From: Acholoe squamosa
Lineage: Eukaryota > Annelida > Polychaeta > Phyllodocida > Polynoidae
Length of the DNA: 64,000 nucleotides
NCBI GenBank assembly: GCA_949317995.1
Contig: OX439038.1
Location: 62,001 to 126,000 of the forward strand
Direction of reading: 5' to 3'
The position numbers and the translations under genes were made by a program. The notes beneath the pieces were generated by a model. That model did not search any database. It was given only the letters and a program-made list of their open reading frames with translations, and was not told the origin of the DNA. Positions within the stretch are counted from its first letter, which is position 1. Each line of letters starts with the position of its first letter. Shown piece by piece: positions 1 through 64,000 of this stretch.

Positions 1-150
1 ACTTTCAAGTAGCTTAACACGTTGAATATGCGATATACCACACACTGTTCCACATCATTTCTATTACACATAGTATGATGCTTTTTTTGAGAGATCTTTA
101 GCATTGGTTCCTATGGAAAGTAGGTCAAATGTCTGGGAAAACAGGCCAAT

Positions 151-206
151 TTACCATCGGGCAGAGGGACAAAGTACAGTACATGTGTCCCTCTGCCCGA
201 TGGTAA
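151..206. repeat. Type A palindromic hairpin
   Basis: Perfect 21 bp inverted arms, TTACCATCGGGCAGAGGGACA and its complement, around a 14 nt loop. Repeated at 2653-2708 and 5159-5214. Flanked by the CCTATGGAAAGTAGGTCAAA block that marks the whole hairpin family in this window. Confidence 0.93.
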
Positions 207-1012
207 CTTTATTGTGCAGTTATTTGTGAAGAAAATGAACTAGGCAGCCTACCACTACTTTGGTATGGTTTCAGTGAAAGTTTATTAAGAACATGGGCAT
301 TTCCGGAACCTTTTATAAGATTTAGCAGAACCTTCCACACATAGTGTGTTGCTATTGTGTGGTAGGCTATTTGTATGGTAAATAACGTTTTTTCCTCGTC
401 AACTCAACAGGGTATTTTTGTCCTCTTTCCCGTCGCTTGAGTGTGTGTGCACTAACACATTGGTTTATAAAATCTTGTTATGTAGTTCTTGCCGTGAAAG
501 TAACCTTAGGTATAGTAATTACCTAAATTAATAACCATGGCAACCAACATTATTTCACTTTGAGCAGCTGAGTATATGCAACGTGATTTAGGCACCTCCA
601 CATCGATCTATGAAATTGTGTAATGTAGTTCTCGCCATGAATATGACCTCAGGTATATAAATGGCGTAGCTTAATAACCATGCCAACCAGCATTATCTTA
701 CTCTAAAAACTCAACAGGGAATATATCTCCACTTTCCAGTCCCCTCAAATGTGTTTGTGTACCGACGCATTGATCTATTAAATCGTGTAGTTCTCGCACA
801 TGAATATGACTTCAGGTATAAAAATGGCGTAGCTTAAAAACCATGCCAACCACCGTGATGTAACTTTAAATACCCAACAGGAAATATATCTCCACTTTCC
901 CGTCCCCTCAAATGTGTGTGTGTACCAACGCATTGATCGATGAAATCAACCACCATTATTTAACTTTAAGTAGCTTTACACGTTGAATATGCAATATACA
1001 ATACACTGTTCT

Positions 1013-1019
1013 ACACACA

Positions 1020-1064
<45 letters not shown>
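1013..1064 (+). repeat. CA microsatellite
   Basis: About 52 bp of CA repeats with one TC interruption; equivalent tracts are at 3515-3570 and 6021-6054 in the other copies of the 2.5 kb unit. Confidence 0.95.
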
Positions 1065-1067
<3 letters not shown>

Positions 1068-1153
1068 TACTTTAATTGGTCAAGCTGCATTATGGTACCC
1101 CAAAAGAACACCAAAAGCACCTTTCTTGGTTACCTTACTACACAATTAGCCTT

Positions 1154-1203
1154 ACACCGGGTAGCGGGACACTTATGCCTTGTTTTGTCCCGCTACCCGG
1201 TGT
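1154..1203. repeat. Type B palindromic hairpin
   Basis: Perfect 18 bp arms, ACACCGGGTAGCGGGACA and its complement, around a 14 nt loop. Same hairpin at 3660, 6144, 7102, 8068, 13422 and 13800. The block TTTGACCTACTTTCCATAGG follows it, which is the type A flank in reverse orientation, so A and B are one family in opposite orientations. Confidence 0.93.
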
Positions 1204-2512
1204 TGAATTTGGCTGTTTTGCCAGATATTTGACCTACTTTCCATAGGGACCAATGTTAAAGCACTCCCCTAAACGACATCACCCTATGTAGAGTAAAAGA
1301 AATATAGACCATGAAAGAGTATGTCACATATTCACAGTTCACAGTGCTGAAGTTGGTTGGAGTAAATTAATGTTGGTTGTCATGGTAACACGAACACTCT
1401 TTCTGATTGGTCAAGCTAAACTTTAAGTAGGACAGTGCTGGTTGCCATGGTGATGAAGTTATTACATGCTTTACATACACATGCATGTTGTTCAAGGTTT
1501 ATTAAGTACATGGAACTTTCCGGAACCTTTTATAAGATTTACCAGAACCTTCCACACATAGTGTGTTGCTATCGTGTGGTGGGCTATTTATATTGAGCAG
1601 CTGAGTATATGCGACGTGATTTAGGCACCTCCACATTGATCTATGAAATTGTGTAGTTCTCGCACATGAATATGACCTCAGGTATATAAATGGCGTAGCT
1701 TAATAACCATGCAAACCACCGTCATGCTACTTTAAAAACTCAACAGGGAATATATCTCCACTTTCCAGTTCCCTTAAATGTGTTTGTGTACTGGTGCATT
1801 GATCTATGAAATCGTGTAGTTCTCGCCGTGAATATAACCTCAGGTATATAAATGGTGTAACTTAATAACCGTGGCTGGCAACCAGCATTATTTTACTTTA
1901 AAAACTAAACAGGGAATATATTTTCACTTTCCCGTCCCCTCACATGTGTGTGTGTGTACCGACGCATTGATCTATGAAAATCATGTAGTTCTCGCCGTCA
2001 ATATAACCACGGGTATAGAAATTGTGTAACTTAATAACCATGGCAACCAACATTATTTCACTTAGAGCAGCTGAGTATGTGCAACGTGTTTTAGGCACCT
2101 CCACATTGATCTATGAAATTGTGTAATGTAGTTCTCGCCATGAATATGACCTCATGTATATATATGGCATAGCTTAATAACCATGGCAACCAGCATTATT
2201 TTACTTTAAAAACTGAACAGGGAATATATTTTCACTTTCCCGTCCCTTCACATGTGTGTGTGTACCGACGCATTGATCTATGAAATCATGTAGTTCTCGC
2301 CATGAATATAACCTCGGGTATAGAAATTGTGTAACTTAATAACCATGGCAACCAACATTATTTCCCTTAGAGCAGCTGAGTATGTGCAACGTGATTTAGG
2401 CACCTCCACATTGATCTATGAAAATTGTGTAGTTCTCGCCATAAATATGACCTTAGGTATAGAAATGGTGTAACTTAATAACCATGGCAACCAGCATTAT
2501 CTTACTTCAAGT

Positions 2513-3521
2513 AGCTTAACACGTTGAATATGCGATATACCACACACTGTTCTACATCATTTCTATTACACATAGTATGATGCTTTTTTTGAGAGATCTT
2601 TAGCATTGGTCCCTATGGAAAGTAGGTCAAATGTCTGGGAAAACAGGCCAATTTACCATCGGGCAGAGGGACAAAGTACAGTACATGTGTCCCTCTGCCC
2701 GATGGTAACTTTATTGTGCAGTTATTTGTGAAGAAAATGAACTAGGCAGCCTACCACTACTTTGGTATGGTTTCAGTGAAAGTTTATTAAGAACATGGGC
2801 ATTTCCGGAACCTTTTATAAGATTTAGCAGAACCTTCCACACATAGTGTGTTGCTATTGTGTGGTAGGCTATTTGTATGGTAAATAACGTTTTTTCCTCG
2901 TCAACTCAACAGGGTATTTTTGTCCTCTTTCCCGTCGCTTGAGTGTGTGTGCACTAACACATTGGTTTATAAAATCTTGTTATGTAGTTCTTGCCGTGAA
3001 AGTAACCTTAGGTATAGTAATTGCCTAAATTAATAACCATGGCAACCAACATTATTTCACTTTGAGCAGCTGAGTATATGCAACGTGATTTAGGCACCTC
3101 CACATCGATCTATGAAATTGTGTAATGTAGTTCTCGCCATGAATATGACCTCAGGTATATAAATGGCGTAGCTTAATAACCATGCCAACCAGCATTATCT
3201 TACTCTAAAAACTCAACAGGGAATATATCTCCACTTTCCAGTCCCCTCAAATGTGTTTGTGTACCGACGCATTGATCTATTAAATCGTGTAGTTCTCGCA
3301 CATGAATATGACTTCAGGTATAAAAATGGCGTAGCTTAAAAACCATGCCAACCACCGTGATGTAACTTTAAATACCCAACAGGAAATATATCTCCACTTT
3401 CCCGTCCCCTCAAATGTGTGTGTGTACCAACGCATTGATCGATGAAATCAACCACCATTATTTAACTTTAAGTAGCTTTACACGTTGAATATGCAATATA
3501 CAATACACTGTTCTACACACA

Positions 3522-3573
<52 letters not shown>

Positions 3574-5018
3574 TACTTTAATTGGTCAAGCTGCATTATG
3601 GTACCCCAAAAGAACACCAAAAGCACCTTTCTTGGTTACCTTACTACACAATTAGCCTTACACCGGGTAGCGGGACACTTATGCCTTGTTTTGTCCCGCT
3701 ACCCGGTGTTGAATTTGGCTGTTTTGCCAGATATTTGACCTACTTTCCATAGGGACCAATGTTAAAGCACTCCCCTAAACGACATCACCCTATGTAGAGT
3801 AAAAGAAATATAGACCATGAAAGAGTATGTCACATATTCACAGTTCACAGTGCTGAAGTTGGTTGGAGTAAATTAATGTTGGTTGTCATGGTAACACAAA
3901 CACTCTTTCTGATTGGTCAAGCTAAACTTTAAGTAGGACAGTGCTGGTTGCCATGGTGATGAAGTTATTACATGCTTTACATACACATGCATGTTGTTCA
4001 AGGTTTATTAAGTACATGGAACTTTCCGGAACCTTTTATAAGATTTACCAGAACCTTCCACACATAGTGTGTTGCTATCGTGTGGTGGGCTATTTATATT
4101 GAGCAGCTGAGTATATGCGACGTGATTTAGGCACCTCCACATTGATCTATGAAATTGTGTAGTTCTCGCACATGAATATGACCTCAGGTATATAAATGGC
4201 GTAGCTTAATAACCATGCAAACCACCGTCATGCTACTTTAAAAACTCAACAGGGAATATATCTCCACTTTCCAGTTCCCTTAAATGTGTTTGTGTACTGG
4301 TGCATTGATCTATGAAATCGTGTAGTTCTCGCCGTGAATATAACCTCAGGTATATAAATGGTGTAACTTAATAACCGTGGCTGGCAACCAGCATTATTTT
4401 ACTTTAAAAACTAAACAGGGAATATATTTTCACTTTCCCGTCCCCTCACATGTGTGTGTGTGTACCGACGCATTGATCTATGAAAATCATGTAGTTCTCG
4501 CCGTCAATATAACCACGGGTATAGAAATTGTGTAACTTAATAACCATGGCAACCAACATTATTTCACTTAGAGCAGCTGAGTATGTGCAACGTGTTTTAG
4601 GCACCTCCACATTGATCTATGAAATTGTGTAATGTAGTTCTCGCCATGAATATGACCTCATGTATATATATGGCATAGCTTAATAACCATGGCAACCAGC
4701 ATTATTTTACTTTAAAAACTGAACAGGGAATATATTTTCACTTTCCCGTCCCTTCACATGTGTGTGTGTACCGACGCATTGATCTATGAAATCATGTAGT
4801 TCTCGCCATGAATATAACCTCGGGTATAGAAATTGTGTAACTTAATAACCATGGCAACCAACATTATTTCCCTTAGAGCAGCTGAGTATGTGCAACGTGA
4901 TTTAGGCACCTCCACATTGATCTATGAAAATTGTGTAGTTCTCGCCATAAATATGACCTTAGGTATAGAAATGGTGTAACTTAATAACCATGGCAACCAG
5001 CATTATCTTACTTCAAGT
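2513..5018 (+). repeat. 2.5 kb tandem repeat, copy 2
   Basis: Near-identical second copy of the unit at 11-2512. It is about 4 bp longer, mainly through a longer CA tract (3515-3570). The very low divergence implies recent duplication or ongoing homogenisation. Confidence 0.92.
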
Positions 5019-6886
5019 AGCTTAACACGTTGAATATGCGATATACCACACACTGTTCCACATCATTTCTATTACACATAGTATGATGCTTTTTTTGAGA
5101 GATCTTTAGCATTGGTTCCTATGGAAAGTAGGTCAAATGTCTGGGAAAACAGGCCAATTTACCATCGGGCAGAGGGACAAAGTACAGTACATGTGTCCCT
5201 CTGCCCGATGGTAACTTTATTGTGCAGTTATTTGTGAAGAAAATGAACTAGGCAGCCTACCACTACTTTGGTATGGTTTCAGTGAAAGTTTATTAAGAAC
5301 ATGGGCATTTCCGGAACCTTTTATAAGATTTAGCAGAACCTTCCACACATAGTGTGTTGCTATTGTGTGGTAGGCTATTTGTATGGTAAATAACGTTTTT
5401 TCCTCGTCAACTCAACAGGGTATTTTTGTCCTCTTTCCCGTCGCTTGAGTGTGTGTGCACTAACACATTGGTTTATAAAATCTTGTTATGTAGTTCTTGC
5501 CGTGAAAGTAACCTTAGGTATAGTAATTGCCTAAATTAATAACCATGGCAACCAACATTATTTCACTTTGAGCAGCTGAGTATATGCAACGTGATTTAGG
5601 CACCTCCACATCGATCTATGAAATTGTGTAATGTAGTTCTCGCCATGAATATGACCTCAGGTATATAAATGGCGTAGCTTAATAACCATGCCAACCAGCA
5701 TTATCTTACTCTAAAAACTCAACAGGGAATATATCTCCACTTTCCAGTCCCCTCAAATGTGTTTGTGTACCGACGCATTGATCTATTAAATCGTGTAGTT
5801 CTCGCACATGAATATGACTTCAGGTATAAAAATGGCGTAGCTTAAAAACCATGCCAACCACCGTGATGTAACTTTAAATACCCAACAGGAAATATATCTC
5901 CACTTTCCCGTCCCCTCAAATGTGTGTGTGTACCAACGCATTGATCGATGAAATCAACCACCATTATTTAACTTTAAGTAGCTTTACACGTTGAATATGC
6001 AATATACAATACACTGTTCTACACACACTCACACACACACACACACACACACACTAATACTTTAATTGGTCAAGCTGCATTATGGTACCCCAAAAGAACA
6101 CCAAAAGCACCTTTCTTGGTTACCTTACTACACAATTAGCCTTACACCGGGTAGCGGGACACTTATGCCTTGTTTTGTCCCGCTACCCGGTGTTGAATTT
6201 GGCTGTTTTGCCAGATATTTGACCTACTTTCCATAGGGACCAATGTTAAAGCACTCCCCTAAACGACATCACCCTATGTAGAGTAAAAGAAATATAGACC
6301 ATGAAAGAGTATGTCACATATTCACAGTTCACAGTGCTGAAGTTGGTTGGAGTAAATTAATGTTGGTTGTCATGGTAACACAAACACTCTTTCTGATTGG
6401 TCAAGCTAAACTTTAAGTAGGACAGTGCTGGTTGCCATGGTGATGAAGTTATTACATGCTTTACCTACACATGCATGTTGTTCAAGGTTTATTAAGTACA
6501 TGGAACTTTCCGGAACCTTTTATAAGATTTACCAGAACCTTCCACACATAGTGTGTTGCTATCGTGTGGTGGGCTATTTATATTGAGCAGCTGAGTATAT
6601 GCGACGTGATTTAGGCACCTCCACATTGATCTATGAAATTGTGTAGTTCTCGCACATGAATATGACCTCAGGTATATAAATGGCGTAGCTTAATAACCAT
6701 GCAAACCACCGTCATGCTACTTTAAAAACTCAACAGGGAATATATCTCCACTTTCCAGTTCCCTCAAATGTGTTTGTGTACTGATGCATTGATCTATGAA
6801 ATCGTGTAGTTCTCGCCGTGAATATAACCTCAGGTATATAAATGGTGTAACTTAACAACCATGGGAACCAGCATTATCTTACTTCA
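5019..6886 (+). repeat. 2.5 kb tandem repeat, copy 3 (truncated)
   Basis: Third copy, following the first two closely until about 6886, where it passes into a different block starting with AAGGTAAAAAGGAAAAATAT. Its CA tract is short (6021-6054). The last quarter of the unit is missing. Confidence 0.88.
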
Positions 6887-8600
6887 AGGTAAAAAGGAAA
6901 AATATACCCTTTTAAGTGAACTGGAAAAAACCTAAAATTTACTATACTTATATTCACGGCGAGAACTACATTACACCATTTTATAGATCCGTGTGTAACT
7001 GCCCACTATAAATGTAAGCTGCACACATAAGCTACACACATCCAAGGAACAACCGTTTAAGTGAACTGGGGAAAACCCAAAATCCCCATAGACATAGCCT
7101 TACACCGGGTAGCGGGACACTTATGCCTTGTTTTGTCCCGCTACCCGGTGTTGAATTTGGCTGTTTTGCCAGATATTTGACCTACTTTCCATAGGGACCA
7201 ATGTTAAAGCACTCCCCAAAACGACATCACCCTATGTAGAGTAAAAGAAATACAGACCATGAAAGAGTATATCGCATATTCACAGTGCTGAAGTTGCTTG
7301 GAGTAAAATAATTCTGGTTGTCATGGTTACACAGACACTCTTTCTGATTGGTTAAGCTACACTTTAAGTAGGACAGTGCTGGTTGCCATGGTGATGAAGT
7401 TATCCTAGGCAGCCTAACACTACTTTGGTATGGTTTCAGTGAAAGTTTATTAAGCACATGGAACTTCCCGGAACCTTTTATAAGATTTACCAGAACCTTC
7501 TACACATAGTGTGTTGCTATTGTGCGGTGGGCTATTTGTATTGAGCAGCTAAGTACGTGCAACGTGATTTAGGCACCTCCACACCTCCACATTGATCTAT
7601 GAAATTGTGTAGTTCTCGCACATGAATATGACCTCAGGTATATAAATGGCGTAGCTTAATAACCATGCAAACCACCGTCATGCTACTTTAAAAACTCAAC
7701 AGGGAATATATCTCCACTTTCCAGTTCCCTTAAATGTGTTTGTGTACTGATGCATTGATCTATGAAATCGTGTAGTTCTAGCCGTGAATATAACCTCAGG
7801 TATATAAATGGTGTAACTTAACAACCATGGGAACCAGCATTATCTTACTTCAAGGTAAAAAGGAAAAATATACCCTTTTAAGTGAACTGGAAAAAACCTA
7901 CAATTTACTATACTTATATTCACGGCGAGAACTACATTACACCATTTTATAGATCCGTGTGTAACTGCCCACTATAAATGTAAGCTGCACACAAAAGCTA
8001 CACACATCCAAGGAACAACCGTTTAAGTCAACTGGGGAAAACCCAAAATCCCCATAGACATAGCCTTACACCGGGTAGCGGGACACTTATGCCTTGTTTT
8101 GTCCCGCTACCCGGTGTTGAATTTGGCTGTTTTGCCAGATATTTGACCTACTTTCCATAGGGACCAATGTTAAAGCACTCCCCAAAACGACATCACCCTA
8201 TGTAGAGTAAAAGAAATACAGACCATGAAAGAGTATATCGCATATTCACAGTGCTGAAGTTGCTTGGAGTAAAATAATTCTGGTTGTCATGGTTACACAG
8301 ACACTCTTTCTGATTGGTTAAGCTACACTTTAAGTAGGACAGTGCTGGTTGCCATGGTGATGAAGTTATCCTAGGCAGCCTAACACTACTTTGGTATGGT
8401 TTCAGTGAAAGTTTATTAAGCACATGGAACTTCCCGGAACCTTTTATAAGATTTACCAGAACCTTCTACACATAGTGTGTTGCTATTGTGCGGTGGGCTA
8501 TTTGTATTGAGCAGCTAAGTACGTGCAACGTGATTTAGGCACCTCCACACCTCCACATTGATCTATGAAATTGTGTAGTTCTCGCCATAAATGTGAAATC
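6887..8600 (+). repeat. 966 bp tandem duplication
   Basis: The block beginning AAGGTAAAAAGGAAAAATAT at about 6886 recurs at about 7852 with a constant 966 bp offset, and the two copies of the downstream type B hairpin (7102 and 8068) show the same offset. The second copy runs to about 8600 and then diverges into single modules. No gene. Confidence 0.85.
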
Positions 8601-9383
8601 AGGTATATAAATGGTGTAGCTTAATAACCATGCAAACCACCGTCATGTTACTTCAAAAACTCAACAGGAAATTTATCTCCACTTTCCCGTCCCCTCAAAT
8701 GTGTGTGTACCGATGCATTGATCTATAAAATCATGTAGTTCTCGCCATGAATATAACCTCAGGTATAAAAATGGCGTAGCTTATTAACCATGGCAACCAG
8801 CATCATGTTACTTTAAAAACTCAACAGGGAATGTATCTCCACTTTCCCGTCCCCTCAAATGTGTGTGTGTGTACCGATGCATTGATCTATGAACTCGTGT
8901 AATGTAGTTCTCGCCGTGAATATGACCTCAGGAATAAGAAATGGCGTAGCTTAATAACCATGGCAACCAGCATTATCTTACTTTGTGTACCGACGCATTG
9001 ATCTATGAAATCATGTAGTTCTCGCCGTGAATATGACCTCGGGTATATAAATGGTGTAGCTTAATAACCATGGCAACCTACATTATTTCACTTTGAGCAG
9101 CTGAGTATATGCAACGTGATTTAGGCACCTCCACATTGATCTATGAAATTGTGTAATGTAGTTCTTGCCGTGAATATGACCTTAGGTATATAAATGGTGT
9201 AACTTAATAACCATGGCAACCAGCATTATCTTACTTGAAGTAGCTTAACACGTTGAATATGCGATATACCACACACTGTTCTGCATCATTTCTACTACAC
9301 ATAGTATGATACCGTTTTTAAGAGAGCTTTAACATCGGTCCCTATGGAAAGCAGGTTAAATATCTGGCAAAACAGGCTGATTT

Positions 9384-9438
9384 ACCATCGGGCAGCGACA
9401 CACTTTGTATGTAGGGTGTGTCGCTGCCCGATGGTAGA
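9384..9438. repeat. Type C palindromic hairpin
   Basis: Arms TACCATCGGGCAGCGACACA and complement with a loop of about 14 nt. The stem has changed relative to types A and B, and both arms have changed together so that pairing is kept. It sits next to the same CCTATGGAAAG flank. Confidence 0.9.
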
Positions 9439-9697
9439 TTTCAAAAGACTTAAAAGTGAAACAAATTGAACTTTAAAGTACTTTGTGGTTAAGTGCTTAA
9501 ACACCTATATTAGGTGGTGTGTTGCTACCCGATGGTAAGCAGGTTCCAATGCAAAATGTAAGAAGTGAAACAGATTACGTCTATTTGGTAAACTTTGCTA
9601 AACTTATATTCACCTACACACATACTAGTCTTAGTTAACAAGTTTATTCCACTAATTAAACAGATATGCTACTTAATAGCTGGTAAAACAAACTAAT

Positions 9698-9753
9698 TTA
9701 CCATTGAGTAGTAGGACAAGTTATAGTTTAAGTGTCCCGCTACTTAATGGTAG
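9698..9753. repeat. Diverged hairpin (type D)
   Basis: Arms ACCATTGAGTAGTAGGACA and TGTCCCGCTACTTAATGGT pair with two or three wobble or mismatched positions. Older-looking member of the same hairpin family. Confidence 0.8.
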
Positions 9754-9828
9754 GCTTTTCTTAAAAGACCTTTAATATTGAAGTCTATTGGGAAGGTGGG
9801 TTAAAGATATTGTAGAACAGGCCAATTT

Positions 9829-9883
9829 ACCATCCTTTAGTAATACACCTTATATAAAGTGTGTTGCTACTGGATGGTAAGCT
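9829..9883. repeat. Degenerate hairpin (type E)
   Basis: Outer arms TACCATC and GATGGTA still pair, as does ACACC/GTGT in the inner stem, but the middle is mismatched. A decayed member of the family close to the 3' end of the primase-helicase gene. Confidence 0.65.
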
Positions 9884-9973
9884 TCATTTATAGTAAAGTA
9901 AATGGCTTAGTACTATAACGTACAACATTAATTCACAAACAAACATAAAATAATTATTTTTTAAAGTTGTTTG

Positions 9974-12900
9974 TTAATCAGTGTCACTGTCACATAGTTC
10001 GAGCTCGTCGATGTTTTCATCGCTTAAACATGCATCTTCTTCTACTAATTCTAGCTTGTCACTGTTTTCCTCAGTGAACAATGTATCTTGATCTGATTGC
10101 TGTTCTTTAGTGGCTCCATTATCAGACATAGGTTTCTCCAAAGGCTCTTCATTCTCTTTTGAGGCTAAGACTTTTTGTCTTTTGTTTCCTTCCCACACCG
10201 CCACTGTAAACCCAGTCGGCTGTCCGCTCGAGTCTTTGGTTGTGTACATTGAAAACTCGTCGTAAGTTCTCTTGTTGGTTGACCTGTAGTTGTTCGAAAG
10301 ATGCCTGGGTGGAAAACCAGTAACAAACTGTGAAAATTCTAAATCATTGTACAACATCGATAGCATCTTACGGTTTATTCTCAAGTCCCTCTTTATACCC
10401 CTCGTTTTCTTGGGATCGACTGGATCTACAAACACGTGCACTGGCTTAATGTACCTATCTGTGTCTGGGTCGTACTGAGAAAATGCAACTGTCAGAGCTT
10501 CACGGACAGATATGGCACAATAAGTGCGATCTGAAGCCATGGTGCGATGGAGACGGTACTGTGTGGAGTGGTGATCGTTTAGGCATTTAAGGGCCTTGTC
10601 TACTTTCATGAGGCGATCTCCTTTTGCTGCGAGGGCTTCATCTTCCTTTTGAAAGTCTCGACCAAACCCGTTTGTTCTGACTGCATACTTCAAAGTTTTA
10701 TCAAGTATGCATCTCACTCGTGCCGTCAGTTGTATCATGTCGGCTAGAGGCGGGGTTCCACGTTTAACATCAATGAACAAATAAACTTCATCAAATTCAT
10801 CTAGAATGGATACCCCGGCTCCTAAAACATTAGTCGAAATTGCACATGTTGAAGTTTCAGCCCATCTCTTGATCGCCTCTGGCTTATCCACGTCGGTCGG
10901 GGTCATAGATGTTAAAACGCACACGTTGGGAACTAGGTTCTCCAGTCCCAGTCTTTTAAATGTCGCAACCACGGCACACTTTATCGAAATGGCCGTAATA
11001 GTAGAGGAAGCATAAACAACTACTCTTTTGTTTTTCTCGTAAACGGAATTTAACATTTCGTACATCAAATCGTCATATGATGGAAACTCTTCAAGGCGTG
11101 AAAACACAGAAGGAATCGGCTTCAGGCTGTCTTGTACCACAACAATGTCGACTGGATCCATTTGGAGTGCCACTTTTCTGTCCTTGGGATCGTAACGGGG
11201 CTTACCGTCTTTTATTAGATAAGCCTTTTTACTTAGCCACCTTCTCCACTCCTTAATACTTGTTGGTCCTTCTCCTTTAACTTTGGGAAGAAGCTGTGGC
11301 ATTTTAGTTTTATCAATATCATTCAACAAATCTTCTAAAGCGTCCGGCCATTCCCACATGGCAGTGTAGGCCTCTACCAGCTGTGGGGTCATTGCAGCTT
11401 CGATTAAAAACACTGTGCGAGCTTTCCGCATGCGACGTATGAGTTCAGTAACCACAATCACATCTTTTTCTACATCGATTTGAGTGTAGCATCCTTTTTG
11501 TACTCTCTTTGTCCATTCGATAAACATGTTACCTACACACATGGCCAGCTCGTCCAATATGAGAACGTCATGCTCCTCAGGAAGACATGTAATGGAGTTG
11601 ACACAGGCACTAGCAAACAAGCCATGCTTATCAGAATTTCTCATCAATTTGCTCTGATTTTCTGCCTGTTGAAGCAACTTGTCTTTTGAGTTGTGAAAAT
11701 AGGCTTTTGTAGTAAATGCTACTCGATTTCTACCCGTGGGACGCATTTTCTCCACAGCGTCAGCTGTATTTTTCACGAGTAACATTCTCGGTGCTAAATA
11801 GCCTACGTTTTTGGCCGTACCCCTTCGCAGTTGATCTGCTGCAAATTCCAATATGGCGTTCGTTTTGCCAACACCCATCCGTCCAGTAATACGTATGAGT
11901 CTTCTCCTTTCGTTGTGAGTGCCGGCAAATTTATTGTCTTTTTGACACATGGTCTGCACAAATTCTCGTAAATTTGTCCCCGTTTCAAGAACCATCCATC
12001 CATTAGACTTGGCAGGAAAGTTAAAAGGCACATTGTTACATTCATCGTTTAAAGCAGTTTTAAGGTCACCTGCACGCTGATCGATAACTGTACATTTGAG
12101 TTGCTGTCTCAGGTATTCAATGGCGTATGCACAGCAAGTCTTGTCTTTTGAGACGCCCTTCGCCCCATCAACCATGGCTTTTCTCTTCTCTTTGTTCTTA
12201 AAATCAGTCCACTCATACAGATACTCGTCCTCTAGTTCTTTTGAAGTGCAAAGTGAAGCAAGGACGGGCAAAAAGGCATCATGGAAGTCTATCTTTCTCA
12301 AACCCTTTGCGTCTAGTGCATCAGTTATATCCCGGTCAGATTTTATAAAAAGCGGTTCCTTTTTTTCAGACCCAGTATATTTAACTTTGTGAACAAGGTT
12401 CTTTTTAGTTTTAACCATATCAACCGTCCACTTTTGTCCACTGTACACTCGAAGTTCCCCTGGTATCTTTAATTTGTCTATAAATTCCGTGTCGACAGTT
12501 ACGTCCACTTTCCATCCTCCTTGCAGCTCTGTGTCTGCAGGTGATGTATTACTGCTGCTCAGCTTTTTCTCCAAAGTTAATGGCACACGCAGGTCACCTT
12601 TGTCCGACAGTTTACTTTGTCCAAGCATCCTAAAGTTACGGTTAGTGGTGTACACTTTAGTGTCTATGTCAGTGACTATTTCCCCTCTTTTATCAATGTA
12701 AGTAACATCATCACCATGCTTCCTTTTAAACCACTCCACAAACCCATACATGAACCTTTTCATGTCGGTTTTTACCCTTTTAAAAATGGCATCAGGGAAA
12801 ATAACATGGTAACTATGTTTTACACCTTCTCTGTGAGAGCTAGCAACCACTACATGGTCAAAAAATGACTTGTATTGAGCAAACTCTCGCATCCCTTTAA

Positions 12901-13201
12901 CTATAAGATCCAATCGAATAGAACCGCAGTCCCAAGGTCTCTCCAAGTCCAAGTACAATCTAGTTGGCACGTTGTCTTTTAGTATCTCGTATAAATGCAT
13001 ATCTTTGTTGGTAAAAAATGCCATATGTCCCTCTCTAGTGCACTCATGACGAAAGGCAGTGTTTTGACACCGAATGACAGGAAAATCTTTTGCTCCAGAA
13101 GACGGATACAGGTCAGCTGCATATGCTAAGCCCAACTTAGATTTCAGGGCTCTATCCTGTCTTCTATAGCGCTCGAGTATAGTTAACTTACAGGTATTCA
13201 T
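9974..13201 (-). CDS. Primase (AEP) plus SF2 helicase fusion
   Basis: About 1075 residues. The first ATG is at 13201; the frame is open to 13234 but only through a TTG. The N-terminal third carries archaeo-eukaryotic primase signatures: LYLDLE near residues 82-87 (metal-binding acidic pair) and SSHREGVKHSYHVIFP near 121-136. The second part is an SF2 helicase: Walker A GRMGVGKT at about 440-447, DELA at 550-553, motif V TNVLGAGVS near 790 and motif VI-like TARVRC near 826. The C-terminal 60 residues are acidic. This matches the herpesvirus origin-binding/primase-helicase group and would act in nuclear DNA replication. It is transcribed leftward toward the repeat array. Confidence is high for primase-helicase, lower for an origin-binding role. 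Confidence 0.82.
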   Translation of the reverse strand: MNTCKLTILERYRRQDRALKSKLGLAYAADLYPSSGAKDFPVIRCQNTAFRHECTREGHMAFFTNKDMHLYEILKDNVPTRLYLDLERPWDCGSIRLDLIVKGMREFAQYKSFFDHVVVASSHREGVKHSYHVIFPDAIFKRVKTDMKRFMYGFVEWFKRKHGDDVTYIDKRGEIVTDIDTKVYTTNRNFRMLGQSKLSDKGDLRVPLTLEKKLSSSNTSPADTELQGGWKVDVTVDTEFIDKLKIPGELRVYSGQKWTVDMVKTKKNLVHKVKYTGSEKKEPLFIKSDRDITDALDAKGLRKIDFHDAFLPVLASLCTSKELEDEYLYEWTDFKNKEKRKAMVDGAKGVSKDKTCCAYAIEYLRQQLKCTVIDQRAGDLKTALNDECNNVPFNFPAKSNGWMVLETGTNLREFVQTMCQKDNKFAGTHNERRRLIRITGRMGVGKTNAILEFAADQLRRGTAKNVGYLAPRMLLVKNTADAVEKMRPTGRNRVAFTTKAYFHNSKDKLLQQAENQSKLMRNSDKHGLFASACVNSITCLPEEHDVLILDELAMCVGNMFIEWTKRVQKGCYTQIDVEKDVIVVTELIRRMRKARTVFLIEAAMTPQLVEAYTAMWEWPDALEDLLNDIDKTKMPQLLPKVKGEGPTSIKEWRRWLSKKAYLIKDGKPRYDPKDRKVALQMDPVDIVVVQDSLKPIPSVFSRLEEFPSYDDLMYEMLNSVYEKNKRVVVYASSTITAISIKCAVVATFKRLGLENLVPNVCVLTSMTPTDVDKPEAIKRWAETSTCAISTNVLGAGVSILDEFDEVYLFIDVKRGTPPLADMIQLTARVRCILDKTLKYAVRTNGFGRDFQKEDEALAAKGDRLMKVDKALKCLNDHHSTQYRLHRTMASDRTYCAISVREALTVAFSQYDPDTDRYIKPVHVFVDPVDPKKTRGIKRDLRINRKMLSMLYNDLEFSQFVTGFPPRHLSNNYRSTNKRTYDEFSMYTTKDSSGQPTGFTVAVWEGNKRQKVLASKENEEPLEKPMSDNGATKEQQSDQDTLFTEENSDKLELVEEDACLSDENIDELELCDSDTD

Positions 13202-13281
13202 TGTCGATGTTGTTCTTATGCAAGCAGGTTGCAAACTGAAGTACCTTGTTTTATGCCTTGCCTTTTCTTCAGTGTCCAGTG

Positions 13282-13283
<2 letters not shown>

Positions 13284-13335
<52 letters not shown>
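13284..13335 (+). repeat. CA microsatellite
   Basis: Uninterrupted CA tract of about 52 bp, immediately upstream (on the minus strand) of the primase-helicase start. It may influence promoter structure but nothing shows this directly. Confidence 0.95.
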
Positions 13336-13338
<3 letters not shown>

Positions 13339-14484
13339 TTTAATTGGTCAAGCTGCATTATGGTACCCCAAAAGAACACCAAAAGCACCTTTTTTGGTTA
13401 CCTTACTTCACAATTAGCCTTACACCGGGTAGCGGGACACTTATGCCTTGTTTTGTCCCGCTACCCGGTGTTGAATTTGGCTGTTTTGCCAGATATTTGA
13501 CCTACTTTCCATAGGGACCAATGTTAAAGCACTCCCCAAAACGACATCACCCTATGTAGAGTAAAAGAAATACAGACCATGAAAGAGTATATCGCATATT
13601 CACAGTGCTGAAGTTGGTTGGAGTAAATTAATGTTGGTTGTCATGGTAACACAAACACTCTTTTTCATTGGTTAAGGTAAACTTTAAGTAGGACAGTGCT
13701 GGTTGCCATGGTGATGAAGTTATTACATGCTTTATCTACACATGCATGTTGTTCAAGGTTAGCCTGGGGAAAACCCAAAATCCCCATAGACATAGCCTAA
13801 CACCGGGTAGCGGGACACTTATGCCTTGTTTTGTCCCGCTACCCGGTGTTGAATTTGGCTGTTTTGCCAGATATTTGACCTACTTTCCATAGGGACCAAT
13901 GTTAAAGCACTCCCCAAAACGACATCACCCTATGTAGAGTAAAAGAAATACAGACCATGAAAAAGTATATCGCATATTCACAGTGTACTTGGGGTGTGCT
14001 ATGTTGGTTGGAGTAAATTAATGTTGCTTGTCATGGTAATGGCCTTGTATTCCCTGACACATTGATCTATGAAATTGTGTAATGTAGTTCTCTCACCGTG
14101 AATATAGAAATGGGGTAAAACAGTTAAATATTTAACAATTACACTTTTATTTAAATGTACAGTGAATGTGCAATGTAATACAAACACTAACACGTTGGTC
14201 TATGAAATTGTGGAATGTAGTTCTCGCCGTGAATATAACCTTAGGTATAGAAATTGCATAAATTAATAACCATGGCAACCAACATTATTTCACTTTGAGC
14301 AGCTGAGTATATGCAACGTGATTTAGGCACCTCCACATTGATCTATAAAATTGTGTAATGTAGTTTTTCGCCATGAATATGACCTCAGGTATAGAAATGG
14401 TGTAACTTAAAAACCATGCCAACCAGCATCATTTTACTTTAAAAACTTAACAGGGAATATATCTCCACTTTTTTGTCCCCTCAA

Positions 14485-14487
<3 letters not shown>

Positions 14488-14525
<38 letters not shown>

Positions 14526-14547
14526 TGTGTGTGTGTGTGTGTGTGTG
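14488..14547 (+). repeat. TG microsatellite
   Basis: About 60 bp of TG repeats with one GA interruption, in a module whose CA/TG tract is inverted relative to those in 1-6060. Confidence 0.95.
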
Positions 14548-14790
14548 CCAACGCATTGATCTATGAAATTGTGTAATGTAGACTTGTTAACTAACACTAG
14601 TATGTGTGTAGGTGAATATAAGTTTAGTAAAGTTTACCAAATCGACGTAATCTGTTTCACTTCTTACATTTTGCCATAGAACCTGCTTACCATCGGGTAG
14701 CGACACACCACCTAATATAGGTGTTTAAGCACTTAACCAGAAAGTACTTTAAAGTTCAATCTAATTCACTTTCAAGTCTTTTGAAATCTA

Positions 14791-14842
14791 CCATCGGGCA
14801 GCGGGACACATATACTGTACTTTGTCCCGCTGCCCGATGGTA
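14791..14842. repeat. Palindromic hairpin
   Basis: Arms TACCATCGGGCAGCGGGACA and complement are perfect, with a short loop. Its stem is a hybrid of types A, B and C (CAGCGGGAC core), again with both arms matched. Confidence 0.9.
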
Positions 14843-15157
14843 AATCGGCCTGTTTTCCCAGATATTTGACCTACTTTCCATAGGGTCCAATGTTAAAGCT
14901 CTCTCAAAAAAAGCATCATACTATGTGTAATAGAAATGATGTGAGCAGTGTGTGGTATATCGCATATTCACTGTACTGAGTTGCTTGGAGTAAAGGTTTG
15001 TGGTTACCATGGTTACACACACACGTACTGTGATTGGCTAAGATGCTTTCTAAGTAAGACAGTGCCTGTTGCCATGGTAACACACAGTGATTAGTACTGT
15101 GCAACTTTGTGATACCCAGTGAATGAACACGAATGGAGCAAGCAGCCACAGGAACAC

Positions 15158-15164
15158 TATAAAA
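15158..15164 (+). promoter_or_regulatory. TATA box for the 15194 gene
   Basis: TATAAAA 36 bp before the ATG at 15194. An inverted CCAAT box (TGATTGGCTAAG near 15030) and the X-box-like palindrome GTTGCCATGGTAAC near 15070 lie upstream. The close spacing implies a very short leader and argues against the earlier GTG-initiated frame start at 15119. Confidence 0.65.
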
Positions 15165-15193
15165 CGGACCGCAAGAGGACAGCAAAGGCAAAA

Positions 15194-15646
15194 ATGTATT
15201 CGAATACAGAGAACCAAGGCAAACTACCTACTAAACCATCAAACTACAACATTCCAGTGGAGGAAAAAACGCACGTGGCCGTTTTGATCGAGCCTTTGGA
15301 TACCTGTAAGGACAAGGACGATCTCGGACAAGAACTAGAGGATTACTATTTGAAATCCTGCGTGGCTCGAAACGATCTCAAACAAGAACTAGAGGATTTT
15401 TTTTTTAAACCCACCAACAAGGCTCGAAACCATCTCGGGCAAAATTCCAACTTAGATATCGATTGTAACGACAAATCCTTTGGGCACAAGTGTCTTCATC
15501 AGATTCTGCGTGCGTGTCTACGTAAGCCGCAAAGGACAAAGGAGGAAAAGTGTACGCTCGCCTTAGCATTTGCTATAATTAACGTAGTTTTAATTTTGCA
15601 TATTTTGGCGGACACATTTATTCGTAAGCCAGCCAAACACCCATAG
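15194..15646 (+). CDS. Small membrane protein, unknown function
   Basis: 150 residues from the first ATG. The middle has a repeated motif of the form Leu-xx-Glu-Leu-Glu-Asp followed by aromatic residues (DLGQELEDYYLK, DLKQELEDFFFK, then a decayed third version), each after a similar spacer with Ala-Arg-Asn. Near the C terminus a hydrophobic stretch (LALAFAIINVVLILHILADTF) looks like a single membrane span, followed by a short basic tail, as in a tail-anchored or type II protein. The family is not recognised. It lies upstream of another small membrane protein in the same direction. Confidence 0.6.
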   Translation: MYSNTENQGKLPTKPSNYNIPVEEKTHVAVLIEPLDTCKDKDDLGQELEDYYLKSCVARNDLKQELEDFFFKPTNKARNHLGQNSNLDIDCNDKSFGHKCLHQILRACLRKPQRTKEEKCTLALAFAIINVVLILHILADTFIRKPAKHP

Positions 15647-15904
15647 GACTTGAACATGAATTGTCATAACACCTTTTGCAAGCTTTTCACATGTAGCGAA
15701 AGGACAGTGGATAATACTTTCAAATCAATGGTTTTACTTTCTTACGTTCTCACCTTCATACGTGTGATAGTCATGGTGTGCAGGTTAAACGGTTGGTTGT
15801 ATTGGCAGTGACGTCACACCCTACACAGTGATCGGTCTAGCTGCACCGTATAGACTCACTAAGGATATACCCCACAGTGAAAACCCCAAGAACAGACAGT
15901 GAAG

Positions 15905-16255
15905 ATGACCAATTCAAGTGAACCCATACGAAATTTATATATGGAAAGAAAATTGAACTTCAATCGCAATCTTAATACGGTTAATGGCAAGAGAGGCGAA
16001 AGGCTTTTATTTGTGGACTTAAACACTATCGAAGGTGAACTGTTGCTCATTGGAATGGACATTCTTTTCCTGTTCAGTTTACTCGTGTCTCGTTTTTTCG
16101 ATTTGAGGATAAATTTTCGTATTGTCAATCGCGAGTGTGGCCATAGGATATTATATGTGGAGGAAAATACTTTGAGGGGTGAAGTGTTACTTTTTGTCAT
16201 GGATGACTTTATTATTTGTAATCTGCTCATACTTTTATTTTTTCATTTACTGTAG
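15905..16255 (+). CDS. Small membrane protein with internal duplication
   Basis: 116 residues from the first ATG (the frame opens at a GTG six bases earlier). It consists of two related halves: each has an NFR-type start, an arginine-glycine turn, an acidic Glu-Asn/Asn-Thr stretch, then Glu-Gly/Gly-Glu followed by about 25 hydrophobic residues. The two hydrophobic segments (about residues 43-62 and 93-116) look like membrane spans, the second ending at the C terminus. Family not recognised. An AATAAA at 16588-16593 follows, beyond a foldback hairpin that would lie in the 3' untranslated region. Confidence 0.55.
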   Translation: MTNSSEPIRNLYMERKLNFNRNLNTVNGKRGERLLFVDLNTIEGELLLIGMDILFLFSLLVSRFFDLRINFRIVNRECGHRILYVEENTLRGEVLLFVMDDFIICNLLILLFFHLL

Positions 16256-16295
16256 ACAAGGTTACACCCGTTTCAATTGTAAAACAGCATTTATT

Positions 16296-16538
16296 TTTAC
16301 CCCCCACGCTGCCCCTCCCCCTTTTGCAAACATGAATTGGGGGTCTTCCCACTGTAGTGTTGGCGTTTGCGTTTGCGTTTGCGTTTGCGCTCGATAATTT
16401 ATAAAATTCCTTTTATATATATATACCCCATATAAATTACTAGCCGCAAACGCAAACGCAAACGCAAACGCAAACACTACAGTGGGAAGACCCCCAATTC
16501 ATGTTTGCAAGAGGGGTAGGGGTAGCGTGGGGGGTAAA
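16296..16538. repeat. Foldback hairpin with GTTTGC iterated arms, copy 1
   Basis: A 243 bp inverted repeat. The outer arms (TTACCCCCCACGCTGCCCCT and onward, about 65 bp) are complementary apart from a few changes, followed by an array of GTTTGC hexamers (about 16363-16390) matched by GCAAAC hexamers (16445-16475), with a 50 bp AT-rich centre containing TATATATATA. The same element is at 24652-24889, 29292-29535 and 63388-63635. Copy 1 is in reverse orientation compared with the 63 kb copy, including about 30 bp of flank. Confidence 0.93.
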
Positions 16539-17389
16539 GATGCTCTTGCCATGGTAACAGTGTCTGAAATGTATTGTTTGTGTAGTAAATAAAATGCTTA
16601 AAAAACAAAGATGGTGCATTTACTGTTGTTTTCCTTTTTCATTTACTGTAAATAAGGCCTACAATATGTATTTATGTGATGCGCTAATTCAAAATAACAC
16701 ACATCGACAATAGTATATAACAAATAAGACGATTTTATATATAAACAGCAACGGGCTGGCTGCGAACACAATGAAAGAAACAGATGCCGGCCATTGCACA
16801 GACCGGCCACCTAGAGGGGGCGAAAAAAACCAAACCTAACAGAGGCTCCCCCTGGAGAAAAGAGCGGACACCAATAGTAGCAGCAGTACTGTTTCAGGCA
16901 ATACACACACGCATGGGGGTGCTCACATAAACACTAAAGGGTATTTGTACCCCGTTGTTTTTTTTGCCCAGCTCGCAGTGTACCAAGTCAGTTTGGTTTG
17001 CCATACACAATGGGTATAATTTTATGTTCGACTATAGAAAATAGGCTTCCACCATGGAAAGAAAGAGGAGTATAATTTATTTTGTTTTTTTTTCCCTGCT
17101 GCCCCAGGCTGCCCTGTGGTAAATCAGTTTGTTTCGACTGTTTATTTCAAACGGTGGAATAAACAGAGAGTATAATAAGAGCATTTCGTATGTATTACAT
17201 AAAAATTTTTATGGTGAACAATAACAAGTATGGTTACTTAACAGGGTTTTTTTTATTTTGCAACACGGCTTCGAATAAATACATTAATACATCACTAGAT
17301 TTTCAAACTAACGTCGGTTATAATACCTTAAAGGTAATGCTGACACTATGGATTAACGTCTTAGTCTTTCAGACGGTTTCAAAACACCT
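16539..17389. other. Intergenic stretch, no gene seen
   Basis: Holds the AATAAA at 16588-16593 on the plus strand and otherwise no convincing gene. A plus-strand ORF at 17190-17597 overlaps the end of the minus-strand helicase gene and is judged a shadow. CCGGCC occurs twice near 16790-16812. A minus-strand poly(A) signal for the helicase gene (TTTATT near 17250) is possible. Confidence 0.5.
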
Positions 17390-18868
17390 TCAAATGTTTA
17401 AGCACAGCTTTTTAATCAGAGGAAGGTCGTCGTCGTTGTCCTGGGGTTGCCTCATGCGCTTTTTTGCGTCCTTTAACTCCGGATGGTTTTTTAAGCCCCA
17501 AAGTTCTCTCCATGTTTCTTCAAAGCCTGCCATTTTGTTTTCTTCCTTTCGCCCCCGCTCGTACCCCGCGTCATATATTTTTTCACCTTCGCTGTAAGTG
17601 ATCGACAGGGGGCGTTTATTGGGAAGGTATGTGCCGTGGGTTTTTTGCAGTTCTGTTTCCACCAGCTTATTTACAGCATCCTTTAGGTGCTGGCCTCTTT
17701 TTCTAAAGTTGAAGTCCGAATAAACATGAGTCAGGAAATCTTCCCAGGTGATGTTCATAGAAGGCACTGTCTCCCCACAACACTCGTTCAACAAGTTCAC
17801 AAAGGCTTTCCTACTGGTTTTCGCGAATTGTTCGTGTTTGTATTTGGCACTCAGCAACTTCCTGGCCTTTTCCACATGAAACAAGAGAGCCTCTATTTTG
17901 CTACGCGAGGTGTGAACGTACCTGCATAAGCCGTTCTTCGTTATTCGAGAGAAAAGACTGCGTATTTCGCTTTTCAGTTGCTCGTCCGTCCAATCGACGA
18001 GTAGCATGGCGTCCCTTTTATCGTCCTCCACCGAGCCGTCCAGACGTATGATTTCAAACCGTTCCTCGAGTTGTTCGATGTTACAAGGAGACATGTAGCG
18101 TGCCTTCTCTTTTTTGTTCCAACTTCCATACGTCTCGTAGATGGAAACGCTGGACAGCATAACCACCTGCACGTCGGATCGCGGTACGAAGCTTTCCCCC
18201 TCGCTTTTGCAGTTGCCCGTGAAGCCTTGAGCACATTTGCTCGTCAGTGCTTTTAACTGAGACAACTCCAACTTGTTCGCGGGACCTACTTCCTCAAAGA
18301 TGAGAAACTGGGCGTTTCTAGGTACGGAAAGCCAGTTGTCCTTGTCGTTGACGAAGTGTGCATTGAACGAGTCTTTGAATTTCTCCATGGCATGTGTTTT
18401 ACCAAAGTTGGGTTTTTTCGAATAGATGTAGTAGTGCTTACGCTTGACGTCTGTCTTGTCGGGCCGTCCGACAAAGCTCACTTTAGTTTCAGCATATCTT
18501 TTTGTCGGAACACACACCCCGTCCTTGTTACTTTTCCACTCCTCGAAGACAACGGTGTGCTCAGCTGTTAAATCCGGGTTCAGGTTGGTGTGGCGACTTA
18601 TTCTCTCCAACAAGTCTTTGCTTTTTTCGATTTCCATTACATTTTCAACAGAGATAACACCCTCTTTCACGAGTTGAAGAGTAGGAACGTTAACTATCTT
18701 TTGACTATCGTACCTGTTTTTTTGTTTGTCCACATAGTTTTTCATTACGGTCTTAAGGGCGGCGTCTTCCAACATTTTGCCGCTCTTGAAGTACTTGTCC
18801 ATGAATGCTTTGGACCTGCTCTGAGTTTCTACACTGTCGAGGTACTGCTTTGACTGTGACATGGCCAT
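17390..18868 (-). CDS. Rep-like SF3 helicase, copy 1
   Basis: 492 residues from the first ATG at 18868 (an earlier GTG at 18886 is not used). Central helicase motifs: Walker A KKPNFGKTH near 151-159, Walker B FLIFEEVG near 188-195, a motif C-like strand VQVVMLSS near 233-240 and an arginine in ERFEIIRLDG shortly after. The order and spacing match the SF3-type helicases of Rep proteins of small DNA viruses (circovirus/parvovirus-like); the usual Asn at the end of motif C is not evident. The C terminus has a basic cluster and an acidic DNDDD run before a KKLCLNI tail. Compared with copy 2 it lacks most of the N-terminal domain. It lies between a foldback hairpin and a BIR gene transcribed divergently. 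Probably binds or unwinds DNA; role in the virus unknown. Confidence 0.65.
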   Translation of the reverse strand: MAMSQSKQYLDSVETQSRSKAFMDKYFKSGKMLEDAALKTVMKNYVDKQKNRYDSQKIVNVPTLQLVKEGVISVENVMEIEKSKDLLERISRHTNLNPDLTAEHTVVFEEWKSNKDGVCVPTKRYAETKVSFVGRPDKTDVKRKHYYIYSKKPNFGKTHAMEKFKDSFNAHFVNDKDNWLSVPRNAQFLIFEEVGPANKLELSQLKALTSKCAQGFTGNCKSEGESFVPRSDVQVVMLSSVSIYETYGSWNKKEKARYMSPCNIEQLEERFEIIRLDGSVEDDKRDAMLLVDWTDEQLKSEIRSLFSRITKNGLCRYVHTSRSKIEALLFHVEKARKLLSAKYKHEQFAKTSRKAFVNLLNECCGETVPSMNITWEDFLTHVYSDFNFRKRGQHLKDAVNKLVETELQKTHGTYLPNKRPLSITYSEGEKIYDAGYERGRKEENKMAGFEETWRELWGLKNHPELKDAKKRMRQPQDNDDDLPLIKKLCLNI

Positions 18869-18998
18869 ATCTGTACACTTTTTCACTGAAGACCAGACGA
18901 AAAATGGCAGGGGAAGCCGTGAAGCGAGGTTGTTTCCTGCCCCTCCCTCCCACCTGCAACCTTTACACCACCCTTCTTCTTTCCTATTGGTCGAGCCA

Positions 18999-19011
18999 CC
19001 TTATTTATAGC
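18999..19011. promoter_or_regulatory. Shared AT-rich core of a divergent promoter
   Basis: TTATTTATAGC reads as a TATA-like element in both directions (TATTTATA / TATAAATA). It lies between the minus-strand helicase gene (ATG 18868) and the plus-strand BIR gene (ATG 19073). An inverted CCAAT (CCTATTGGTCG) and a C-rich stretch (CCTGCCCCTCCCTCCCACC near 18935) are next to it. Confidence 0.5.
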
Positions 19012-19072
19012 AAGGACAACAGCAAGGAGAAAACACATTGTAACTAGAGGAAGCCCGATCACCTAGTGCATA

Positions 19073-19516
19073 ATGGTTAAATACGCAAAGTTCAATAAAT
19101 TATCTGTGAGACTAAGAACCTTTGCTGTAGAAACATGGACTAAACCATTGCCGCTCACAGAACAACTTGCAGTCAATGGATTTTTTTTCCTCGGAGGTGC
19201 AGACGTGGTACAGTGTTACCAATGTGGAATAGTTTTACACACATGGAAAGACAACGATGACGTTGCTGTTGAACATTTTAAACACTCCCCCTCGTGTTCC
19301 TTAGCTTTTGCAGCCATGAACTTGTCTTCACAACATCAAGCCTTGTTGACGAAGATAATCGGCCAATTAAATTCCTTACAGAACGAGTTGAAAATTTTAA
19401 AACTGAAGGAAGTTAAACTGGCATTTAAAGAGGACGACTACGAGGACATAGTAGACAAACCGATGGCTCGTACACTTAAAAACAGACTGCCTAACGATAC
19501 ATGTGACGATGTTTAA
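19073..19516 (+). CDS. Single-BIR protein (IAP-like), copy 1
   Basis: 147 residues. One baculoviral IAP repeat covers residues about 9-80, with the zinc ligands Cys48, Cys51, His68 and Cys75 in the classic CX2C-X16-H-X6-C spacing and the conserved Asn-Gly-Phe before them. The rest is a short coiled coil (residues 85-125) and a polar tail; there is no RING domain. BIR proteins bind caspases or IAP antagonists, and malacoherpesviruses are known to carry several; an anti-apoptotic role is the likely inference. AATAAA follows at 19535-19540. Two paralogues are at 33789-34331 and 35863-36258. Confidence 0.85.
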   Translation: MVKYAKFNKLSVRLRTFAVETWTKPLPLTEQLAVNGFFFLGGADVVQCYQCGIVLHTWKDNDDVAVEHFKHSPSCSLAFAAMNLSSQHQALLTKIIGQLNSLQNELKILKLKEVKLAFKEDDYEDIVDKPMARTLKNRLPNDTCDDV

Positions 19517-19682
19517 TAGACAAACCGTAGAACAAATAAAACATCATCTGAAATTAATTTATTTGTTTTATTTCGTTTTTCAAGCATGTTGTTTGGTTAA
19601 ATAAAGTAGTATTGGTTGCCATGGTGATGACCTTACGTACACTTTAATCAGTAGAGCTAAACTATGGTACTGTTTCAGGAGG

Positions 19683-20544
19683 TCAAATGTCTATTTTTAG
19701 CTTTTTAGTAAGAGGTAAATCATCATCATCATCATCGTCATCATCATCGTTGTCACTCTCACTGCTTTCCGCGGTCTAATTGTGGCATATTGTTTTTGTT
19801 GTTGTAGCTTTATGCATCGGCTCGAATATAATAGTCCTGAACAAATCCTTGTACCTAGCAATTTCCTGGTCGTCGATAGAGTGCACCCGCATGCACCTTT
19901 TCATGTCTTCAGGGTGATTTGCATATATGGTTCCTGCAAGCTTTTTAACATCTTTGGGTCTCTTTGCGACATGTTCTAGAATTCCAGAAAGGGATTTGCT
20001 CTCGAAGAACTCGGGGATGTGAAAGCATGCTCGAAGCTTTTCCCAAGCCCTTTTGGTTGTTGTTACCTTATCTGTTCCTTTGGTACTTTCTTTGCATGCA
20101 AATTCGCACAACCTTTGTACTTCTGAATAGGTAACTAGCTTTTCTGTTTTATGTGAGGACAGTCCATGGCTTTCGTAGGAAAACAGACTGCGCTGTTTAA
20201 GGTCTTCTGTTTCAACAAGGTTCTCAATGGCCTTTTCTAACCATTATTTTGTTGGAGTCATAGTCATTTTGAAAGTACTCCTGCATAAACTTTTCCGGCA
20301 AGGGCATAGTACTTAAATTTCTAACAGGTACATGTTTTATATCTAATTGGCGTTTTAACGTATCCATTCCAGAGTTTAGTTGAATTAGCTTATTTGAAAT
20401 CATTAATAAATGTCCCTCTTTTGTCATGGCAACATTTTGTATGTCTCTTTTTGTTGTGAAATCTTTTAGTTTATCCCAAAAGTGTGCCTCTTTCAGGTCA
20501 GCTGGATTTAAGGAGACCAAAAGTTTTCTGCTTGCTACCTTCAT
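19683..20544 (-). pseudogene. Broken Rep-like helicase copy (core missing)
   Basis: An ATG at 20544 opens 106 codons that match the N-terminal domain of the copy at 21191-22684 (same LNSGMDTLK-type motif, PVRN, PLPEKFM-x-x-YF). The frame stops at 20224. Coding-like sequence continues in a different frame with a segment resembling the KKLVKKEDSKQRNLF region near the C terminus of copy 2, then about 100 unrelated residues, a TAG at 19776-19778, and, still in frame, an acidic run and the same LPLTKKLKIDI ending as copy 2, stopping at 19683. The whole SF3 core (Walker A, B and motif C) is absent. This is best read as a decayed copy with an internal deletion, a frameshift and a nonsense codon; a spliced or truncated functional protein is less likely. 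Confidence 0.7.
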
Positions 20545-20703
20545 TGTAAACTAAGGTATATTCAACAAATAATATATCTGTCTACTGTAACGTCTTAAGG
20601 ATTACTAATAAGTAATTTACTTGACGAAACAATATATACACACTACGTGTGATAGATTTCTTATTTTTACCTATATGAAACAATAGCTTTGGTTTACTTA
20701 TCT

Positions 20704-20913
20704 TACCTGCCTCCCCCTCACATAAATCTTTGGTCCCTTCCTATGTACTACTTCTGCTTCTGCTTCTGCTTCTGCTAGTGTTTTTTATATAGGGTTTTAC
20801 TATTAAAACATATTTTTTGGGGATATGGATACCAGAAGCAGAAGCAGAAGCAGAAGCAGAAGCAGTACAAAGAAAGGGACCAAAGATTTATGTGAAGGGG
20901 AGGCACGTAGGGT
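20704..20913. repeat. Foldback hairpin with CTTCTG iterated arms
   Basis: Outer arms GCCTCCCCCTCACATAAATC (20709 onward) and their complement (to 20904) match with one difference. Inside are four CTTCTG hexamers on the left and five CAGAAG-type units on the right, around an AT-rich centre containing TATATAGGG. It lies between the broken Rep-like copy and intact copy 2, so it is the neighbour of both. Confidence 0.92.
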
Positions 20914-21190
20914 AAAGGTATAGGTTAAGTTACAATAACCAATACACAGGATAACCAACCCGTTATTTTATACGGTGATATGTTAAACTGTTTTACGCTA
21001 TATTAACAGCTAATTTTATACTTACAAAAAGAACTATGTGAAAAAATTTTATTTATTACTTTAAACACACATTTACAGATCAAACCTAAAAACATGTTTT
21101 ACATGCACGATGATTGCAAGAAATACCAATAATTTGTGTAATAACAAGCCTCATTTTATTGCGCTTTTGTTTTTATGCACACAATTAAAG

Positions 21191-22684
21191 TCAAATGTCT
21201 ATTTTTAGCTTTTTAGTAAGAGGAAAATCGTCGTAGTCACTGTAGCTGCCGTCCTCGTTCTCATCGAAAAACAAATTGCGCTGTTTAGAGTCTTCTTTTT
21301 TAACCAGTTTCTTAATTGCATATTCAAACCATTGCCCTTTTTTTTGCACATTCTTTATGGAATAGAGGCCTTTGATAATTTCTTCCCAAGTTAGTTTTAA
21401 GCAAGGTATTACTGTCCCACAGCAAGAAACGAGTATATCTATAAAAGCCTCTCTTGTACACTCCGCAGGGTTTTCTCCCTTGTACCTAACTTCAAATAGA
21501 CATTTAGCTCTTTCAATTTGGGCAGAAAGGGCCGTAATCTTTCCCTCATTTGTACGTCGTTTGTTTAAAACCTGTTCTATCTTGATAAACATCTCTCTTA
21601 TTTCATCTTTAAATTCCTCCTCTGTCCAATTTTTTGGCAACAGACAAGCTTTTCTGTCCTCCTCCACAGACCCGTCTAGCCGCACTATTTCGAATCGTTG
21701 TTCCAGTTGCTGTGCATGATCTTTAGATATGAAATGTCTATGCAGTTTTGCATTCCATTCAGCATAGAGTTGATAAATGGGTACGTAGGAGAGCATTATA
21801 ACTTGCACGTCAGGTCTCGGGGTAAAACTTTCACCGTCGGTCTTACAGTTACCTTTGAAACTCATAGCGGATTTGCTTGTCAGTGCTTTCAGTTGGGAAA
21901 ACTCCAGCTTGTTTGCAGGACCCACCTCGTCAAAAACTAGAAACTGGGCTTTCTGTGGCACGGATATCCAGTTGTTTATGTCGTTGACCACGTGTGCATT
22001 ATAAAGGTCCACAAAGTTTTCCATGGCGTGTGTTTTTCCAAAGCCGGGTTTCTTAGAGTAGATGTAGTAATGCTTAAACTTGATTTCCTTTTGACCGGGT
22101 CTTCCCACTATGCTGACATTGGTTTTAGGATATGCATCTGTTGGGACGAATACAGTTTTGTCTGTTTTTGAAGGCTCCCATTCTTCAAAAGTAACTAACT
22201 GTTCACCCTGCAAGTCTGGATTTAGCTTGGTATTTTCAGCTTCTTCTACAACTACCACTCCTTCTTCTAAAGGCTTATTTGTTGTGTGTCTAATCACGTT
22301 GCTGTTTTTTCCTTCAATATAGCCATCCACCGTCGATTGTAAAACTGCATCCCCGAACCGCCAACCGAATTTATACATTATTCTCGTTGGGTCATATCCA
22401 TTTTCGAAGTAGTTCTTTATGAACATGTCTGGTAAAGGCCAGGTTTCCGTGTTCCTTATAGGTACATGTTTAGTTTCGATCAACTTCTGTAAGGTTTTCA
22501 TACCACTTTTAAGACTGATTTTCTTCTTACCAGCTATCATAAGAACGTTTCCGTCTTTTGTCACTATATATCCAGATAACGACCTCTCTTTGGCAAATTT
22601 ATGTAATCGATCCTTGAAATTCTGTTTCGCAACCTCAGTTTTATCGACCTTAAAAAGAAGGTTTCGAACACTCATCCCCGTCAT
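21191..22684 (-). CDS. Rep-like SF3 helicase, copy 2
   Basis: 497 residues from the ATG at 22684. The frame is open further to an ATG at 22939, but a TATAAAA at 22738-22744 and the N-terminal alignment with two paralogues (20544 and 63786) support 22684. N-terminal domain about residues 1-110 (RNLLFKV, LKSGMKTLQ, PIRN, PDMFIKNYFENGYDPTRIM), shared with the paralogues and of unknown function. Helicase core: Walker A KKPGFGKTH near 212-220, Walker B FLVFDEVG near 248-255, then VQVIMLSYVPI and RFEIVRLDG. Acidic region and a TKKLKIDI ending that may be a nuclear signal. Resembles copy 1 along the core. It is flanked by foldback hairpins on both sides. Confidence 0.68.
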   Translation of the reverse strand: MTGMSVRNLLFKVDKTEVAKQNFKDRLHKFAKERSLSGYIVTKDGNVLMIAGKKKISLKSGMKTLQKLIETKHVPIRNTETWPLPDMFIKNYFENGYDPTRIMYKFGWRFGDAVLQSTVDGYIEGKNSNVIRHTTNKPLEEGVVVVEEAENTKLNPDLQGEQLVTFEEWEPSKTDKTVFVPTDAYPKTNVSIVGRPGQKEIKFKHYYIYSKKPGFGKTHAMENFVDLYNAHVVNDINNWISVPQKAQFLVFDEVGPANKLEFSQLKALTSKSAMSFKGNCKTDGESFTPRPDVQVIMLSYVPIYQLYAEWNAKLHRHFISKDHAQQLEQRFEIVRLDGSVEEDRKACLLPKNWTEEEFKDEIREMFIKIEQVLNKRRTNEGKITALSAQIERAKCLFEVRYKGENPAECTREAFIDILVSCCGTVIPCLKLTWEEIIKGLYSIKNVQKKGQWFEYAIKKLVKKEDSKQRNLFFDENEDGSYSDYDDFPLTKKLKIDI

Positions 22685-22737
22685 GTTTGCTTTCTTTCCT
22701 TTTGAAAAATGCAGTGCTTCAGTGGACACTATGCTGC

Positions 22738-22744
22738 TTTTATA
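22738..22744 (-). promoter_or_regulatory. TATA box for Rep-like copy 2
   Basis: TATAAAA on the minus strand, 53 bp before the ATG at 22684. It lies inside the longer open frame, which is the main reason for rejecting the upstream ATG at 22939. Confidence 0.65.
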
Positions 22745-22820
22745 CAGACCTGTGTATGCAAAATGTGACCTATATATGAAATGAATTGACCTACATGTCC
22801 CCGTGTCTTTTTTCCTTGGC

Positions 22821-22976
22821 AAACCTAAAAACCAAGGGTGGTTTAAGCAAGTGGTATGTGGTAAGCAGTAAGCGGTAAGTGGTTTAGGGGGACTTCTTAT
22901 ATTAAAAAGAGTTTGGAAAATGAAGAGACCACTAACCACTTACCACCTACTGGACAAACTCCTGGTTTTAGGTTTA
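22821..22976. repeat. Degenerate foldback hairpin
   Basis: AACCTAAAAACCAAGG on the left pairs with CCTGGTTTTAGGTT on the right; the arms contain imperfect GGTAAG(T/C) repeats (GTGGTATGTGGTAAGCAGTA, then AAGCGGTAAGTGG) against CCACTAACCACTTACCACC. The centre is AT-rich. It looks like an older foldback of the same architecture, downstream of the hexamer type. Confidence 0.7.
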
Positions 22977-23250
22977 TAAAGGTATGCTTCTAAAGTGTAT
23001 TTTAAATACAGGTTGCTTATATTTTTAAGCAACCCTCTGTTAAAGTGTTTTATAGGATAAGCAACTTACTTTCACAAAATAACCAACACATTTATAGCAT
23101 AACCACGCTTCCATGTTAAACATTTTAAGCCGTTTTCATATTTATGTACTAAAACCATACCAAAGTAACTTTAGGCTGCCTAGTTTATTTCTTTCACAAT
23201 TTACTGCACCATAAATCTACCATGCTATTTTTTTCTCACCACAGTTTTAG

Positions 23251-23442
23251 ATCAACCGTAGAAAACCTGCCATATTCCAATTTACTGGCTATGGCTATGG
23301 CTATGGCTATGGCTATGGCTATGTTTTTTGGGACTCTTTTATGTTAAAAGGAATTTAAAAAAATTAAGACCATAGCCATAGCCATAGCCATAGCCATAGC
23401 CATAGCCAGTAAATTGGAATATGGCAGGTTTTCTACGGTTGA
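23251..23442. repeat. Foldback hairpin with GGCTAT iterated arms
   Basis: About 34 bp perfect outer arms (TCAACCGTAGAAAACCTGCC and complement) followed by six GGCTAT hexamers left and a matching ATAGCC array right, with a 55 bp AT-rich centre. The arms are identical in complement, so it could form a very stable cruciform or hairpin. Confidence 0.93.
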
Positions 23443-23843
23443 CCTATATAATTAGAAAACTTTCACTTACATACAGACATTTTTTACTAAAGAACTATAT
23501 AAATGTACTATACTGAATTTTAATACCCGAATACTACGACTTGCGGACAACACAATGGACAATGAACCTTAAACCCCTTTTTATTTTTGTAGTTGTGTTG
23601 ACCCTTTGAAAATGGCAAAAAGTTTAATTTGATTATATTGTGTATGTGGGTAGTAGAAAGTGGTTACGATGTGAAAAATGGTTCAATCGAGGTCGCATTA
23701 GGTGTTTTGACGTGTAATGTTTGGTATGCTTTTGCCAATGCTAATCTACTTAAACCAAATTAGCATCACGGTCAATGAGTACAAAAGAACAATACAATTT
23801 TGTCATGCTAATATAGAGAGGAAGTTTAGCATTGCTGTCTATG

Positions 23844-23895
23844 ATCACAGGGTAGCGCAACAGGGAAGGGTCTAGTTATTGCGCTACCCTGTGAT
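23844..23895. repeat. Short palindromic hairpin
   Basis: Perfect 17 bp arms ATCACAGGGTAGCGCAA and complement, 18 nt loop. The GGGTAGCG core is shared with the type B hairpins of the left region, so it is another member of that family. Second copy at 28487-28538. Confidence 0.92.
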
Positions 23896-24089
23896 GATTT
23901 GACCTAGATTCAGGGCTGTCCCCATAGGAGCCAATGCTAAACTACTCCAAAAACTTACGGTCGTATATGTAGTACAGTAGGGAAATGAAAAATAAGAAGG
24001 GGGTATAACGCATATTCCGCTATTTAATACAGTTTAACATGGCAGTCTATAGTAAAGTGGGTTGGTTATGGTGTAAAATGGTTTAATGT

Positions 24090-24090
<1 letters not shown>

Positions 24091-24121
<31 letters not shown>
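24091..24121 (+). repeat. CAG triplet tract
   Basis: Ten GCA/CAG units in non-coding DNA; the duplicated copy is at 28733-28762 and a shortened version near 26336. Confidence 0.95.
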
Positions 24122-24122
<1 letters not shown>

Positions 24123-24651
24123 TCATGGGAAAGTGTGTTGGTTATCCTGTGAAACAGTGTAACGTCGAAGTGTATAGTTCAATATAACAGTGTATGCTGG
24201 GATGGTGTGTTGGTTATCCTGTGAATGCCTTGCAGCAACAGAGCTTTAACATTGGACCCTATGGAAAGTAGGATTTTACACCCTGAATGCAACATCCAGA
24301 CTATTCGAGGTCCTGTGCACACTTTTAAATGCTTAATTGGGTCGGGTGAATGCTAATTAAGCCCCTGACGAGGTCTATTAATGTAGCCGTTTTTAGGGGC
24401 TCGTTGTGAGGTAACTAAGAATGGTAGCACTTTGAAATTTGGTATATACCCAAACTTGTACTACTTGTACAGATTGCTACGGACCCTTTCAGCAGCTCAT
24501 GGGAAAGTGTGTTGGTTATCCTGTAAGACAGTCTAACATCGAAGTCTATAGTTCAATATAACAGTGTATGCTGGGATGGTGTGTTGGTTATCCTGTGAAT
24601 GCCTTGCAGCAACAGAGCTTTAACATTGGACCCTATGGAAAGTAGGTCGAA

Positions 24652-24889
24652 TTACCCCCCACGCTGCCCCTCCCCCTCTTGCAAACATGAATTGGGGGTC
24701 TTCCCACTGTAGTGTTGGCGTTTGCGTTTGCGTTTGCGTTTGCGGCTAGTAATTTATATGGGGGGTATACATATATAAAAGGAATTTTATAAATTATCGA
24801 GCGCAAACGCAAACGCAAACGCAAACACTACAGTGGGAAGACCCCCAATTCATGTTTGCAAGAGGGGGAGGGGCAGCGTGGGGGGTAAA
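24652..24889. repeat. Foldback hairpin with GTTTGC iterated arms, copy 2
   Basis: Same element as 16296-16538: outer arms TTACCCCCCACGCTGCCCCT and complement, four GTTTGC-type units left, four right, AT-rich centre with TATACATATATAAAAGG. Part of the 2.27 kb duplication. Confidence 0.93.
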
Positions 24890-26672
24890 GATAAATCCTA
24901 ACTTCAGAAGACTTGGAAAGTGAAACAAACTCAACTTTAAAGTACTTCTTTTTGGTTAAGTGCTTAATTGGGTCGGGTGAATGCTAATTAAGCCACTGAC
25001 GAGGTCTATATTAGCCGTTTTTAGGGGCTCGTTGTAAGGTAACTAAGAATGGTAGCACTTTGAAATTTGGTGTACCCATACTACTACTTGTACAGATTCC
25101 TATGGACCTTTCAGCTAATCTCTATGACCCTTTGCCTGCTCGCGCCAGGCCTCTGAAAATGACGAAAATTCAATTTCCACCTTCCTTTGGGGGGGGGGGG
25201 CTCGTTGTGAGGTGACTAAGAATGGCACGGCTTTTAAATTTGCTGTACCCACACTACTACTTGTAGAGATAACAATGGACCTTTCACCTAACCTCTTTGG
25301 CTATTTCCCTGCTCGCACGAGGCCTTTCGAAAACGAGAAAAATTCAATTCTCACCGTCTATGTATGTGGTGGTACGGCAGAGGGGCGTGCTTGTCTCATG
25401 AAACCCGATACTCGTGGACAAAAAAACAGGGGGGTTAAAATTTACATCTGGGGCCAGGCCTCTTCAAAAGTGGGGAAAAAAAATTAATTCTCACCCGTTT
25501 TTAAAGCTCTGCTGTCAGAAAACAAATAACAGCACGACTTTCAATTCTGGTACACTCACACTGCTACTAGTGGACACGAAGATAAACAACCTACCTGACC
25601 TCAATGCCTGTTCACTTACTCGCGCCAGGCCTCCGAAAATGCCAGAAACTTAATTCTTCATTACGAGTACTTGTCTAATAAAACCTGAAACCTGATATCT
25701 TTTTAACAACTTTTGGAATGATTATGAGTAATTGCCTAATAAAATATGAAACCTGATACCTGTGACGTCATCGTACCACGTGACCACCCCCTGTCGCGTC
25801 ACAGTTCAACAACGAAAAAAAACAAGGGGCCTAAAATTTACATACCCCCCGGGGTCTGTCTTGGTATTTACCCGAAACCCTAGCTCTTACGAAACTGAAA
25901 AACGGGGACAAAAGACACACATGACGCCCCCCCCCATTCCCTCGGTTTCATTCGCGTTTCGAACGGAAAATAATTTTTTTTGCCCGAAAAGCCGGTTTTT
26001 GCCCGATTTCCACTGCTGTGATAGGGAAAAAAAGAAAGAAAAAGAAGGAAAAAAAGGGAAAAAAAGCTGGTGAGGTCATCGCGATGATGCAACGGGGGCT
26101 CCCACACAGAGGGGACGGGAAAGAGGAGAAATTCACACTTTCTATGGGATAATACAGTCTAACATAGCAGTCTATAGTAAAAAAAAGCTGGTGACGTCAT
26201 CACGATGATGCAACGGGGGCTCCCACACAGAGGGGACGGGAAAGAGGAGAAATTCACACTTTCTATGGGATAACACAGTCTAACATAGCAGTTTATAGTA
26301 AAGTGGGTTGGTTATCGTGTAGAATGGTTTCATGTAGCAGCAGCAGCTTATGGGAAAGTGTGTTGGTTATCCTGTGAAACAGTGTAACGTCGAAGTCTAT
26401 AGTTCAATATAACAGTGTATACTGGGACGGTGTGTTGGTTATCCTGTGGATGCCTTGCAGCAACAGAGCTTTCACATTGGACCCTATGGAAAGTAGGATT
26501 TTACACCCTGAATGCAACATGCAGACTATTCGGGGTGGTGTGCACACTTTTAAATGCTTAATTGGGTCGGGTGAATGCTAATTAAGCCACTGACGAGGTC
26601 TATATGAGCCGTTTTTAGGGGCTCGTTGTGAGGTAACTAAGAATGGTAGCACTTTGAAATTTGGTTTACCCA

Positions 26673-26757
<85 letters not shown>
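26673..26757 (+). repeat. ACT/CTA triplet tract
   Basis: About 85 bp of perfect TAC triplets replacing a TACTAC(TT) pair found in the parallel copies near 25080 and 29725, that is, a local triplet expansion. Confidence 0.95.
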
Positions 26758-26758
<1 letters not shown>

Positions 26759-26962
26759 GTACAGATTGCTATGGACCCTTTCAGCAGCTCATGGGAAAGT
26801 GTGTTGGTTATTCTGTGAAACAGTCTAACATCGAAGTCTGTAGTTCAATATAACAGTGTATACTGGGACGGTGTGTTGGTAAAGACTTGGAAAGTGAAAC
26901 AAACTGAACTTTAAAGTACTTCTTTTTGGTTAAGTGCTTAATTGGGTCGGGTGAATGTAGTG

Positions 26963-27070
26963 AAACATAATTTAGTTGACTATAAATAAGGCGGCCCTTT
27001 GGTTACCATGGTGACTGCACCCACTGACCTTTTACCACTGTTACCATAGCAACAGCATTTTTACCCCCCA
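26963..27070 (+). promoter_or_regulatory. Composite TATA/X-box module, copy 1
   Basis: About 105 bp shared at three places (27775-27880 and 63291-63396): TTGACTATAAATAAGGCGGC, then GGTTACCATGGTGAC, ACTGACCTTTTACC and TGTTACCATAGCAAC, ending in a TTACCCC run. CTATAAATAA resembles a TATA or MEF2 site and the two palindromes resemble RFX X-boxes. Each copy leads directly into a foldback hairpin. Regulatory function is inference. Confidence 0.45.
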
Positions 27071-27088
27071 CGCTACCCCTCCCCTCCT

Positions 27089-27310
27089 GCAAACATGAAA
27101 TCGGGACTCTTCAACTTGGCTGGTCCGGGGTCCGTGGTCCGGGGTCCGGGGTCCGGGGTCCGGGGTCCGGGGTCCGGGTTTTTCATACAGTTTCTATTGT
27201 AAAATCTTATTTTAAGTAAAAGAGTCTATGTAAATACATAGCAAAAAACCCGGACCCCGGACCCCGGACCCCGGACCAGCCAAGTTGAAGAGTCCCGATT
27301 TCATGTTTGC
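27089..27310. repeat. Foldback hairpin with GGTCCGG iterated arms
   Basis: Outer arms GCAAACATGAAATCGGGACT and complement are perfect to GGCTGG; then seven or so GGTCCGG heptamers left and three to four CCGGACC units right, around a centre TTCATACAGTTTCTATTGTA and onward. The arms differ in repeat number. Confidence 0.92.
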
Positions 27311-27901
27311 AGACTTAATTTATGTATATAGGGCAGCTTGACCTACATCCGGGCATTTTTGCTGGAGCCAATGCTAAACTACTCCAAAAACTTACAGTCG
27401 TCTATGTAGTACAGTAGGGAAATGAAAATAAGAAGGGGGCATAACGCATATTTCGCTGTTTAATACAGTTTAACATAGCAGTCTATAGTAAAGTGGGTTG
27501 GTTATTGTGTAAAATGGTTTAACATAGCAGTTTATGGGAAAGTGTGTTGGTTATCCTGTAAAACAGTGTAACATCGAAGTCTATAGTTTAATATAACAGT
27601 GTATGGGATGGTGTGTTGGTTATCCTGTAAAACAGTCTAACATCGAAGTCTGTAGTTCAATATAACAGTGTATACTGGGACGGTGTGTTGGTAAAGACTT
27701 GGAAAGTGAAACAAACTGAACTTTAAAGTACTTCTTTTTGGTTAAGTGCTTAATTGGGTCGGGTGAATGTAGTGAAACATAATTTAGTTGACTATAAATA
27801 AGGCGGCCCTTTGGTTACCATGGTGACTGCACCCACTGACCTTTTACCACTGTTACCATAGCAACAGCATTTTTACCCCCTACACTGCCCCTCCCCCTTT
27901 T

Positions 27902-28100
27902 GCAAACATGAAATCGGGACTCTTCAACTTGGCTGGTCCTGGTCCTGGTCCTGGTCCTGGTCCTGGTTCTGGTTTTTTCATACAGTTTCTATTGTAAAAT
28001 CTTATTTTAAGTAAAAGAGTCTATGTAAATACAAACCAGGACCAGGACCAGGACCAGGACCAGGACCAGCCAAGTGGAAGAGTCCCGATTTCATGTTTGC
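27902..28100. repeat. Foldback hairpin with GGTCCT iterated arms
   Basis: Same outer arms and same centre as the 27089-27310 hairpin, but the inner arrays are GGTCCT hexamers (left) and AGGACC hexamers (right) in place of GGTCCGG heptamers. So the repeated unit changed in both arms while everything else stayed constant. Confidence 0.92.
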
Positions 28101-28358
28101 AGACTTAATTTATGTATATAGGGCAATAGTTGACCTACTTTCCATAGGGACCAATGTTAAAGCACTCCCCAAAACTGCCTTATATGCAGCAACTTCGAAC
28201 ACTGAATGGATATTAGCCAATCAGAATGACAGGTTTAAGCATTGCACTTTAAGGGGGCGAGGTGGGCTGTAAAGGGTGTATTATAATTGTTTTTTCGCCC
28301 CCGCAATGGGCTTGTTGTACAGTAAATGTCTTAATGATGGTTGAATGACACTTAATTT

Positions 28359-30630
28359 AATGTTTGGTATGCTTTTGCCAATGCTAATCTACTTAAACCA
28401 AATTAGCATCACGGTCAATGAGTACAAAAGAACAATACAATTTTGTCATGCTAATATAGAGAGGAAGTTTAGCATTGCTGCCTATGATCACAGGGTAGCG
28501 CAACAGGGAAGGGTCTAGTTATTGCGCTACCCTGTGATGATTTGACCTAGATTCAGGGCTGTCCCCATAGGAGCCAATGCTAAACTACTCCAAAAACTTA
28601 CGGTCGTATATGTAGTACAGTAGGGAAATGAAAAATAAAAAGGGGGTATAACGCATATTCCGCTATTTAATACAGTTTAACATGGCAGTCTATAGTAAAG
28701 TGGGTTGGTTATGGTGTAAAATGGTTTAATGTAGCAGCAGCAGCAGCAGCAGCAGCAGCAGCTCATGGGAAAGTGTGTTGGTTATCCTGTGAAACAGTGT
28801 AACGTCGAAGTGTATAGTTCAATATAACAGTGTATGCTGGGATGGTGTGTTGGTTATCCTGTGAATGCCTTGCAGCAACAGAGCTTTAACATTGGACCCT
28901 ATGGAAAGTAGGATTTTACACCCTGAATGCAACATCCAGACTATTCGAGGTCCTGTGCACACTTTTAAATGCTTAATTGGGTCGGGTGAATGCTAATTAA
29001 GCCCCTGACGAGGTCTATTAATGTAGCCGTTTTTAGGGGCTCGTTGTGAGGTAACTAAGAATGGTAGCACTTTGAAATTTGGTATATACCCAAACTTGTA
29101 CTACTTGTACAGATTGCTACGGACCCTTTCAGCAGCTCATGGGAAAGTGTGTTGGTTATCCTGTAAGACAGTCTAACATCGAAGTCTATAGTTCAATATA
29201 ACAGTGTATGCTGGGATGGTGTGTTGGTTATCCTGTGAATGCCTTGCAGCAACAGAGCTTTAACATTGGACCCTATGGAAAGTAGGTCGAATTACCCCCC
29301 ACGCTGCCCCTCCCCCTCTTGCAAACATGAATTGGGGGTCTTCCCACTGTAGTGTTGGCGTTTGCGTTTGCGTTTGCGTTTGCGGCTAGTAATTTATATG
29401 GGGGGTATACATATATAAAAGGAATTTTATAAATTATCGAGCGCAAACGCAAACGCAAACGCAAACGCAAACACTACAGTGGGAAGACCCCCAATTCATG
29501 TTTGCAAGAGGGGGAGGGGCAGCGTGGGGGGTAAAGATAAATCCTAACTTCAGAAGACTTGGAAAGTGAAACAAACTCAACTTTAAAGTACTTCTTTTTG
29601 GTTAAGTGCTTAATTGGGTCGGGTGAATGCTAATTAAGCCACTGACGAGGTCTATATTAGCCGTTTTTAGGGGCTCGTTGTAAGGTAACTAAGAATGGTA
29701 GCACTTTGAAATTTGGTGTACCCATACTACTACTTGTACAGATTCCTATGGACCTTTCAGCTAATCTCTATGACCCTTTGCCTGCTCGCGCCAGGCCTCT
29801 GAAAATGACGAAAATTCAATTTCCACCTTCCTTTGGGGGGGGGGGCTCGTTGTGAGGTGACTAAGAATGGCACGGCTTTTAAATTTGCTGTACCCACACT
29901 ACTACTTGTAGAGATAACAATGGACCTTTCACCTAACCTCTTTGGCTATTTCCCTGCTCGCACGAGGCCTTTCGAAAACGAGAAAAATTCAATTCTCACC
30001 GTCTATGTATGGGGTGGTACGGCAGAGGGGCGTGCTTGTCTCATGAAACCCGATACTCGTGGACAAAAAAACAGGGGGGTTAAAATTTACATCTGGGGCC
30101 AGGCCTCTTCAAAAGTGGGGAAAAAAAATTAATTCTCACCCGTTTTTAAAGCTCTGCTGTCAGAAAACAAATAACAGCACGACTTTCAATTCTGGTAGAC
30201 TCACACTGCTACTAGTGGACACGAAGATAAACAACCTACCTGACCTCAATGCCTGTTCACTTACTCGCGCCAGGCCTCCGAAAATGCCAGAAACTTAATT
30301 CTTCATTACGAGTACTTGTCTAATAAAACCTGAAACCTGATATCTTTTTAACAACTTTTGGAATGATTATGAGTAATTGCCTAATAAAATATGAAACCTG
30401 ATACCTGTGACGTCATCGTACCACGTGACCACCCCCTGTCGCGTCACAGTTCAACAACGAAAAAAAACAAGGGGGCTAAAATTTACATACCCCCCGGGGT
30501 CTGTCTTGGTATTTACCCGAAACCCTAGCTCTTACGAAACTGAAAAACGGGGACAAAAGACACACATGACGCCCGCCCCATTCCCTCGGTTTCATTCGCG
30601 TTTCGAACGGAAAATAATTTTTTTTGCCCG
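28359..30630 (+). repeat. 2.27 kb direct repeat, copy 2
   Basis: Second copy of 23716-25986. It differs by a few bases and by one extra GCAAAC unit in the foldback. Its right edge is joined to the promoter region of the gene at 30776. Confidence 0.92.
29292..29535. repeat. Foldback hairpin with GTTTGC iterated arms, copy 3
   Basis: Equivalent of 24652-24889 in the second 2.27 kb copy, with one extra GCAAAC unit on the right arm. Confidence 0.93.
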
Positions 30631-30650
30631 CCATTGATGACACTCTCCAA

Positions 30651-30659
30651 TATATAAAG
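30651..30659 (+). promoter_or_regulatory. TATA box for the 30776 gene
   Basis: TATATAAAG about 118 bp before the ATG. GTTGCTAGGGTAACC, a good RFX X-box match, lies between it and the gene near 30693-30707. Confidence 0.6.
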
Positions 30660-30775
30660 GACGAGAAAGTAAAAAAAGTTCAAAGAAGTGCAGTTGCTAG
30701 GGTAACCAGAACCCACTTCCCCCTGTGAACGTGCGGGAGCAAAAGAACTTGGAGTAAAAGCTACACGAGGGTAGG

Positions 30776-31441
30776 ATGGATATGAATTTAAACACGGATT
30801 TAACAGGCGAGATTAGTTACAGAAATAAGCTGTTAGAAAAGATACCGGAGAATTACAAGGATGACTTCAGTAGGCCTGTTAAGGAAAACGAATCGACAAT
30901 GCAACACGAACTGGATGTACACGTGGTACTGGGGGCAGTACAACGTGGTGGTAACTGGAAGGATTTTAAAGGAAAACTACATGAAACTCAAACATTTGAT
31001 CCCAAACTTGATTGGGAGCTAGCTTTGTCTTCTTTTAGTATAGCTTATAGTGAATTAGAAAAGGATTTGTTTGATGTTGGTGCTTTTAAAATGTTCATAG
31101 AGATAGATTTAATGAACACAGAGGGCGAAAAGCAAACGGTGCATTTTAATACAACAATGAAACCTTTCTTAGATTCTTTTATTAGCAGTTTTGTTATGAC
31201 ATATACCGAGAAATTGAAGATATTTAAAATTGATTATTACAGGGTTAAATGCTATACACCGAGAGGTACTTTGCCGTCCACTTTTCCACCTCGCATCTGG
31301 TATAATGTTTCTTTGATGGCGAGGTACAAAAATTGTTTGTCGTGCTTCGCTTGCACACCACATCTAATGAACTGGTTTCCACTTGAGTTTGATGAGTGGC
31401 GTGCTAAAATGGTATGCCGTGATCTTAACAAGAAAACATAA
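30776..31441 (+). CDS. Tandem paralogue family, member 1
   Basis: 221 residues. One copy of a roughly 170 residue domain: a His-Glu-x-Asp-Val strand, a Gly-Asn-Trp-x-x-Phe-x-x-Lys-Leu motif, Leu/Phe-Asp-Pro-x-x-x-Trp-Glu-x-Ala-Leu-x-x-Phe-Ser-Ile, then IEIDLMNTEGEKQTVHF, a LKIFKID motif and a Cys-x-x-Cys-x-x-Cys cluster (CLSCFAC) near the end. No signal peptide or membrane span. The WEVAL-type strand and beta-rich pattern resemble jelly-roll minor capsid (penton-like) proteins of other invertebrate DNA viruses, but this is weak. Function unknown. It is followed by two relatives in the same direction, each with its own promoter. Confidence 0.7.
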   Translation: MDMNLNTDLTGEISYRNKLLEKIPENYKDDFSRPVKENESTMQHELDVHVVLGAVQRGGNWKDFKGKLHETQTFDPKLDWELALSSFSIAYSELEKDLFDVGAFKMFIEIDLMNTEGEKQTVHFNTTMKPFLDSFISSFVMTYTEKLKIFKIDYYRVKCYTPRGTLPSTFPPRIWYNVSLMARYKNCLSCFACTPHLMNWFPLEFDEWRAKMVCRDLNKKT

Positions 31442-31583
31442 AATGTAATTTGTGTAATTTTTTTGGCCACGTTCAATTGCATCTTCTATATTTTCATGCA
31501 ATGAACAAAGAAATGAAATACTGTGCTCTGATTGGCTAATTTAATGAGATGTACATACGGGGATGCCATGAAAGGTATGACAG

Positions 31584-31590
31584 TATAAAC
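31584..31590 (+). promoter_or_regulatory. TATA box for the 31655 gene
   Basis: TATAAAC 71 bp before the ATG, with an inverted CCAAT (CTGATTGGCTAA near 31528) upstream. Confidence 0.55.
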
Positions 31591-31654
31591 ATGGGCTGAG
31601 TGCAGATGATTGAAGTATCCATGTTAGGAATGAGACGTGTTGAGAAATTCTAAA

Positions 31655-32842
31655 ATGGAAGAAAGCATGGATTTTACCACAGAAAGCTTAAACTGGATTA
31701 ATTTAATGAACGAGAGACCCAAGTATATCCCTGCTTTGAAAGAAAATCAATCGGACACAGAACATGAAATGGACGTTGCTATGGTATTACCGAAAGATCC
31801 ACATAGAGGTGAGCCTTGGAACAATTTTGGAAATAAACTATATGAAACTGTAAAGCTAGATCCAAACCTAAATTGGGAACTAGCTATAAGGGAGTTTTCG
31901 ATAATGGGTGTATCAACGGAGGATTTTTGTCACCTCAGTACTTTAAAGATGGTAATAGAAATAGATTTAATGAACAGCGAGGGTGAAAAGCAAACGGTTC
32001 ATTTTACTAGAATGTTGAAATCCCATGCAGGCTCTTTGTTGTGTAATGAAATTATGGAATATATGGAAAAGTTAAAGATATTTAAGATTGATTCGTTTCG
32101 ATTTAGAGCTCGTGCAGTAGGTGTAACTTTACCTTTAATTCCACCGACCTATAATGTTATCGCTGCTTTAAATGCGAGGTACGAAAAGTGTTCAGCATGC
32201 TTCATTTGTAGATCAGACCTCATGTGTTGCTATCCAAAACCGTTTTACCAATATGATTATCCCTCTTTGAATGAAAAACGATCCAACATGGAACACGAAA
32301 CAGACGTTTACATTTCAATTGATCGTGACAAACGTAAATGTCAGCCTTGGAACGATTTTGAAAATAAACTAGATAAAACTATAACTTTAGATCCGAACTT
32401 GGATTGGGAAGTAGGTCTGTGCAATTTTTCGATATGGAGTGGTAATTTAATCAAGTATTTCTCTGACATAGATGTGGTTAAAATGCTTGTAGAGATAGAT
32501 CTCATGAACACAAACGGCGAAAAGCAAACGTTGTATTTCAGTAAGATATTAAAATCGTACACCCCTGTGCTTATGTGCGATGGTGTTTGGGAATACACTG
32601 AAAAACTTAATATTTTTAAAATCGATTCTTATAGATTGAAAGCTCATGCAGTAGGTGTTAATATTTGGCAACGTGCAGAAAAACTAAAAATTTCTAAGAT
32701 TAATTCGCATAGATTTAAATTTGGGTCAGTGGGTGTTAATCTCCCTCTGATTCCACTAGGCTTTACTGTTTCCTCTGGAATTATGGCCAGGTACAAAAAG
32801 TGCACGTCATGCCATGTTTGCAAATTAGAACGGTACAATTAG
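31655..32842 (+). CDS. Tandem paralogue family, member 2 (double domain)
   Basis: 395 residues from the first ATG (a GTG opens the frame at 31637). It contains two copies of the family domain: residues about 25-195 and 205-390, each with the HE-x-DV start, GEPWNNF/CQPWNDF, LDPNL(N/D)WE and EIDLMN-x-x-GEKQT motifs and a Cys-x-x-Cys-x-x-Cys cluster at the end (CSACFIC, CTSCHVC). The second domain carries an extra internal duplication of about 27 residues around its EKL-x-I-x-KI segment. The gene probably arose by fusion of two tandem copies. Function unknown. Confidence 0.7.
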   Translation: MEESMDFTTESLNWINLMNERPKYIPALKENQSDTEHEMDVAMVLPKDPHRGEPWNNFGNKLYETVKLDPNLNWELAIREFSIMGVSTEDFCHLSTLKMVIEIDLMNSEGEKQTVHFTRMLKSHAGSLLCNEIMEYMEKLKIFKIDSFRFRARAVGVTLPLIPPTYNVIAALNARYEKCSACFICRSDLMCCYPKPFYQYDYPSLNEKRSNMEHETDVYISIDRDKRKCQPWNDFENKLDKTITLDPNLDWEVGLCNFSIWSGNLIKYFSDIDVVKMLVEIDLMNTNGEKQTLYFSKILKSYTPVLMCDGVWEYTEKLNIFKIDSYRLKAHAVGVNIWQRAEKLKISKINSHRFKFGSVGVNLPLIPLGFTVSSGIMARYKKCTSCHVCKLERYN

Positions 32843-33027
32843 GTCATATATCCCAAACTAAGGAACAATTTTGCACTTTCGGAGAGGAACTAGGATAAAA
32901 CAAATTCATTCAAGCCTTTTGGTAGTGTTGCTTTTTAATGTGCATCTGTACTTTTACCATGTGTATGAGTTATGTGAATTGTTATTGAGCTTTTTTGGTA
33001 CCTCTTATATGATTGGTTATTTGAAAG

Positions 33028-33036
33028 TATATAAAG
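33028..33036 (+). promoter_or_regulatory. TATA box for the 33086 gene
   Basis: TATATAAAG 50 bp before the ATG, with an inverted CCAAT (ATGATTGGTTATT near 33010) just upstream. It resembles the promoter at 30651. Confidence 0.65.
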
Positions 33037-33085
33037 TAGAGAGTGCACTTAGCTGCAGTAGTGTTTTTAAAAAGGGTAAACGGGC

Positions 33086-33661
33086 ATGGACACCGGTTTT
33101 AATATGGATATACCAAAGGAAATACCAAGGATATACAGACCTTTAAAGGAAAAACAATCTGACATTCAGCATGAAACGGACGTGGTTATTTCACTAACGG
33201 GACCGCGAAATGGCCAGGCCTGGAATGATTTCGGAGAAAAACTCCCAAAGACTGTAAGACTAGATCCAAAGCGTCAATGGGAAGTGGCAATAAGTTATTT
33301 TTCCATAGTCGGTAATTCAGAAGAGGATGTGTGTAACTTTAGTCCTTTTGAAATGCTCATAGAGGTCGATATTATGAACACCGATGGAGAAAAACAAACA
33401 TTGCATTGTAGTAAAATGATAAAACCCCACAATGGCGTTTTGTCTTGTAATTACATTATGGAATATAGTGACAGACTAAAAATACTTCAAATTGATTCGT
33501 GCAGGGTGAGGTCACGTGCAAAGGAAATAATTTTACCTCCACTTCCACCCAACTTTATAGTGGTGACTGGTTTAACAGCAAGGCATGAAATATGCCGAGG
33601 GTGTCGTTGTTGCACGCACGGCGAGAATTATGATAAATGCATGTTGTGCATGATCACATAG
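33086..33661 (+). CDS. Tandem paralogue family, member 3
   Basis: 191 residues, one family domain: HETDVVISL, GQAWNDFGEKL, LDPKRQWEVAISYFSI, IEVDIMNTDGEKQTLH, a LKILQID motif and a Cys-rich C terminus (CRGCRCC, then more Cys). The Asp-Pro-x-x-x-Trp-Glu and Gly-Glu-Lys-Gln-Thr motifs are the most conserved across all four domains in the family. AATAAA at 33663-33668 comes directly after the stop. Function unknown. Confidence 0.7.
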   Translation: MDTGFNMDIPKEIPRIYRPLKEKQSDIQHETDVVISLTGPRNGQAWNDFGEKLPKTVRLDPKRQWEVAISYFSIVGNSEEDVCNFSPFEMLIEVDIMNTDGEKQTLHCSKMIKPHNGVLSCNYIMEYSDRLKILQIDSCRVRSRAKEIILPPLPPNFIVVTGLTARHEICRGCRCCTHGENYDKCMLCMIT

Positions 33662-33788
33662 CAATAAAAAAAGATGAACAGAAAGTTTTTTTGGTTGGCT
33701 CTTTATTAAAACACATATAACTTTAAAGGGTTACAGTCAATAGGACCAATTTTTGGCGGAAAACCGATTGTTACGGTGTTTTCGCTAA

Positions 33789-34331
33789 CTAGCAGTAATA
33801 AGATTGTCTTGCCTGATTAGTGTAGGCGTTAGATACAAATACTCCATTACCAGTTAGGCCAGGACCCCCGTCTGCATAAAAATCTGGTTCACCGAGGGGG
33901 TTGGCAGTAGTTAAATCTAATATTCCTTCCGTTGATTTGCTGAAAGAAAATTTGCCATAGTTTTTTGGAATGGAATTCGAAGAAAGATTATTATGGTGCT
34001 TCTTAAGGATTTGCAGTTGATAGTTCACAGAGTTTAAATGTTGAACAATGTGTACAATCGAAGCCTTGTATTGGTAAAGTGTGTTTATTGCTTTGATGGC
34101 TAAAGGACATGTGGGGGAGATTCGCAAATGTTCCACAGCAACATCGTCGTTTGCTTCCCATTTGTGCACAGAAACTCCGCATGTATAGCAATACACCTCA
34201 TCACCTACTCCATTATAAAAAAATCCATTTGTAGCCAGTGTTTGTGAACATGGTGAACTTTTTATCCAATTTTTTAACTGAAAAGTAGTTAACCTAGCTG
34301 ATAAATCTTGGTACTCCGGATGCTTGGCCAT
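33789..34331 (-). CDS. Single-BIR protein (IAP-like), copy 2
   Basis: 180 residues. BIR domain about 5-80 with Cys48, Cys51, His68, Cys75 in the same spacing as the other copies, and a helical segment to residue 115. The C-terminal 65 residues are Gly/Ser/Asn-rich, low in charge and unlike the other two copies. No RING. Promoter side: a TATA-like ATAAATAC (minus strand, near 34450-34462) and the perfect X-box-like palindrome GGTTGCTATGGTAACC at 34435-34450. Converges with the 33086 gene. Confidence 0.82.
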   Translation of the reverse strand: MAKHPEYQDLSARLTTFQLKNWIKSSPCSQTLATNGFFYNGVGDEVYCYTCGVSVHKWEANDDVAVEHLRISPTCPLAIKAINTLYQYKASIVHIVQHLNSVNYQLQILKKHHNNLSSNSIPKNYGKFSFSKSTEGILDLTTANPLGEPDFYADGGPGLTGNGVFVSNAYTNQARQSYYC

Positions 34332-34434
34332 GCTTATTTTTGAAATCGACAGTTTAAGATTTCTTTCGATACTAAGAAGCTTATGTTTGCAGAAGGATAT
34401 TGATAGTGTGAGGGTAAGTGAGTTACTAAGCCCT

Positions 34435-34450
34435 GGTTGCTATGGTAACC
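34435..34450. promoter_or_regulatory. RFX X-box-like palindrome
   Basis: GGTTGCTATGGTAACC is fully palindromic apart from its two central positions and fits the X-box pattern GTNRCC-NN-RGYAAC; an inverted CCAAT (TGATTGGTTATAA) follows at about 34471. It is upstream of the minus-strand BIR gene and may also serve plus-strand transcription into the hairpin cluster. Confidence 0.5.
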
Positions 34451-34812
34451 AGTATTTATCCCATCTGCTTTGATTGGTTATAACTATACTAAAATCAGGG
34501 GCGAGGGCGAGGGCAAGCAAGTAGTATAGAGAGGTACACCCTGTTTCATGTTTTTAGGGAGAGTAGGGGGTGCATGGGGGGGTAAGTAGGTTACTAAGCT
34601 GTGGTTGTCACAGCGACCGGTGTTCACTTTGTGTGCTCTGACTGGCTAACCTGCATGGGGCTGTTGGGTGTGTAGCTTTGCTCAGTGCAGGGAAGGTTTT
34701 AGAGGCTCAGTAGCAGAGGGACCAGCGTGGTAGCAGGAGCAGGAAAGGACCTGTTCCTGTTTGTACACATTTCTCCCACAACAGAATTTTCTGAGACATT
34801 GGAACACCGTTC

Positions 34813-34868
34813 TAGCTTACCTTTGTCGAAGTGTCTTCGTGAATTACGTATAAGGCATGGCAAAGCTA
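34813..34868 (+). ncRNA. Hairpin A of the cluster
   Basis: Stem from TAGC/GCTA, TTTGTC/GGCAAA and GTGTCTT/AAGGCAT (with G-U pairs) around a loop containing GAATTACGTA, a diverged form of the common loop. Confidence 0.5.
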
Positions 34869-34888
34869 CCCTTTGTAAGGAGGAAATA

Positions 34889-34951
34889 AAAACATGGGCT
34901 GGATTTTTATCTGTGTGGAGTACGTTATACCAAAGTTCTAGCCCATGTTTT
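34889..34951 (+). ncRNA. Hairpin B of the cluster
   Basis: Perfect 12 bp outer stem AAAACATGGGCT/AGCCCATGTTTT, an internal loop, a short GTGT/ATAC inner stem and the loop GGAGTACGTT (34917-34926). Size about 63 nt, as in a microRNA precursor. Confidence 0.62.
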
Positions 34952-35052
34952 CTAAGTGGTCTACTGTAGTAACCAACCTTACTTGCTACTTGAAGGTGTA
35001 CAGCTAAATGTTTAGGCATTTAAACACCATTGTAGTTTACATTTGTGGATGA

Positions 35053-35077
35053 GCCTTTTGTGGAGTACGTATAAGGC
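35053..35077 (+). ncRNA. Hairpin C of the cluster
   Basis: GCCTT/AAGGC stem extended by weaker pairs, loop TGGAGTACGTA. The 3' arm TAAGGCATGGCA is shared almost exactly with hairpin A, so A and C are recent duplicates. Confidence 0.5.
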
Positions 35078-35132
35078 ATGGCAGAGCTACCCTATTAAAT
35101 ATAACCGCGTATAAAAAGTGATCAGTTTGAAG

Positions 35133-35194
35133 AAAATAGGGCTGGATATGTATTTACGTGGAGTACGTTTTGCTTACGTTTCAGCCCATATTTT
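35133..35194 (+). ncRNA. Hairpin D of the cluster
   Basis: AAAATA/TATTTT and GGGCTG/CAGCCC pair with one bulged A, then ATGTA/TACGT; loop GGAGTACGTT at 35160-35169. Stem resembles hairpin B but with compensated differences. Confidence 0.62.
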
Positions 35195-35262
35195 TTGAGT
35201 CCTCTACTATGGTATTTCTTCCATATAATGGCTACTACATGTGTGTCATGAAATGCGTGTGC

Positions 35263-35296
35263 CCACCCCATTGGATACGTGTTTTGGACGGGGTGG
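35263..35296 (+). ncRNA. Hairpin I of the cluster
   Basis: CCACCCC/GGGGTGG stem around a 20 nt loop that starts ATTGGATACGT, a variant of the common loop lacking one G. Same design as hairpin J. Confidence 0.5.
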
Positions 35297-35345
35297 TTCC
35301 GTGTTAATGTCATGCAATGATTTTTTTGTACTATGTGGTAAACAC

Positions 35346-35409
35346 AGAACAGTGGCTTTAATATGTACCTACATGGAGTACCTTATATGTAGTGTACGGC
35401 CCACGTTCT
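35346..35409 (+). ncRNA. Hairpin E of the cluster
   Basis: AGAAC/GTTCT and GTGG/CCAC outer pairs, then GTAC/GTAC and the perfect inner stem CTACAT/ATGTAG closing the loop GGAGTACCTTAT (35375-35386). Confidence 0.62.
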
Positions 35410-35476
35410 TTGTGTACTGCATTATAGTACATAATCTACAATGCACTAATACTGCTATGTGATGAAATACATGTCC

Positions 35477-35509
35477 CTACCCCTGTGGATACGTTTGTGA
35501 ATGGGGTGG
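35477..35509 (+). ncRNA. Hairpin J of the cluster
   Basis: CTACCCC/GGGGTGG stem with one U-G pair; loop contains GGATACGTT (35487-35495). Paralogue of hairpin I. Confidence 0.5.
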
Positions 35510-35595
35510 TGCATTATTTTAGTTACATGCAAGTATTTTGTCTGCTTTTATGTGTCTTGTACATGGCTAGGTGCCAAGATTTAACATGAAAGCCT

Positions 35596-35624
35596 TGTCC
35601 CTCGGAGTAAGCTTTACAGGGACG
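35596..35624 (+). ncRNA. Hairpin F of the cluster
   Basis: GTCCCT/AGGGAC stem (35597-35602 with 35618-35623), loop starting CGGAGTAAGCTTT, a one-base variant of the shared loop. Confidence 0.5.
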
Positions 35625-35658
35625 TGTTTTTAAAAAGCCTTTCAGTGTTTAAGTCAGT

Positions 35659-35730
35659 ACCAAAACCATTAAACAGGATCACCAGCAGTGGAGTACGCTT
35701 TAAAGGAGTACGTGTGGGCAACGTTTTGGT
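35659..35730 (+). ncRNA. Hairpin G of the cluster
   Basis: Perfect 8 bp outer stem ACCAAAAC/GTTTTGGT enclosing about 56 nt that contain the loop motif twice (GGAGTACGCTTT at 35690 and GGAGTACGT at 35705). Inner pairing is unclear; it may be two overlapping copies. Confidence 0.45.
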
Positions 35731-35760
35731 GCAGTTTTTTAACCCTTATATTATTTTACT

Positions 35761-35815
35761 AGACAGTGATTGTGTGTCTTTGGAGTACGTTATTAAGACA
35801 ACACGTTCGCTGTCT
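35761..35815 (+). ncRNA. Hairpin H of the cluster
   Basis: AGACAGTGA/TCGCTGTCT and TGTGTGTCTT/AAGACAACACG pair nearly end to end, closing the loop TGGAGTACGTTATT. It is the best precursor-like fold in the cluster (about 55 nt). Confidence 0.65.
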
Positions 35816-35837
35816 TGTAAAAACATTCATGAAAGCT

Positions 35838-35847
35838 AATAAATAAA
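35838..35847 (+). terminator. Tandem poly(A) signals after the hairpin cluster
   Basis: AATAAATAAATAAA contains overlapping AATAAA signals on the plus strand although no plus-strand gene ends here; this supports a non-coding transcript through 34.7-35.8 kb. The minus-strand BIR gene ends 15 bp further on. Confidence 0.6.
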
Positions 35848-35862
35848 TAAAACAATTTTTCA

Positions 35863-36258
35863 TTATGTGTTGTTTATTTGGTTCGTATTAATCATTTGTA
35901 ACTGATAACAGAGTTTGTTATGGTCCTTTTTAAGAATTTGTAGTTGATAATCCACAGAGTTTAAATATTGTATAATGTCTGTCAATATGACTTTACATTT
36001 GTCTGTTGTATCTATTGCTGCAAAGGCTATAGGACATGTGGGAGAGCTTTTGAAATGTTTTATAGCTACATCATCGTTTGGTTTCCATGTAAAAACAGCA
36101 ACTCCACATTCAAAGCAATTTACAGCATCAGCTACTCCGTGATAAATAAATCCATTTGCAGCCAGTGTTTGTGGAGACGGTGATTGTTTTTTCCAATTTT
36201 TTAATTGAAAAGTATTTAATCTAGCTGCTAAATCTTGATACTTTGGATGCTTGGTCAT
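35863..36258 (-). CDS. Single-BIR protein (IAP-like), copy 3
   Basis: 131 residues. BIR domain about 5-80 with Cys48, Cys51, His68 and Cys75, closest to the copy at 33789-34331 (near-identical N terminus of the form M-x-KHP-x-YQDL). A helical tail to the end with the same LNSVDYQLQILKK-type segment as copy 2. No RING. An AT-rich TATTTATA (36342-36349) and a run of 12 C on the minus strand (36356-36367) lie upstream. Confidence 0.84.
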   Translation of the reverse strand: MTKHPKYQDLAARLNTFQLKNWKKQSPSPQTLAANGFIYHGVADAVNCFECGVAVFTWKPNDDVAIKHFKSSPTCPIAFAAIDTTDKCKVILTDIIQYLNSVDYQLQILKKDHNKLCYQLQMINTNQINNT

Positions 36259-36608
36259 CTTAATTTCTAATTACCTCTTTTGCCGTGGTTCACTGTTTAA
36301 GATTTTTTTCCATACTGAAAAAGGTTATGATTGCAGGAGGGTATAAATAGCGTCAGGGGGGGGGGGGTAAGTGGAAGTGATATGATTGGCTGACCTAAAT
36401 GGGAAGGGTAGGTGTGAAGGTGTCTCTTTCTAGTGTTCTAAAGGTTCTAAAGGGGTAAAGGCTTAAAGCTATACCTGTAATGCAATGCAGACCTTTCAGT
36501 TAATGGCAAATGAATATATAAACTAAACAAACTTCTAAGAGAACTTGCTGGTTTTTATTTGTTACAAAGTATTACTTTTTAACCTATATTTACTAAAATG
36601 ACAAAAAG
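36259..36608. other. Intergenic promoter region
   Basis: Contains the TATAAATA/TATTTATA element at 36342-36349, a 12 bp G run (36356-36367), an inverted CCAAT (ATGATTGGCTGACC near 36381) and a small AAAGGTTCTAAAGG direct repeat (36437 on). No gene is seen. Confidence 0.5.
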
Positions 36609-37124
36609 TTACAAGTTAGTTGGTTTATTAACCACGTGAATAACATTTGATTCTTTGTATTTTTGTACAATCTTGTTACAGTCTTCCCTTGAGGCAAAGG
36701 AAACAAAGGCCAATTTTTCATGTTCACCTTTCCTTTTGTTCACAACAGTTTTTACACCAACCTTTTGAATGTTCTTTACATTAACCACCTGTCCAAAAAG
36801 ATGGAGAACCATCCTTTTAATCTTGCTGTCGCTGGTACCTGGATAAAAGTTACTTGCGACGCACCAGGCTCCTTTTGCTTCTGTAAAGGCATGTTGTATT
36901 AATGATTCTATGGGAGCGTCACTTGGCGGGACGTTTAACGTTGTGTTATTCCCTGTCGAGGTACCTTCCGTAAACCGGCTTTTCTTAACCTTGTTTTTTA
37001 CTTGATGTTTTTTACAGTTCTCTTGGGGGTACTTGAGTTTGTATTGCTCCGGATAATGTTTTTGAATGTACTTCCTGGTGTAATAAGAATCCACGGTATA
37101 ACTGGACTTTTTGGTTGACCGCAT
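36609..37124 (-). CDS. Basic protein with RRM-like C-terminal domain
   Basis: 171 residues. The first 55 are very basic (Lys-rich, with KNKVKKSRF), probably a nuclear or nucleic-acid-binding tail. Residues about 85-168 follow the beta-alpha-beta-beta-alpha-beta order of an RNA recognition motif: WCVASNF strand, SDSKIKRMVLHLF helix, VVNVKNI strand, KLAFVSF strand (RNP1-like), REDCNKIVQKY helix, VIHVV strand. RNA binding is therefore plausible but not certain; no close family is recognised. The gene is divergent from the one at 37396. Confidence 0.6.
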   Translation of the reverse strand: MRSTKKSSYTVDSYYTRKYIQKHYPEQYKLKYPQENCKKHQVKNKVKKSRFTEGTSTGNNTTLNVPPSDAPIESLIQHAFTEAKGAWCVASNFYPGTSDSKIKRMVLHLFGQVVNVKNIQKVGVKTVVNKRKGEHEKLAFVSFASREDCNKIVQKYKESNVIHVVNKPTNL

Positions 37125-37395
37125 GGTGGTAGCCAGGCACTAACTTGAACATGTAAACCTTGCAGGCCTTTGGACCGATTTAAGAAAGAAGCCATTGGTA
37201 CAGTTTGTTTTGTTAAAGAAAATGGAGCACTCTGATTGGTCAATGGGTACAGTATTCGTGCCAGATGTTTAAGTGCAAAAAGATATTAAGGCATGAGTTT
37301 TTAAAAATTATTCATTAAGCACTCGACCTTGGAGGATTTAACTTCACTTGATATTTTTTACCTTACATTTTGTTTCAGATATTACTTACCTAAAA

Positions 37396-38304
37396 ATGGA
37401 GTTTAACAACCAAACCATAAAAGAAAAAATGACTGCAGATGAAGATGACTTTAGCTACCTGACTGACTTGTGTCAAAATGAAAGTAACAAGAGGGTAAAT
37501 GCCAGAAAGTGGACCCACGGTGTTACGTTTGAACAGCGTGAAAAAATACAGGGTTTTTTACAAAAACTAGCTGCTCAAAAGGTACAAGAGGCAGAAAATT
37601 GGCTGAAGGAAAACGGAAAAGAAACAGAAGAATGGATTAATGAACTTATGGGAGAAGTCAACAGTACGTTTGAACAAGTGTCTACCAGGGACCAAAACCA
37701 AAGACCTTTAGTAGCCATTTTTGTTTTACCCTCCAAAGGAAAAAGAAATCAACAACTCGACTACCTATATCCTTATCCCGTGACCATGTCTACGAAGCCC
37801 TTGATGGACGACTACGGAAAAGCTAGAATATATATACGTTTGCTAATGTCATGCCTTTATTTTAAAGCCGTTGAAAAGTTTGGAGCAAGATATGCCTCAT
37901 ATTACTCAGGCATAACGACAGATTACAAGTATGATTTAGACTTTTGGGGCCAAGCTCGAGTGGACAGGTTAAAGTGTCGCTTCATACAGGCGATGGACAA
38001 CTGCCGATATTCCCGTACGGTTTACAGTAACCTCGACAAATTACAACAAGCTCAACTTACAGTTATCTTCGCTAGAGCCTTTCCCACCAAGTCACTTTTA
38101 AACGAACTGCTAGATAAGGCAGACGTTACATGCATGAAACTTAAAACGGACAAGAGAAAGAGTGGAACTTCTCGAAGACTTATTCGAAGCGTTCGGACTG
38201 CAAATTTAAAGCACGATAAATGGAGTGTGCTTAAAAAAAGGAACCGTTTGTTGCGGGTTACACCTGAGAAAGAAAATTTGGATGATAAAAGTATGCCAAA
38301 ATGA
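37396..38304 (+). CDS. Unknown conserved-looking protein
   Basis: 302 residues from the ATG at 37396, which is in better context than the frame's first ATG at 37348. N-terminal acidic segment (DEDDFSYL), a charged helical region about 40-90, a middle with KGKRNQQLDYLYPYP, and a basic C-terminal 70 residues rich in Lys and Arg. No known family is recognised. Its stop codon overlaps the next gene's ATG in an ATGA, so the two are probably expressed together. Confidence 0.6.
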   Translation: MEFNNQTIKEKMTADEDDFSYLTDLCQNESNKRVNARKWTHGVTFEQREKIQGFLQKLAAQKVQEAENWLKENGKETEEWINELMGEVNSTFEQVSTRDQNQRPLVAIFVLPSKGKRNQQLDYLYPYPVTMSTKPLMDDYGKARIYIRLLMSCLYFKAVEKFGARYASYYSGITTDYKYDLDFWGQARVDRLKCRFIQAMDNCRYSRTVYSNLDKLQQAQLTVIFARAFPTKSLLNELLDKADVTCMKLKTDKRKSGTSRRLIRSVRTANLKHDKWSVLKKRNRLLRVTPEKENLDDKSMPK

Positions 38305-39101
38305 CTTCCATCCAAGAAGTAATGGACGCTGTGCTTGAGTATTCACAGTACACCACTAAAACTCTTGTTTGTAACGAGTTTAATATAAACTTTTCTAGAG
38401 AATATGAAGGCATAAGGTACTACAAAGATGCGCTACCTAAGACTTTTATGCTTTTGTTATTACAATATTTAAAACTGCCAAAAGACAGGGTTGCAAACTG
38501 CCTTGAAACAACTTGGCAAAAATTGGTTTTGGCCATACCGGAAAATTTACCTCGGCTTGCACGTTACAGATGTTTGCAGATTATAGCTGAACTGGCTAGT
38601 GGAGTTTTTGATGACGTAAAAAACCTATTTGTTTTTTTTAACGACGCTAGTAAACAGGAAATGCAGTTAGCCCTTTCTTACTTTTATGAACCCAATGAAG
38701 AAAGAACCTGCGAATGGATGAAGGTGGCTGCCAAGTTAGACACTAGATTGTTCTCGGCGATGGTAAAAAGAATTCAAATGAACACCATTTCTTTGAAAAC
38801 ATCTGGCAACTACAAGAGGGCTTTAGTTTATGTTCATCAATTAGCCCATGAAAGAAATAGGGTGTACTTGGATTCTCTTGAAGGTAATCCTGAAGCAGTT
38901 TTGCACAAGTTGCGAGGGGCATACGAACACATATCCTATGGCAGGATTTCACTGGAGGACTTTAGTCATAAACACGGTCTCATTAAAGCCATGCTGGAGC
39001 CGGAAAAAGGTTACATACATTCTTTTTTTGGATCTGCAGGAAATCGGAAAAAAAAAGACCCGACAAGGAACTTGTGGTGCCTGGCGACCAAACGTCCTTA
39101 G
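38301..39101 (+). CDS. Unknown protein, 0-frame part of a frameshifted gene
   Basis: 266 residues, largely helical, with no recognised family. It starts in the ATGA overlap with the gene upstream. Close to its 3' end is a run of nine A (39048-39056) in which the heptamer A AAA AAA is in phase with the reading frame; soon after, the frame ends at 39101. The -1 frame is open through the A run and continues to 39553. So the annotated end may be the short product of programmed -1 frameshifting, or the A run may hide a sequencing or natural indel. Confidence 0.6.
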   Translation: MTSIQEVMDAVLEYSQYTTKTLVCNEFNINFSREYEGIRYYKDALPKTFMLLLLQYLKLPKDRVANCLETTWQKLVLAIPENLPRLARYRCLQIIAELASGVFDDVKNLFVFFNDASKQEMQLALSYFYEPNEERTCEWMKVAAKLDTRLFSAMVKRIQMNTISLKTSGNYKRALVYVHQLAHERNRVYLDSLEGNPEAVLHKLRGAYEHISYGRISLEDFSHKHGLIKAMLEPEKGYIHSFFGSAGNRKKKDPTRNLWCLATKRP

Positions 39102-39553
39102 ATTTAATTTTACACGGACGACCAGGGAAAAAATTCCAAAACGGCGACTACCTGGGTGCTTTGGAACTAATTAGTGCTTGTGGCTCGAGTTTAAAGACAG
39201 TATACATTGATCGTCGGGTCGTAAATGTCCGAGTGCTTCCTGATCCGAAAGACTTTGTTTTTGATTTGTCCCCTTTACCACCTCTTTTTTTAAAAAACCT
39301 ATTAGAAAAGCGAAATAAAATTTATGAAAGGTTAACAAGACGTACCAACGACCTGAATGAAAACAGATGCATCCGTCCGTTTTTTCGCTTAGCACCTGTA
39401 AATAGCAGCCAAAAAGCCAGCAATTTTTGTCATAAAGAACAGCTTTTTGAACCAACAAACGATTCCTGTTACGAACGGGACAACATAAGTGCCAAAAACT
39501 ACACTAAGGACTTTTTGCTATGGATAATTCACGAGAATCCTACATTGATTTAA
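39074..39553 (+). CDS. C-terminal extension in the -1 frame
   Basis: About 160 codons without any ATG near the start (the frame begins with GTG and is open upstream through the A run). The sequence has normal composition, with GDYLGALELIS, a Pro-Leu-rich FVFDLSPLPPLF segment and a Cys-containing tail. It most likely belongs to the protein starting at 38301 and is reached by -1 slippage. It overlaps the start of the 39520 gene by 34 bp. Function unknown. Confidence 0.5.
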   Translation: MVPGDQTSLDLILHGRPGKKFQNGDYLGALELISACGSSLKTVYIDRRVVNVRVLPDPKDFVFDLSPLPPLFLKNLLEKRNKIYERLTRRTNDLNENRCIRPFFRLAPVNSSQKASNFCHKEQLFEPTNDSCYERDNISAKNYTKDFLLWIIHENPTLI

Positions 39554-40083
39554 CTAGCCAAAAAATGGTGGCAAAAGTGGCTTCATTAAGAAATGTCATA
39601 GAGGACTCGGTTTGGTATGAATTTAATGTTGACATAGAAGACCTTGAGAATTGTGATATTGGAGATGCAAACATCCCCATATACAATATTCCATTAAGAA
39701 CTGTGTTCGGTGAATCATATGACAAAGCATGTGTGGTGCTTTTAGATAAAATCTTGATTTTAACGCTTATATCAAAAACGTCAGGAATGGATGAATCCTT
39801 TAACGAGGGTGAAATGATGTTTAATGAAAAAGCGATACTAAATTTACACCAAAGCGAAAACTCCAAGACCGATGTTTGTTTGACTTTTTCACCTTTTTCC
39901 CAATATCCACCGTCCCTAATAGTTTCTCCCATTTACACCTGTAAAGTACCAAATTTACTTTTATACGTTATAGTTTATGCTATGGTAATATTAGTTTATT
40001 ATGCTTGGATGGAAAGGCATTTTTTTAATGGAAAAAAAACATTTGAGTTCATAGAAAAATGGTTGTCGTCTTTTAATGTGTAG
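39520..40083 (+). CDS. Membrane-anchored protein, unknown
   Basis: 187 residues. No N-terminal signal peptide is obvious; a strong hydrophobic span (LLLYVIVYAMVILVYYAW, about residues 148-165) lies near the C terminus with a short basic tail, typical of a tail-anchored or type II membrane protein. The N-terminal domain has alternating strands such as ACVVLLDKILILTLI. Function unknown; a tegument or envelope role is a guess. Overlaps the upstream frame by 34 bp. Confidence 0.58.
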   Translation: MDNSRESYIDLTSQKMVAKVASLRNVIEDSVWYEFNVDIEDLENCDIGDANIPIYNIPLRTVFGESYDKACVVLLDKILILTLISKTSGMDESFNEGEMMFNEKAILNLHQSENSKTDVCLTFSPFSQYPPSLIVSPIYTCKVPNLLLYVIVYAMVILVYYAWMERHFFNGKKTFEFIEKWLSSFNV

Positions 40084-40255
40084 AAATTGACAAACGAGTT
40101 TAACTTTCCATGTTTTGATATGAATGTATGTTGTCGGGATATGAATTTAATTAAACACGTATAACATAAAATAAATAATAAAAAAAACGAGGAAGTAAAA
40201 TTTTTTAATTTTTATTGTTATTATGTAAACCATAGCATGTCCCAAAGGTACTACA

Positions 40256-40702
40256 TTATAACTCCGGTTCCATGTCACAATCAGAACACTTTTCCCCGTC
40301 ATAACATAAACAGGGATGCATATGACGAGGAAATAGTTTTCCTGTTCTGTAACTAAGTTCACATGTTAAGCAAACACACAATCGATACATTTGGTCACAT
40401 CTTTCGCAGGGTATTCTTTTTTTTTCTTCATCCTCTTCCTCTTTTAAAATGTAAAAATAGTCAGGAAAATCCTTTTTTTTCTTCTTTTTTTTCTTTCCTT
40501 GAACTTTTCTTTCTTCACCTTCATTTTTCCCTGGTGTTTGTTTCGAGTTCACTTTTTCCCCCACATTTTTCTTTGACTTTCTTGAACACTTCTTTTTGAT
40601 TTTTATAGTCTGATGAGGTATTGGCTGTTTTAAAGAATGTGGTAGTTTTTGAACTTTTTTTCCACCAGTGAAGCACGGTTTTGTACAACTGGGCAATTCC
40701 AT
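40256..40702 (-). CDS. Lys-rich protein with Cys-rich C terminus
   Basis: 148 residues. The first 85 are strongly basic, with runs such as GKKKKKKKKDF; then an acidic stretch (KEEEDEEKK) and a Cys-rich end with CERC, CVCLTC, CLC and CSDC motifs, suggesting one or two zinc-binding sites. The low-complexity part makes this less certain, but the Cys pairs and an intact ATG support a real gene. It faces the 39520 gene tail to tail. Function unknown; nucleic acid binding is plausible. Confidence 0.55.
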   Translation of the reverse strand: MELPSCTKPCFTGGKKVQKLPHSLKQPIPHQTIKIKKKCSRKSKKNVGEKVNSKQTPGKNEGEERKVQGKKKKKKKKDFPDYFYILKEEEDEEKKRIPCERCDQMYRLCVCLTCELSYRTGKLFPRHMHPCLCYDGEKCSDCDMEPEL

Positions 40703-40858
40703 AGTTCATTCCTTTTCTCCTGTCGCTTACGCGGCTGTGCATCAAATGACGACCGGGAAGAAAAATGTTTTCTTAAAATATACCTGGGTGTACCTCGATG
40801 CCCCCTCCCCCAACACCTACTACGAATTCTTTCTTTGGAAAGTTCTAGGTGCTTATAG

Positions 40859-41902
40859 TTAGCTTATCACTGCAACAGAGTCTAAAGCCTTTTTAAGTTG
40901 ACATAGTTTTGCTGAAAATACCGCCCTGTGTTTTTCACAGTTACAGCCCTGCTGATGAGGTATGAGGCTATGATTCATCAACAAACTACGGGTTATAGCC
41001 GCAGCTTGCCAAACATGAGACTTTTCGTAAAACTCATTTGATACATACTCTTCGGTGTCAAATAAACATCTGCATGGCATCTTGGTGTTCAATTCATCCA
41101 TATCTGTTAAACCGACATTAAGACTTTCGACTTTACAGGCCACGCACACCCTGGGATCATTTGCAAATACAACATGTGATCTGCTGTCAACTCCTGCCTT
41201 GTCTATATCTACATTTGTTTTTTTGATTGACTGTAGAGTGGAAACTAGAGTTCCAGCAAGGTTTTCTGGTACGACGGGATAGCTTTGAAGAAGTGCTGCA
41301 TGTTCCAACAACGTTTTTATTTCACTTACTTTCGAATATATCGGTGTAGTCTCAGGGTTTTTGTCGTCTTCATGTAAACCACCACAGATTCTAGTTAGGG
41401 GAGGAGTTTTAGTGGATCCTGAGGGAAACAAATTTTCAATATGGAAGCGGTTACTCAGTAAAAATACCTCGTGCAAAAGATCTGCAGCAACTCCATTCAG
41501 TTGATTTGTGTGGTAATTTTTTTGTGTGGGAATACATAGTCGTGAGAAATAAGTTATTAGGTCCCTCATGCTTATATCTTTTTTAGAACCCCACAGTTCC
41601 TTAAGTGCATATATAAGACGGTTTAACGCAAGCCATACCACACGATGATCATATCTAACACACATTCCACAAAATGTGTCTTTACCTACTTTAAAATTAG
41701 GACATACAAAATGAATGTAATCATTTAAAAGTTCAGTACGCTTTACCTCTAGCGCATCAATAAATTGATAAATGCCTTCTACTGAATCGTCCTTTAACAA
41801 CAGCAAAGGATTCATGGTAGAAATGTTTTTTACAACATGTAACATGTTTGCCCATCTTGACAACATGAAAGATACTCGAAAAAGTATGTTGTCGTCAGTC
41901 AT
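40859..41902 (-). CDS. Cys-rich protein, possibly a packaging protein
   Basis: 347 residues from the ATG at 41902 (a TTG opens the frame at 41929). Cysteine pairs are spread along it: CPNFKVGKDTFCGMC near residue 75, CVACK, CRCLF and CNCEKH near the end, the last with a nearby His. Scattered CxxC pairs with a C-terminal Cys-His group recall the herpesvirus UL32-type DNA packaging proteins, but no specific motif proves this. It is the downstream member of three minus-strand genes (43698 to 40859). Confidence 0.5.
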   Translation of the reverse strand: MTDDNILFRVSFMLSRWANMLHVVKNISTMNPLLLLKDDSVEGIYQFIDALEVKRTELLNDYIHFVCPNFKVGKDTFCGMCVRYDHRVVWLALNRLIYALKELWGSKKDISMRDLITYFSRLCIPTQKNYHTNQLNGVAADLLHEVFLLSNRFHIENLFPSGSTKTPPLTRICGGLHEDDKNPETTPIYSKVSEIKTLLEHAALLQSYPVVPENLAGTLVSTLQSIKKTNVDIDKAGVDSRSHVVFANDPRVCVACKVESLNVGLTDMDELNTKMPCRCLFDTEEYVSNEFYEKSHVWQAAAITRSLLMNHSLIPHQQGCNCEKHRAVFSAKLCQLKKALDSVAVIS

Positions 41903-41975
41903 ATTGAAAGTGCGGCTAACTGATTGCAAAAGAGCTTTCCAATTTTTTTAACGTTTGTTTTATAGGCTGTGACGG

Positions 41976-42617
41976 TTAAACCTGAACCTCATCCTCAATT
42001 AAATGAGGTATTGGGGGAAATTTAATCTCCCTTTCAGTTAATATTTTTGCAGAAGTAGAATTACTTTTGGCGGGCTGTAAGGCAGAATGTAGTGACTCGA
42101 TGGAAGATATTGCACAGCTCTCAGGTAACATTATTTCACTTAATATTGAATTTTCAATGTGCTCATCAGTTAAAGGATGAGTTTCAGTGACGGACGGTGG
42201 TTGGCATAAGATATCATCTACATAGCTGTATAGATCATCTGCTTGTTCCCCCACTTCTGCAAATCTATTTGTGTATTTGGTGAAATTTTTATAGTTTTTT
42301 GACTGCTTAAGTGCATCATGATGTTTGTCTATTTCTTTTAGGAGTGGCAAAGAGTGTGCTATTATTTTTCTTCTTTCTCTTACAGCTTTTTCTTCTCCTA
42401 GTAATTTATCACATACGTTGGCCCTGTATTGTTTTAGTTGAAGTTCTTTGTCTATTTCAGTTATGCGTTTCATGTAGCGTTTTAGGATGTGCAAGTCTGA
42501 ATCTGATGGCATGGGTGAACGAGAACCATTTTTGCTTTCTTTTAGCAACAACCTGGCAGCCTTAATGTTACACAACCTTTGTGCTTGTAATTTTTCAATT
42601 TCCTTTTCCACGTTCAT
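41976..42617 (-). CDS. ESCRT-III (CHMP/Snf7)-like coiled-coil protein
   Basis: 213 residues, the size of CHMP proteins. The first half is basic and helical (IEKLQAQRL, AARLLLKESKNG, then ILKRYMKRITEIDKEL and further coiled coil to about residue 125), the second is acidic (ADDLYSYVDDIL, DEHIENSILSEI) and ends with a Pro-rich KFPPIPHLI segment that resembles a MIT-interacting motif. This basic-helical-hairpin, acidic-helix, MIM order is that of ESCRT-III subunits, which bend and cut membranes. A viral copy would fit a role in budding or nuclear egress. Similarity is by pattern only; a generic coiled coil is the alternative. Confidence 0.5.
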   Translation of the reverse strand: MNVEKEIEKLQAQRLCNIKAARLLLKESKNGSRSPMPSDSDLHILKRYMKRITEIDKELQLKQYRANVCDKLLGEEKAVRERRKIIAHSLPLLKEIDKHHDALKQSKNYKNFTKYTNRFAEVGEQADDLYSYVDDILCQPPSVTETHPLTDEHIENSILSEIMLPESCAISSIESLHSALQPAKSNSTSAKILTEREIKFPPIPHLIEDEVQV

Positions 42618-42675
42618 TGCACCTACCAGACGTAGTTCACTGAAACAGTAGTATGGTTTTTTTTTTGTATCAGCC

Positions 42676-43698
42676 CTAGTTGAAACAAATAAAATCTTTT
42701 ACTGCCCATCCGATACTTGGTTGAAAATAAAATGACACAACTGTGTCTGTTGAAACTAATTTCCTTTCTATATGTGGTTCATTCCATTGAGATAATCTAG
42801 ACCATAAAGCTTCTTCAGTCACACCGTAAATTTCCTTGACAGAAGAGTTAAACCTACAGGCACCAATACAAATTGAAAGCTTCTCGTCTACAGGGTAGGC
42901 TCTACCCGTAACATATAGCGGGGTGTGATAGTGAAATTCTATGTAGCTTTTGTATGGGTCAGAGGTGGTATATTCGGCTCGGGGTGTTAAACTGCTACCT
43001 GAAAAACGTTTCCAGCTGTTTAACTCTTTGCTGTGAGCTATAACGCACATATTTCGAGACGGCATTGTTGTGTCCATGACAATTAAGTTTTCACCGTCTG
43101 TATGGTGGGTTACAAAAGGCAAACCGTAGTACAAGTTTGGCTCTTTTTTTAATAAGTCCCACTCTTGTGCCGCTATTATATCATTCTCTGTGAACACATT
43201 GGTAAGACTATCGTGAAAGAAATTTCCTTTTCCGATATAAATGTAAGCTTTTGAAAATATTCCAGGTATGATATTTGTTGACGCATCTGCACAAAAAGTG
43301 TCAGGCCATAAACATATTTTTCCATTTTTGTTTACCCCTCGTATGCCTTGGCTGGTTTCGTGAAAAGATTCTTTGAAGTTTACCTCACTTATTTTTTGTA
43401 ACGTAGCTAAACTGTGGGAATTATTAAGTGTGAAAACTACCCCTTTATTGCCATCACAAAGTGCCACTTCACCTTTTTTAGTCTTAAATCCAACACACTT
43501 TTCTATATTAAAAAATGTAATTAAGCTATTTTTAAAAGGAAAGACTTTGATGTTCGTTATTAACTTGGAAGAAGCATGTGGAAGATGTGGAGGTGGGATG
43601 TAATTTGATTTTCCTGTTAGACTGTACCATATTTTACGTCTTATGGAAGGTTCAGGATGAATAAAATCCGGTACAGATTTTGGCATTGTGTCAGACAT
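42676..43698 (-). CDS. Unknown 340-residue protein
   Basis: 340 residues; a second ATG 12 bases in could also serve. No signal peptide or membrane span; mixed alpha/beta composition with conserved-looking aromatic segments (FFHDSLTNVFTEND, CVIAHSKELNSWKRFSG, YKSYIEFHYHTPLYVTGRAY). Cys residues are scattered. No family recognised; a capsid or tegument role is possible given its position. The ATG is only 61 bp from the ATG of the plus-strand gene at 43760, so they share a divergent promoter. Confidence 0.6.
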   Translation of the reverse strand: MSDTMPKSVPDFIHPEPSIRRKIWYSLTGKSNYIPPPHLPHASSKLITNIKVFPFKNSLITFFNIEKCVGFKTKKGEVALCDGNKGVVFTLNNSHSLATLQKISEVNFKESFHETSQGIRGVNKNGKICLWPDTFCADASTNIIPGIFSKAYIYIGKGNFFHDSLTNVFTENDIIAAQEWDLLKKEPNLYYGLPFVTHHTDGENLIVMDTTMPSRNMCVIAHSKELNSWKRFSGSSLTPRAEYTTSDPYKSYIEFHYHTPLYVTGRAYPVDEKLSICIGACRFNSSVKEIYGVTEEALWSRLSQWNEPHIERKLVSTDTVVSFYFQPSIGWAVKDFICFN

Positions 43699-43759
43699 AC
43701 GAGTGAGATCGCGGGGAAAACAGTCTTTACATATTATAGTTAAGTCATTTCAAATTACA

Positions 43760-44872
43760 ATGGAAACAACTCTATGTGCCCTTTTGGACCCAGTTCTTGA
43801 AGGAAATGAAAAAAAAACACAATCGAGTATCTTAGAGCGAGCAGCTTTGGCAGCTTGTGATTTAACTCAGCCTGTTAGATTAACACTAGACGAAGGAAAA
43901 GGTTATGTTTTTGATACCTCTAAAGGTGAAAATATTTCAAATAACATTACAAGCCAATCAGCTGATGAAATAACGCAATTTCATGAAGGCTTGCTCTCCA
44001 TTATCGACAAGGAATACACGAAAGGAGAAGACGGCATAAGTGCAGACAGTGTTACCCAACCTGAATGGTTTGGTCCATACAAACACTATGACCACTTTTA
44101 CTGCTTAGAAGACCTATCTTATCAACTGGATCCAAACAGGAGCAAGACACTTCTAGATCCGATATTAAAAACCTTTACTGAGCAAAGTTGCGAAGAGTTT
44201 TCCTTAACATTTGAACAAATCGAACTGCTTCGTAGAGAGCTAGACAAAGAGTGCCAGGAAGCCGAGTCATGTGTTTACCGTTTGTACTATCCGGAAGTAG
44301 GCAAAAGTGGACCGGTCGCCTTGTCCCCTCTTGTTCTTAAACTGCTTACAGAGGCACTTGCTTTAACAGCAGTTAATGCAAGCAGTCTTTGGTGTTTGCT
44401 GGATGCTTTGTTGGCCAACCTTGTTTACACAGATGAGGACGAACATGGGAACGAGAAAAACTCATCTACCTTTTCTAACTTACCTGCCCAGTGTATTTGT
44501 TGTTTATTAACAAAACAAACCCGTTCCTACATTGACACTGCGACAGAAGTGGGGTGTCAACTAACTAAAGACAATTTAATATCCTGGACCACATGGATTG
44601 GAGTACTTAAAACGGAAATGTTTAAAAAGGGTCACAGGGTAAATGAAACTAACTTTTTTTCTCCCGTGGCTAACATTCACGACAAGGAACGCTGTTACGG
44701 GGCAGATGGTTTGCCGTTTTTAGAATATGAGTTGATCAAGCTATATATAGAAGATGATAAAGGCCGGATTGTAAATGATTTTTGGGTTGTAAGGAGAAGT
44801 ATTCCAGATGAAAGAAAGGTACAAGGTATAGAGGAACGAATTGAAATAACCACCCACATGGATAGTTTTTAA
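43760..44872 (+). CDS. Unknown 370-residue protein
   Basis: 370 residues from the first ATG (the frame opens earlier with GTG only). Contains acidic helical segments (EFSLTFEQIELLRRELDKE), a Leu/Ala-rich helix (SPLVLKLLTEALALTAVNAS) and a Cys pair CICC near residue 253. No family recognised. AATAAA at 44898-44903 closes the transcript, and a minus-strand poly(A) signal near 44950 marks the tail-to-tail gene. Confidence 0.6.
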   Translation: METTLCALLDPVLEGNEKKTQSSILERAALAACDLTQPVRLTLDEGKGYVFDTSKGENISNNITSQSADEITQFHEGLLSIIDKEYTKGEDGISADSVTQPEWFGPYKHYDHFYCLEDLSYQLDPNRSKTLLDPILKTFTEQSCEEFSLTFEQIELLRRELDKECQEAESCVYRLYYPEVGKSGPVALSPLVLKLLTEALALTAVNASSLWCLLDALLANLVYTDEDEHGNEKNSSTFSNLPAQCICCLLTKQTRSYIDTATEVGCQLTKDNLISWTTWIGVLKTEMFKKGHRVNETNFFSPVANIHDKERCYGADGLPFLEYELIKLYIEDDKGRIVNDFWVVRRSIPDERKVQGIEERIEITTHMDSF

Positions 44873-44954
44873 GTTGTGATACTTTGTAACCTGAAAAAAT
44901 AAACTTTTTGCATAAAATTATAATCTGAACAAATGATAAAAAGTGTTTTATTTT

Positions 44955-45674
44955 TTATAAAGAAGCATTTATTTCAGATGAAAGAAAAGGTAGAGCGTTT
45001 TCTTTGAAACAAATCAGACAAAATGAGTTTTTACTTTTACAGAAACATGTTAAAGTCCAACACGAACCACAAACCAAGCAACCGCAGCAAGGAGTATAGA
45101 ATAGTATATCTGCCTTTATGGCACACATGTGACAAATTTTACTAATGAAATCTTCTAGTGTGTTAAGAGAGCTTAAATCACCCATATCAATTTCCATTAA
45201 CTGGGAAGCCTCTATTTTATCTTCCAGTGGTGGAAAGTTAAAGAGTTGAACGTTTGTCTCCATCACCTTATGGGCATTTGGGTTTGCATTATTTTCATTT
45301 TCAGCAACTACTAGAGACGACCTAACTAAATTTTCTTCTTTTAACACGGAAACCTCAAGTTTACAACCATTATTACATCTCAGTGGTGGTCTTTTAAGGT
45401 GTGGAAGGTATGCTGCCCTGTAAATCTTATACGCGGGTTCACGTGGAGCAAATGATTCCTCGCATGTTACATTTGTTAATTTTTGTGGCAAATGGACAGT
45501 TACTTTTGTGGGGTGTTGTGGTTTACACCGTGTTGGCACGTGCGCCATTTGAGCAACACATGACCATGCAAGCTTTAGCCACTCCATCATGGTGGACGTT
45601 CTCCTTATAAGAGAAGGTTGATTTGTGTAGTAGGACAAAGTTATATGGGCAAGTAAAGAACCACAACTATACAT
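44955..45674 (-). CDS. RING-finger-like protein
   Basis: 239 residues from the ATG at 45674; a Met-Met pair at 45587-45590 is a possible later start. The last 60 residues hold a RING-like cysteine pattern: CHMC, CCGC, CGSC, CFC and CLIC, with no clear His, which suggests a C4-type or C4C4 zinc finger. RING proteins usually act as ubiquitin ligases; malacoherpesviruses have several. The N-terminal part is Pro/Cys-containing with no recognised domain. Its start is 13 bp from the divergent nuclease gene, so the two share regulatory sequence. Confidence 0.65.
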   Translation of the reverse strand: MYSCGSLLAHITLSYYTNQPSLIRRTSTMMEWLKLAWSCVAQMAHVPTRCKPQHPTKVTVHLPQKLTNVTCEESFAPREPAYKIYRAAYLPHLKRPPLRCNNGCKLEVSVLKEENLVRSSLVVAENENNANPNAHKVMETNVQLFNFPPLEDKIEASQLMEIDMGDLSSLNTLEDFISKICHMCAIKADILFYTPCCGCLVCGSCWTLTCFCKSKNSFCLICFKENALPFLSSEINASL

Positions 45675-45686
45675 ACTGAAAGAGTC

Positions 45687-47429
45687 ATGGAGGAACAACG
45701 GTTAAAATTATTGACTTCTCAGGCCGCTGCCATCGCATGTATTTGCCAGGAATATTGCGGTGGAAAAAAAGACCTTGTTTTAAATCTACTAGAACAGTCG
45801 AAAATTTTGGAAGCTTATTACATTATTACTGAAGCTTCCATTCCTATTCACGTGGAAACCAAAAATGCCTTGTTCATTAACGTTAGGAACAATATTGGAA
45901 GTCTTTACTGCAAAGTCAAGGACACCGGTACCGTCAGTGAAAAACCGAAAACTAAGAGAACGGGCAATTTTTTAGCACTCCTGTCTAAAATCATACCATG
46001 GTGGATGATGTGTTCAGAAAATTTGAAAAAATATGTTCAGGATTCTTATGCTTTAACGAAAGCTTTGCGGTGTGAAACCTATGGAAAGCTTAATCCATAT
46101 GTGTTACAAGACATGCGCCCAACTGATGTTGGGTCATATATACATGATGGCTTCGGCGTTCCTTTGATAACGGAATGTGCAAAATTATTTGGTTGGCAAA
46201 AGCTTCAGCATGTAATTCCAGGGAGGATGGTACATTCCGGATTACCGTTCATTGGAGTTACCCCTGATGGAATCAGTGTAGTAAACGTTGAAGCCTTTCA
46301 CGAAGTAACACAAAAATTATATAACGGACAGCCTGTTACAAAAACTGAAAGAGGAGCAGGAGCTCCGTGGATGACAATGGAACTTAAAACAATTCATCTT
46401 CAAAACAAAGTGCACGACAATGGAACAGTACATCATGCAACTGTGGAAGAAAGTGAAATAAAAAAGTTGATTGAATTTTATGAAAACGACATGGATGCTT
46501 TAAAAGAAATAACTAAACAAAAGGCTCTTGACTTGCTTGCTTATAAACTGAAAGTGGCTGGGTGGCTTCCTTTAGGTTTTAATACAAAGGAAAAGTCATT
46601 AACGGCTGGCACCGTACAAAGGTTATTGTTAAAAAAACAGGATCCCTTTTTTAAAAAAAGCACCATATTTTATCCTACGGCAAAATATAAAAAACTACCC
46701 GACTATAAACTCGGACCCACTGTGTTTCCTAACCTCACACAAATGCCGGTGCAAAACACAAGCGATGATTTTGACATACTTGAACCGTCTATAAAAAAGA
46801 CCAAAAGGGTAAACTTTACCTCACAATTCAGTTCATTGAAATACAAACATGCAGTTTGTCCAGGTAAAGCATCCCTTACAGTTTACAGCATTGAGCCTGA
46901 AAAGTTAAATAAAAAGTTGTTTTCTTTTGAATGGGACGAGGCTCCGTTAATGCTCACACTCAACTGCATACATTTTAATCAGGTTATGGCGCAACACTGT
47001 GTTGCAAAACAATATAATGAAGATGTAAAGTCAGTTTTTTCCCTTGCTTTGCGTGCACACAGTGATCCAAAAAGTCTTCTTCCCATACGAGTTGCGATGT
47101 TTTATGCATATGACACTGGGATTCAACCCGACACTGTAGATAGGTTCAGTGAAGTATATGGCAGGGAAATTGGACTAGCCGCACAAAGCCTACATGGTGG
47201 TAAGGATGTATATCAGATGCTTGTTGAATCAACTTATACAGATAGGAGAACTACCTTACATCGACGTGCTCTTAATTGGGAAACCCTGGATGATCCAAGC
47301 AGTAATGACACATACGAGAAATATAAAAAGTGGCAAACACCTAATACAATGGATTATAACAGTGATATATGGCTGTCAGATGATTCGTCTCCACCCTTAA
47401 TGTCTGACACTGATGACGAAAAACCTTAA
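45687..47429 (+). CDS. Alkaline exonuclease-like (PD-(D/E)XK) nuclease
   Basis: 580 residues. A PD-(D/E)XK nuclease core sits at about 175-240: GVTPDGIS (Asp194) and MELKTIH (Glu232 and Lys234), preceded by MVHSGLPFIG; this arrangement is seen in YqaJ/lambda-exonuclease and herpesvirus alkaline nucleases. It would process replicated DNA, with recombination and packaging as known roles of the family. The C-terminal 250 residues are less typical and end in an acidic tail. AATAAA at 47506-47511 follows. A TATAAG element at 45604 lies about 80 bp upstream. Confidence 0.75.
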   Translation: MEEQRLKLLTSQAAAIACICQEYCGGKKDLVLNLLEQSKILEAYYIITEASIPIHVETKNALFINVRNNIGSLYCKVKDTGTVSEKPKTKRTGNFLALLSKIIPWWMMCSENLKKYVQDSYALTKALRCETYGKLNPYVLQDMRPTDVGSYIHDGFGVPLITECAKLFGWQKLQHVIPGRMVHSGLPFIGVTPDGISVVNVEAFHEVTQKLYNGQPVTKTERGAGAPWMTMELKTIHLQNKVHDNGTVHHATVEESEIKKLIEFYENDMDALKEITKQKALDLLAYKLKVAGWLPLGFNTKEKSLTAGTVQRLLLKKQDPFFKKSTIFYPTAKYKKLPDYKLGPTVFPNLTQMPVQNTSDDFDILEPSIKKTKRVNFTSQFSSLKYKHAVCPGKASLTVYSIEPEKLNKKLFSFEWDEAPLMLTLNCIHFNQVMAQHCVAKQYNEDVKSVFSLALRAHSDPKSLLPIRVAMFYAYDTGIQPDTVDRFSEVYGREIGLAAQSLHGGKDVYQMLVESTYTDRRTTLHRRALNWETLDDPSSNDTYEKYKKWQTPNTMDYNSDIWLSDDSSPPLMSDTDDEKP

Positions 47430-47771
47430 AGTGTATTTAATTTACCTCTGTCTAGCCGACAATAGTTTGGTTAAAAGGAACTAACATATTTTTATTTCAA
47501 TCTTGAATAAAACTTAAAGTATATGTGTATCGCGGAGTAGGTCTTGCTTCTACGGTAGCCAGCAGCCGACTTACCAACTTAGTTTAAAATAAGGCAACCG
47601 GTGCTGCCATTACCCACATAGTGGCGACAGATTAAAGCGACCTCTGGTTTTAGCCGTAGGTAACAGCACCGATCGACCCGCCCTCTTGAAGAGGAAGCAT
47701 AGACTATATAACACACCACGAGCACCTGGACTTACATTTTTTACACGTGTGTACTTACGTCTTTTTTAACC
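47430..47771. other. Intergenic region with structured element
   Basis: After the AATAAA at 47506 comes a GC-richer stretch with dyads, CTACGGTAGCC and CCTCTTGAAGAGG among them, and then TATATAA at 47704-47711 before the next gene. No gene is seen; the structured part is listed separately. Confidence 0.5.
47599..47671. other. Stable stem-loop of unknown role
   Basis: CGGTGCTG (47599-47606) pairs perfectly with CAGCACCG (47664-47671) and TTACC with GGTAA, leaving CCA bulged and a 44 nt loop. CTACGG at 47550 could compete by pairing with CCGTAG at 47654-47659. It could be a small RNA, part of an origin, or a cis-regulatory structure. Confidence 0.45.
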
Positions 47772-48488
47772 ATGGCAAACACTTGGAAAGTAAAAAGTGC
47801 AGTTATAACAAAAAATGATGTAAAAAGTGCTGCAGGAAAATACAACATTTCTATGTGGGATGGATTTGTTAAAAAGTTAACAAAAATGAAAACACGCAGG
47901 GAGCAGCTCAAATATGTATGTGAAGGGCGAAGGAAAACTATGGTGTCTGCATCTGAGGATCTATGGTCCTTTTTTGAGCTTCCCCTATGCATGGAATCGG
48001 ATCATGCGGCGGTTATGAACAAGTTACTGTCGTTAGTGGACATTCCTTATGACCCTCAACTTGGTCATGACTACACCAAGGACATGTTGTATGTAGTCGT
48101 TATGACACTGTGGTTTGACACACCGGCTACAAAGACAAATGCTCTGGAGATTATGTACAGCAGGGAAAAAAATCGTCATTATGGAAACGAACCTCATCAT
48201 CCTGAGTATGAAACTTTAACGGGCATTGAGTGCAAAGATGAAAACATTGCTCACATGGCCTTAGAAAGGCTTACTCAAAACATGCAATGTAATGAAAATG
48301 GTTTTGGCACACTAGATTTAGAGGCGATGGAGAAGATGTTACCGGTTTTTACGACTGACACTGTGGAAAAACAAAATTTATATAAAACGTACATTTTAAA
48401 ATTCACAGGTATTTCTCAAGAGGTTTTTCGTTTTATGTTTATGGAAAAGGGTAATACGTGCTTTGAAAAAGACCTATCCGTAAAGTAA
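47772..48488 (+). CDS. Possible HD-like (DUF5662-type) protein
   Basis: 238 residues, in an ACCATGG start context with TATATAA about 65 bp upstream. A His-rich pattern spans about 78-145: DHAAVMNKLL, GHDYTKDML (His99, Asp100), NRHYGNEPHHPEYE (His136, His142, His143). This order (H...HD-x-x-K...NxHHPEY) recalls the DUF5662 group of metal-dependent HD-like proteins found in phages and bacteria. Substrate unknown. The match is by motif only. AATAAA at 48572-48577 follows. Confidence 0.5.
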   Translation: MANTWKVKSAVITKNDVKSAAGKYNISMWDGFVKKLTKMKTRREQLKYVCEGRRKTMVSASEDLWSFFELPLCMESDHAAVMNKLLSLVDIPYDPQLGHDYTKDMLYVVVMTLWFDTPATKTNALEIMYSREKNRHYGNEPHHPEYETLTGIECKDENIAHMALERLTQNMQCNENGFGTLDLEAMEKMLPVFTTDTVEKQNLYKTYILKFTGISQEVFRFMFMEKGNTCFEKDLSVK

Positions 48489-48687
48489 TTGGTCTTTGAA
48501 TGTTCGTACCACATAAAATGTAATTGAATATTTATTCATATCTTGCTACTTGCACATGTGTATTTATGATAAATAAAAAGATGTGGTAAAAATACTTTTA
48601 GTTGTGTTTGTTTTATGTGGTTTTTTGCTTTTACATAATTATGTTTTAATAATTATTCTCTTATTTATTATTTAACTATCGTAAAAG

Positions 48688-51600
48688 ATGTACTATAGAA
48701 CATTATGTCCGGTATATCGAAAAAAAGTACATTTTTTGAATATTTTTAAAAAAAACATGGTTCTTTTCTTTTGTGTTCAACTCGCTCTACAACTACTGGT
48801 TGTTATGGGAACGAGTTCTCTTAAAAGTAAAGTGGATCTAAACTTTTTGCTGCTGCCTTATGAAAATGAATTTAACGCACAAATTACTTGCTCTGCAAGC
48901 AGTACGGAAACCAAAAACAGTGTAAAAAGCCTTACGTTATATAATGAAAGGGAACCTTTACTAAGGCGTACAACACACTGTTTGAGTTTCAATGGACCAG
49001 ACTCAACATTCTGTACAACGATGTTAAAAAGAACATTTGGAGAAAATTCCTGGGCGAATTGCACAGCCGACAACAATAGCTGTGTAGCTAGTGTGAAACT
49101 AAAAGATGTTACCGAAAAAGAATTAAGTTTATGGTCATGTATCGCTGATTTTATTGACAGTGGGAGTAAAAAAATAAAACATACACAAACAGCTAGATCT
49201 TCCTTAGCCTACACTTTAGCAGGAGTGACTACTTTTTCACGGGGCTTTCCATTTAAAGTACCTGAACTACGAGTCGTTCCTATTAATATAACATCAAACC
49301 ATGTTTATGTTGGATGTTCCATGGTGGGATTAAATGAAACACTGCATGTGCAAAATAACAAAATACGGGGAATTCCATTGAAGCAAGTACAATTTGTAGT
49401 AAACAATGAGGTGTACAAAGGAGACTTATATGAAAGAACATCATCTTATGAAGCCGCTTACTGTGACGATAACGTTATCAAGGGTGATCCAGCTATTGCG
49501 TGTTTTCATGATCTTAAAGGTATGGCCTCACAGGAAGAAGCTTGCGGTGAGGGTGAAAGCACATACACCCTTTTGGCTGAACATACAGTTTATCCTAATT
49601 CGTTCAGTTTTGAGCCAGTAGACAAGTCCCCCTTTTTTTTGTTTCCGTTGGCCACACATTCTGGATATACAGTAAACTTAGGGAAATATTTGGTTTTTGA
49701 AAACCCACCTCGTTTTGTTGGGTGTCATCCCATTGCTGGCAAATTAGATGAAAGTATTTGTTTTACACCCACCTTATTGAAAATGGCGTTTAGCACTTTA
49801 ATTAATTTGGCTACAAAGTATAGACGCTTACGTGTTTTGCCAGTTGAAAACAACATGCTTAGATGTCCAGGGGGTATAGCAATGACCATCATTGCAAAAT
49901 CTTGTGTACAAGGTGAAACAAATATTTGCAACCTAAATGGGGGATATGATATTGTTTCAAAACCAGAAAATATAACCCTGGATATTCATTATGTTGTAAA
50001 AGGATGTGCTGTTTCTCATTATTATTGCTTCGATAAGCCCCGTGTTGCTCACCGAAATGTTTATATTGTTTGGGTTCACCAAAATATGAAACCATTTTCA
50101 AAAAGTATACGATTAAAAACTTCAAACAGCATAATGGCTGATTGTAACAAAGCACATAATGCTTTTCTAAGTAGTCAATTGTATGAAGCATATAACAATA
50201 CTTTTGATCAGCTTGTTAAAAATAGCCAAGTTACCTTAACGGAAGTCACAAACCCTATTCTAGCATGTCCTTGTAGACAAACTCCTAGAACCTGCCCCTC
50301 TTCCTTTCCCGTAGTTGCCTCTATACGACTAAAATTAGCTGCCTTGACTTCTGGTTTAGATATAACTTGCTCAATATTTAAAAGAAAAAGTTCTGTTGTT
50401 CATTCATCTAAACTAGTTAAAGTACTGCTTTGTGAAAAGGGCAACAATCCCACTTTTCAGCAAATATTACGCACCCCCTTTCCTGTTTTACGGAAGCAAA
50501 GTATACAAGTTGAATTTACACAAGTACAATATGACATATTGCGGTGTTCAAGAAGAAGTATTTGTTCTGATGTAAATGAAACCAACATTGAAGATGAGGA
50601 CGTCCAAATTACCTTGTTTCCACGTACTTGGGTGCGTCCGCAAAAAATAGAAATTCTTCACATTATGAATCCTATTGTGGTAAACCCCGTTTCATTTATG
50701 CTTAAGTATCGTGCTGTAAAATGTCATCGTAACAATTTCAAAGAAAAGGGTGAAATAATCAACACTGTTCAATTAGTTAATGATTATATGAAAAAAAAAC
50801 ATTGCAAAACTTCAAAGTATGAGATAGATATGCGTATGATTAACAAAAATACAGTTGAGTGTGTCGCCAGCTACACTGGTTTAATGGCAGTTTTATGCCC
50901 TAAAATACACAGTTTAACCCTAGATGAAACATCGTGCTATGAAAAGGAGTGCCGTCATGTTGGAATGGGTAACGATATGATGATTAGGAAAGTAATTAAT
51001 ACTACTGGAGACATTGAAAGTAGCTTGCAGGTAAACTGCACTGCTCGTTTGGAGTCTCCTCTTAAGGAACACATAAATTCCAACAAAATGCATGTTTCAA
51101 AAACAATAGTCGATTTATTGAATCGCAAAAACTGTAACTTTACCACAGCTGTTCCAAACATTATGCAAGAAACATCCCTGTTAGGTCACACCTACGTAAC
51201 ATGTAGGTACCCCTTATCAGTTGGAAGTCTTCAACCATGTTCTTTTGGAATTAAATATGCAGTTTTAAAACTACATGTTAGTAAACAAAGTTACATTGGA
51301 CACAACTATAAAAAATTAAGAGAACGAGATGGCGGGGTGCCAATAAATATCGGTCATACACGGGTAACATATACTGTAGGTGAAAATAAAAGTACAGTTA
51401 TTGTAGCAACAGAGGGAAGCTATGCTCAGTACGTAGAAGGTGTGGGATATTCAATTCCCAGTCGAAACGTTATTGCTGTTAAAGTAAGCAAAAACTACGT
51501 CTCTCAATTTACTAATTTTGGACAAGACGCAGTCATTATATATGCTCAGTGTACATTTATACATGAAAACACGTCTTCCACATCATCACCGCAAATAGTT

Positions 51601-51849
51601 TTACCCTTCGCGTCTTTAGAAGAATACAGACATACACATGGAATGAAGGGAATATCGATTATACATCATGATGGCGAAATACGTATAAATCACATGTATC
51701 CAAAACCTACAACCATTTACACATATAAGGTTCAAAAAGGCCATTTCATTTTTAATATTTGTTTGTCTGGGATAATTATAGGCATTGTGGCAATAACCAT
51801 CCTGTTATCAATTTGGGTAGCACCGAAATATCGCTATGCACACCGCTAG
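48688..51849 (+). CDS. Large type I envelope glycoprotein
   Basis: 1053 residues from 48688; the Met at 48760 begins a better signal peptide (VLFFCVQLALQLLVVMG) and is perhaps the true start. The ectodomain of about 1000 residues is Cys-rich with more than ten Asn-x-Ser/Thr sites (for example NCT, NIT, NET, NTT, NKS) and mostly beta composition. A C-terminal span (FNICLSGIIIGIVAITILLSIWV) and a short basic tail complete a type I membrane protein. No named family is recognised, though its size fits a main entry or attachment glycoprotein. AATAAA at 51892-51897. Confidence 0.72.
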   Translation: MYYRTLCPVYRKKVHFLNIFKKNMVLFFCVQLALQLLVVMGTSSLKSKVDLNFLLLPYENEFNAQITCSASSTETKNSVKSLTLYNEREPLLRRTTHCLSFNGPDSTFCTTMLKRTFGENSWANCTADNNSCVASVKLKDVTEKELSLWSCIADFIDSGSKKIKHTQTARSSLAYTLAGVTTFSRGFPFKVPELRVVPINITSNHVYVGCSMVGLNETLHVQNNKIRGIPLKQVQFVVNNEVYKGDLYERTSSYEAAYCDDNVIKGDPAIACFHDLKGMASQEEACGEGESTYTLLAEHTVYPNSFSFEPVDKSPFFLFPLATHSGYTVNLGKYLVFENPPRFVGCHPIAGKLDESICFTPTLLKMAFSTLINLATKYRRLRVLPVENNMLRCPGGIAMTIIAKSCVQGETNICNLNGGYDIVSKPENITLDIHYVVKGCAVSHYYCFDKPRVAHRNVYIVWVHQNMKPFSKSIRLKTSNSIMADCNKAHNAFLSSQLYEAYNNTFDQLVKNSQVTLTEVTNPILACPCRQTPRTCPSSFPVVASIRLKLAALTSGLDITCSIFKRKSSVVHSSKLVKVLLCEKGNNPTFQQILRTPFPVLRKQSIQVEFTQVQYDILRCSRRSICSDVNETNIEDEDVQITLFPRTWVRPQKIEILHIMNPIVVNPVSFMLKYRAVKCHRNNFKEKGEIINTVQLVNDYMKKKHCKTSKYEIDMRMINKNTVECVASYTGLMAVLCPKIHSLTLDETSCYEKECRHVGMGNDMMIRKVINTTGDIESSLQVNCTARLESPLKEHINSNKMHVSKTIVDLLNRKNCNFTTAVPNIMQETSLLGHTYVTCRYPLSVGSLQPCSFGIKYAVLKLHVSKQSYIGHNYKKLRERDGGVPINIGHTRVTYTVGENKSTVIVATEGSYAQYVEGVGYSIPSRNVIAVKVSKNYVSQFTNFGQDAVIIYAQCTFIHENTSSTSSPQIVLPFASLEEYRHTHGMKGISIIHHDGEIRINHMYPKPTTIYTYKVQKGHFIFNICLSGIIIGIVAITILLSIWVAPKYRYAHR

Positions 51850-51920
51850 TATAAGAAACACAATGTATAACTTTTTCCAATTTATAATGTGAATAAAGTT
51901 GTTTTAAAGTGCAAAAACGG

Positions 51921-51944
51921 TTACCCCCTCCCACCTTTATAAGG
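51921..51944 (+). promoter_or_regulatory. C-rich element plus TATA box for the BTB gene
   Basis: TTACCCCCTCCCACC (51921-51935) directly followed by TTTATAAGG (51936-51944). The same pair is found before the gene at 63786 (63668-63697) and in related form at 53.8 and 62.4 kb. The ATG is about 140 bp further. Confidence 0.55.
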
Positions 51945-52083
51945 TATGCACAGTTACACCCTCCCACCTAAATTTGTGTTTCACCCCCCCCCCTTCCATG
52001 CTTCTCTGAGCTTAGACCTTATTAAAATAACCTGCCAACCACAGATATCGCACTTCAAGGAATACCTTATCTTTGACCTAACC

Positions 52084-53751
52084 ATGGCATCTATGGGAAG
52101 TCTTAAACTTTGGAAATCCAGTAAGGAAATAATATTTCATCTTTCGTCTGACATGTATTTTTTAATGAACGTTTCAAAGGAAACATGTTGTTTTTCACGT
52201 TCGGCGGAGTTATGTTTAACTGAAGCATGCTACCTGAGCTGGCAGTGGTTATACGACAATGCCGCCTCGATTCTCAACACAATGAAAAACAGGAATTCCC
52301 GCATTGCCATTTCCAGTTCCTATGTGGTGACTGAAGTGGCAGAAGATAAATATATCATAGACGAATCAACAGGTATGCGTACGACAACTATAAGTCGTTG
52401 TGACCTTCTAAACATACTACATTCTTTTTCATTGTTATGCGATGAAATAGCAAAGGAGAAACGTAAAGCGTCACTGACAACTGCAACATTAAAAAAAAAG
52501 TTGGATAGTACAAAAGAAGAGAAGGTAGAAAATTTTTTTAACAACCCTAAAAAATGTGATTTTGAAGTTATTGTTAATGGAGAAACATACAGTGTCTCTA
52601 AGAGACATCTTTTTGAAAATAGTCCGGTTTTTAATTGTATGTTAAACAATCCAACATGGAATTCAACAAAATCCAAAAGTCAATACTTATACGAGGAAAA
52701 AGACCTTTTCCCTTACATGAAATTGTTTCTTAGGTGCCTGCATTCAGAAGAAATAGAAATAACAAAGTACAATATAATCCCCTTAATAAAGCTGTCCGAC
52801 AAATACGATACTGTAAGTTTAAGTGAAACATTCAGGAAAGCTCTCGGCCAAATTTTGTACACAGGATTACCTATAGAAACCGTGATTGAGTGGTGGATTA
52901 TTACCAAGAAATTATGTTTCGAGAGCGACTGCATTAAATACCTACGTCTTAATTTAACATTCGTGATAAAGTCTGAACTTTTCACAAACCTGTCGCTAGA
53001 CGAAATTGTTTGCCTTTTTGAGGGAAATGATCAGGTTGTTCCTTGTGAATTATTCGTTTTAAGTGCTCTTCGTCGATGGTTAAAGGAAAACGATAAAATC
53101 GATGCAAAATGTATAATGTCTTTGGCTAAGCCATGGGCTATTTCAAGAGAAACCTGTATCGTTAAAGAAAAAGAATTTTTAAAAGGATTTACTGCTGAAC
53201 AAATATATAAAGCCTTACAATACCATACAACCTCGGTAGATAGTAGGAAGCGACAAAATTACATAGAGAGATTTTACACACACAATGGAAAGACCTTATG
53301 CTTATATAAAAAAAACGTTGAGACTAAACGTGCAAAGGGTTCTGAACACATGTTTAACGACGGTGGTTATTTTATCAATTATAATCATGACGATGATATC
53401 AGAAGAATTAACATTTCATCTTCTTACGCCGACAACCGGTATGCAGCTGGGATTTTTACAGTATATCGTGCTTTTAAAGGAGGGTATAGAGAAATCCAAA
53501 CATGTATTTACCCTCCAACTAACATATACCCTGCACCCTACTTTAAAGAAACCTTTAAATTAAAACTTAGTGTAATTTTTTACTCCACCTTAAACAGTGT
53601 AACCTTTGTTAAGGGAATATGGCAATCGGATACAATTATTTTTTCAACCAGAGATGGTTACAGAGTCACGCTAACTATTCCGGACGAAATATTTATGGGT
53701 GAAGAAAACGGCAATGTAACAATAATTCCAACCTTTTGTTACGGGGAATGA
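52084..53751 (+). CDS. BTB/BACK protein (Cullin-3 adaptor-like)
   Basis: 555 residues from the ATG at 52084 (ACCATGG context; the frame opens at 51946). BTB/POZ domain at about 155-255 (CDFEVIVNGETYSVSKRHL, then FLRCLHSEEIEI and IIPLIKLSDKYD), BACK domain about 262-360 (ending EIVCLFEGNDQVV, LFVLSALRRWL). The C-terminal 190 residues do not show kelch repeats. Such proteins usually recruit substrates to Cullin-3 ubiquitin ligases; here it probably redirects host proteins. The N-terminal 120 residues are unique. It stops just before the promoter of the next gene. Confidence 0.8.
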   Translation: MASMGSLKLWKSSKEIIFHLSSDMYFLMNVSKETCCFSRSAELCLTEACYLSWQWLYDNAASILNTMKNRNSRIAISSSYVVTEVAEDKYIIDESTGMRTTTISRCDLLNILHSFSLLCDEIAKEKRKASLTTATLKKKLDSTKEEKVENFFNNPKKCDFEVIVNGETYSVSKRHLFENSPVFNCMLNNPTWNSTKSKSQYLYEEKDLFPYMKLFLRCLHSEEIEITKYNIIPLIKLSDKYDTVSLSETFRKALGQILYTGLPIETVIEWWIITKKLCFESDCIKYLRLNLTFVIKSELFTNLSLDEIVCLFEGNDQVVPCELFVLSALRRWLKENDKIDAKCIMSLAKPWAISRETCIVKEKEFLKGFTAEQIYKALQYHTTSVDSRKRQNYIERFYTHNGKTLCLYKKNVETKRAKGSEHMFNDGGYFINYNHDDDIRRINISSSYADNRYAAGIFTVYRAFKGGYREIQTCIYPPTNIYPAPYFKETFKLKLSVIFYSTLNSVTFVKGIWQSDTIIFSTRDGYRVTLTIPDEIFMGEENGNVTIIPTFCYGE

Positions 53752-53786
53752 AGTGTTCCCCCCTATTGCTATTCCCCCACCCAAGG

Positions 53787-53794
53787 TATAAATA
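53787..53794 (+). promoter_or_regulatory. TATA box for the 53874 gene
   Basis: TATAAATA 80 bp before the ATG, with CCCCCACCC just upstream (53773-53782), the same C-rich plus TATA arrangement as at 51921 and 63668. Confidence 0.6.
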
Positions 53795-53873
53795 CCGCCT
53801 AGCCACCGAGGGGGTAGCAACTGTGCACTTTTACTTCCTCAGTACATGCCATAGAGGAGAAACCACTCACACC

Positions 53874-54413
53874 ATGGATTTTTCAGTAGAGTACAATTTG
53901 CATCAGCATCCTGCCACCTACGAGGTAGAAAGTGGAAATATAGACACTTTTATGCCTCAAATGCTGTATAGTAGCCTACAAACACCTGCACTGGAAAATA
54001 ACCTTCTTATTGGCTTACCCACAACAACAACAGGAGGAAAAACAGGAGAAGTGTCTTACGGGTACACAGAGGCCTTGAGCAACTCACAAGAAGGGGCCAT
54101 TGAGCCTTATTATAAATATTATTCCGACAACCAGTGGCAGACAGAGCAGTTTTATACCTGTCTTCTTTGTCAAGGTGTGTGCCACATAAATTCTTTTGTA
54201 AAAGGTGGAGACTGGGACAGTTTAACATGTAAAAATTGCCTAGCAGACATGGGCGATTTGTGTTTTGAAATGTTAAACAAATGGAAAGTCGAATGCTCCT
54301 TTTGCAAGAACGGTGAGATTTTCCAGAAAGTAACAAGTTGCGACAAATGTTACTCTTTTCTTTGTAACAACTGCACGCTGATGGACGGTGGTAAAATGTG
54401 TTGCGAAACATAA
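53874..54413 (+). CDS. Zinc-finger (RING-like) protein
   Basis: 179 residues from the ACCATGG ATG at 53874; the frame is open from 53736 but the TATA at 53787 lies inside it. The last 85 residues contain CLLC, CKNC, CSFC, CDKC and CNNC pairs plus a final CC, a multi-zinc module such as a RING or double zinc finger. The N-terminal part is polar and Tyr/Gln-rich. Function is probably ubiquitin ligase or transcription-related; not resolved. Confidence 0.62.
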   Translation: MDFSVEYNLHQHPATYEVESGNIDTFMPQMLYSSLQTPALENNLLIGLPTTTTGGKTGEVSYGYTEALSNSQEGAIEPYYKYYSDNQWQTEQFYTCLLCQGVCHINSFVKGGDWDSLTCKNCLADMGDLCFEMLNKWKVECSFCKNGEIFQKVTSCDKCYSFLCNNCTLMDGGKMCCET

Positions 54414-54453
54414 TTATTACAGTACAATTAAAGCAAAACGGTAACCTAACACA

Positions 54454-55806
54454 ATGAATAACATATTGTCTATGACTACGATACCACAATTGGTAGAACA
54501 GTTTAAAAATGAAACAGCACTTGGTGTACAAACTGACAGTCAGTGTGAGGAACATAAAAGGTCAAAACTTTTGCTTTGGTTGAACAACATAGGCGACAGT
54601 AATTGTAATGCCAGTGATCAAGCAGGGACAGCGTTGTCTGTTAAAGCCTATAGCATGCTAAAGGCCTACATAGAAAATCCCATGGATAAACCACCTTTTG
54701 ATGCTTTGGTGGATATGCCACGGGTTAATGCATTAGGATTAAGCCCGGACTGCATTAGTTTATGGTTAAAAAATTCAAAACTCACAGACACAAATAGTGT
54801 ACGAGAAGCTGTTTACCGTGCAATATTCGTAAACACGTTAGGAATGACTGGTACCACATCTATAAATGCCATAATAAAGTTTTTTGATGACAACAACAAA
54901 AGTAAGATTGTCAGCCATGGATCGTCCAAACGCAAAAGGGAAAAAATGCGGGGATGGACAAATTACACGGACGTGTATACGGAAATGACCACAAACGACA
55001 TAAAAGATTTATGTGGAGTTTACTTCAACTCTCACCTAAATAAAAAAGAAGTGACAAATGTCTTAGAGGAAACACGGGACAAAGTTAAACATGACTTACA
55101 TCATGCATTAAGTGTACCCGTTTTCACAGCTGAAAAACTTTTGGTTGAAATAGGTTATCAAATTATGGAACCGATGCTTTTTAAACGTCAGTTTGAAGTG
55201 GCAGTTTCAAAAGGAACTTTTATTTTGGGAAAGCCAGCACACAAAGTCCCTTTATTAATTAAAGGAAAAAACATCCAGCTAGTAGGGCCTAAACACCCAA
55301 AGCTTTTAGGGGAACTTTTTAACATACTTATGCCTCGAAGGTTTGGTCAATGGCACGGCACAGCAATAGCGTTCCTTGATGTGTACTTGGATGTTCTTTT
55401 AGGTGTTTCTCCAGAACATAAAGTGGATTTTCACGACATAGTATTCTTTACCTGTACTCAGGGTGTAACATACAGTGACGGTATATTGGAAGCTCTTGAA
55501 CGAATTCAGGACAGAGTAAATGGAGCCGAAAAGGATGCAAGTGATTTCTGGGATATTCTCCTTCGTGAGTGGAGAAGACAACAGGTATTTATTCTTTGGT
55601 TGGAGCTGGTAAGAACAGTTATTCCAGCCCTTGCTGATGTTAAGGTAGAATGCTTAGATTCAATACACTCCAGCACCTTACCTGAAAGAACATTGTATTA
55701 CTACGAAGGAAATTACTATGTCCACATAGGAAAAAAGATTTATTCATCCCCTGACTTTAAGAGAGTACTAGAAAAAATATACGAACTAACATCATGCCAA
55801 CCATAG
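54454..55806 (+). CDS. Unknown 450-residue protein next to the protease
   Basis: 450 residues. Helical N-terminal half with a conserved-looking KRKREKMRGWTN basic patch near 155, and a mixed C-terminal half (HAFTAEKLLVEIGYQIM type strands; HDIVFFTCTQGVTYSDG). Overlaps the protease gene by 13 bp, which suggests translational coupling or shared transcript. In other herpesviruses the protease is next to capsid portal-vertex or glycoprotein genes, so a capsid-associated role is possible. Not recognised. Confidence 0.6.
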   Translation: MNNILSMTTIPQLVEQFKNETALGVQTDSQCEEHKRSKLLLWLNNIGDSNCNASDQAGTALSVKAYSMLKAYIENPMDKPPFDALVDMPRVNALGLSPDCISLWLKNSKLTDTNSVREAVYRAIFVNTLGMTGTTSINAIIKFFDDNNKSKIVSHGSSKRKREKMRGWTNYTDVYTEMTTNDIKDLCGVYFNSHLNKKEVTNVLEETRDKVKHDLHHALSVPVFTAEKLLVEIGYQIMEPMLFKRQFEVAVSKGTFILGKPAHKVPLLIKGKNIQLVGPKHPKLLGELFNILMPRRFGQWHGTAIAFLDVYLDVLLGVSPEHKVDFHDIVFFTCTQGVTYSDGILEALERIQDRVNGAEKDASDFWDILLREWRRQQVFILWLELVRTVIPALADVKVECLDSIHSSTLPERTLYYYEGNYYVHIGKKIYSSPDFKRVLEKIYELTSCQP

Positions 55807-57431
55807 AATGTACTGGAATAACTACGATTGTAAACAAAAATCCTGATGCACAAATTGTGTACGATGACCGGGAAAAAATGTATGAAATTCCAATACACTT
55901 GGCTGAACGTTACACAAAGGAAACCGGTACCGTGCCTTTACTATTGCAACACTTGGACAAGTATGTAGTGGGACAAGTTAACAAGTTCTATGTGGCTGAA
56001 GCTGAGATAGATGGAGAGGAACGTAAGGTTTTAGCAGCTGATTTTACTGTGAACGATGAGTCGTTCATTGAGGTTATACAAACAGCATGTTACGATCGCC
56101 AGGAAACCCATCCCTTTAAGTTTAACTCCAGTGATGGATTTTTGAAAATTAAACACGTCGACAAAGATGACCTGGAAGAAGTGGATCTTTCTGCAAACTT
56201 GGCTTTAATGCAAAGACTTCCTGGTCTTAGTTTGCAACATGACGGCGAAACATTTGATATCGTGGAATTGTCTATGTGCTTAGCAGGTGCTAGACCGTGT
56301 ACCTTGTTAACGTCAGCACGGTACAAAAGCAGTGCAAAAGGCAAAAAGGCAAGCAAAAATAGAACCGATTTATTCACTCGCTTTTTTTCTAGTCAACATG
56401 CAGTTTCCAACAGGGACATGTACCGCAAGGTGGAAAAAGATATTAAGGCTCTGAACATGCCAAGAACATGCTTGGTATATTCAAAGAACATTGATAAGGA
56501 AGAAAAAAAGCTTAATGAAAATAGTTCTACTACAGACAGCAAACCAAAATTACATCAGCACAAATCCAGTGAAAACAAACAACAACAACAAGAGCAATAC
56601 ACACCTTTTCCACCACAACTGGCCATGCCAACACAAAATAGCTGTAACAGCTATCCTCAGCAATGTTTGCAACAAATGGGATGGAACAACTATCCAAATT
56701 ATCCACTTCAACCTATGGTGCCGCCAGGTGAATATTACCCAATGTCCTTTGAAAGGTACGATAGACCCTCCAGAAAAAAACACCAGAGACACCAAAACGA
56801 CAATAGGTGGTTTTGTAATCATCCTTCTTTTCATCATAATCATTTAGCCAGGTACCCACGGTGTTATAGCGATGAATCAGAGGAGGAACTACAGGTTTCT
56901 AACCGCAACAGATGCAAAACCCGTGAAACCCATGAGGAAGAACCTCAACCGACCAAAAAACGTCGACTTCAAGAAGACAATGGCAGTGACGAGGGTAAAC
57001 TGTGGCAAACAATTAAAGATCTTACAAGTGAGGTGAATAGGTTAAAGGAAGTTCAAAAAACTAATGTTTCAGTTAATGAAGCAGAAAATGACACTTCTTC
57101 AGGTAATACTTCTGAAAACAAACTCGAAGATAAAATACTTGCTATTGTTGGCAATGCTGTGCGTTCCCATTTACCTTCAACAAATTTGACTACACAAACT
57201 ACACCTAATCTCAACACGGTTGAAATTTCTACTATCGAAGGATGCAGTGACAAACCAATGGAAAATTCCAATGCCCGTGCTGATAATGTTAGTGCTGATC
57301 CTACTTCAGAAACTGACAAAACCATAACACCGTCTGCATCTATTAAATATTCAAAGAAATCCAGCCAATCACCTTCCTCTGTTAAGGATAAGCTTTCTTG
57401 CTTTGTTAACAACAACTCATACCTATTTTGA
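55794..57431 (+). CDS. Capsid maturation protease and scaffold (assemblin-like)
   Basis: 545 residues. The N-terminal 240 residues fit herpesvirus assemblin (peptidase S21): VPLLLQHLDKYVVGQV with the catalytic-type His53, PGLSLQHD with the catalytic-type Ser146, and VELSMCLAGARPCTLL with the Arg-Pro-Cys-Thr that corresponds to the oxyanion region. The usual third-member His before that segment is not seen; Glu158 or Asp155 is nearest. Residues about 250-330 are Gln/His/Pro-rich, then basic stretches, a short coiled coil near 400 and a hydrophobic last few residues that could bind the major capsid protein. It would cleave itself to release scaffold during capsid maturation. Confidence 0.72.
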   Translation: MPTIECTGITTIVNKNPDAQIVYDDREKMYEIPIHLAERYTKETGTVPLLLQHLDKYVVGQVNKFYVAEAEIDGEERKVLAADFTVNDESFIEVIQTACYDRQETHPFKFNSSDGFLKIKHVDKDDLEEVDLSANLALMQRLPGLSLQHDGETFDIVELSMCLAGARPCTLLTSARYKSSAKGKKASKNRTDLFTRFFSSQHAVSNRDMYRKVEKDIKALNMPRTCLVYSKNIDKEEKKLNENSSTTDSKPKLHQHKSSENKQQQQEQYTPFPPQLAMPTQNSCNSYPQQCLQQMGWNNYPNYPLQPMVPPGEYYPMSFERYDRPSRKKHQRHQNDNRWFCNHPSFHHNHLARYPRCYSDESEEELQVSNRNRCKTRETHEEEPQPTKKRRLQEDNGSDEGKLWQTIKDLTSEVNRLKEVQKTNVSVNEAENDTSSGNTSENKLEDKILAIVGNAVRSHLPSTNLTTQTTPNLNTVEISTIEGCSDKPMENSNARADNVSADPTSETDKTITPSASIKYSKKSSQSPSSVKDKLSCFVNNNSYLF

Positions 57432-57550
57432 TTCTACTCAATGAAAATCCCGAATTGCTATTACTGAAAAAACATTTAAATTGTGAAGGAAAACAGTAAC
57501 TCGTCACTACAGTGCAAAATCGCGCAGAGTAAAAGTGAATTTCGTGAGAA

Positions 57551-58237
57551 ATGGAGTATCAAGAAGAAGAAACTGTTGGATATCCCCAGTTTGTTAGCAA
57601 TGACTGCTCAGTGTGGTTTTTTCATTGGTTCTCATACAGAATCCAAAAGTGCCCTAAAGGAGTTTGTTGTGATATATGTGCACGTGTTACAGAAAACATA
57701 GATTTCGCCACCGCTCTTTTGATTGAAGCAATTTATAACATGCATCACGATTTTACCGCCGGTTCCAACATAGTTTCTATAAACATGGGTTACGTGACAC
57801 AAGCCAAAGTAAAAGAAATCCTTCGTACGACCCCCCTTTTGCTAGGCTTAACTAAAGGGGAACAGGAAAATGCAATGAGGGAACGAGAAAAAACTTCCTT
57901 GGCCCGTGATTTTCCAGGACTGGAAAAAGTGGCCGGATTAACGAAATATGCTGGTGTTTATTCACCCATTATGGGTAAAGGTGGAAATACGTTGTATCAT
58001 GTTTTATCCATGTTGTACAAAGCTGCAAAAGGGCTACCTTACGGCCATCATGAAATAAAAACCATTTCAGTCGTAGAATATTGTTTACTATGCTTTCATC
58101 TTAATCAGCAGTATTACTTAACAGCAAACTCAACCTGTGACCTTTGGTCGGGAGCATTAAGACTTAATTCGATTACCACATTGCTATCTGAATGTCCTTT
58201 GTCACAACTAGTTTATACCACCTTGTGGATGTTGTAA
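57551..58237 (+). CDS. Unknown Cys-containing protein
   Basis: 228 residues. A Cys cluster CPKGVCCDIC near residue 34 and another YCLLCFHL near residue 183 could form a zinc site. The middle is helical (KGEQENAMREREK). No membrane span. The start is an ATG in a GAAATGGAG context; an overlapping plus-strand frame from 57483 begins without ATG and is a shadow. Directly follows the protease gene. Function unknown; a packaging or egress role is possible from its position. Confidence 0.55.
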   Translation: MEYQEEETVGYPQFVSNDCSVWFFHWFSYRIQKCPKGVCCDICARVTENIDFATALLIEAIYNMHHDFTAGSNIVSINMGYVTQAKVKEILRTTPLLLGLTKGEQENAMREREKTSLARDFPGLEKVAGLTKYAGVYSPIMGKGGNTLYHVLSMLYKAAKGLPYGHHEIKTISVVEYCLLCFHLNQQYYLTANSTCDLWSGALRLNSITTLLSECPLSQLVYTTLWML

Positions 58238-58339
58238 TGCAATCATTACTATTACAGTTAAGACTAAATAAGCCAGAGGCACTCAAATAGAAAAAGATAC
58301 AAATACTAGGCGTAAAAAAAGCTTTTCTAAGGGGAAAAA

Positions 58340-59407
58340 ATGGACACTTTACTGGGATTTAATGAACTGCTTGGATCGAGTGAGTACCATACACTGTCGT
58401 ACAGCCAAGGTATTAAACCAAACGATGCACTGTGCTCTTTTGATGACAGAGAATTGTACTATGTAGACAACATGCCTGACAAACCATCACCCCAACAGTT
58501 TATTCATGGAATTAACATATATTTCATGCACACCTTAAACGAACTCCAAAATAAACTACCGGTTATTTACACTAGTCCTTTACACGAAAAAAAGTACATT
58601 TTACATTCTGACAAATTAGTTAGAGTACACAACACGGGTTTGGAGCCTCTCGAAGCATCTAGCGTGTTCACAGTAATTCCGCCATTATGTGTTCATGCAA
58701 ATACAGCCCGAGTTGGGGATCGTTACCTACTGCAAACTGTGGACTACAATGCCTTTATGACTGAGTTTAGGTCCTTGTGTATTATACTTTGCATAGTCTT
58801 AAACTCGGCTCGAACAAGAAACAATATAACGGGAAACAATGAAAGAAAACACCGAGAAACACTTGCACACTTTGCTTGTGACCATTTGCGAGGAAACAAA
58901 CTTTGGGACTATATGCTGGCTGCAGTATACGATGAGGAAAGTGTTTCCTCATTAACTGAAGCCTGCTGCCTTATTTTTAACGTAGCTGAACAATACTGGG
59001 CCCCTTCCTTAGGGTTAGCTCATGTAAATCGATTGGTACCGACTTCTGACACTTATCAGTCGACATTTTTACCAGCCGACGTTTTAATAAGGGATGTTTG
59101 TTTGTCCATTATAGAATTGGAGCGAAACGTAACTTGTGGCAGTGAAAACCCGTCTTCATGTGAAGAAGAAGATGAGAAACCTAACCTAATGTATGGTGAA
59201 AATCATAGTGGGGAACACAACACCTCCGAACATTTAAAGGAACGTTTGGAAAAGGAATTAAAGATAACACACGACATATCCTCTTTAGTGACATTGTTGA
59301 AAGAATTTGAACCGGTTAAAATTGGAAAAGTGTGTGTGGTAGGAAGCAAGGATGGTGCACTGCCCCGTAACAAAATGGAAGTGACGTTGTATGAGCAAGC
59401 CACATAA
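58340..59407 (+). CDS. Unknown 355-residue protein
   Basis: 355 residues, good ATG context. N-terminal half with mixed strands; a hydrophobic helix (FRSLCIILCIVLNS, about residue 145) that is too short for a sure membrane span; and an acidic, charged C-terminal third including CEEEDEKPN and a helical ERLEKELK segment. Not recognised; a capsid or tegument part is possible. AATAAA at 59526-59531 follows. Confidence 0.58.
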   Translation: MDTLLGFNELLGSSEYHTLSYSQGIKPNDALCSFDDRELYYVDNMPDKPSPQQFIHGINIYFMHTLNELQNKLPVIYTSPLHEKKYILHSDKLVRVHNTGLEPLEASSVFTVIPPLCVHANTARVGDRYLLQTVDYNAFMTEFRSLCIILCIVLNSARTRNNITGNNERKHRETLAHFACDHLRGNKLWDYMLAAVYDEESVSSLTEACCLIFNVAEQYWAPSLGLAHVNRLVPTSDTYQSTFLPADVLIRDVCLSIIELERNVTCGSENPSSCEEEDEKPNLMYGENHSGEHNTSEHLKERLEKELKITHDISSLVTLLKEFEPVKIGKVCVVGSKDGALPRNKMEVTLYEQAT

Positions 59408-59634
59408 TTTATTTAAATTGGTCATTAAACTGGTATAAAACCAGGGGTTTTTATTTTAAAAAATTAATTTATACACGTTTAGTACATTGTGTAACATGTT
59501 AATTGTTTTTTTATGAATTGCTTGTAATAAAAAGTTACTCTTACGTCCTTTGTATTACACTTGTTTTTACCCTTTAGCTCATGCCCTAATTTTAATAATG
59601 TAGTAAAAGCTGGGTTGTGCATTATAGTACAAAC

Positions 59635-61137
59635 ATGTCGTGCTTTTCAGACACTTTTATAAAATCGGTAAAACAACAAGGAAAGCTGATATTGAAGCAA
59701 CATGAAACACACGCATCATGTCCACAAGTGACGCTGGGCAAGGTTTTGGGTTGTGGGGAATCCCTTAAGGAAATACCCATGTTTAATGTCTCACCTTTTT
59801 TTACATGGGTGGACGGTTGTCATGAAACTTTACTTTCATTCAATCCAGAAAATGTCTCGATTCAAAAATATTTACCTACTCAAAAATTAAAAAATGTTCT
59901 GACTAAAAAGAACATATGTCGCAATAACCTCCATTCCTGGGTGGTTGACATTTGTGACGCTGTCAACATGCAGTCCAAGCACAGTGTAAGCACTTTTTTG
60001 CTTGACATTTGTTCCTTCTGTTTAACTCTACCGGAAAAAAGTCAGAATGCTAAACTTACCCTAGATGCTCAAGAGGAAATGATTCATTGTCTTACTAATG
60101 AATCGCTTGTTTGGTTGTTAGAAGTATTGCATATTTTAGGTCGCTTGCTTACCTTAGACGGCACTGTAAGGAAATCCAACTGGTATGCTTTATCTTTTGC
60201 ACCAAGTACTTTGTGGCTAGTGTTTCAGATAGAGGATGCAAACGGTGTGCAATTTTCAAGAGGCCTTGAAGTTATACAAAACACCATTTTTGAAGATGCC
60301 TGCATTCCAGTAACCGACATGCAAATGGCTGACCTTTTACAGGACATAACACTGCAAAGAAACAACCTAGCGAAATCATTTGCAACCCCTCGGTTTTGGA
60401 CAGTTACACCTTTGGCTTTATCTGACTGCTTTCCGCTTACTGGTGTGGTTTTACCTGTGCCTTACAATGTTCTTCTTGAACAAAAACCATGGTCGGAACT
60501 TATAAAAACTGCATCTTTGGTATCGACTGCTTTAATGCGTGTGTTATATTTGAATGAAACGGAATGCGAGAAAGTAAGTGAGGCAAAGATGGAAGTGGAC
60601 CGCTATAACCTAAATGTCGAGAAGTTACATGAAGTGGACATAAATGGTTTGGCCATACGTTCTGAGCGTGGTTTAGTTGTTACAGGCCCCGACTGTGCTC
60701 TAGTTCAATGGAATGATTTGTGTGCATTTCATTTTTGGCCCTTTCTAATTTCAACTCCCATAACAAATTTAAATGGTAAAAACTATCCAAGATGGACCTT
60801 AAGTAGAAAGTTTTTGTTTCTTTGCAGCGCAGCTTATTATTGTGGGGCCACTCGTCCATTGTGCAGTATTCTCGCTGACATTTCATGGTGGCAGTTTCTT
60901 CCATTTTTGAACAGCATGTACATATTTGGAAGTCAGCCCGGTGATGTGAAACATAAAGTTGTTCAGCCGAAAAAAGAACTTTTGCTGCCGCTTACTCGTG
61001 ATCAAAATTTAAAAACCTCTCTGTATTTAATAACACTGCCCGATTATAGCATATCCATACCCCATACCATTTTTCAAAGAATGGAAGCTTTTTTAAGATT
61101 GTCAGACGATATTTTGAATGCCGAATATGGTTGTTGA
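59635..61137 (+). CDS. Unknown 500-residue protein with possible -1 extension
   Basis: 500 residues from the ATG at 59635 (the frame opens earlier with GTG). No family is recognised; mixed composition with many Cys and Trp. Near its end, codons GCT TTT TTA at 61087-61095 contain the heptamer T TTT TTA exactly in phase, and the -1 frame is open from 61050 to 61355. The 0-frame stop is 42 bp downstream of the heptamer. The poly(A) signal is at 61435-61440, beyond the end of the extension, so both products would come from one mRNA. Confidence 0.6.
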   Translation: MSCFSDTFIKSVKQQGKLILKQHETHASCPQVTLGKVLGCGESLKEIPMFNVSPFFTWVDGCHETLLSFNPENVSIQKYLPTQKLKNVLTKKNICRNNLHSWVVDICDAVNMQSKHSVSTFLLDICSFCLTLPEKSQNAKLTLDAQEEMIHCLTNESLVWLLEVLHILGRLLTLDGTVRKSNWYALSFAPSTLWLVFQIEDANGVQFSRGLEVIQNTIFEDACIPVTDMQMADLLQDITLQRNNLAKSFATPRFWTVTPLALSDCFPLTGVVLPVPYNVLLEQKPWSELIKTASLVSTALMRVLYLNETECEKVSEAKMEVDRYNLNVEKLHEVDINGLAIRSERGLVVTGPDCALVQWNDLCAFHFWPFLISTPITNLNGKNYPRWTLSRKFLFLCSAAYYCGATRPLCSILADISWWQFLPFLNSMYIFGSQPGDVKHKVVQPKKELLLPLTRDQNLKTSLYLITLPDYSISIPHTIFQRMEAFLRLSDDILNAEYGC

Positions 61138-61355
61138 ACGAAGCCTATGAAAAATGTGAAACCACTCGAAAATCTGCAGTTAAGTTGCATCCTATGCTCT
61201 CCTCGAACAAGAGATCTCTTCATTGGATTCAGTTGTGCAAACCTATAGGAAACAGGACGGAAACTAAAGAAAGCCTTACTTTTCAAATAATGAAACCGGT
61301 TGCTGAAAAGGGTGAAAAAATCGTACAGTCTATTCTTTCCAACGTCAATGCCTAA
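61050..61355 (+). CDS. -1 frame extension of the 59635 gene
   Basis: The frame has no ATG near its start; its open part begins at 61050 and overlaps the upstream gene by 88 bp. After the overlap it encodes about 70 residues rich in Lys, Ser and Glu with no recognised domain. It is best explained as an extension reached by -1 frameshifting at 61088-61095, which would add about 86 residues, or as the result of an indel. Confidence 0.45.
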   Translation, partial: HIHTPYHFSKNGSFFKIVRRYFECRIWLLNEAYEKCETTRKSAVKLHPMLSSNKRSLHWIQLCKPIGNRTETKESLTFQIMKPVAEKGEKIVQSILSNVNA

Positions 61356-61832
61356 ACTTTAACACATGAACATAACTTGAAAACAACTGTACCAACAGAA
61401 CTAGAAAATAAGGTTTAATTTTGTTTTATTAAACAATAAAAAGTAACATGTAGATCTATTCGTTTTTTCTTTTGTGCTAGTTAACATTTAAAACCACACT
61501 CGGTGGCAAAAGCAGTGCCAAAATTTAGTTGTCTGACCTAACCCTAAGGTCAAGCTGACATCAGATATACCAACAGCTGTTATATATCAAGGTCTACTGT
61601 CCTAATACAAGAAAACGAGTTTGGGCAGGCACCTTGCTAAACTACAGTATGCATACTAGTAGTACTAACCATGTAATACATGAGGTCCGAGTTACCCCTT
61701 GCGCCCACTTGTGAGCTGGTTGCCGGTCGGGCAGCAGGAGCAGCACTGGTTTATATATTTGACATACATCGTGCATGTACCGTACATACAACTTTAACCG
61801 TTTACAAAGAAAAACATGTTTAAAAGTGACAT
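61356..61832. other. Intergenic region with dyads
   Basis: AATAAA at 61435-61440, then TGACCTAACCCTAAGGTCA (61534-61552), an almost perfect dyad with AGGTCA half-sites turned outward, CCAACAGCTGTTATATATC near 61570, GTATGCATACTAGTAGTAC near 61648 and TGTAATACATGAGG near 61672. No gene. An origin of replication or a nuclear-receptor-type control element are both possible; nothing decides it. Confidence 0.45.
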
Positions 61833-62357
61833 TTAAGCGAGTTCAACCATATTTGGTCCGTAAATGTACGTCCACTCACTTCCTTTAGCCCGACGTACAC
61901 TTAGTTTAAACTTCCGAGATAGTTTGGCATTTGTTTGGTGTATATGACTCCATAGTTTTACCAGTTTTTTTATGACTTCAAAAGACTTTTTTCCAGGTGT
62001 TTGATATAGTCCTTCCAGGTATCCCATGTAGTAATCCTCGCTTTTAACTGGTTCTGACTTTCCTTTTGCAAAATCAAAAGGAAATTGCTTTTTGAAAAGA
62101 GTGGCATTAGTACGTAATAACTCATACCACAAAAGTGCTAGTTCGTTTAGAAATTTCTTGTCTTTATTCTTGTGCTGGATAACATTCTCAAATGCCAGCA
62201 TCACATCCTCCTGCTCTGTAGTACAATCAACAAACTCGTGAAGGTCCACCAAATTGGGAACGTCCTCTATGTCACTTACAACACTGTCTATGTCGCTTTC
62301 CATGCAATTGTCTGTTGTAGTTAAAGGTGACGTTCTGCTGAAATCCTGTTCTGCCAT
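61833..62357 (-). CDS. Unknown acidic-helical protein
   Basis: 174 residues from the ATG at 62357 (a GTG lies upstream). N-terminal acidic, Ser/Asp-rich (ESDIDSVVSDIEDV), then helical (LNELALLWYELLRTNATLF) and a basic C terminus. A TATAAAAAGG (62421-62430, minus) is 64 bp upstream with ACCCCCTCCC at 62461-62470 behind it. A helical segment loosely resembles one in the next gene (NDLAVHCWYFLV), so the two may be distant paralogues. Function unknown. Confidence 0.55.
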   Translation of the reverse strand: MAEQDFSRTSPLTTTDNCMESDIDSVVSDIEDVPNLVDLHEFVDCTTEQEDVMLAFENVIQHKNKDKKFLNELALLWYELLRTNATLFKKQFPFDFAKGKSEPVKSEDYYMGYLEGLYQTPGKKSFEVIKKLVKLWSHIHQTNAKLSRKFKLSVRRAKGSEWTYIYGPNMVELA

Positions 62358-62420
62358 TTTGTTAGGTCCGTGACACACCAGAGTATACTGTAAAAGTACA
62401 GCATGGAAAAAGGAAGGGCT

Positions 62421-62470
62421 CCTTTTTATATGAGTTTAACACGTGACCTATGAGTCATGAGGGAGGGGGT
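62421..62470 (-). promoter_or_regulatory. TATA box with C-rich element for the 62357 gene
   Basis: TATAAAAAGG at 62421-62430 and ACCCCCTCCC at 62461-62470, both on the minus strand, 31 bp apart. Same C-rich plus TATA design as upstream of 52084 and 63786. Confidence 0.58.
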
Positions 62471-62580
62471 TTGAAAACCTTTACCCAATAGGCTTGAAGG
62501 GCGAAAGGGATTTTTAGTCTAATTTATGCAAGTCGGTAGGCCAATTGTCTTTTTCCTTTTTACCCTTTTTGGCAGTTTTT

Positions 62581-62985
62581 TCATTCATGTACTGCGGGTA
62601 ATTCCATGGCCACTTTTATACCGCGAACACTTTGCTGTACCAGCTTAAGGTACCTGTCATTGTGATCTCTCTTTATGATCATCTCTTCCATAAACTTTTT
62701 GGCCATATCTTGCACAAATTCCACAAGGTGCAAACCCAAAATGGGATCTCTGTGATGTATTGTCCGAAGTGATGAAATGTACAGTGCCTTAACGTGTTTA
62801 ATGTTAGTTTGGCTCCATGCCTGTGAAAAGGAAACCTTGTTTTGTCTTATGTTCAAACAAACAAGAAAGTACCAGCAGTGCACAGCCAAATCATTGTAAA
62901 CTAAGTCCTCCACCTCTCCTTGGTTCCATTCTCCTTCTTCCCATGTTTGGCAACCTTTGTCCGAGGTAACAGGTTTGGTGTTCAT
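62581..62985 (-). CDS. Unknown small helical protein
   Basis: 134 residues, mostly helical, with a Trp-containing start (TWEEGEWNQGE) and central LAVHCWYFLVCLNI and FVQDMAKKFMEEM segments. No signal peptide or membrane span that is convincing. It runs in the same direction as the gene at 61833-62357 and may be distantly related. Function unknown. Confidence 0.5.
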   Translation of the reverse strand: MNTKPVTSDKGCQTWEEGEWNQGEVEDLVYNDLAVHCWYFLVCLNIRQNKVSFSQAWSQTNIKHVKALYISSLRTIHHRDPILGLHLVEFVQDMAKKFMEEMIIKRDHNDRYLKLVQQSVRGIKVAMELPAVHE

Positions 62986-63387
62986 TGTTGATGGCTTGGT
63001 AACAAAGTTTCACGGAGTAACTTGTATTTGGTAAGCTAGCGTCTAGCTATACAGCCTGGCCTAAAGGATGTGTATTCTGCTTGTGAGTAATGCTACGTCT
63101 CAAGTGAACAGTAGGCCCCGGCTCCGTGATGGTAGCTCGTGAAAATGGTGTCACGGCTATACTCTGTTTAAGACAATGGGTATATTCGCGTTATATGTTC
63201 TACAAAATAAAATAAAAAGACTAAGGCAGAAAAGTTACACTGTTTCATTAAGTATGTTTTGCCATGTTATAAGGATGATAGCGGTGTACTAAACATAATT
63301 TAGTTGACTGTAAATAAGGCGGCCCTTTGGTTACCATGGTGACTGCACCCACTGACCTTTTACCACTGTTACCATAGCAACAGCATT

Positions 63388-63635
63388 TTTACCCCCCACG
63401 CTGCCCCTCCCCCTCTTGCAAACATGAATTGGGGGTCTTCCCACTGTAGTGTTGGCGTTTGCGTTTGCGTTTGCGTTTGCGGGTAGTAATTTATATGGGG
63501 TATATATATATAAAAGGGATTTTATAAATTATCGAGCGCAAACGCAAACGCAAACGCAAACGCAAACGCCAACACTACAGTGGGAAGACCCCCAATTCAT
63601 GTTTGCAAGAGGGGGAGGGGCAGCGTGGGGGGTAA
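63388..63635. repeat. Foldback hairpin with GTTTGC iterated arms, copy 4
   Basis: Same element as at 16296, 24652 and 29292. Its right flank (ATAAATGCTGTTTTACAATT and onward) is the reverse complement of the left flank of the 16.3 kb copy, so these two are an inverted pair about 47 kb apart. Five GCAAAC units right, four left. Confidence 0.93.
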
Positions 63636-63667
63636 AGATAAATGCTGTTTTACAATTGAAACGGGTG

Positions 63668-63697
63668 TAACCCCCTCCCACCGTTTTTTATATAAAT
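63668..63697 (+). promoter_or_regulatory. C-rich element plus TATA box for Rep-like copy 4
   Basis: TAACCCCCTCCCACC (63668-63682) followed by TATATAAAT (63689-63697). The gene's ATG is 89 bp downstream. Same pair as before the BTB gene at 51921. Confidence 0.6.
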
Positions 63698-63785
63698 TGT
63701 GTTTTTTTTCACTTTTTACTGTCAGTTGTTATTATGCAATTGTAAAGAACAGTTGATTGTTGTCTTTGGAAAACATAACCAAGCC

Positions 63786-64000
63786 ATGACACAGGCGGCA
63801 AGAAACTTTCTTATACAGTTTAATCCACGTGATGTGGTTAAACCAAACTTTATAGAATATTTAAACCAATTTATTACCAACAGGTCGCTTAAAGGAGCTT
63901 TATTAACTACTGACGGCCAGCTTTTTCTGAACGGTGGTAAAAGGGCAATTTATCTCAAATCTGGCATGGAAACCTTACAGAAATATTTACACACACAACA
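63786..64000 (+). CDS. Rep-like SF3 helicase, copy 4 (runs off the window)
   Basis: The first 71 residues of a further paralogue, cut by the window end. They contain the same N-terminal domain as copy 2 (21191-22684): RNFLIQF start, the RSLKGALLTTDGQLFL segment and LKSGMETLQ. The helicase part would lie beyond 64000. It is preceded by a foldback hairpin and a C-rich/TATA promoter. The start is the ATG at 63786 in CCATGA context. Confidence 0.62.
   Translation, partial: MTQAARNFLIQFNPRDVVKPNFIEYLNQFITNRSLKGALLTTDGQLFLNGGKRAIYLKSGMETLQKYLHTQ

Follow-up and report, generated by a model that had tools for sequence, protein, structure and literature searches.

Baculoviruses, which are large DNA viruses, carry homologous regions built as arrays of imperfect palindromes, in which conserved binding-site arms surround an EcoRI core. 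To our knowledge, the microRNA clusters of herpesviruses (KSHV, EBV) do not share an apical loop, and it is their arms rather than their loops that are kept. What is known of non-coding RNAs in animal viruses concerns mostly microRNAs or RNAs with no more than a few binding sites. The CsrB RNA of E. coli is 369 nucleotides long and contains 22 GGA sequences; it sequesters CsrA, and its best sites are located in the loops of hairpins (PMC5027483). A GGAG in a terminal loop is recognized by zinc knuckles, as in LIN28 with let-7 precursors and in the HIV nucleocapsid with its packaging signal (PMC3759924). With long reads, HaHV-1 was shown to have six non-coding RNAs and OsHV-1 three (PMC8537636).

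Here we analysed a 64-kb stretch of DNA (the window; C4:62001-126000) whose first base lies 62 kb inside a contig of 91 Mb; the assembly totals 1.48 Gb in 63 contigs, 18 to 20 of which are large (C18 measures 53.9 Mb and C21 0.29 Mb). Between 34.70 and 35.86 kb of the window, in the interval separating two minus-strand BIR genes that are 1.5 kb apart, lies an array of hairpins with a common apical loop (Table 1). Like CsrB and RsmZ of bacteria, the array combines many hairpins with one GGA-containing loop element, and GGA is present at the apices in 10 of its 11 motifs. Unlike these bacterial RNAs, it resides in a virus-like element of an animal genome and has no Rfam match, and the context CAGGA(U/A/C)G that is usual there has no matches on either strand of the array region. 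A CsrA-type partner is unlikely in an animal host.

Other known systems share some of these features. GGAG is present in eight of the 11 array loops, as it is in LIN28-bound let-7 precursors and the HIV packaging-signal loop; unlike LIN28 targets, loops A, E and G lack GGAG, and conservation spans UACGU. Because three of the 11 loops are without GGAG and all 11 carry UA, LIN28 alone does not explain the array, and the let-7 seed GAGGTAG is absent from the array region. Tandem hairpins in a non-coding viral region recall the herpesvirus microRNA clusters, and an array of imperfect palindromes recalls the baculovirus homologous regions, but GAATTC is absent from the array region. A literature search on a thin basis yielded no description of an equivalent shared-loop array. 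We favour, with somewhat less than even confidence, the reading that the array would be transcribed into a non-coding RNA in which one protein-binding loop is displayed many times over, in the manner of a CsrB/RsmZ-like sponge.

Table 1. Coordinates of the array, its hairpins and its flanking genes in the window
Feature	Position	Strand	Basis
Candidate non-coding RNA unit	34700..35860	+	No conserved ORF; folds better than shuffles; 3' end at AATAAA signals
Leading hairpin without motif	34718..34777	+	Local fold, -27.8 kcal/mol
Hairpin A, variant GAATTACGT at 34841	34821..34865	+	z -3.4; extended to 34813-34873, z only -1.2
Hairpin B, GGAGTACGT at 34917	34889..34951	+	z -5.6
Hairpin C, sister of A, GGAGTACGT at 35062	35032..35090	+	z -0.2, no better than shuffles
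Hairpin D, sister of B, GGAGTACGT at 35160	35131..35196	+	z -5.0
Hairpin E, variant GGATACGT at 35273	35238..35319	+	z -1.9
Hairpin F, diverged sister of B and D, variant GGAGTACCT at 35375	35333..35422	+	z -3.1
Hairpin G, sister of E, variant GGATACGT at 35487	35449..35536	+	z -2.9
Hairpin H, motif absent	35544..35593	+	z -3.8
Short hairpin I, variant GGAGTAAGC at 35604	35597..35623	+	z -1.9
Hairpin J, two motif copies: variant GGAGTACGC at 35690 and GGAGTACGT at 35705	35657..35732	+	z -1.0, no better than shuffles
Hairpin K, GGAGTACGT at 35782	35754..35822	+	z -6.0
Two AATAAA polyadenylation signals past the last hairpin (35838, 35846)	35838..35851	+	Sequence
BIR gene 1, diverging from the array	33789..34331	-	Pfam BIR, E 1.7e-18
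BIR gene 2, converging on the array 3' end	35863..36258	-	Pfam BIR, E 7.9e-18

A shared loop at hairpin apices

The 9-mer GGAGTACGT occurs five times in the window, each time on the + strand and within the array, and is absent from the minus strand of the window. Genome-wide, 1152 occurrences were counted on one strand of the 1.48 Gb, array copies included, versus the five that fall within 0.9 kb here. The shorter GGAGTAC is found eight times on the + strand of the window, with seven of these copies inside the array. When the loop variants are included, the array holds 11 motif copies, all of which keep G1, A3, T5 (U5) and A6, and 10 of which keep positions 2, 7 and 8. A first-pass annotation of this DNA had described the loop as exact or near-exact; the longer form GGAGTACGTT is exact in three places (34917, 35160 and 35782), and for most loops the description holds as near-exact only. 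A GGAGTAC is also located just past the start codon of the BIR gene 1 message (34311-34317, minus); it is one of three window copies outside the array and may be there by chance.

The 11 motifs are enclosed by a mean of 21.5 base pairs, compared with 10.0 +/- 2.3 across 1035 circular shifts, and only the observed shift attains this value. The motif variants were picked post hoc, and hence the seven exact GGAGTAC copies were also tested separately; their 21.9 enclosing pairs are attained by 2 of the 1035 shifts. The four variants A, E, G and I alone have 21 enclosing pairs (attained by 8 of 1035 shifts), and the sole exact + strand GGAGTAC outside the array, at 44600, has eight. Motif centres reside no more than 5 nt from the hairpin centre in 10 of 11 cases, the exception being J2 (14.5 nt off), and neighbouring motifs are spaced 76-145 nt apart except for J1 and J2 (15 nt). 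Motif bases are unpaired more often (means 0.42-0.80) than the array region as a whole (0.37).

A window scan for motif plus hairpin, in which at most two mismatches were allowed and at least 14 enclosing pairs were required, recovered 10 of the 11 array motifs, missing that of I because its mismatches exceed the limit, and returned another 13 candidates outside the array, with energies of -8.5 to -15.0. The coordinates in the first-pass annotation are correct, and its cluster of hairpins with a common apical loop is confirmed by the motif census and the apex position. Its suggestion that this loop could be a common protein-binding or processing signal is the simplest reading of a shared apical element.

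The same annotation had found no convincing open reading frame, and this assessment holds. The longest ORF in the array (106 amino acids, 34699-35019, minus) has a length attained by 45 of 2000 shuffles and no Pfam match, and in the sister copy all minus frames are interrupted by stops. A protein encoded by the minus strand, to which an ORF longer than in 1955 of 2000 shuffles could point, is hardly credible given the loss of the frame in the sister copy and the absence of a Pfam domain. A search for tRNAs also returned none.

The AATAAA signals that had been noted at the end of the region are indeed present, where they face the end of BIR gene 2 on the opposite strand. A further AATAAA is located inside the array at 34885 and counts against one polyadenylated transcript. 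Also on the negative side, positions 34331-34718 contain no consensus + strand TATA box, the nearest being at 34214 (within BIR gene 1) and 35110 (within the array). RFX-like and CCAAT boxes were considered as a + strand promoter, and GTAAGT as splice sites, but this reading was dropped because, as we read the sequence, a similar module precedes both minus-strand BIR genes. This module, which combines GTAAGT with a CCAAT in inverted orientation, is found at 34409-34480, 34578-34650 (in degenerate form) and 36360-36395, and its first copy includes an RFX-like site. The BIR genes that flank the array are duplicates that include part of their upstream regions.

Folding, strand and divergence of the hairpins

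An unrestricted fold of 34800-35798 gives z -3.2 for the + strand, with none of 20 shuffles as good, and z -3.3 for the minus strand. When pairs are limited to 90 nt, the values are -4.7 and -2.4, respectively. The folding check proposed in the first-pass annotation thus shows a stability better than that of shuffled sequence. Among 66 one-kb segments ranked by excess stability, the + strand segment that was positioned to fit the array is third, and segment 35001-36000 of the regular grid is fifth. Single hairpins B, D, K, H, A, F and G are clearly more stable than their shuffles (z -2.9 to -6.0), E and I are marginal (about -1.9), and C and J are not above shuffles, all of these values being optimistic since the hairpin boundaries were taken from the fold.

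With strand-neutral pairing, the stems carry 27 G-T versus 5 A-C mismatches (binomial p 0.003 against region composition), an excess pointing to a + strand that would fold as RNA with G-U pairs. All 12 hairpins are more stable as + strand RNA, although this is a consequence of the G-U pairs already counted. The unrestricted fold gives no strand distinction, and this counts against the + strand RNA reading. The array could instead operate as DNA, offering repeated protein-binding sites or extruded hairpins for replication, recombination or telomere joining, because hairpins are inverted repeats in DNA too, the minus strand folds well, other large palindromes are present in the window, and the element resides near chromosome ends. 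We consider such a DNA-level element very unlikely, because all 11 motifs have the same direction, G-T mismatches exceed A-C mismatches, the hairpins are more stable as + strand RNA, and the arms are not conserved, unlike the sites of a dimeric DNA binder.

Three sister groups can be distinguished inside the array (A/C, B/D/F and E/G), and the members of B/D/F and E/G differ at 30-45% of positions. To evaluate retention of the hairpins, the substitutions of one sister were placed randomly on the same background in 1000 trials, and the placements that fold as well were counted. For B and D, these number 10 (B to D) and 9 (D to B) of 1000; for B and F, 1 (B to F) and 4 (F to B); for D and F, 0 (D to F) and 17 (F to D); and for E and G, 8 (E to G) and 60 (G to E). 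The A/C comparison provides no support (757 and 238 of 1000). Hairpins B, D and F, as well as E and G, therefore look kept as hairpins on the basis of these comparisons.

At fixed columns, nine of 10 comparisons give no significant retention of pairs, and the tenth, B-D on the fold of D, gives weak retention (77 of 2000); double changes are significant in none of the 10. Fixed-column covariation probably fails to reach significance because pairs slide by one base between sisters. The earlier description of stems that differ yet stay paired is thus upheld for B/D/F and E/G, but not for A/C or by fixed-column covariation. The loop is better preserved than the remainder in all five sister comparisons, with 9 or 11 of 11 or 9 of 10 loop positions identical (82-100%), versus 51-76% for the rest.

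This last result bears on the main rival reading, in which the hairpins would be clustered precursors of microRNA-like small RNAs, with the common loop as a shared processing signal and with arms that diverged into different small RNAs. MicroRNA clusters usually keep their arms and let the loop drift, whereas here the loop is conserved and the arms less so. The precursor sizes anticipated in the first-pass annotation are present in six of the 11 hairpins A-K: B, D and K have 63-69 nt with 24-25 base pairs, and E, F and G have 82-90 nt with 28-36 pairs, E being only marginally above its shuffles. In contrast, I has a length of only 27 nt and A of only 45 nt, and C and J are no better than shuffles. 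No Rfam family is matched at its gathering score; of five weak matches in the array (E 1.2-2.8), two are with microRNA families and fall on hairpin K. In let-7 precursors, the terminal loop carries a conserved GGAG that is known to act as a processing signal (PMC3759924). Another source reports that white spot syndrome virus encodes microRNAs, and also that no genuine viral microRNAs were found in OsHV-1 (oyster herpesvirus) despite 236 predicted hairpins (PMC7488030). We regard the small-RNA reading as unlikely.

Genomic copies and the surrounding element

A DNA search located the array at 21 genomic places including the window's own (loci L043-L063), of which 17 are full-length at 99.1-100% identity and four are partial. 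These lie on C1, C3, C4, C7-C11, C13, C14, C16 and C18 among the contigs. All 18 copies on large contigs are within 235 kb of a contig end, and in 17 of these the + strand points inward. Where two copies share one contig end, they are 128 kb (C7), 175 kb (C8) or 198 kb (C10, C11) apart. The neighbouring gene at 37396-38304 is found at 19 genomic places, including a near-identical copy at C6:93407-94312 (L079), a contig on which no array is listed. The region thus represents an endogenous virus-like element that is associated with contig ends and exists in many, almost identical copies.

Five of nine contig-end stretches match window DNA (the C3 end, the C4 and C5 starts, and both C10 ends). 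The C2 and C12 starts are TTAGGG arrays, and the C7 and C18 starts contain neither window DNA nor TTAGGG. At the C3 end, about 0.7 kb separates a viral palindromic element from the 3.3 kb of TTAGGG that come after it, and only this end has virus beside telomere; in the stretches examined, the other virus-bearing contigs have no telomere repeats at their ends. By eye, the first bases of C4 (L064) recur in reverse about 0.15 kb before the TTAGGG array at the C3 end (L091), a match which suggests a fixed element end joined to the telomere. The element may have spread recently, and it may have joined telomeres. The orientation and end placement of the copies recall telomere-integrating herpesviruses.

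Variation among the copies was used to look for recent constraint. Two partial copies (L061 and L062) are about 5% apart from the window and match only up to 35507, so that they may be decaying. Their changes break pairs as often as random changes do, and an equally good folding energy is reached by 207 and 190 of 400 random placements. Inside motifs fall 4 of 36 and 4 of 38 differences, without depletion; of the four, two bring A and F nearer to the consensus, and two change ACGT to ATGT in hairpins C and D. In L063, one of nine differences affects a motif, converting J1 to GGAGTACGT. Across the 18 near-identical copies, counting that of the window, motif bases make up 97 of 1161 nt and are hit by 2 of 38 variants, again with no clear depletion. 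Relative to the window, L061 and L062 are 97.1-97.8% identical in the BIR1 frame, 95.3-95.6% in the array and 92.6% in the stretch between them, and the BIR1 frame contains one gap column in L061 and one stop in L062.

Recent purifying selection on the array is not visible in these copies, a result that counts against our preferred reading. Any argument for selection has to come from the older divergence between sisters. The neutral appearance of the 5%-apart copies, along with the lack of variant depletion in motif bases, would fit tandem hairpin duplicates that are decaying without present function. However, the hairpins and loop were retained over the older divergence, in which sisters came to differ by 30-45%, and we judge a decaying repeat to be decidedly unlikely.

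We also sought relatives of the array elsewhere. None were detected in tblastn-confirmed scans of viral contigs (five queries) or genome contigs (one query). An 18-base pattern search matched one contig (L001) over 20 bases, which was taken as chance. A two-motif pattern matched 33 contigs, in which 15 of 75 motif copies have at least 18 enclosing pairs, and five of the 33 loci have two such copies (L010, L014, L015, L025 and L031). L015, L025 and L031 were rejected as array relatives and read as repetitive or duplicated coding sequence, and L014 has the same values as L025. L010 aside, no relative was found outside this genome in the collections searched.

The comparison with herpesviruses in the first-pass annotation finds no support in the genes scanned: Pfam searches with 33 of the 43 window ORFs of at least 100 amino acids matched no herpesvirus family. 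The region is a multi-copy element near contig ends of a genome with TTAGGG telomeres. The scan yielded BIR domains, a BTB-BACK protein, a helicase-like stretch, and an RRM-like stretch just below the cut-off. PDB sequence searches returned BIR relatives (81 sequences) and otherwise nothing or matches with E values of 0.1 and worse. Searches for the Egg_lysin and WSS_VP families gave no match, an outcome that does not establish their absence. We infer that a mollusc-type herpesvirus would fit the combination of BIR genes and telomere repeat. The product of 55794-57431 may resemble a herpesvirus protease, but a structure model of the 55794-56513 product has a pLDDT of 34, too low to be of use. 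Nimaviruses (Majanivirus) have a crustacean host, and the crustacean telomere repeat is TTAGG; a nimavirus was dropped from consideration because the telomeres here are TTAGGG (arrays at the C2 and C12 starts and the C3 end), with no TTAGG runs in the nine end stretches. Two reports describe integrated malacoherpesvirus genomes from amphioxus (PMC12373286) and BIR-bearing endogenous nimaviruses within telomere repeats from shrimps (PMC10871703).

The window has several further features. It carries three BIR genes (19073-19516, 33789-34331 and 35863-36258), the other two being 42% and 59% identical to 33789-34331. A palindrome of 250-300 bp is present four times (16286-16562, 24652-24899, 29292-29545 and 63379-63672), three times with CGCAAA repeats, and more palindromes are located at 20698-20915, 23248-23446, 27087-27312 and 27901-28101. 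Near-identical long repeats (98.8% and 99.3%) are found at 4-6905 and at 23715-25986 and 28358-30630, and no ATG-initiated ORF of 100 amino acids is present in 1-9973 or 22785-30775. Positions 30776-33661 hold a tandem family of related domains across three ORFs, with no worthwhile Pfam match. The same lack of a worthwhile match applies to 17390-18868 and 21191-22684, which are paralogues with 47% identity and a GKT stretch reminiscent of a P-loop.

A candidate loop-presenting RNA

In our preferred reading, the + strand of 34.70-35.86 kb would encode a polyadenylated non-coding RNA with about 10 hairpins, all of them presenting one element, (U)GGA(G)UACGU, at the apex. The array may have grown by hairpin duplication, after which the stems would have drifted while mostly staying paired, and the loop would have been retained. 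A loop that is kept while stem sequence does not matter is the pattern of a multivalent protein-binding RNA. The likeliest use would be the multivalent binding of one loop-recognizing RNA-binding protein, of host or viral origin, with the outcome that this protein is either soaked up, as CsrA is by the sponges CsrB/RsmZ, or gathered on one RNA. The analysis establishes the shared loop and its location at the apex, the hairpins, the lack of a conserved frame and the sequence signs of a + strand RNA, whereas transcription and polyadenylation of the array, protein binding to the loop, and titration as the outcome are inferred. Neither a CCHC knuckle nor any of three other RNA-binding patterns was found in the 72 window ORFs of at least 60 amino acids.

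A stronger version of this proposal, which we hold to be rather doubtful, is that a telomere-dwelling endogenous animal virus has a dedicated sponge RNA whose roughly 10 diverged hairpins serve as interchangeable handles for one loop-binding protein, and that this RNA would be the first eukaryotic-virus counterpart of CsrB/RsmZ. An array that conserves only its loop would read out the binding preference of one protein directly, and would thereby reveal which RNA-binding protein, of host or virus, is important to the element. Because the element resides near many chromosome ends, mostly in one orientation, any transcript would come from telomere-linked copies.
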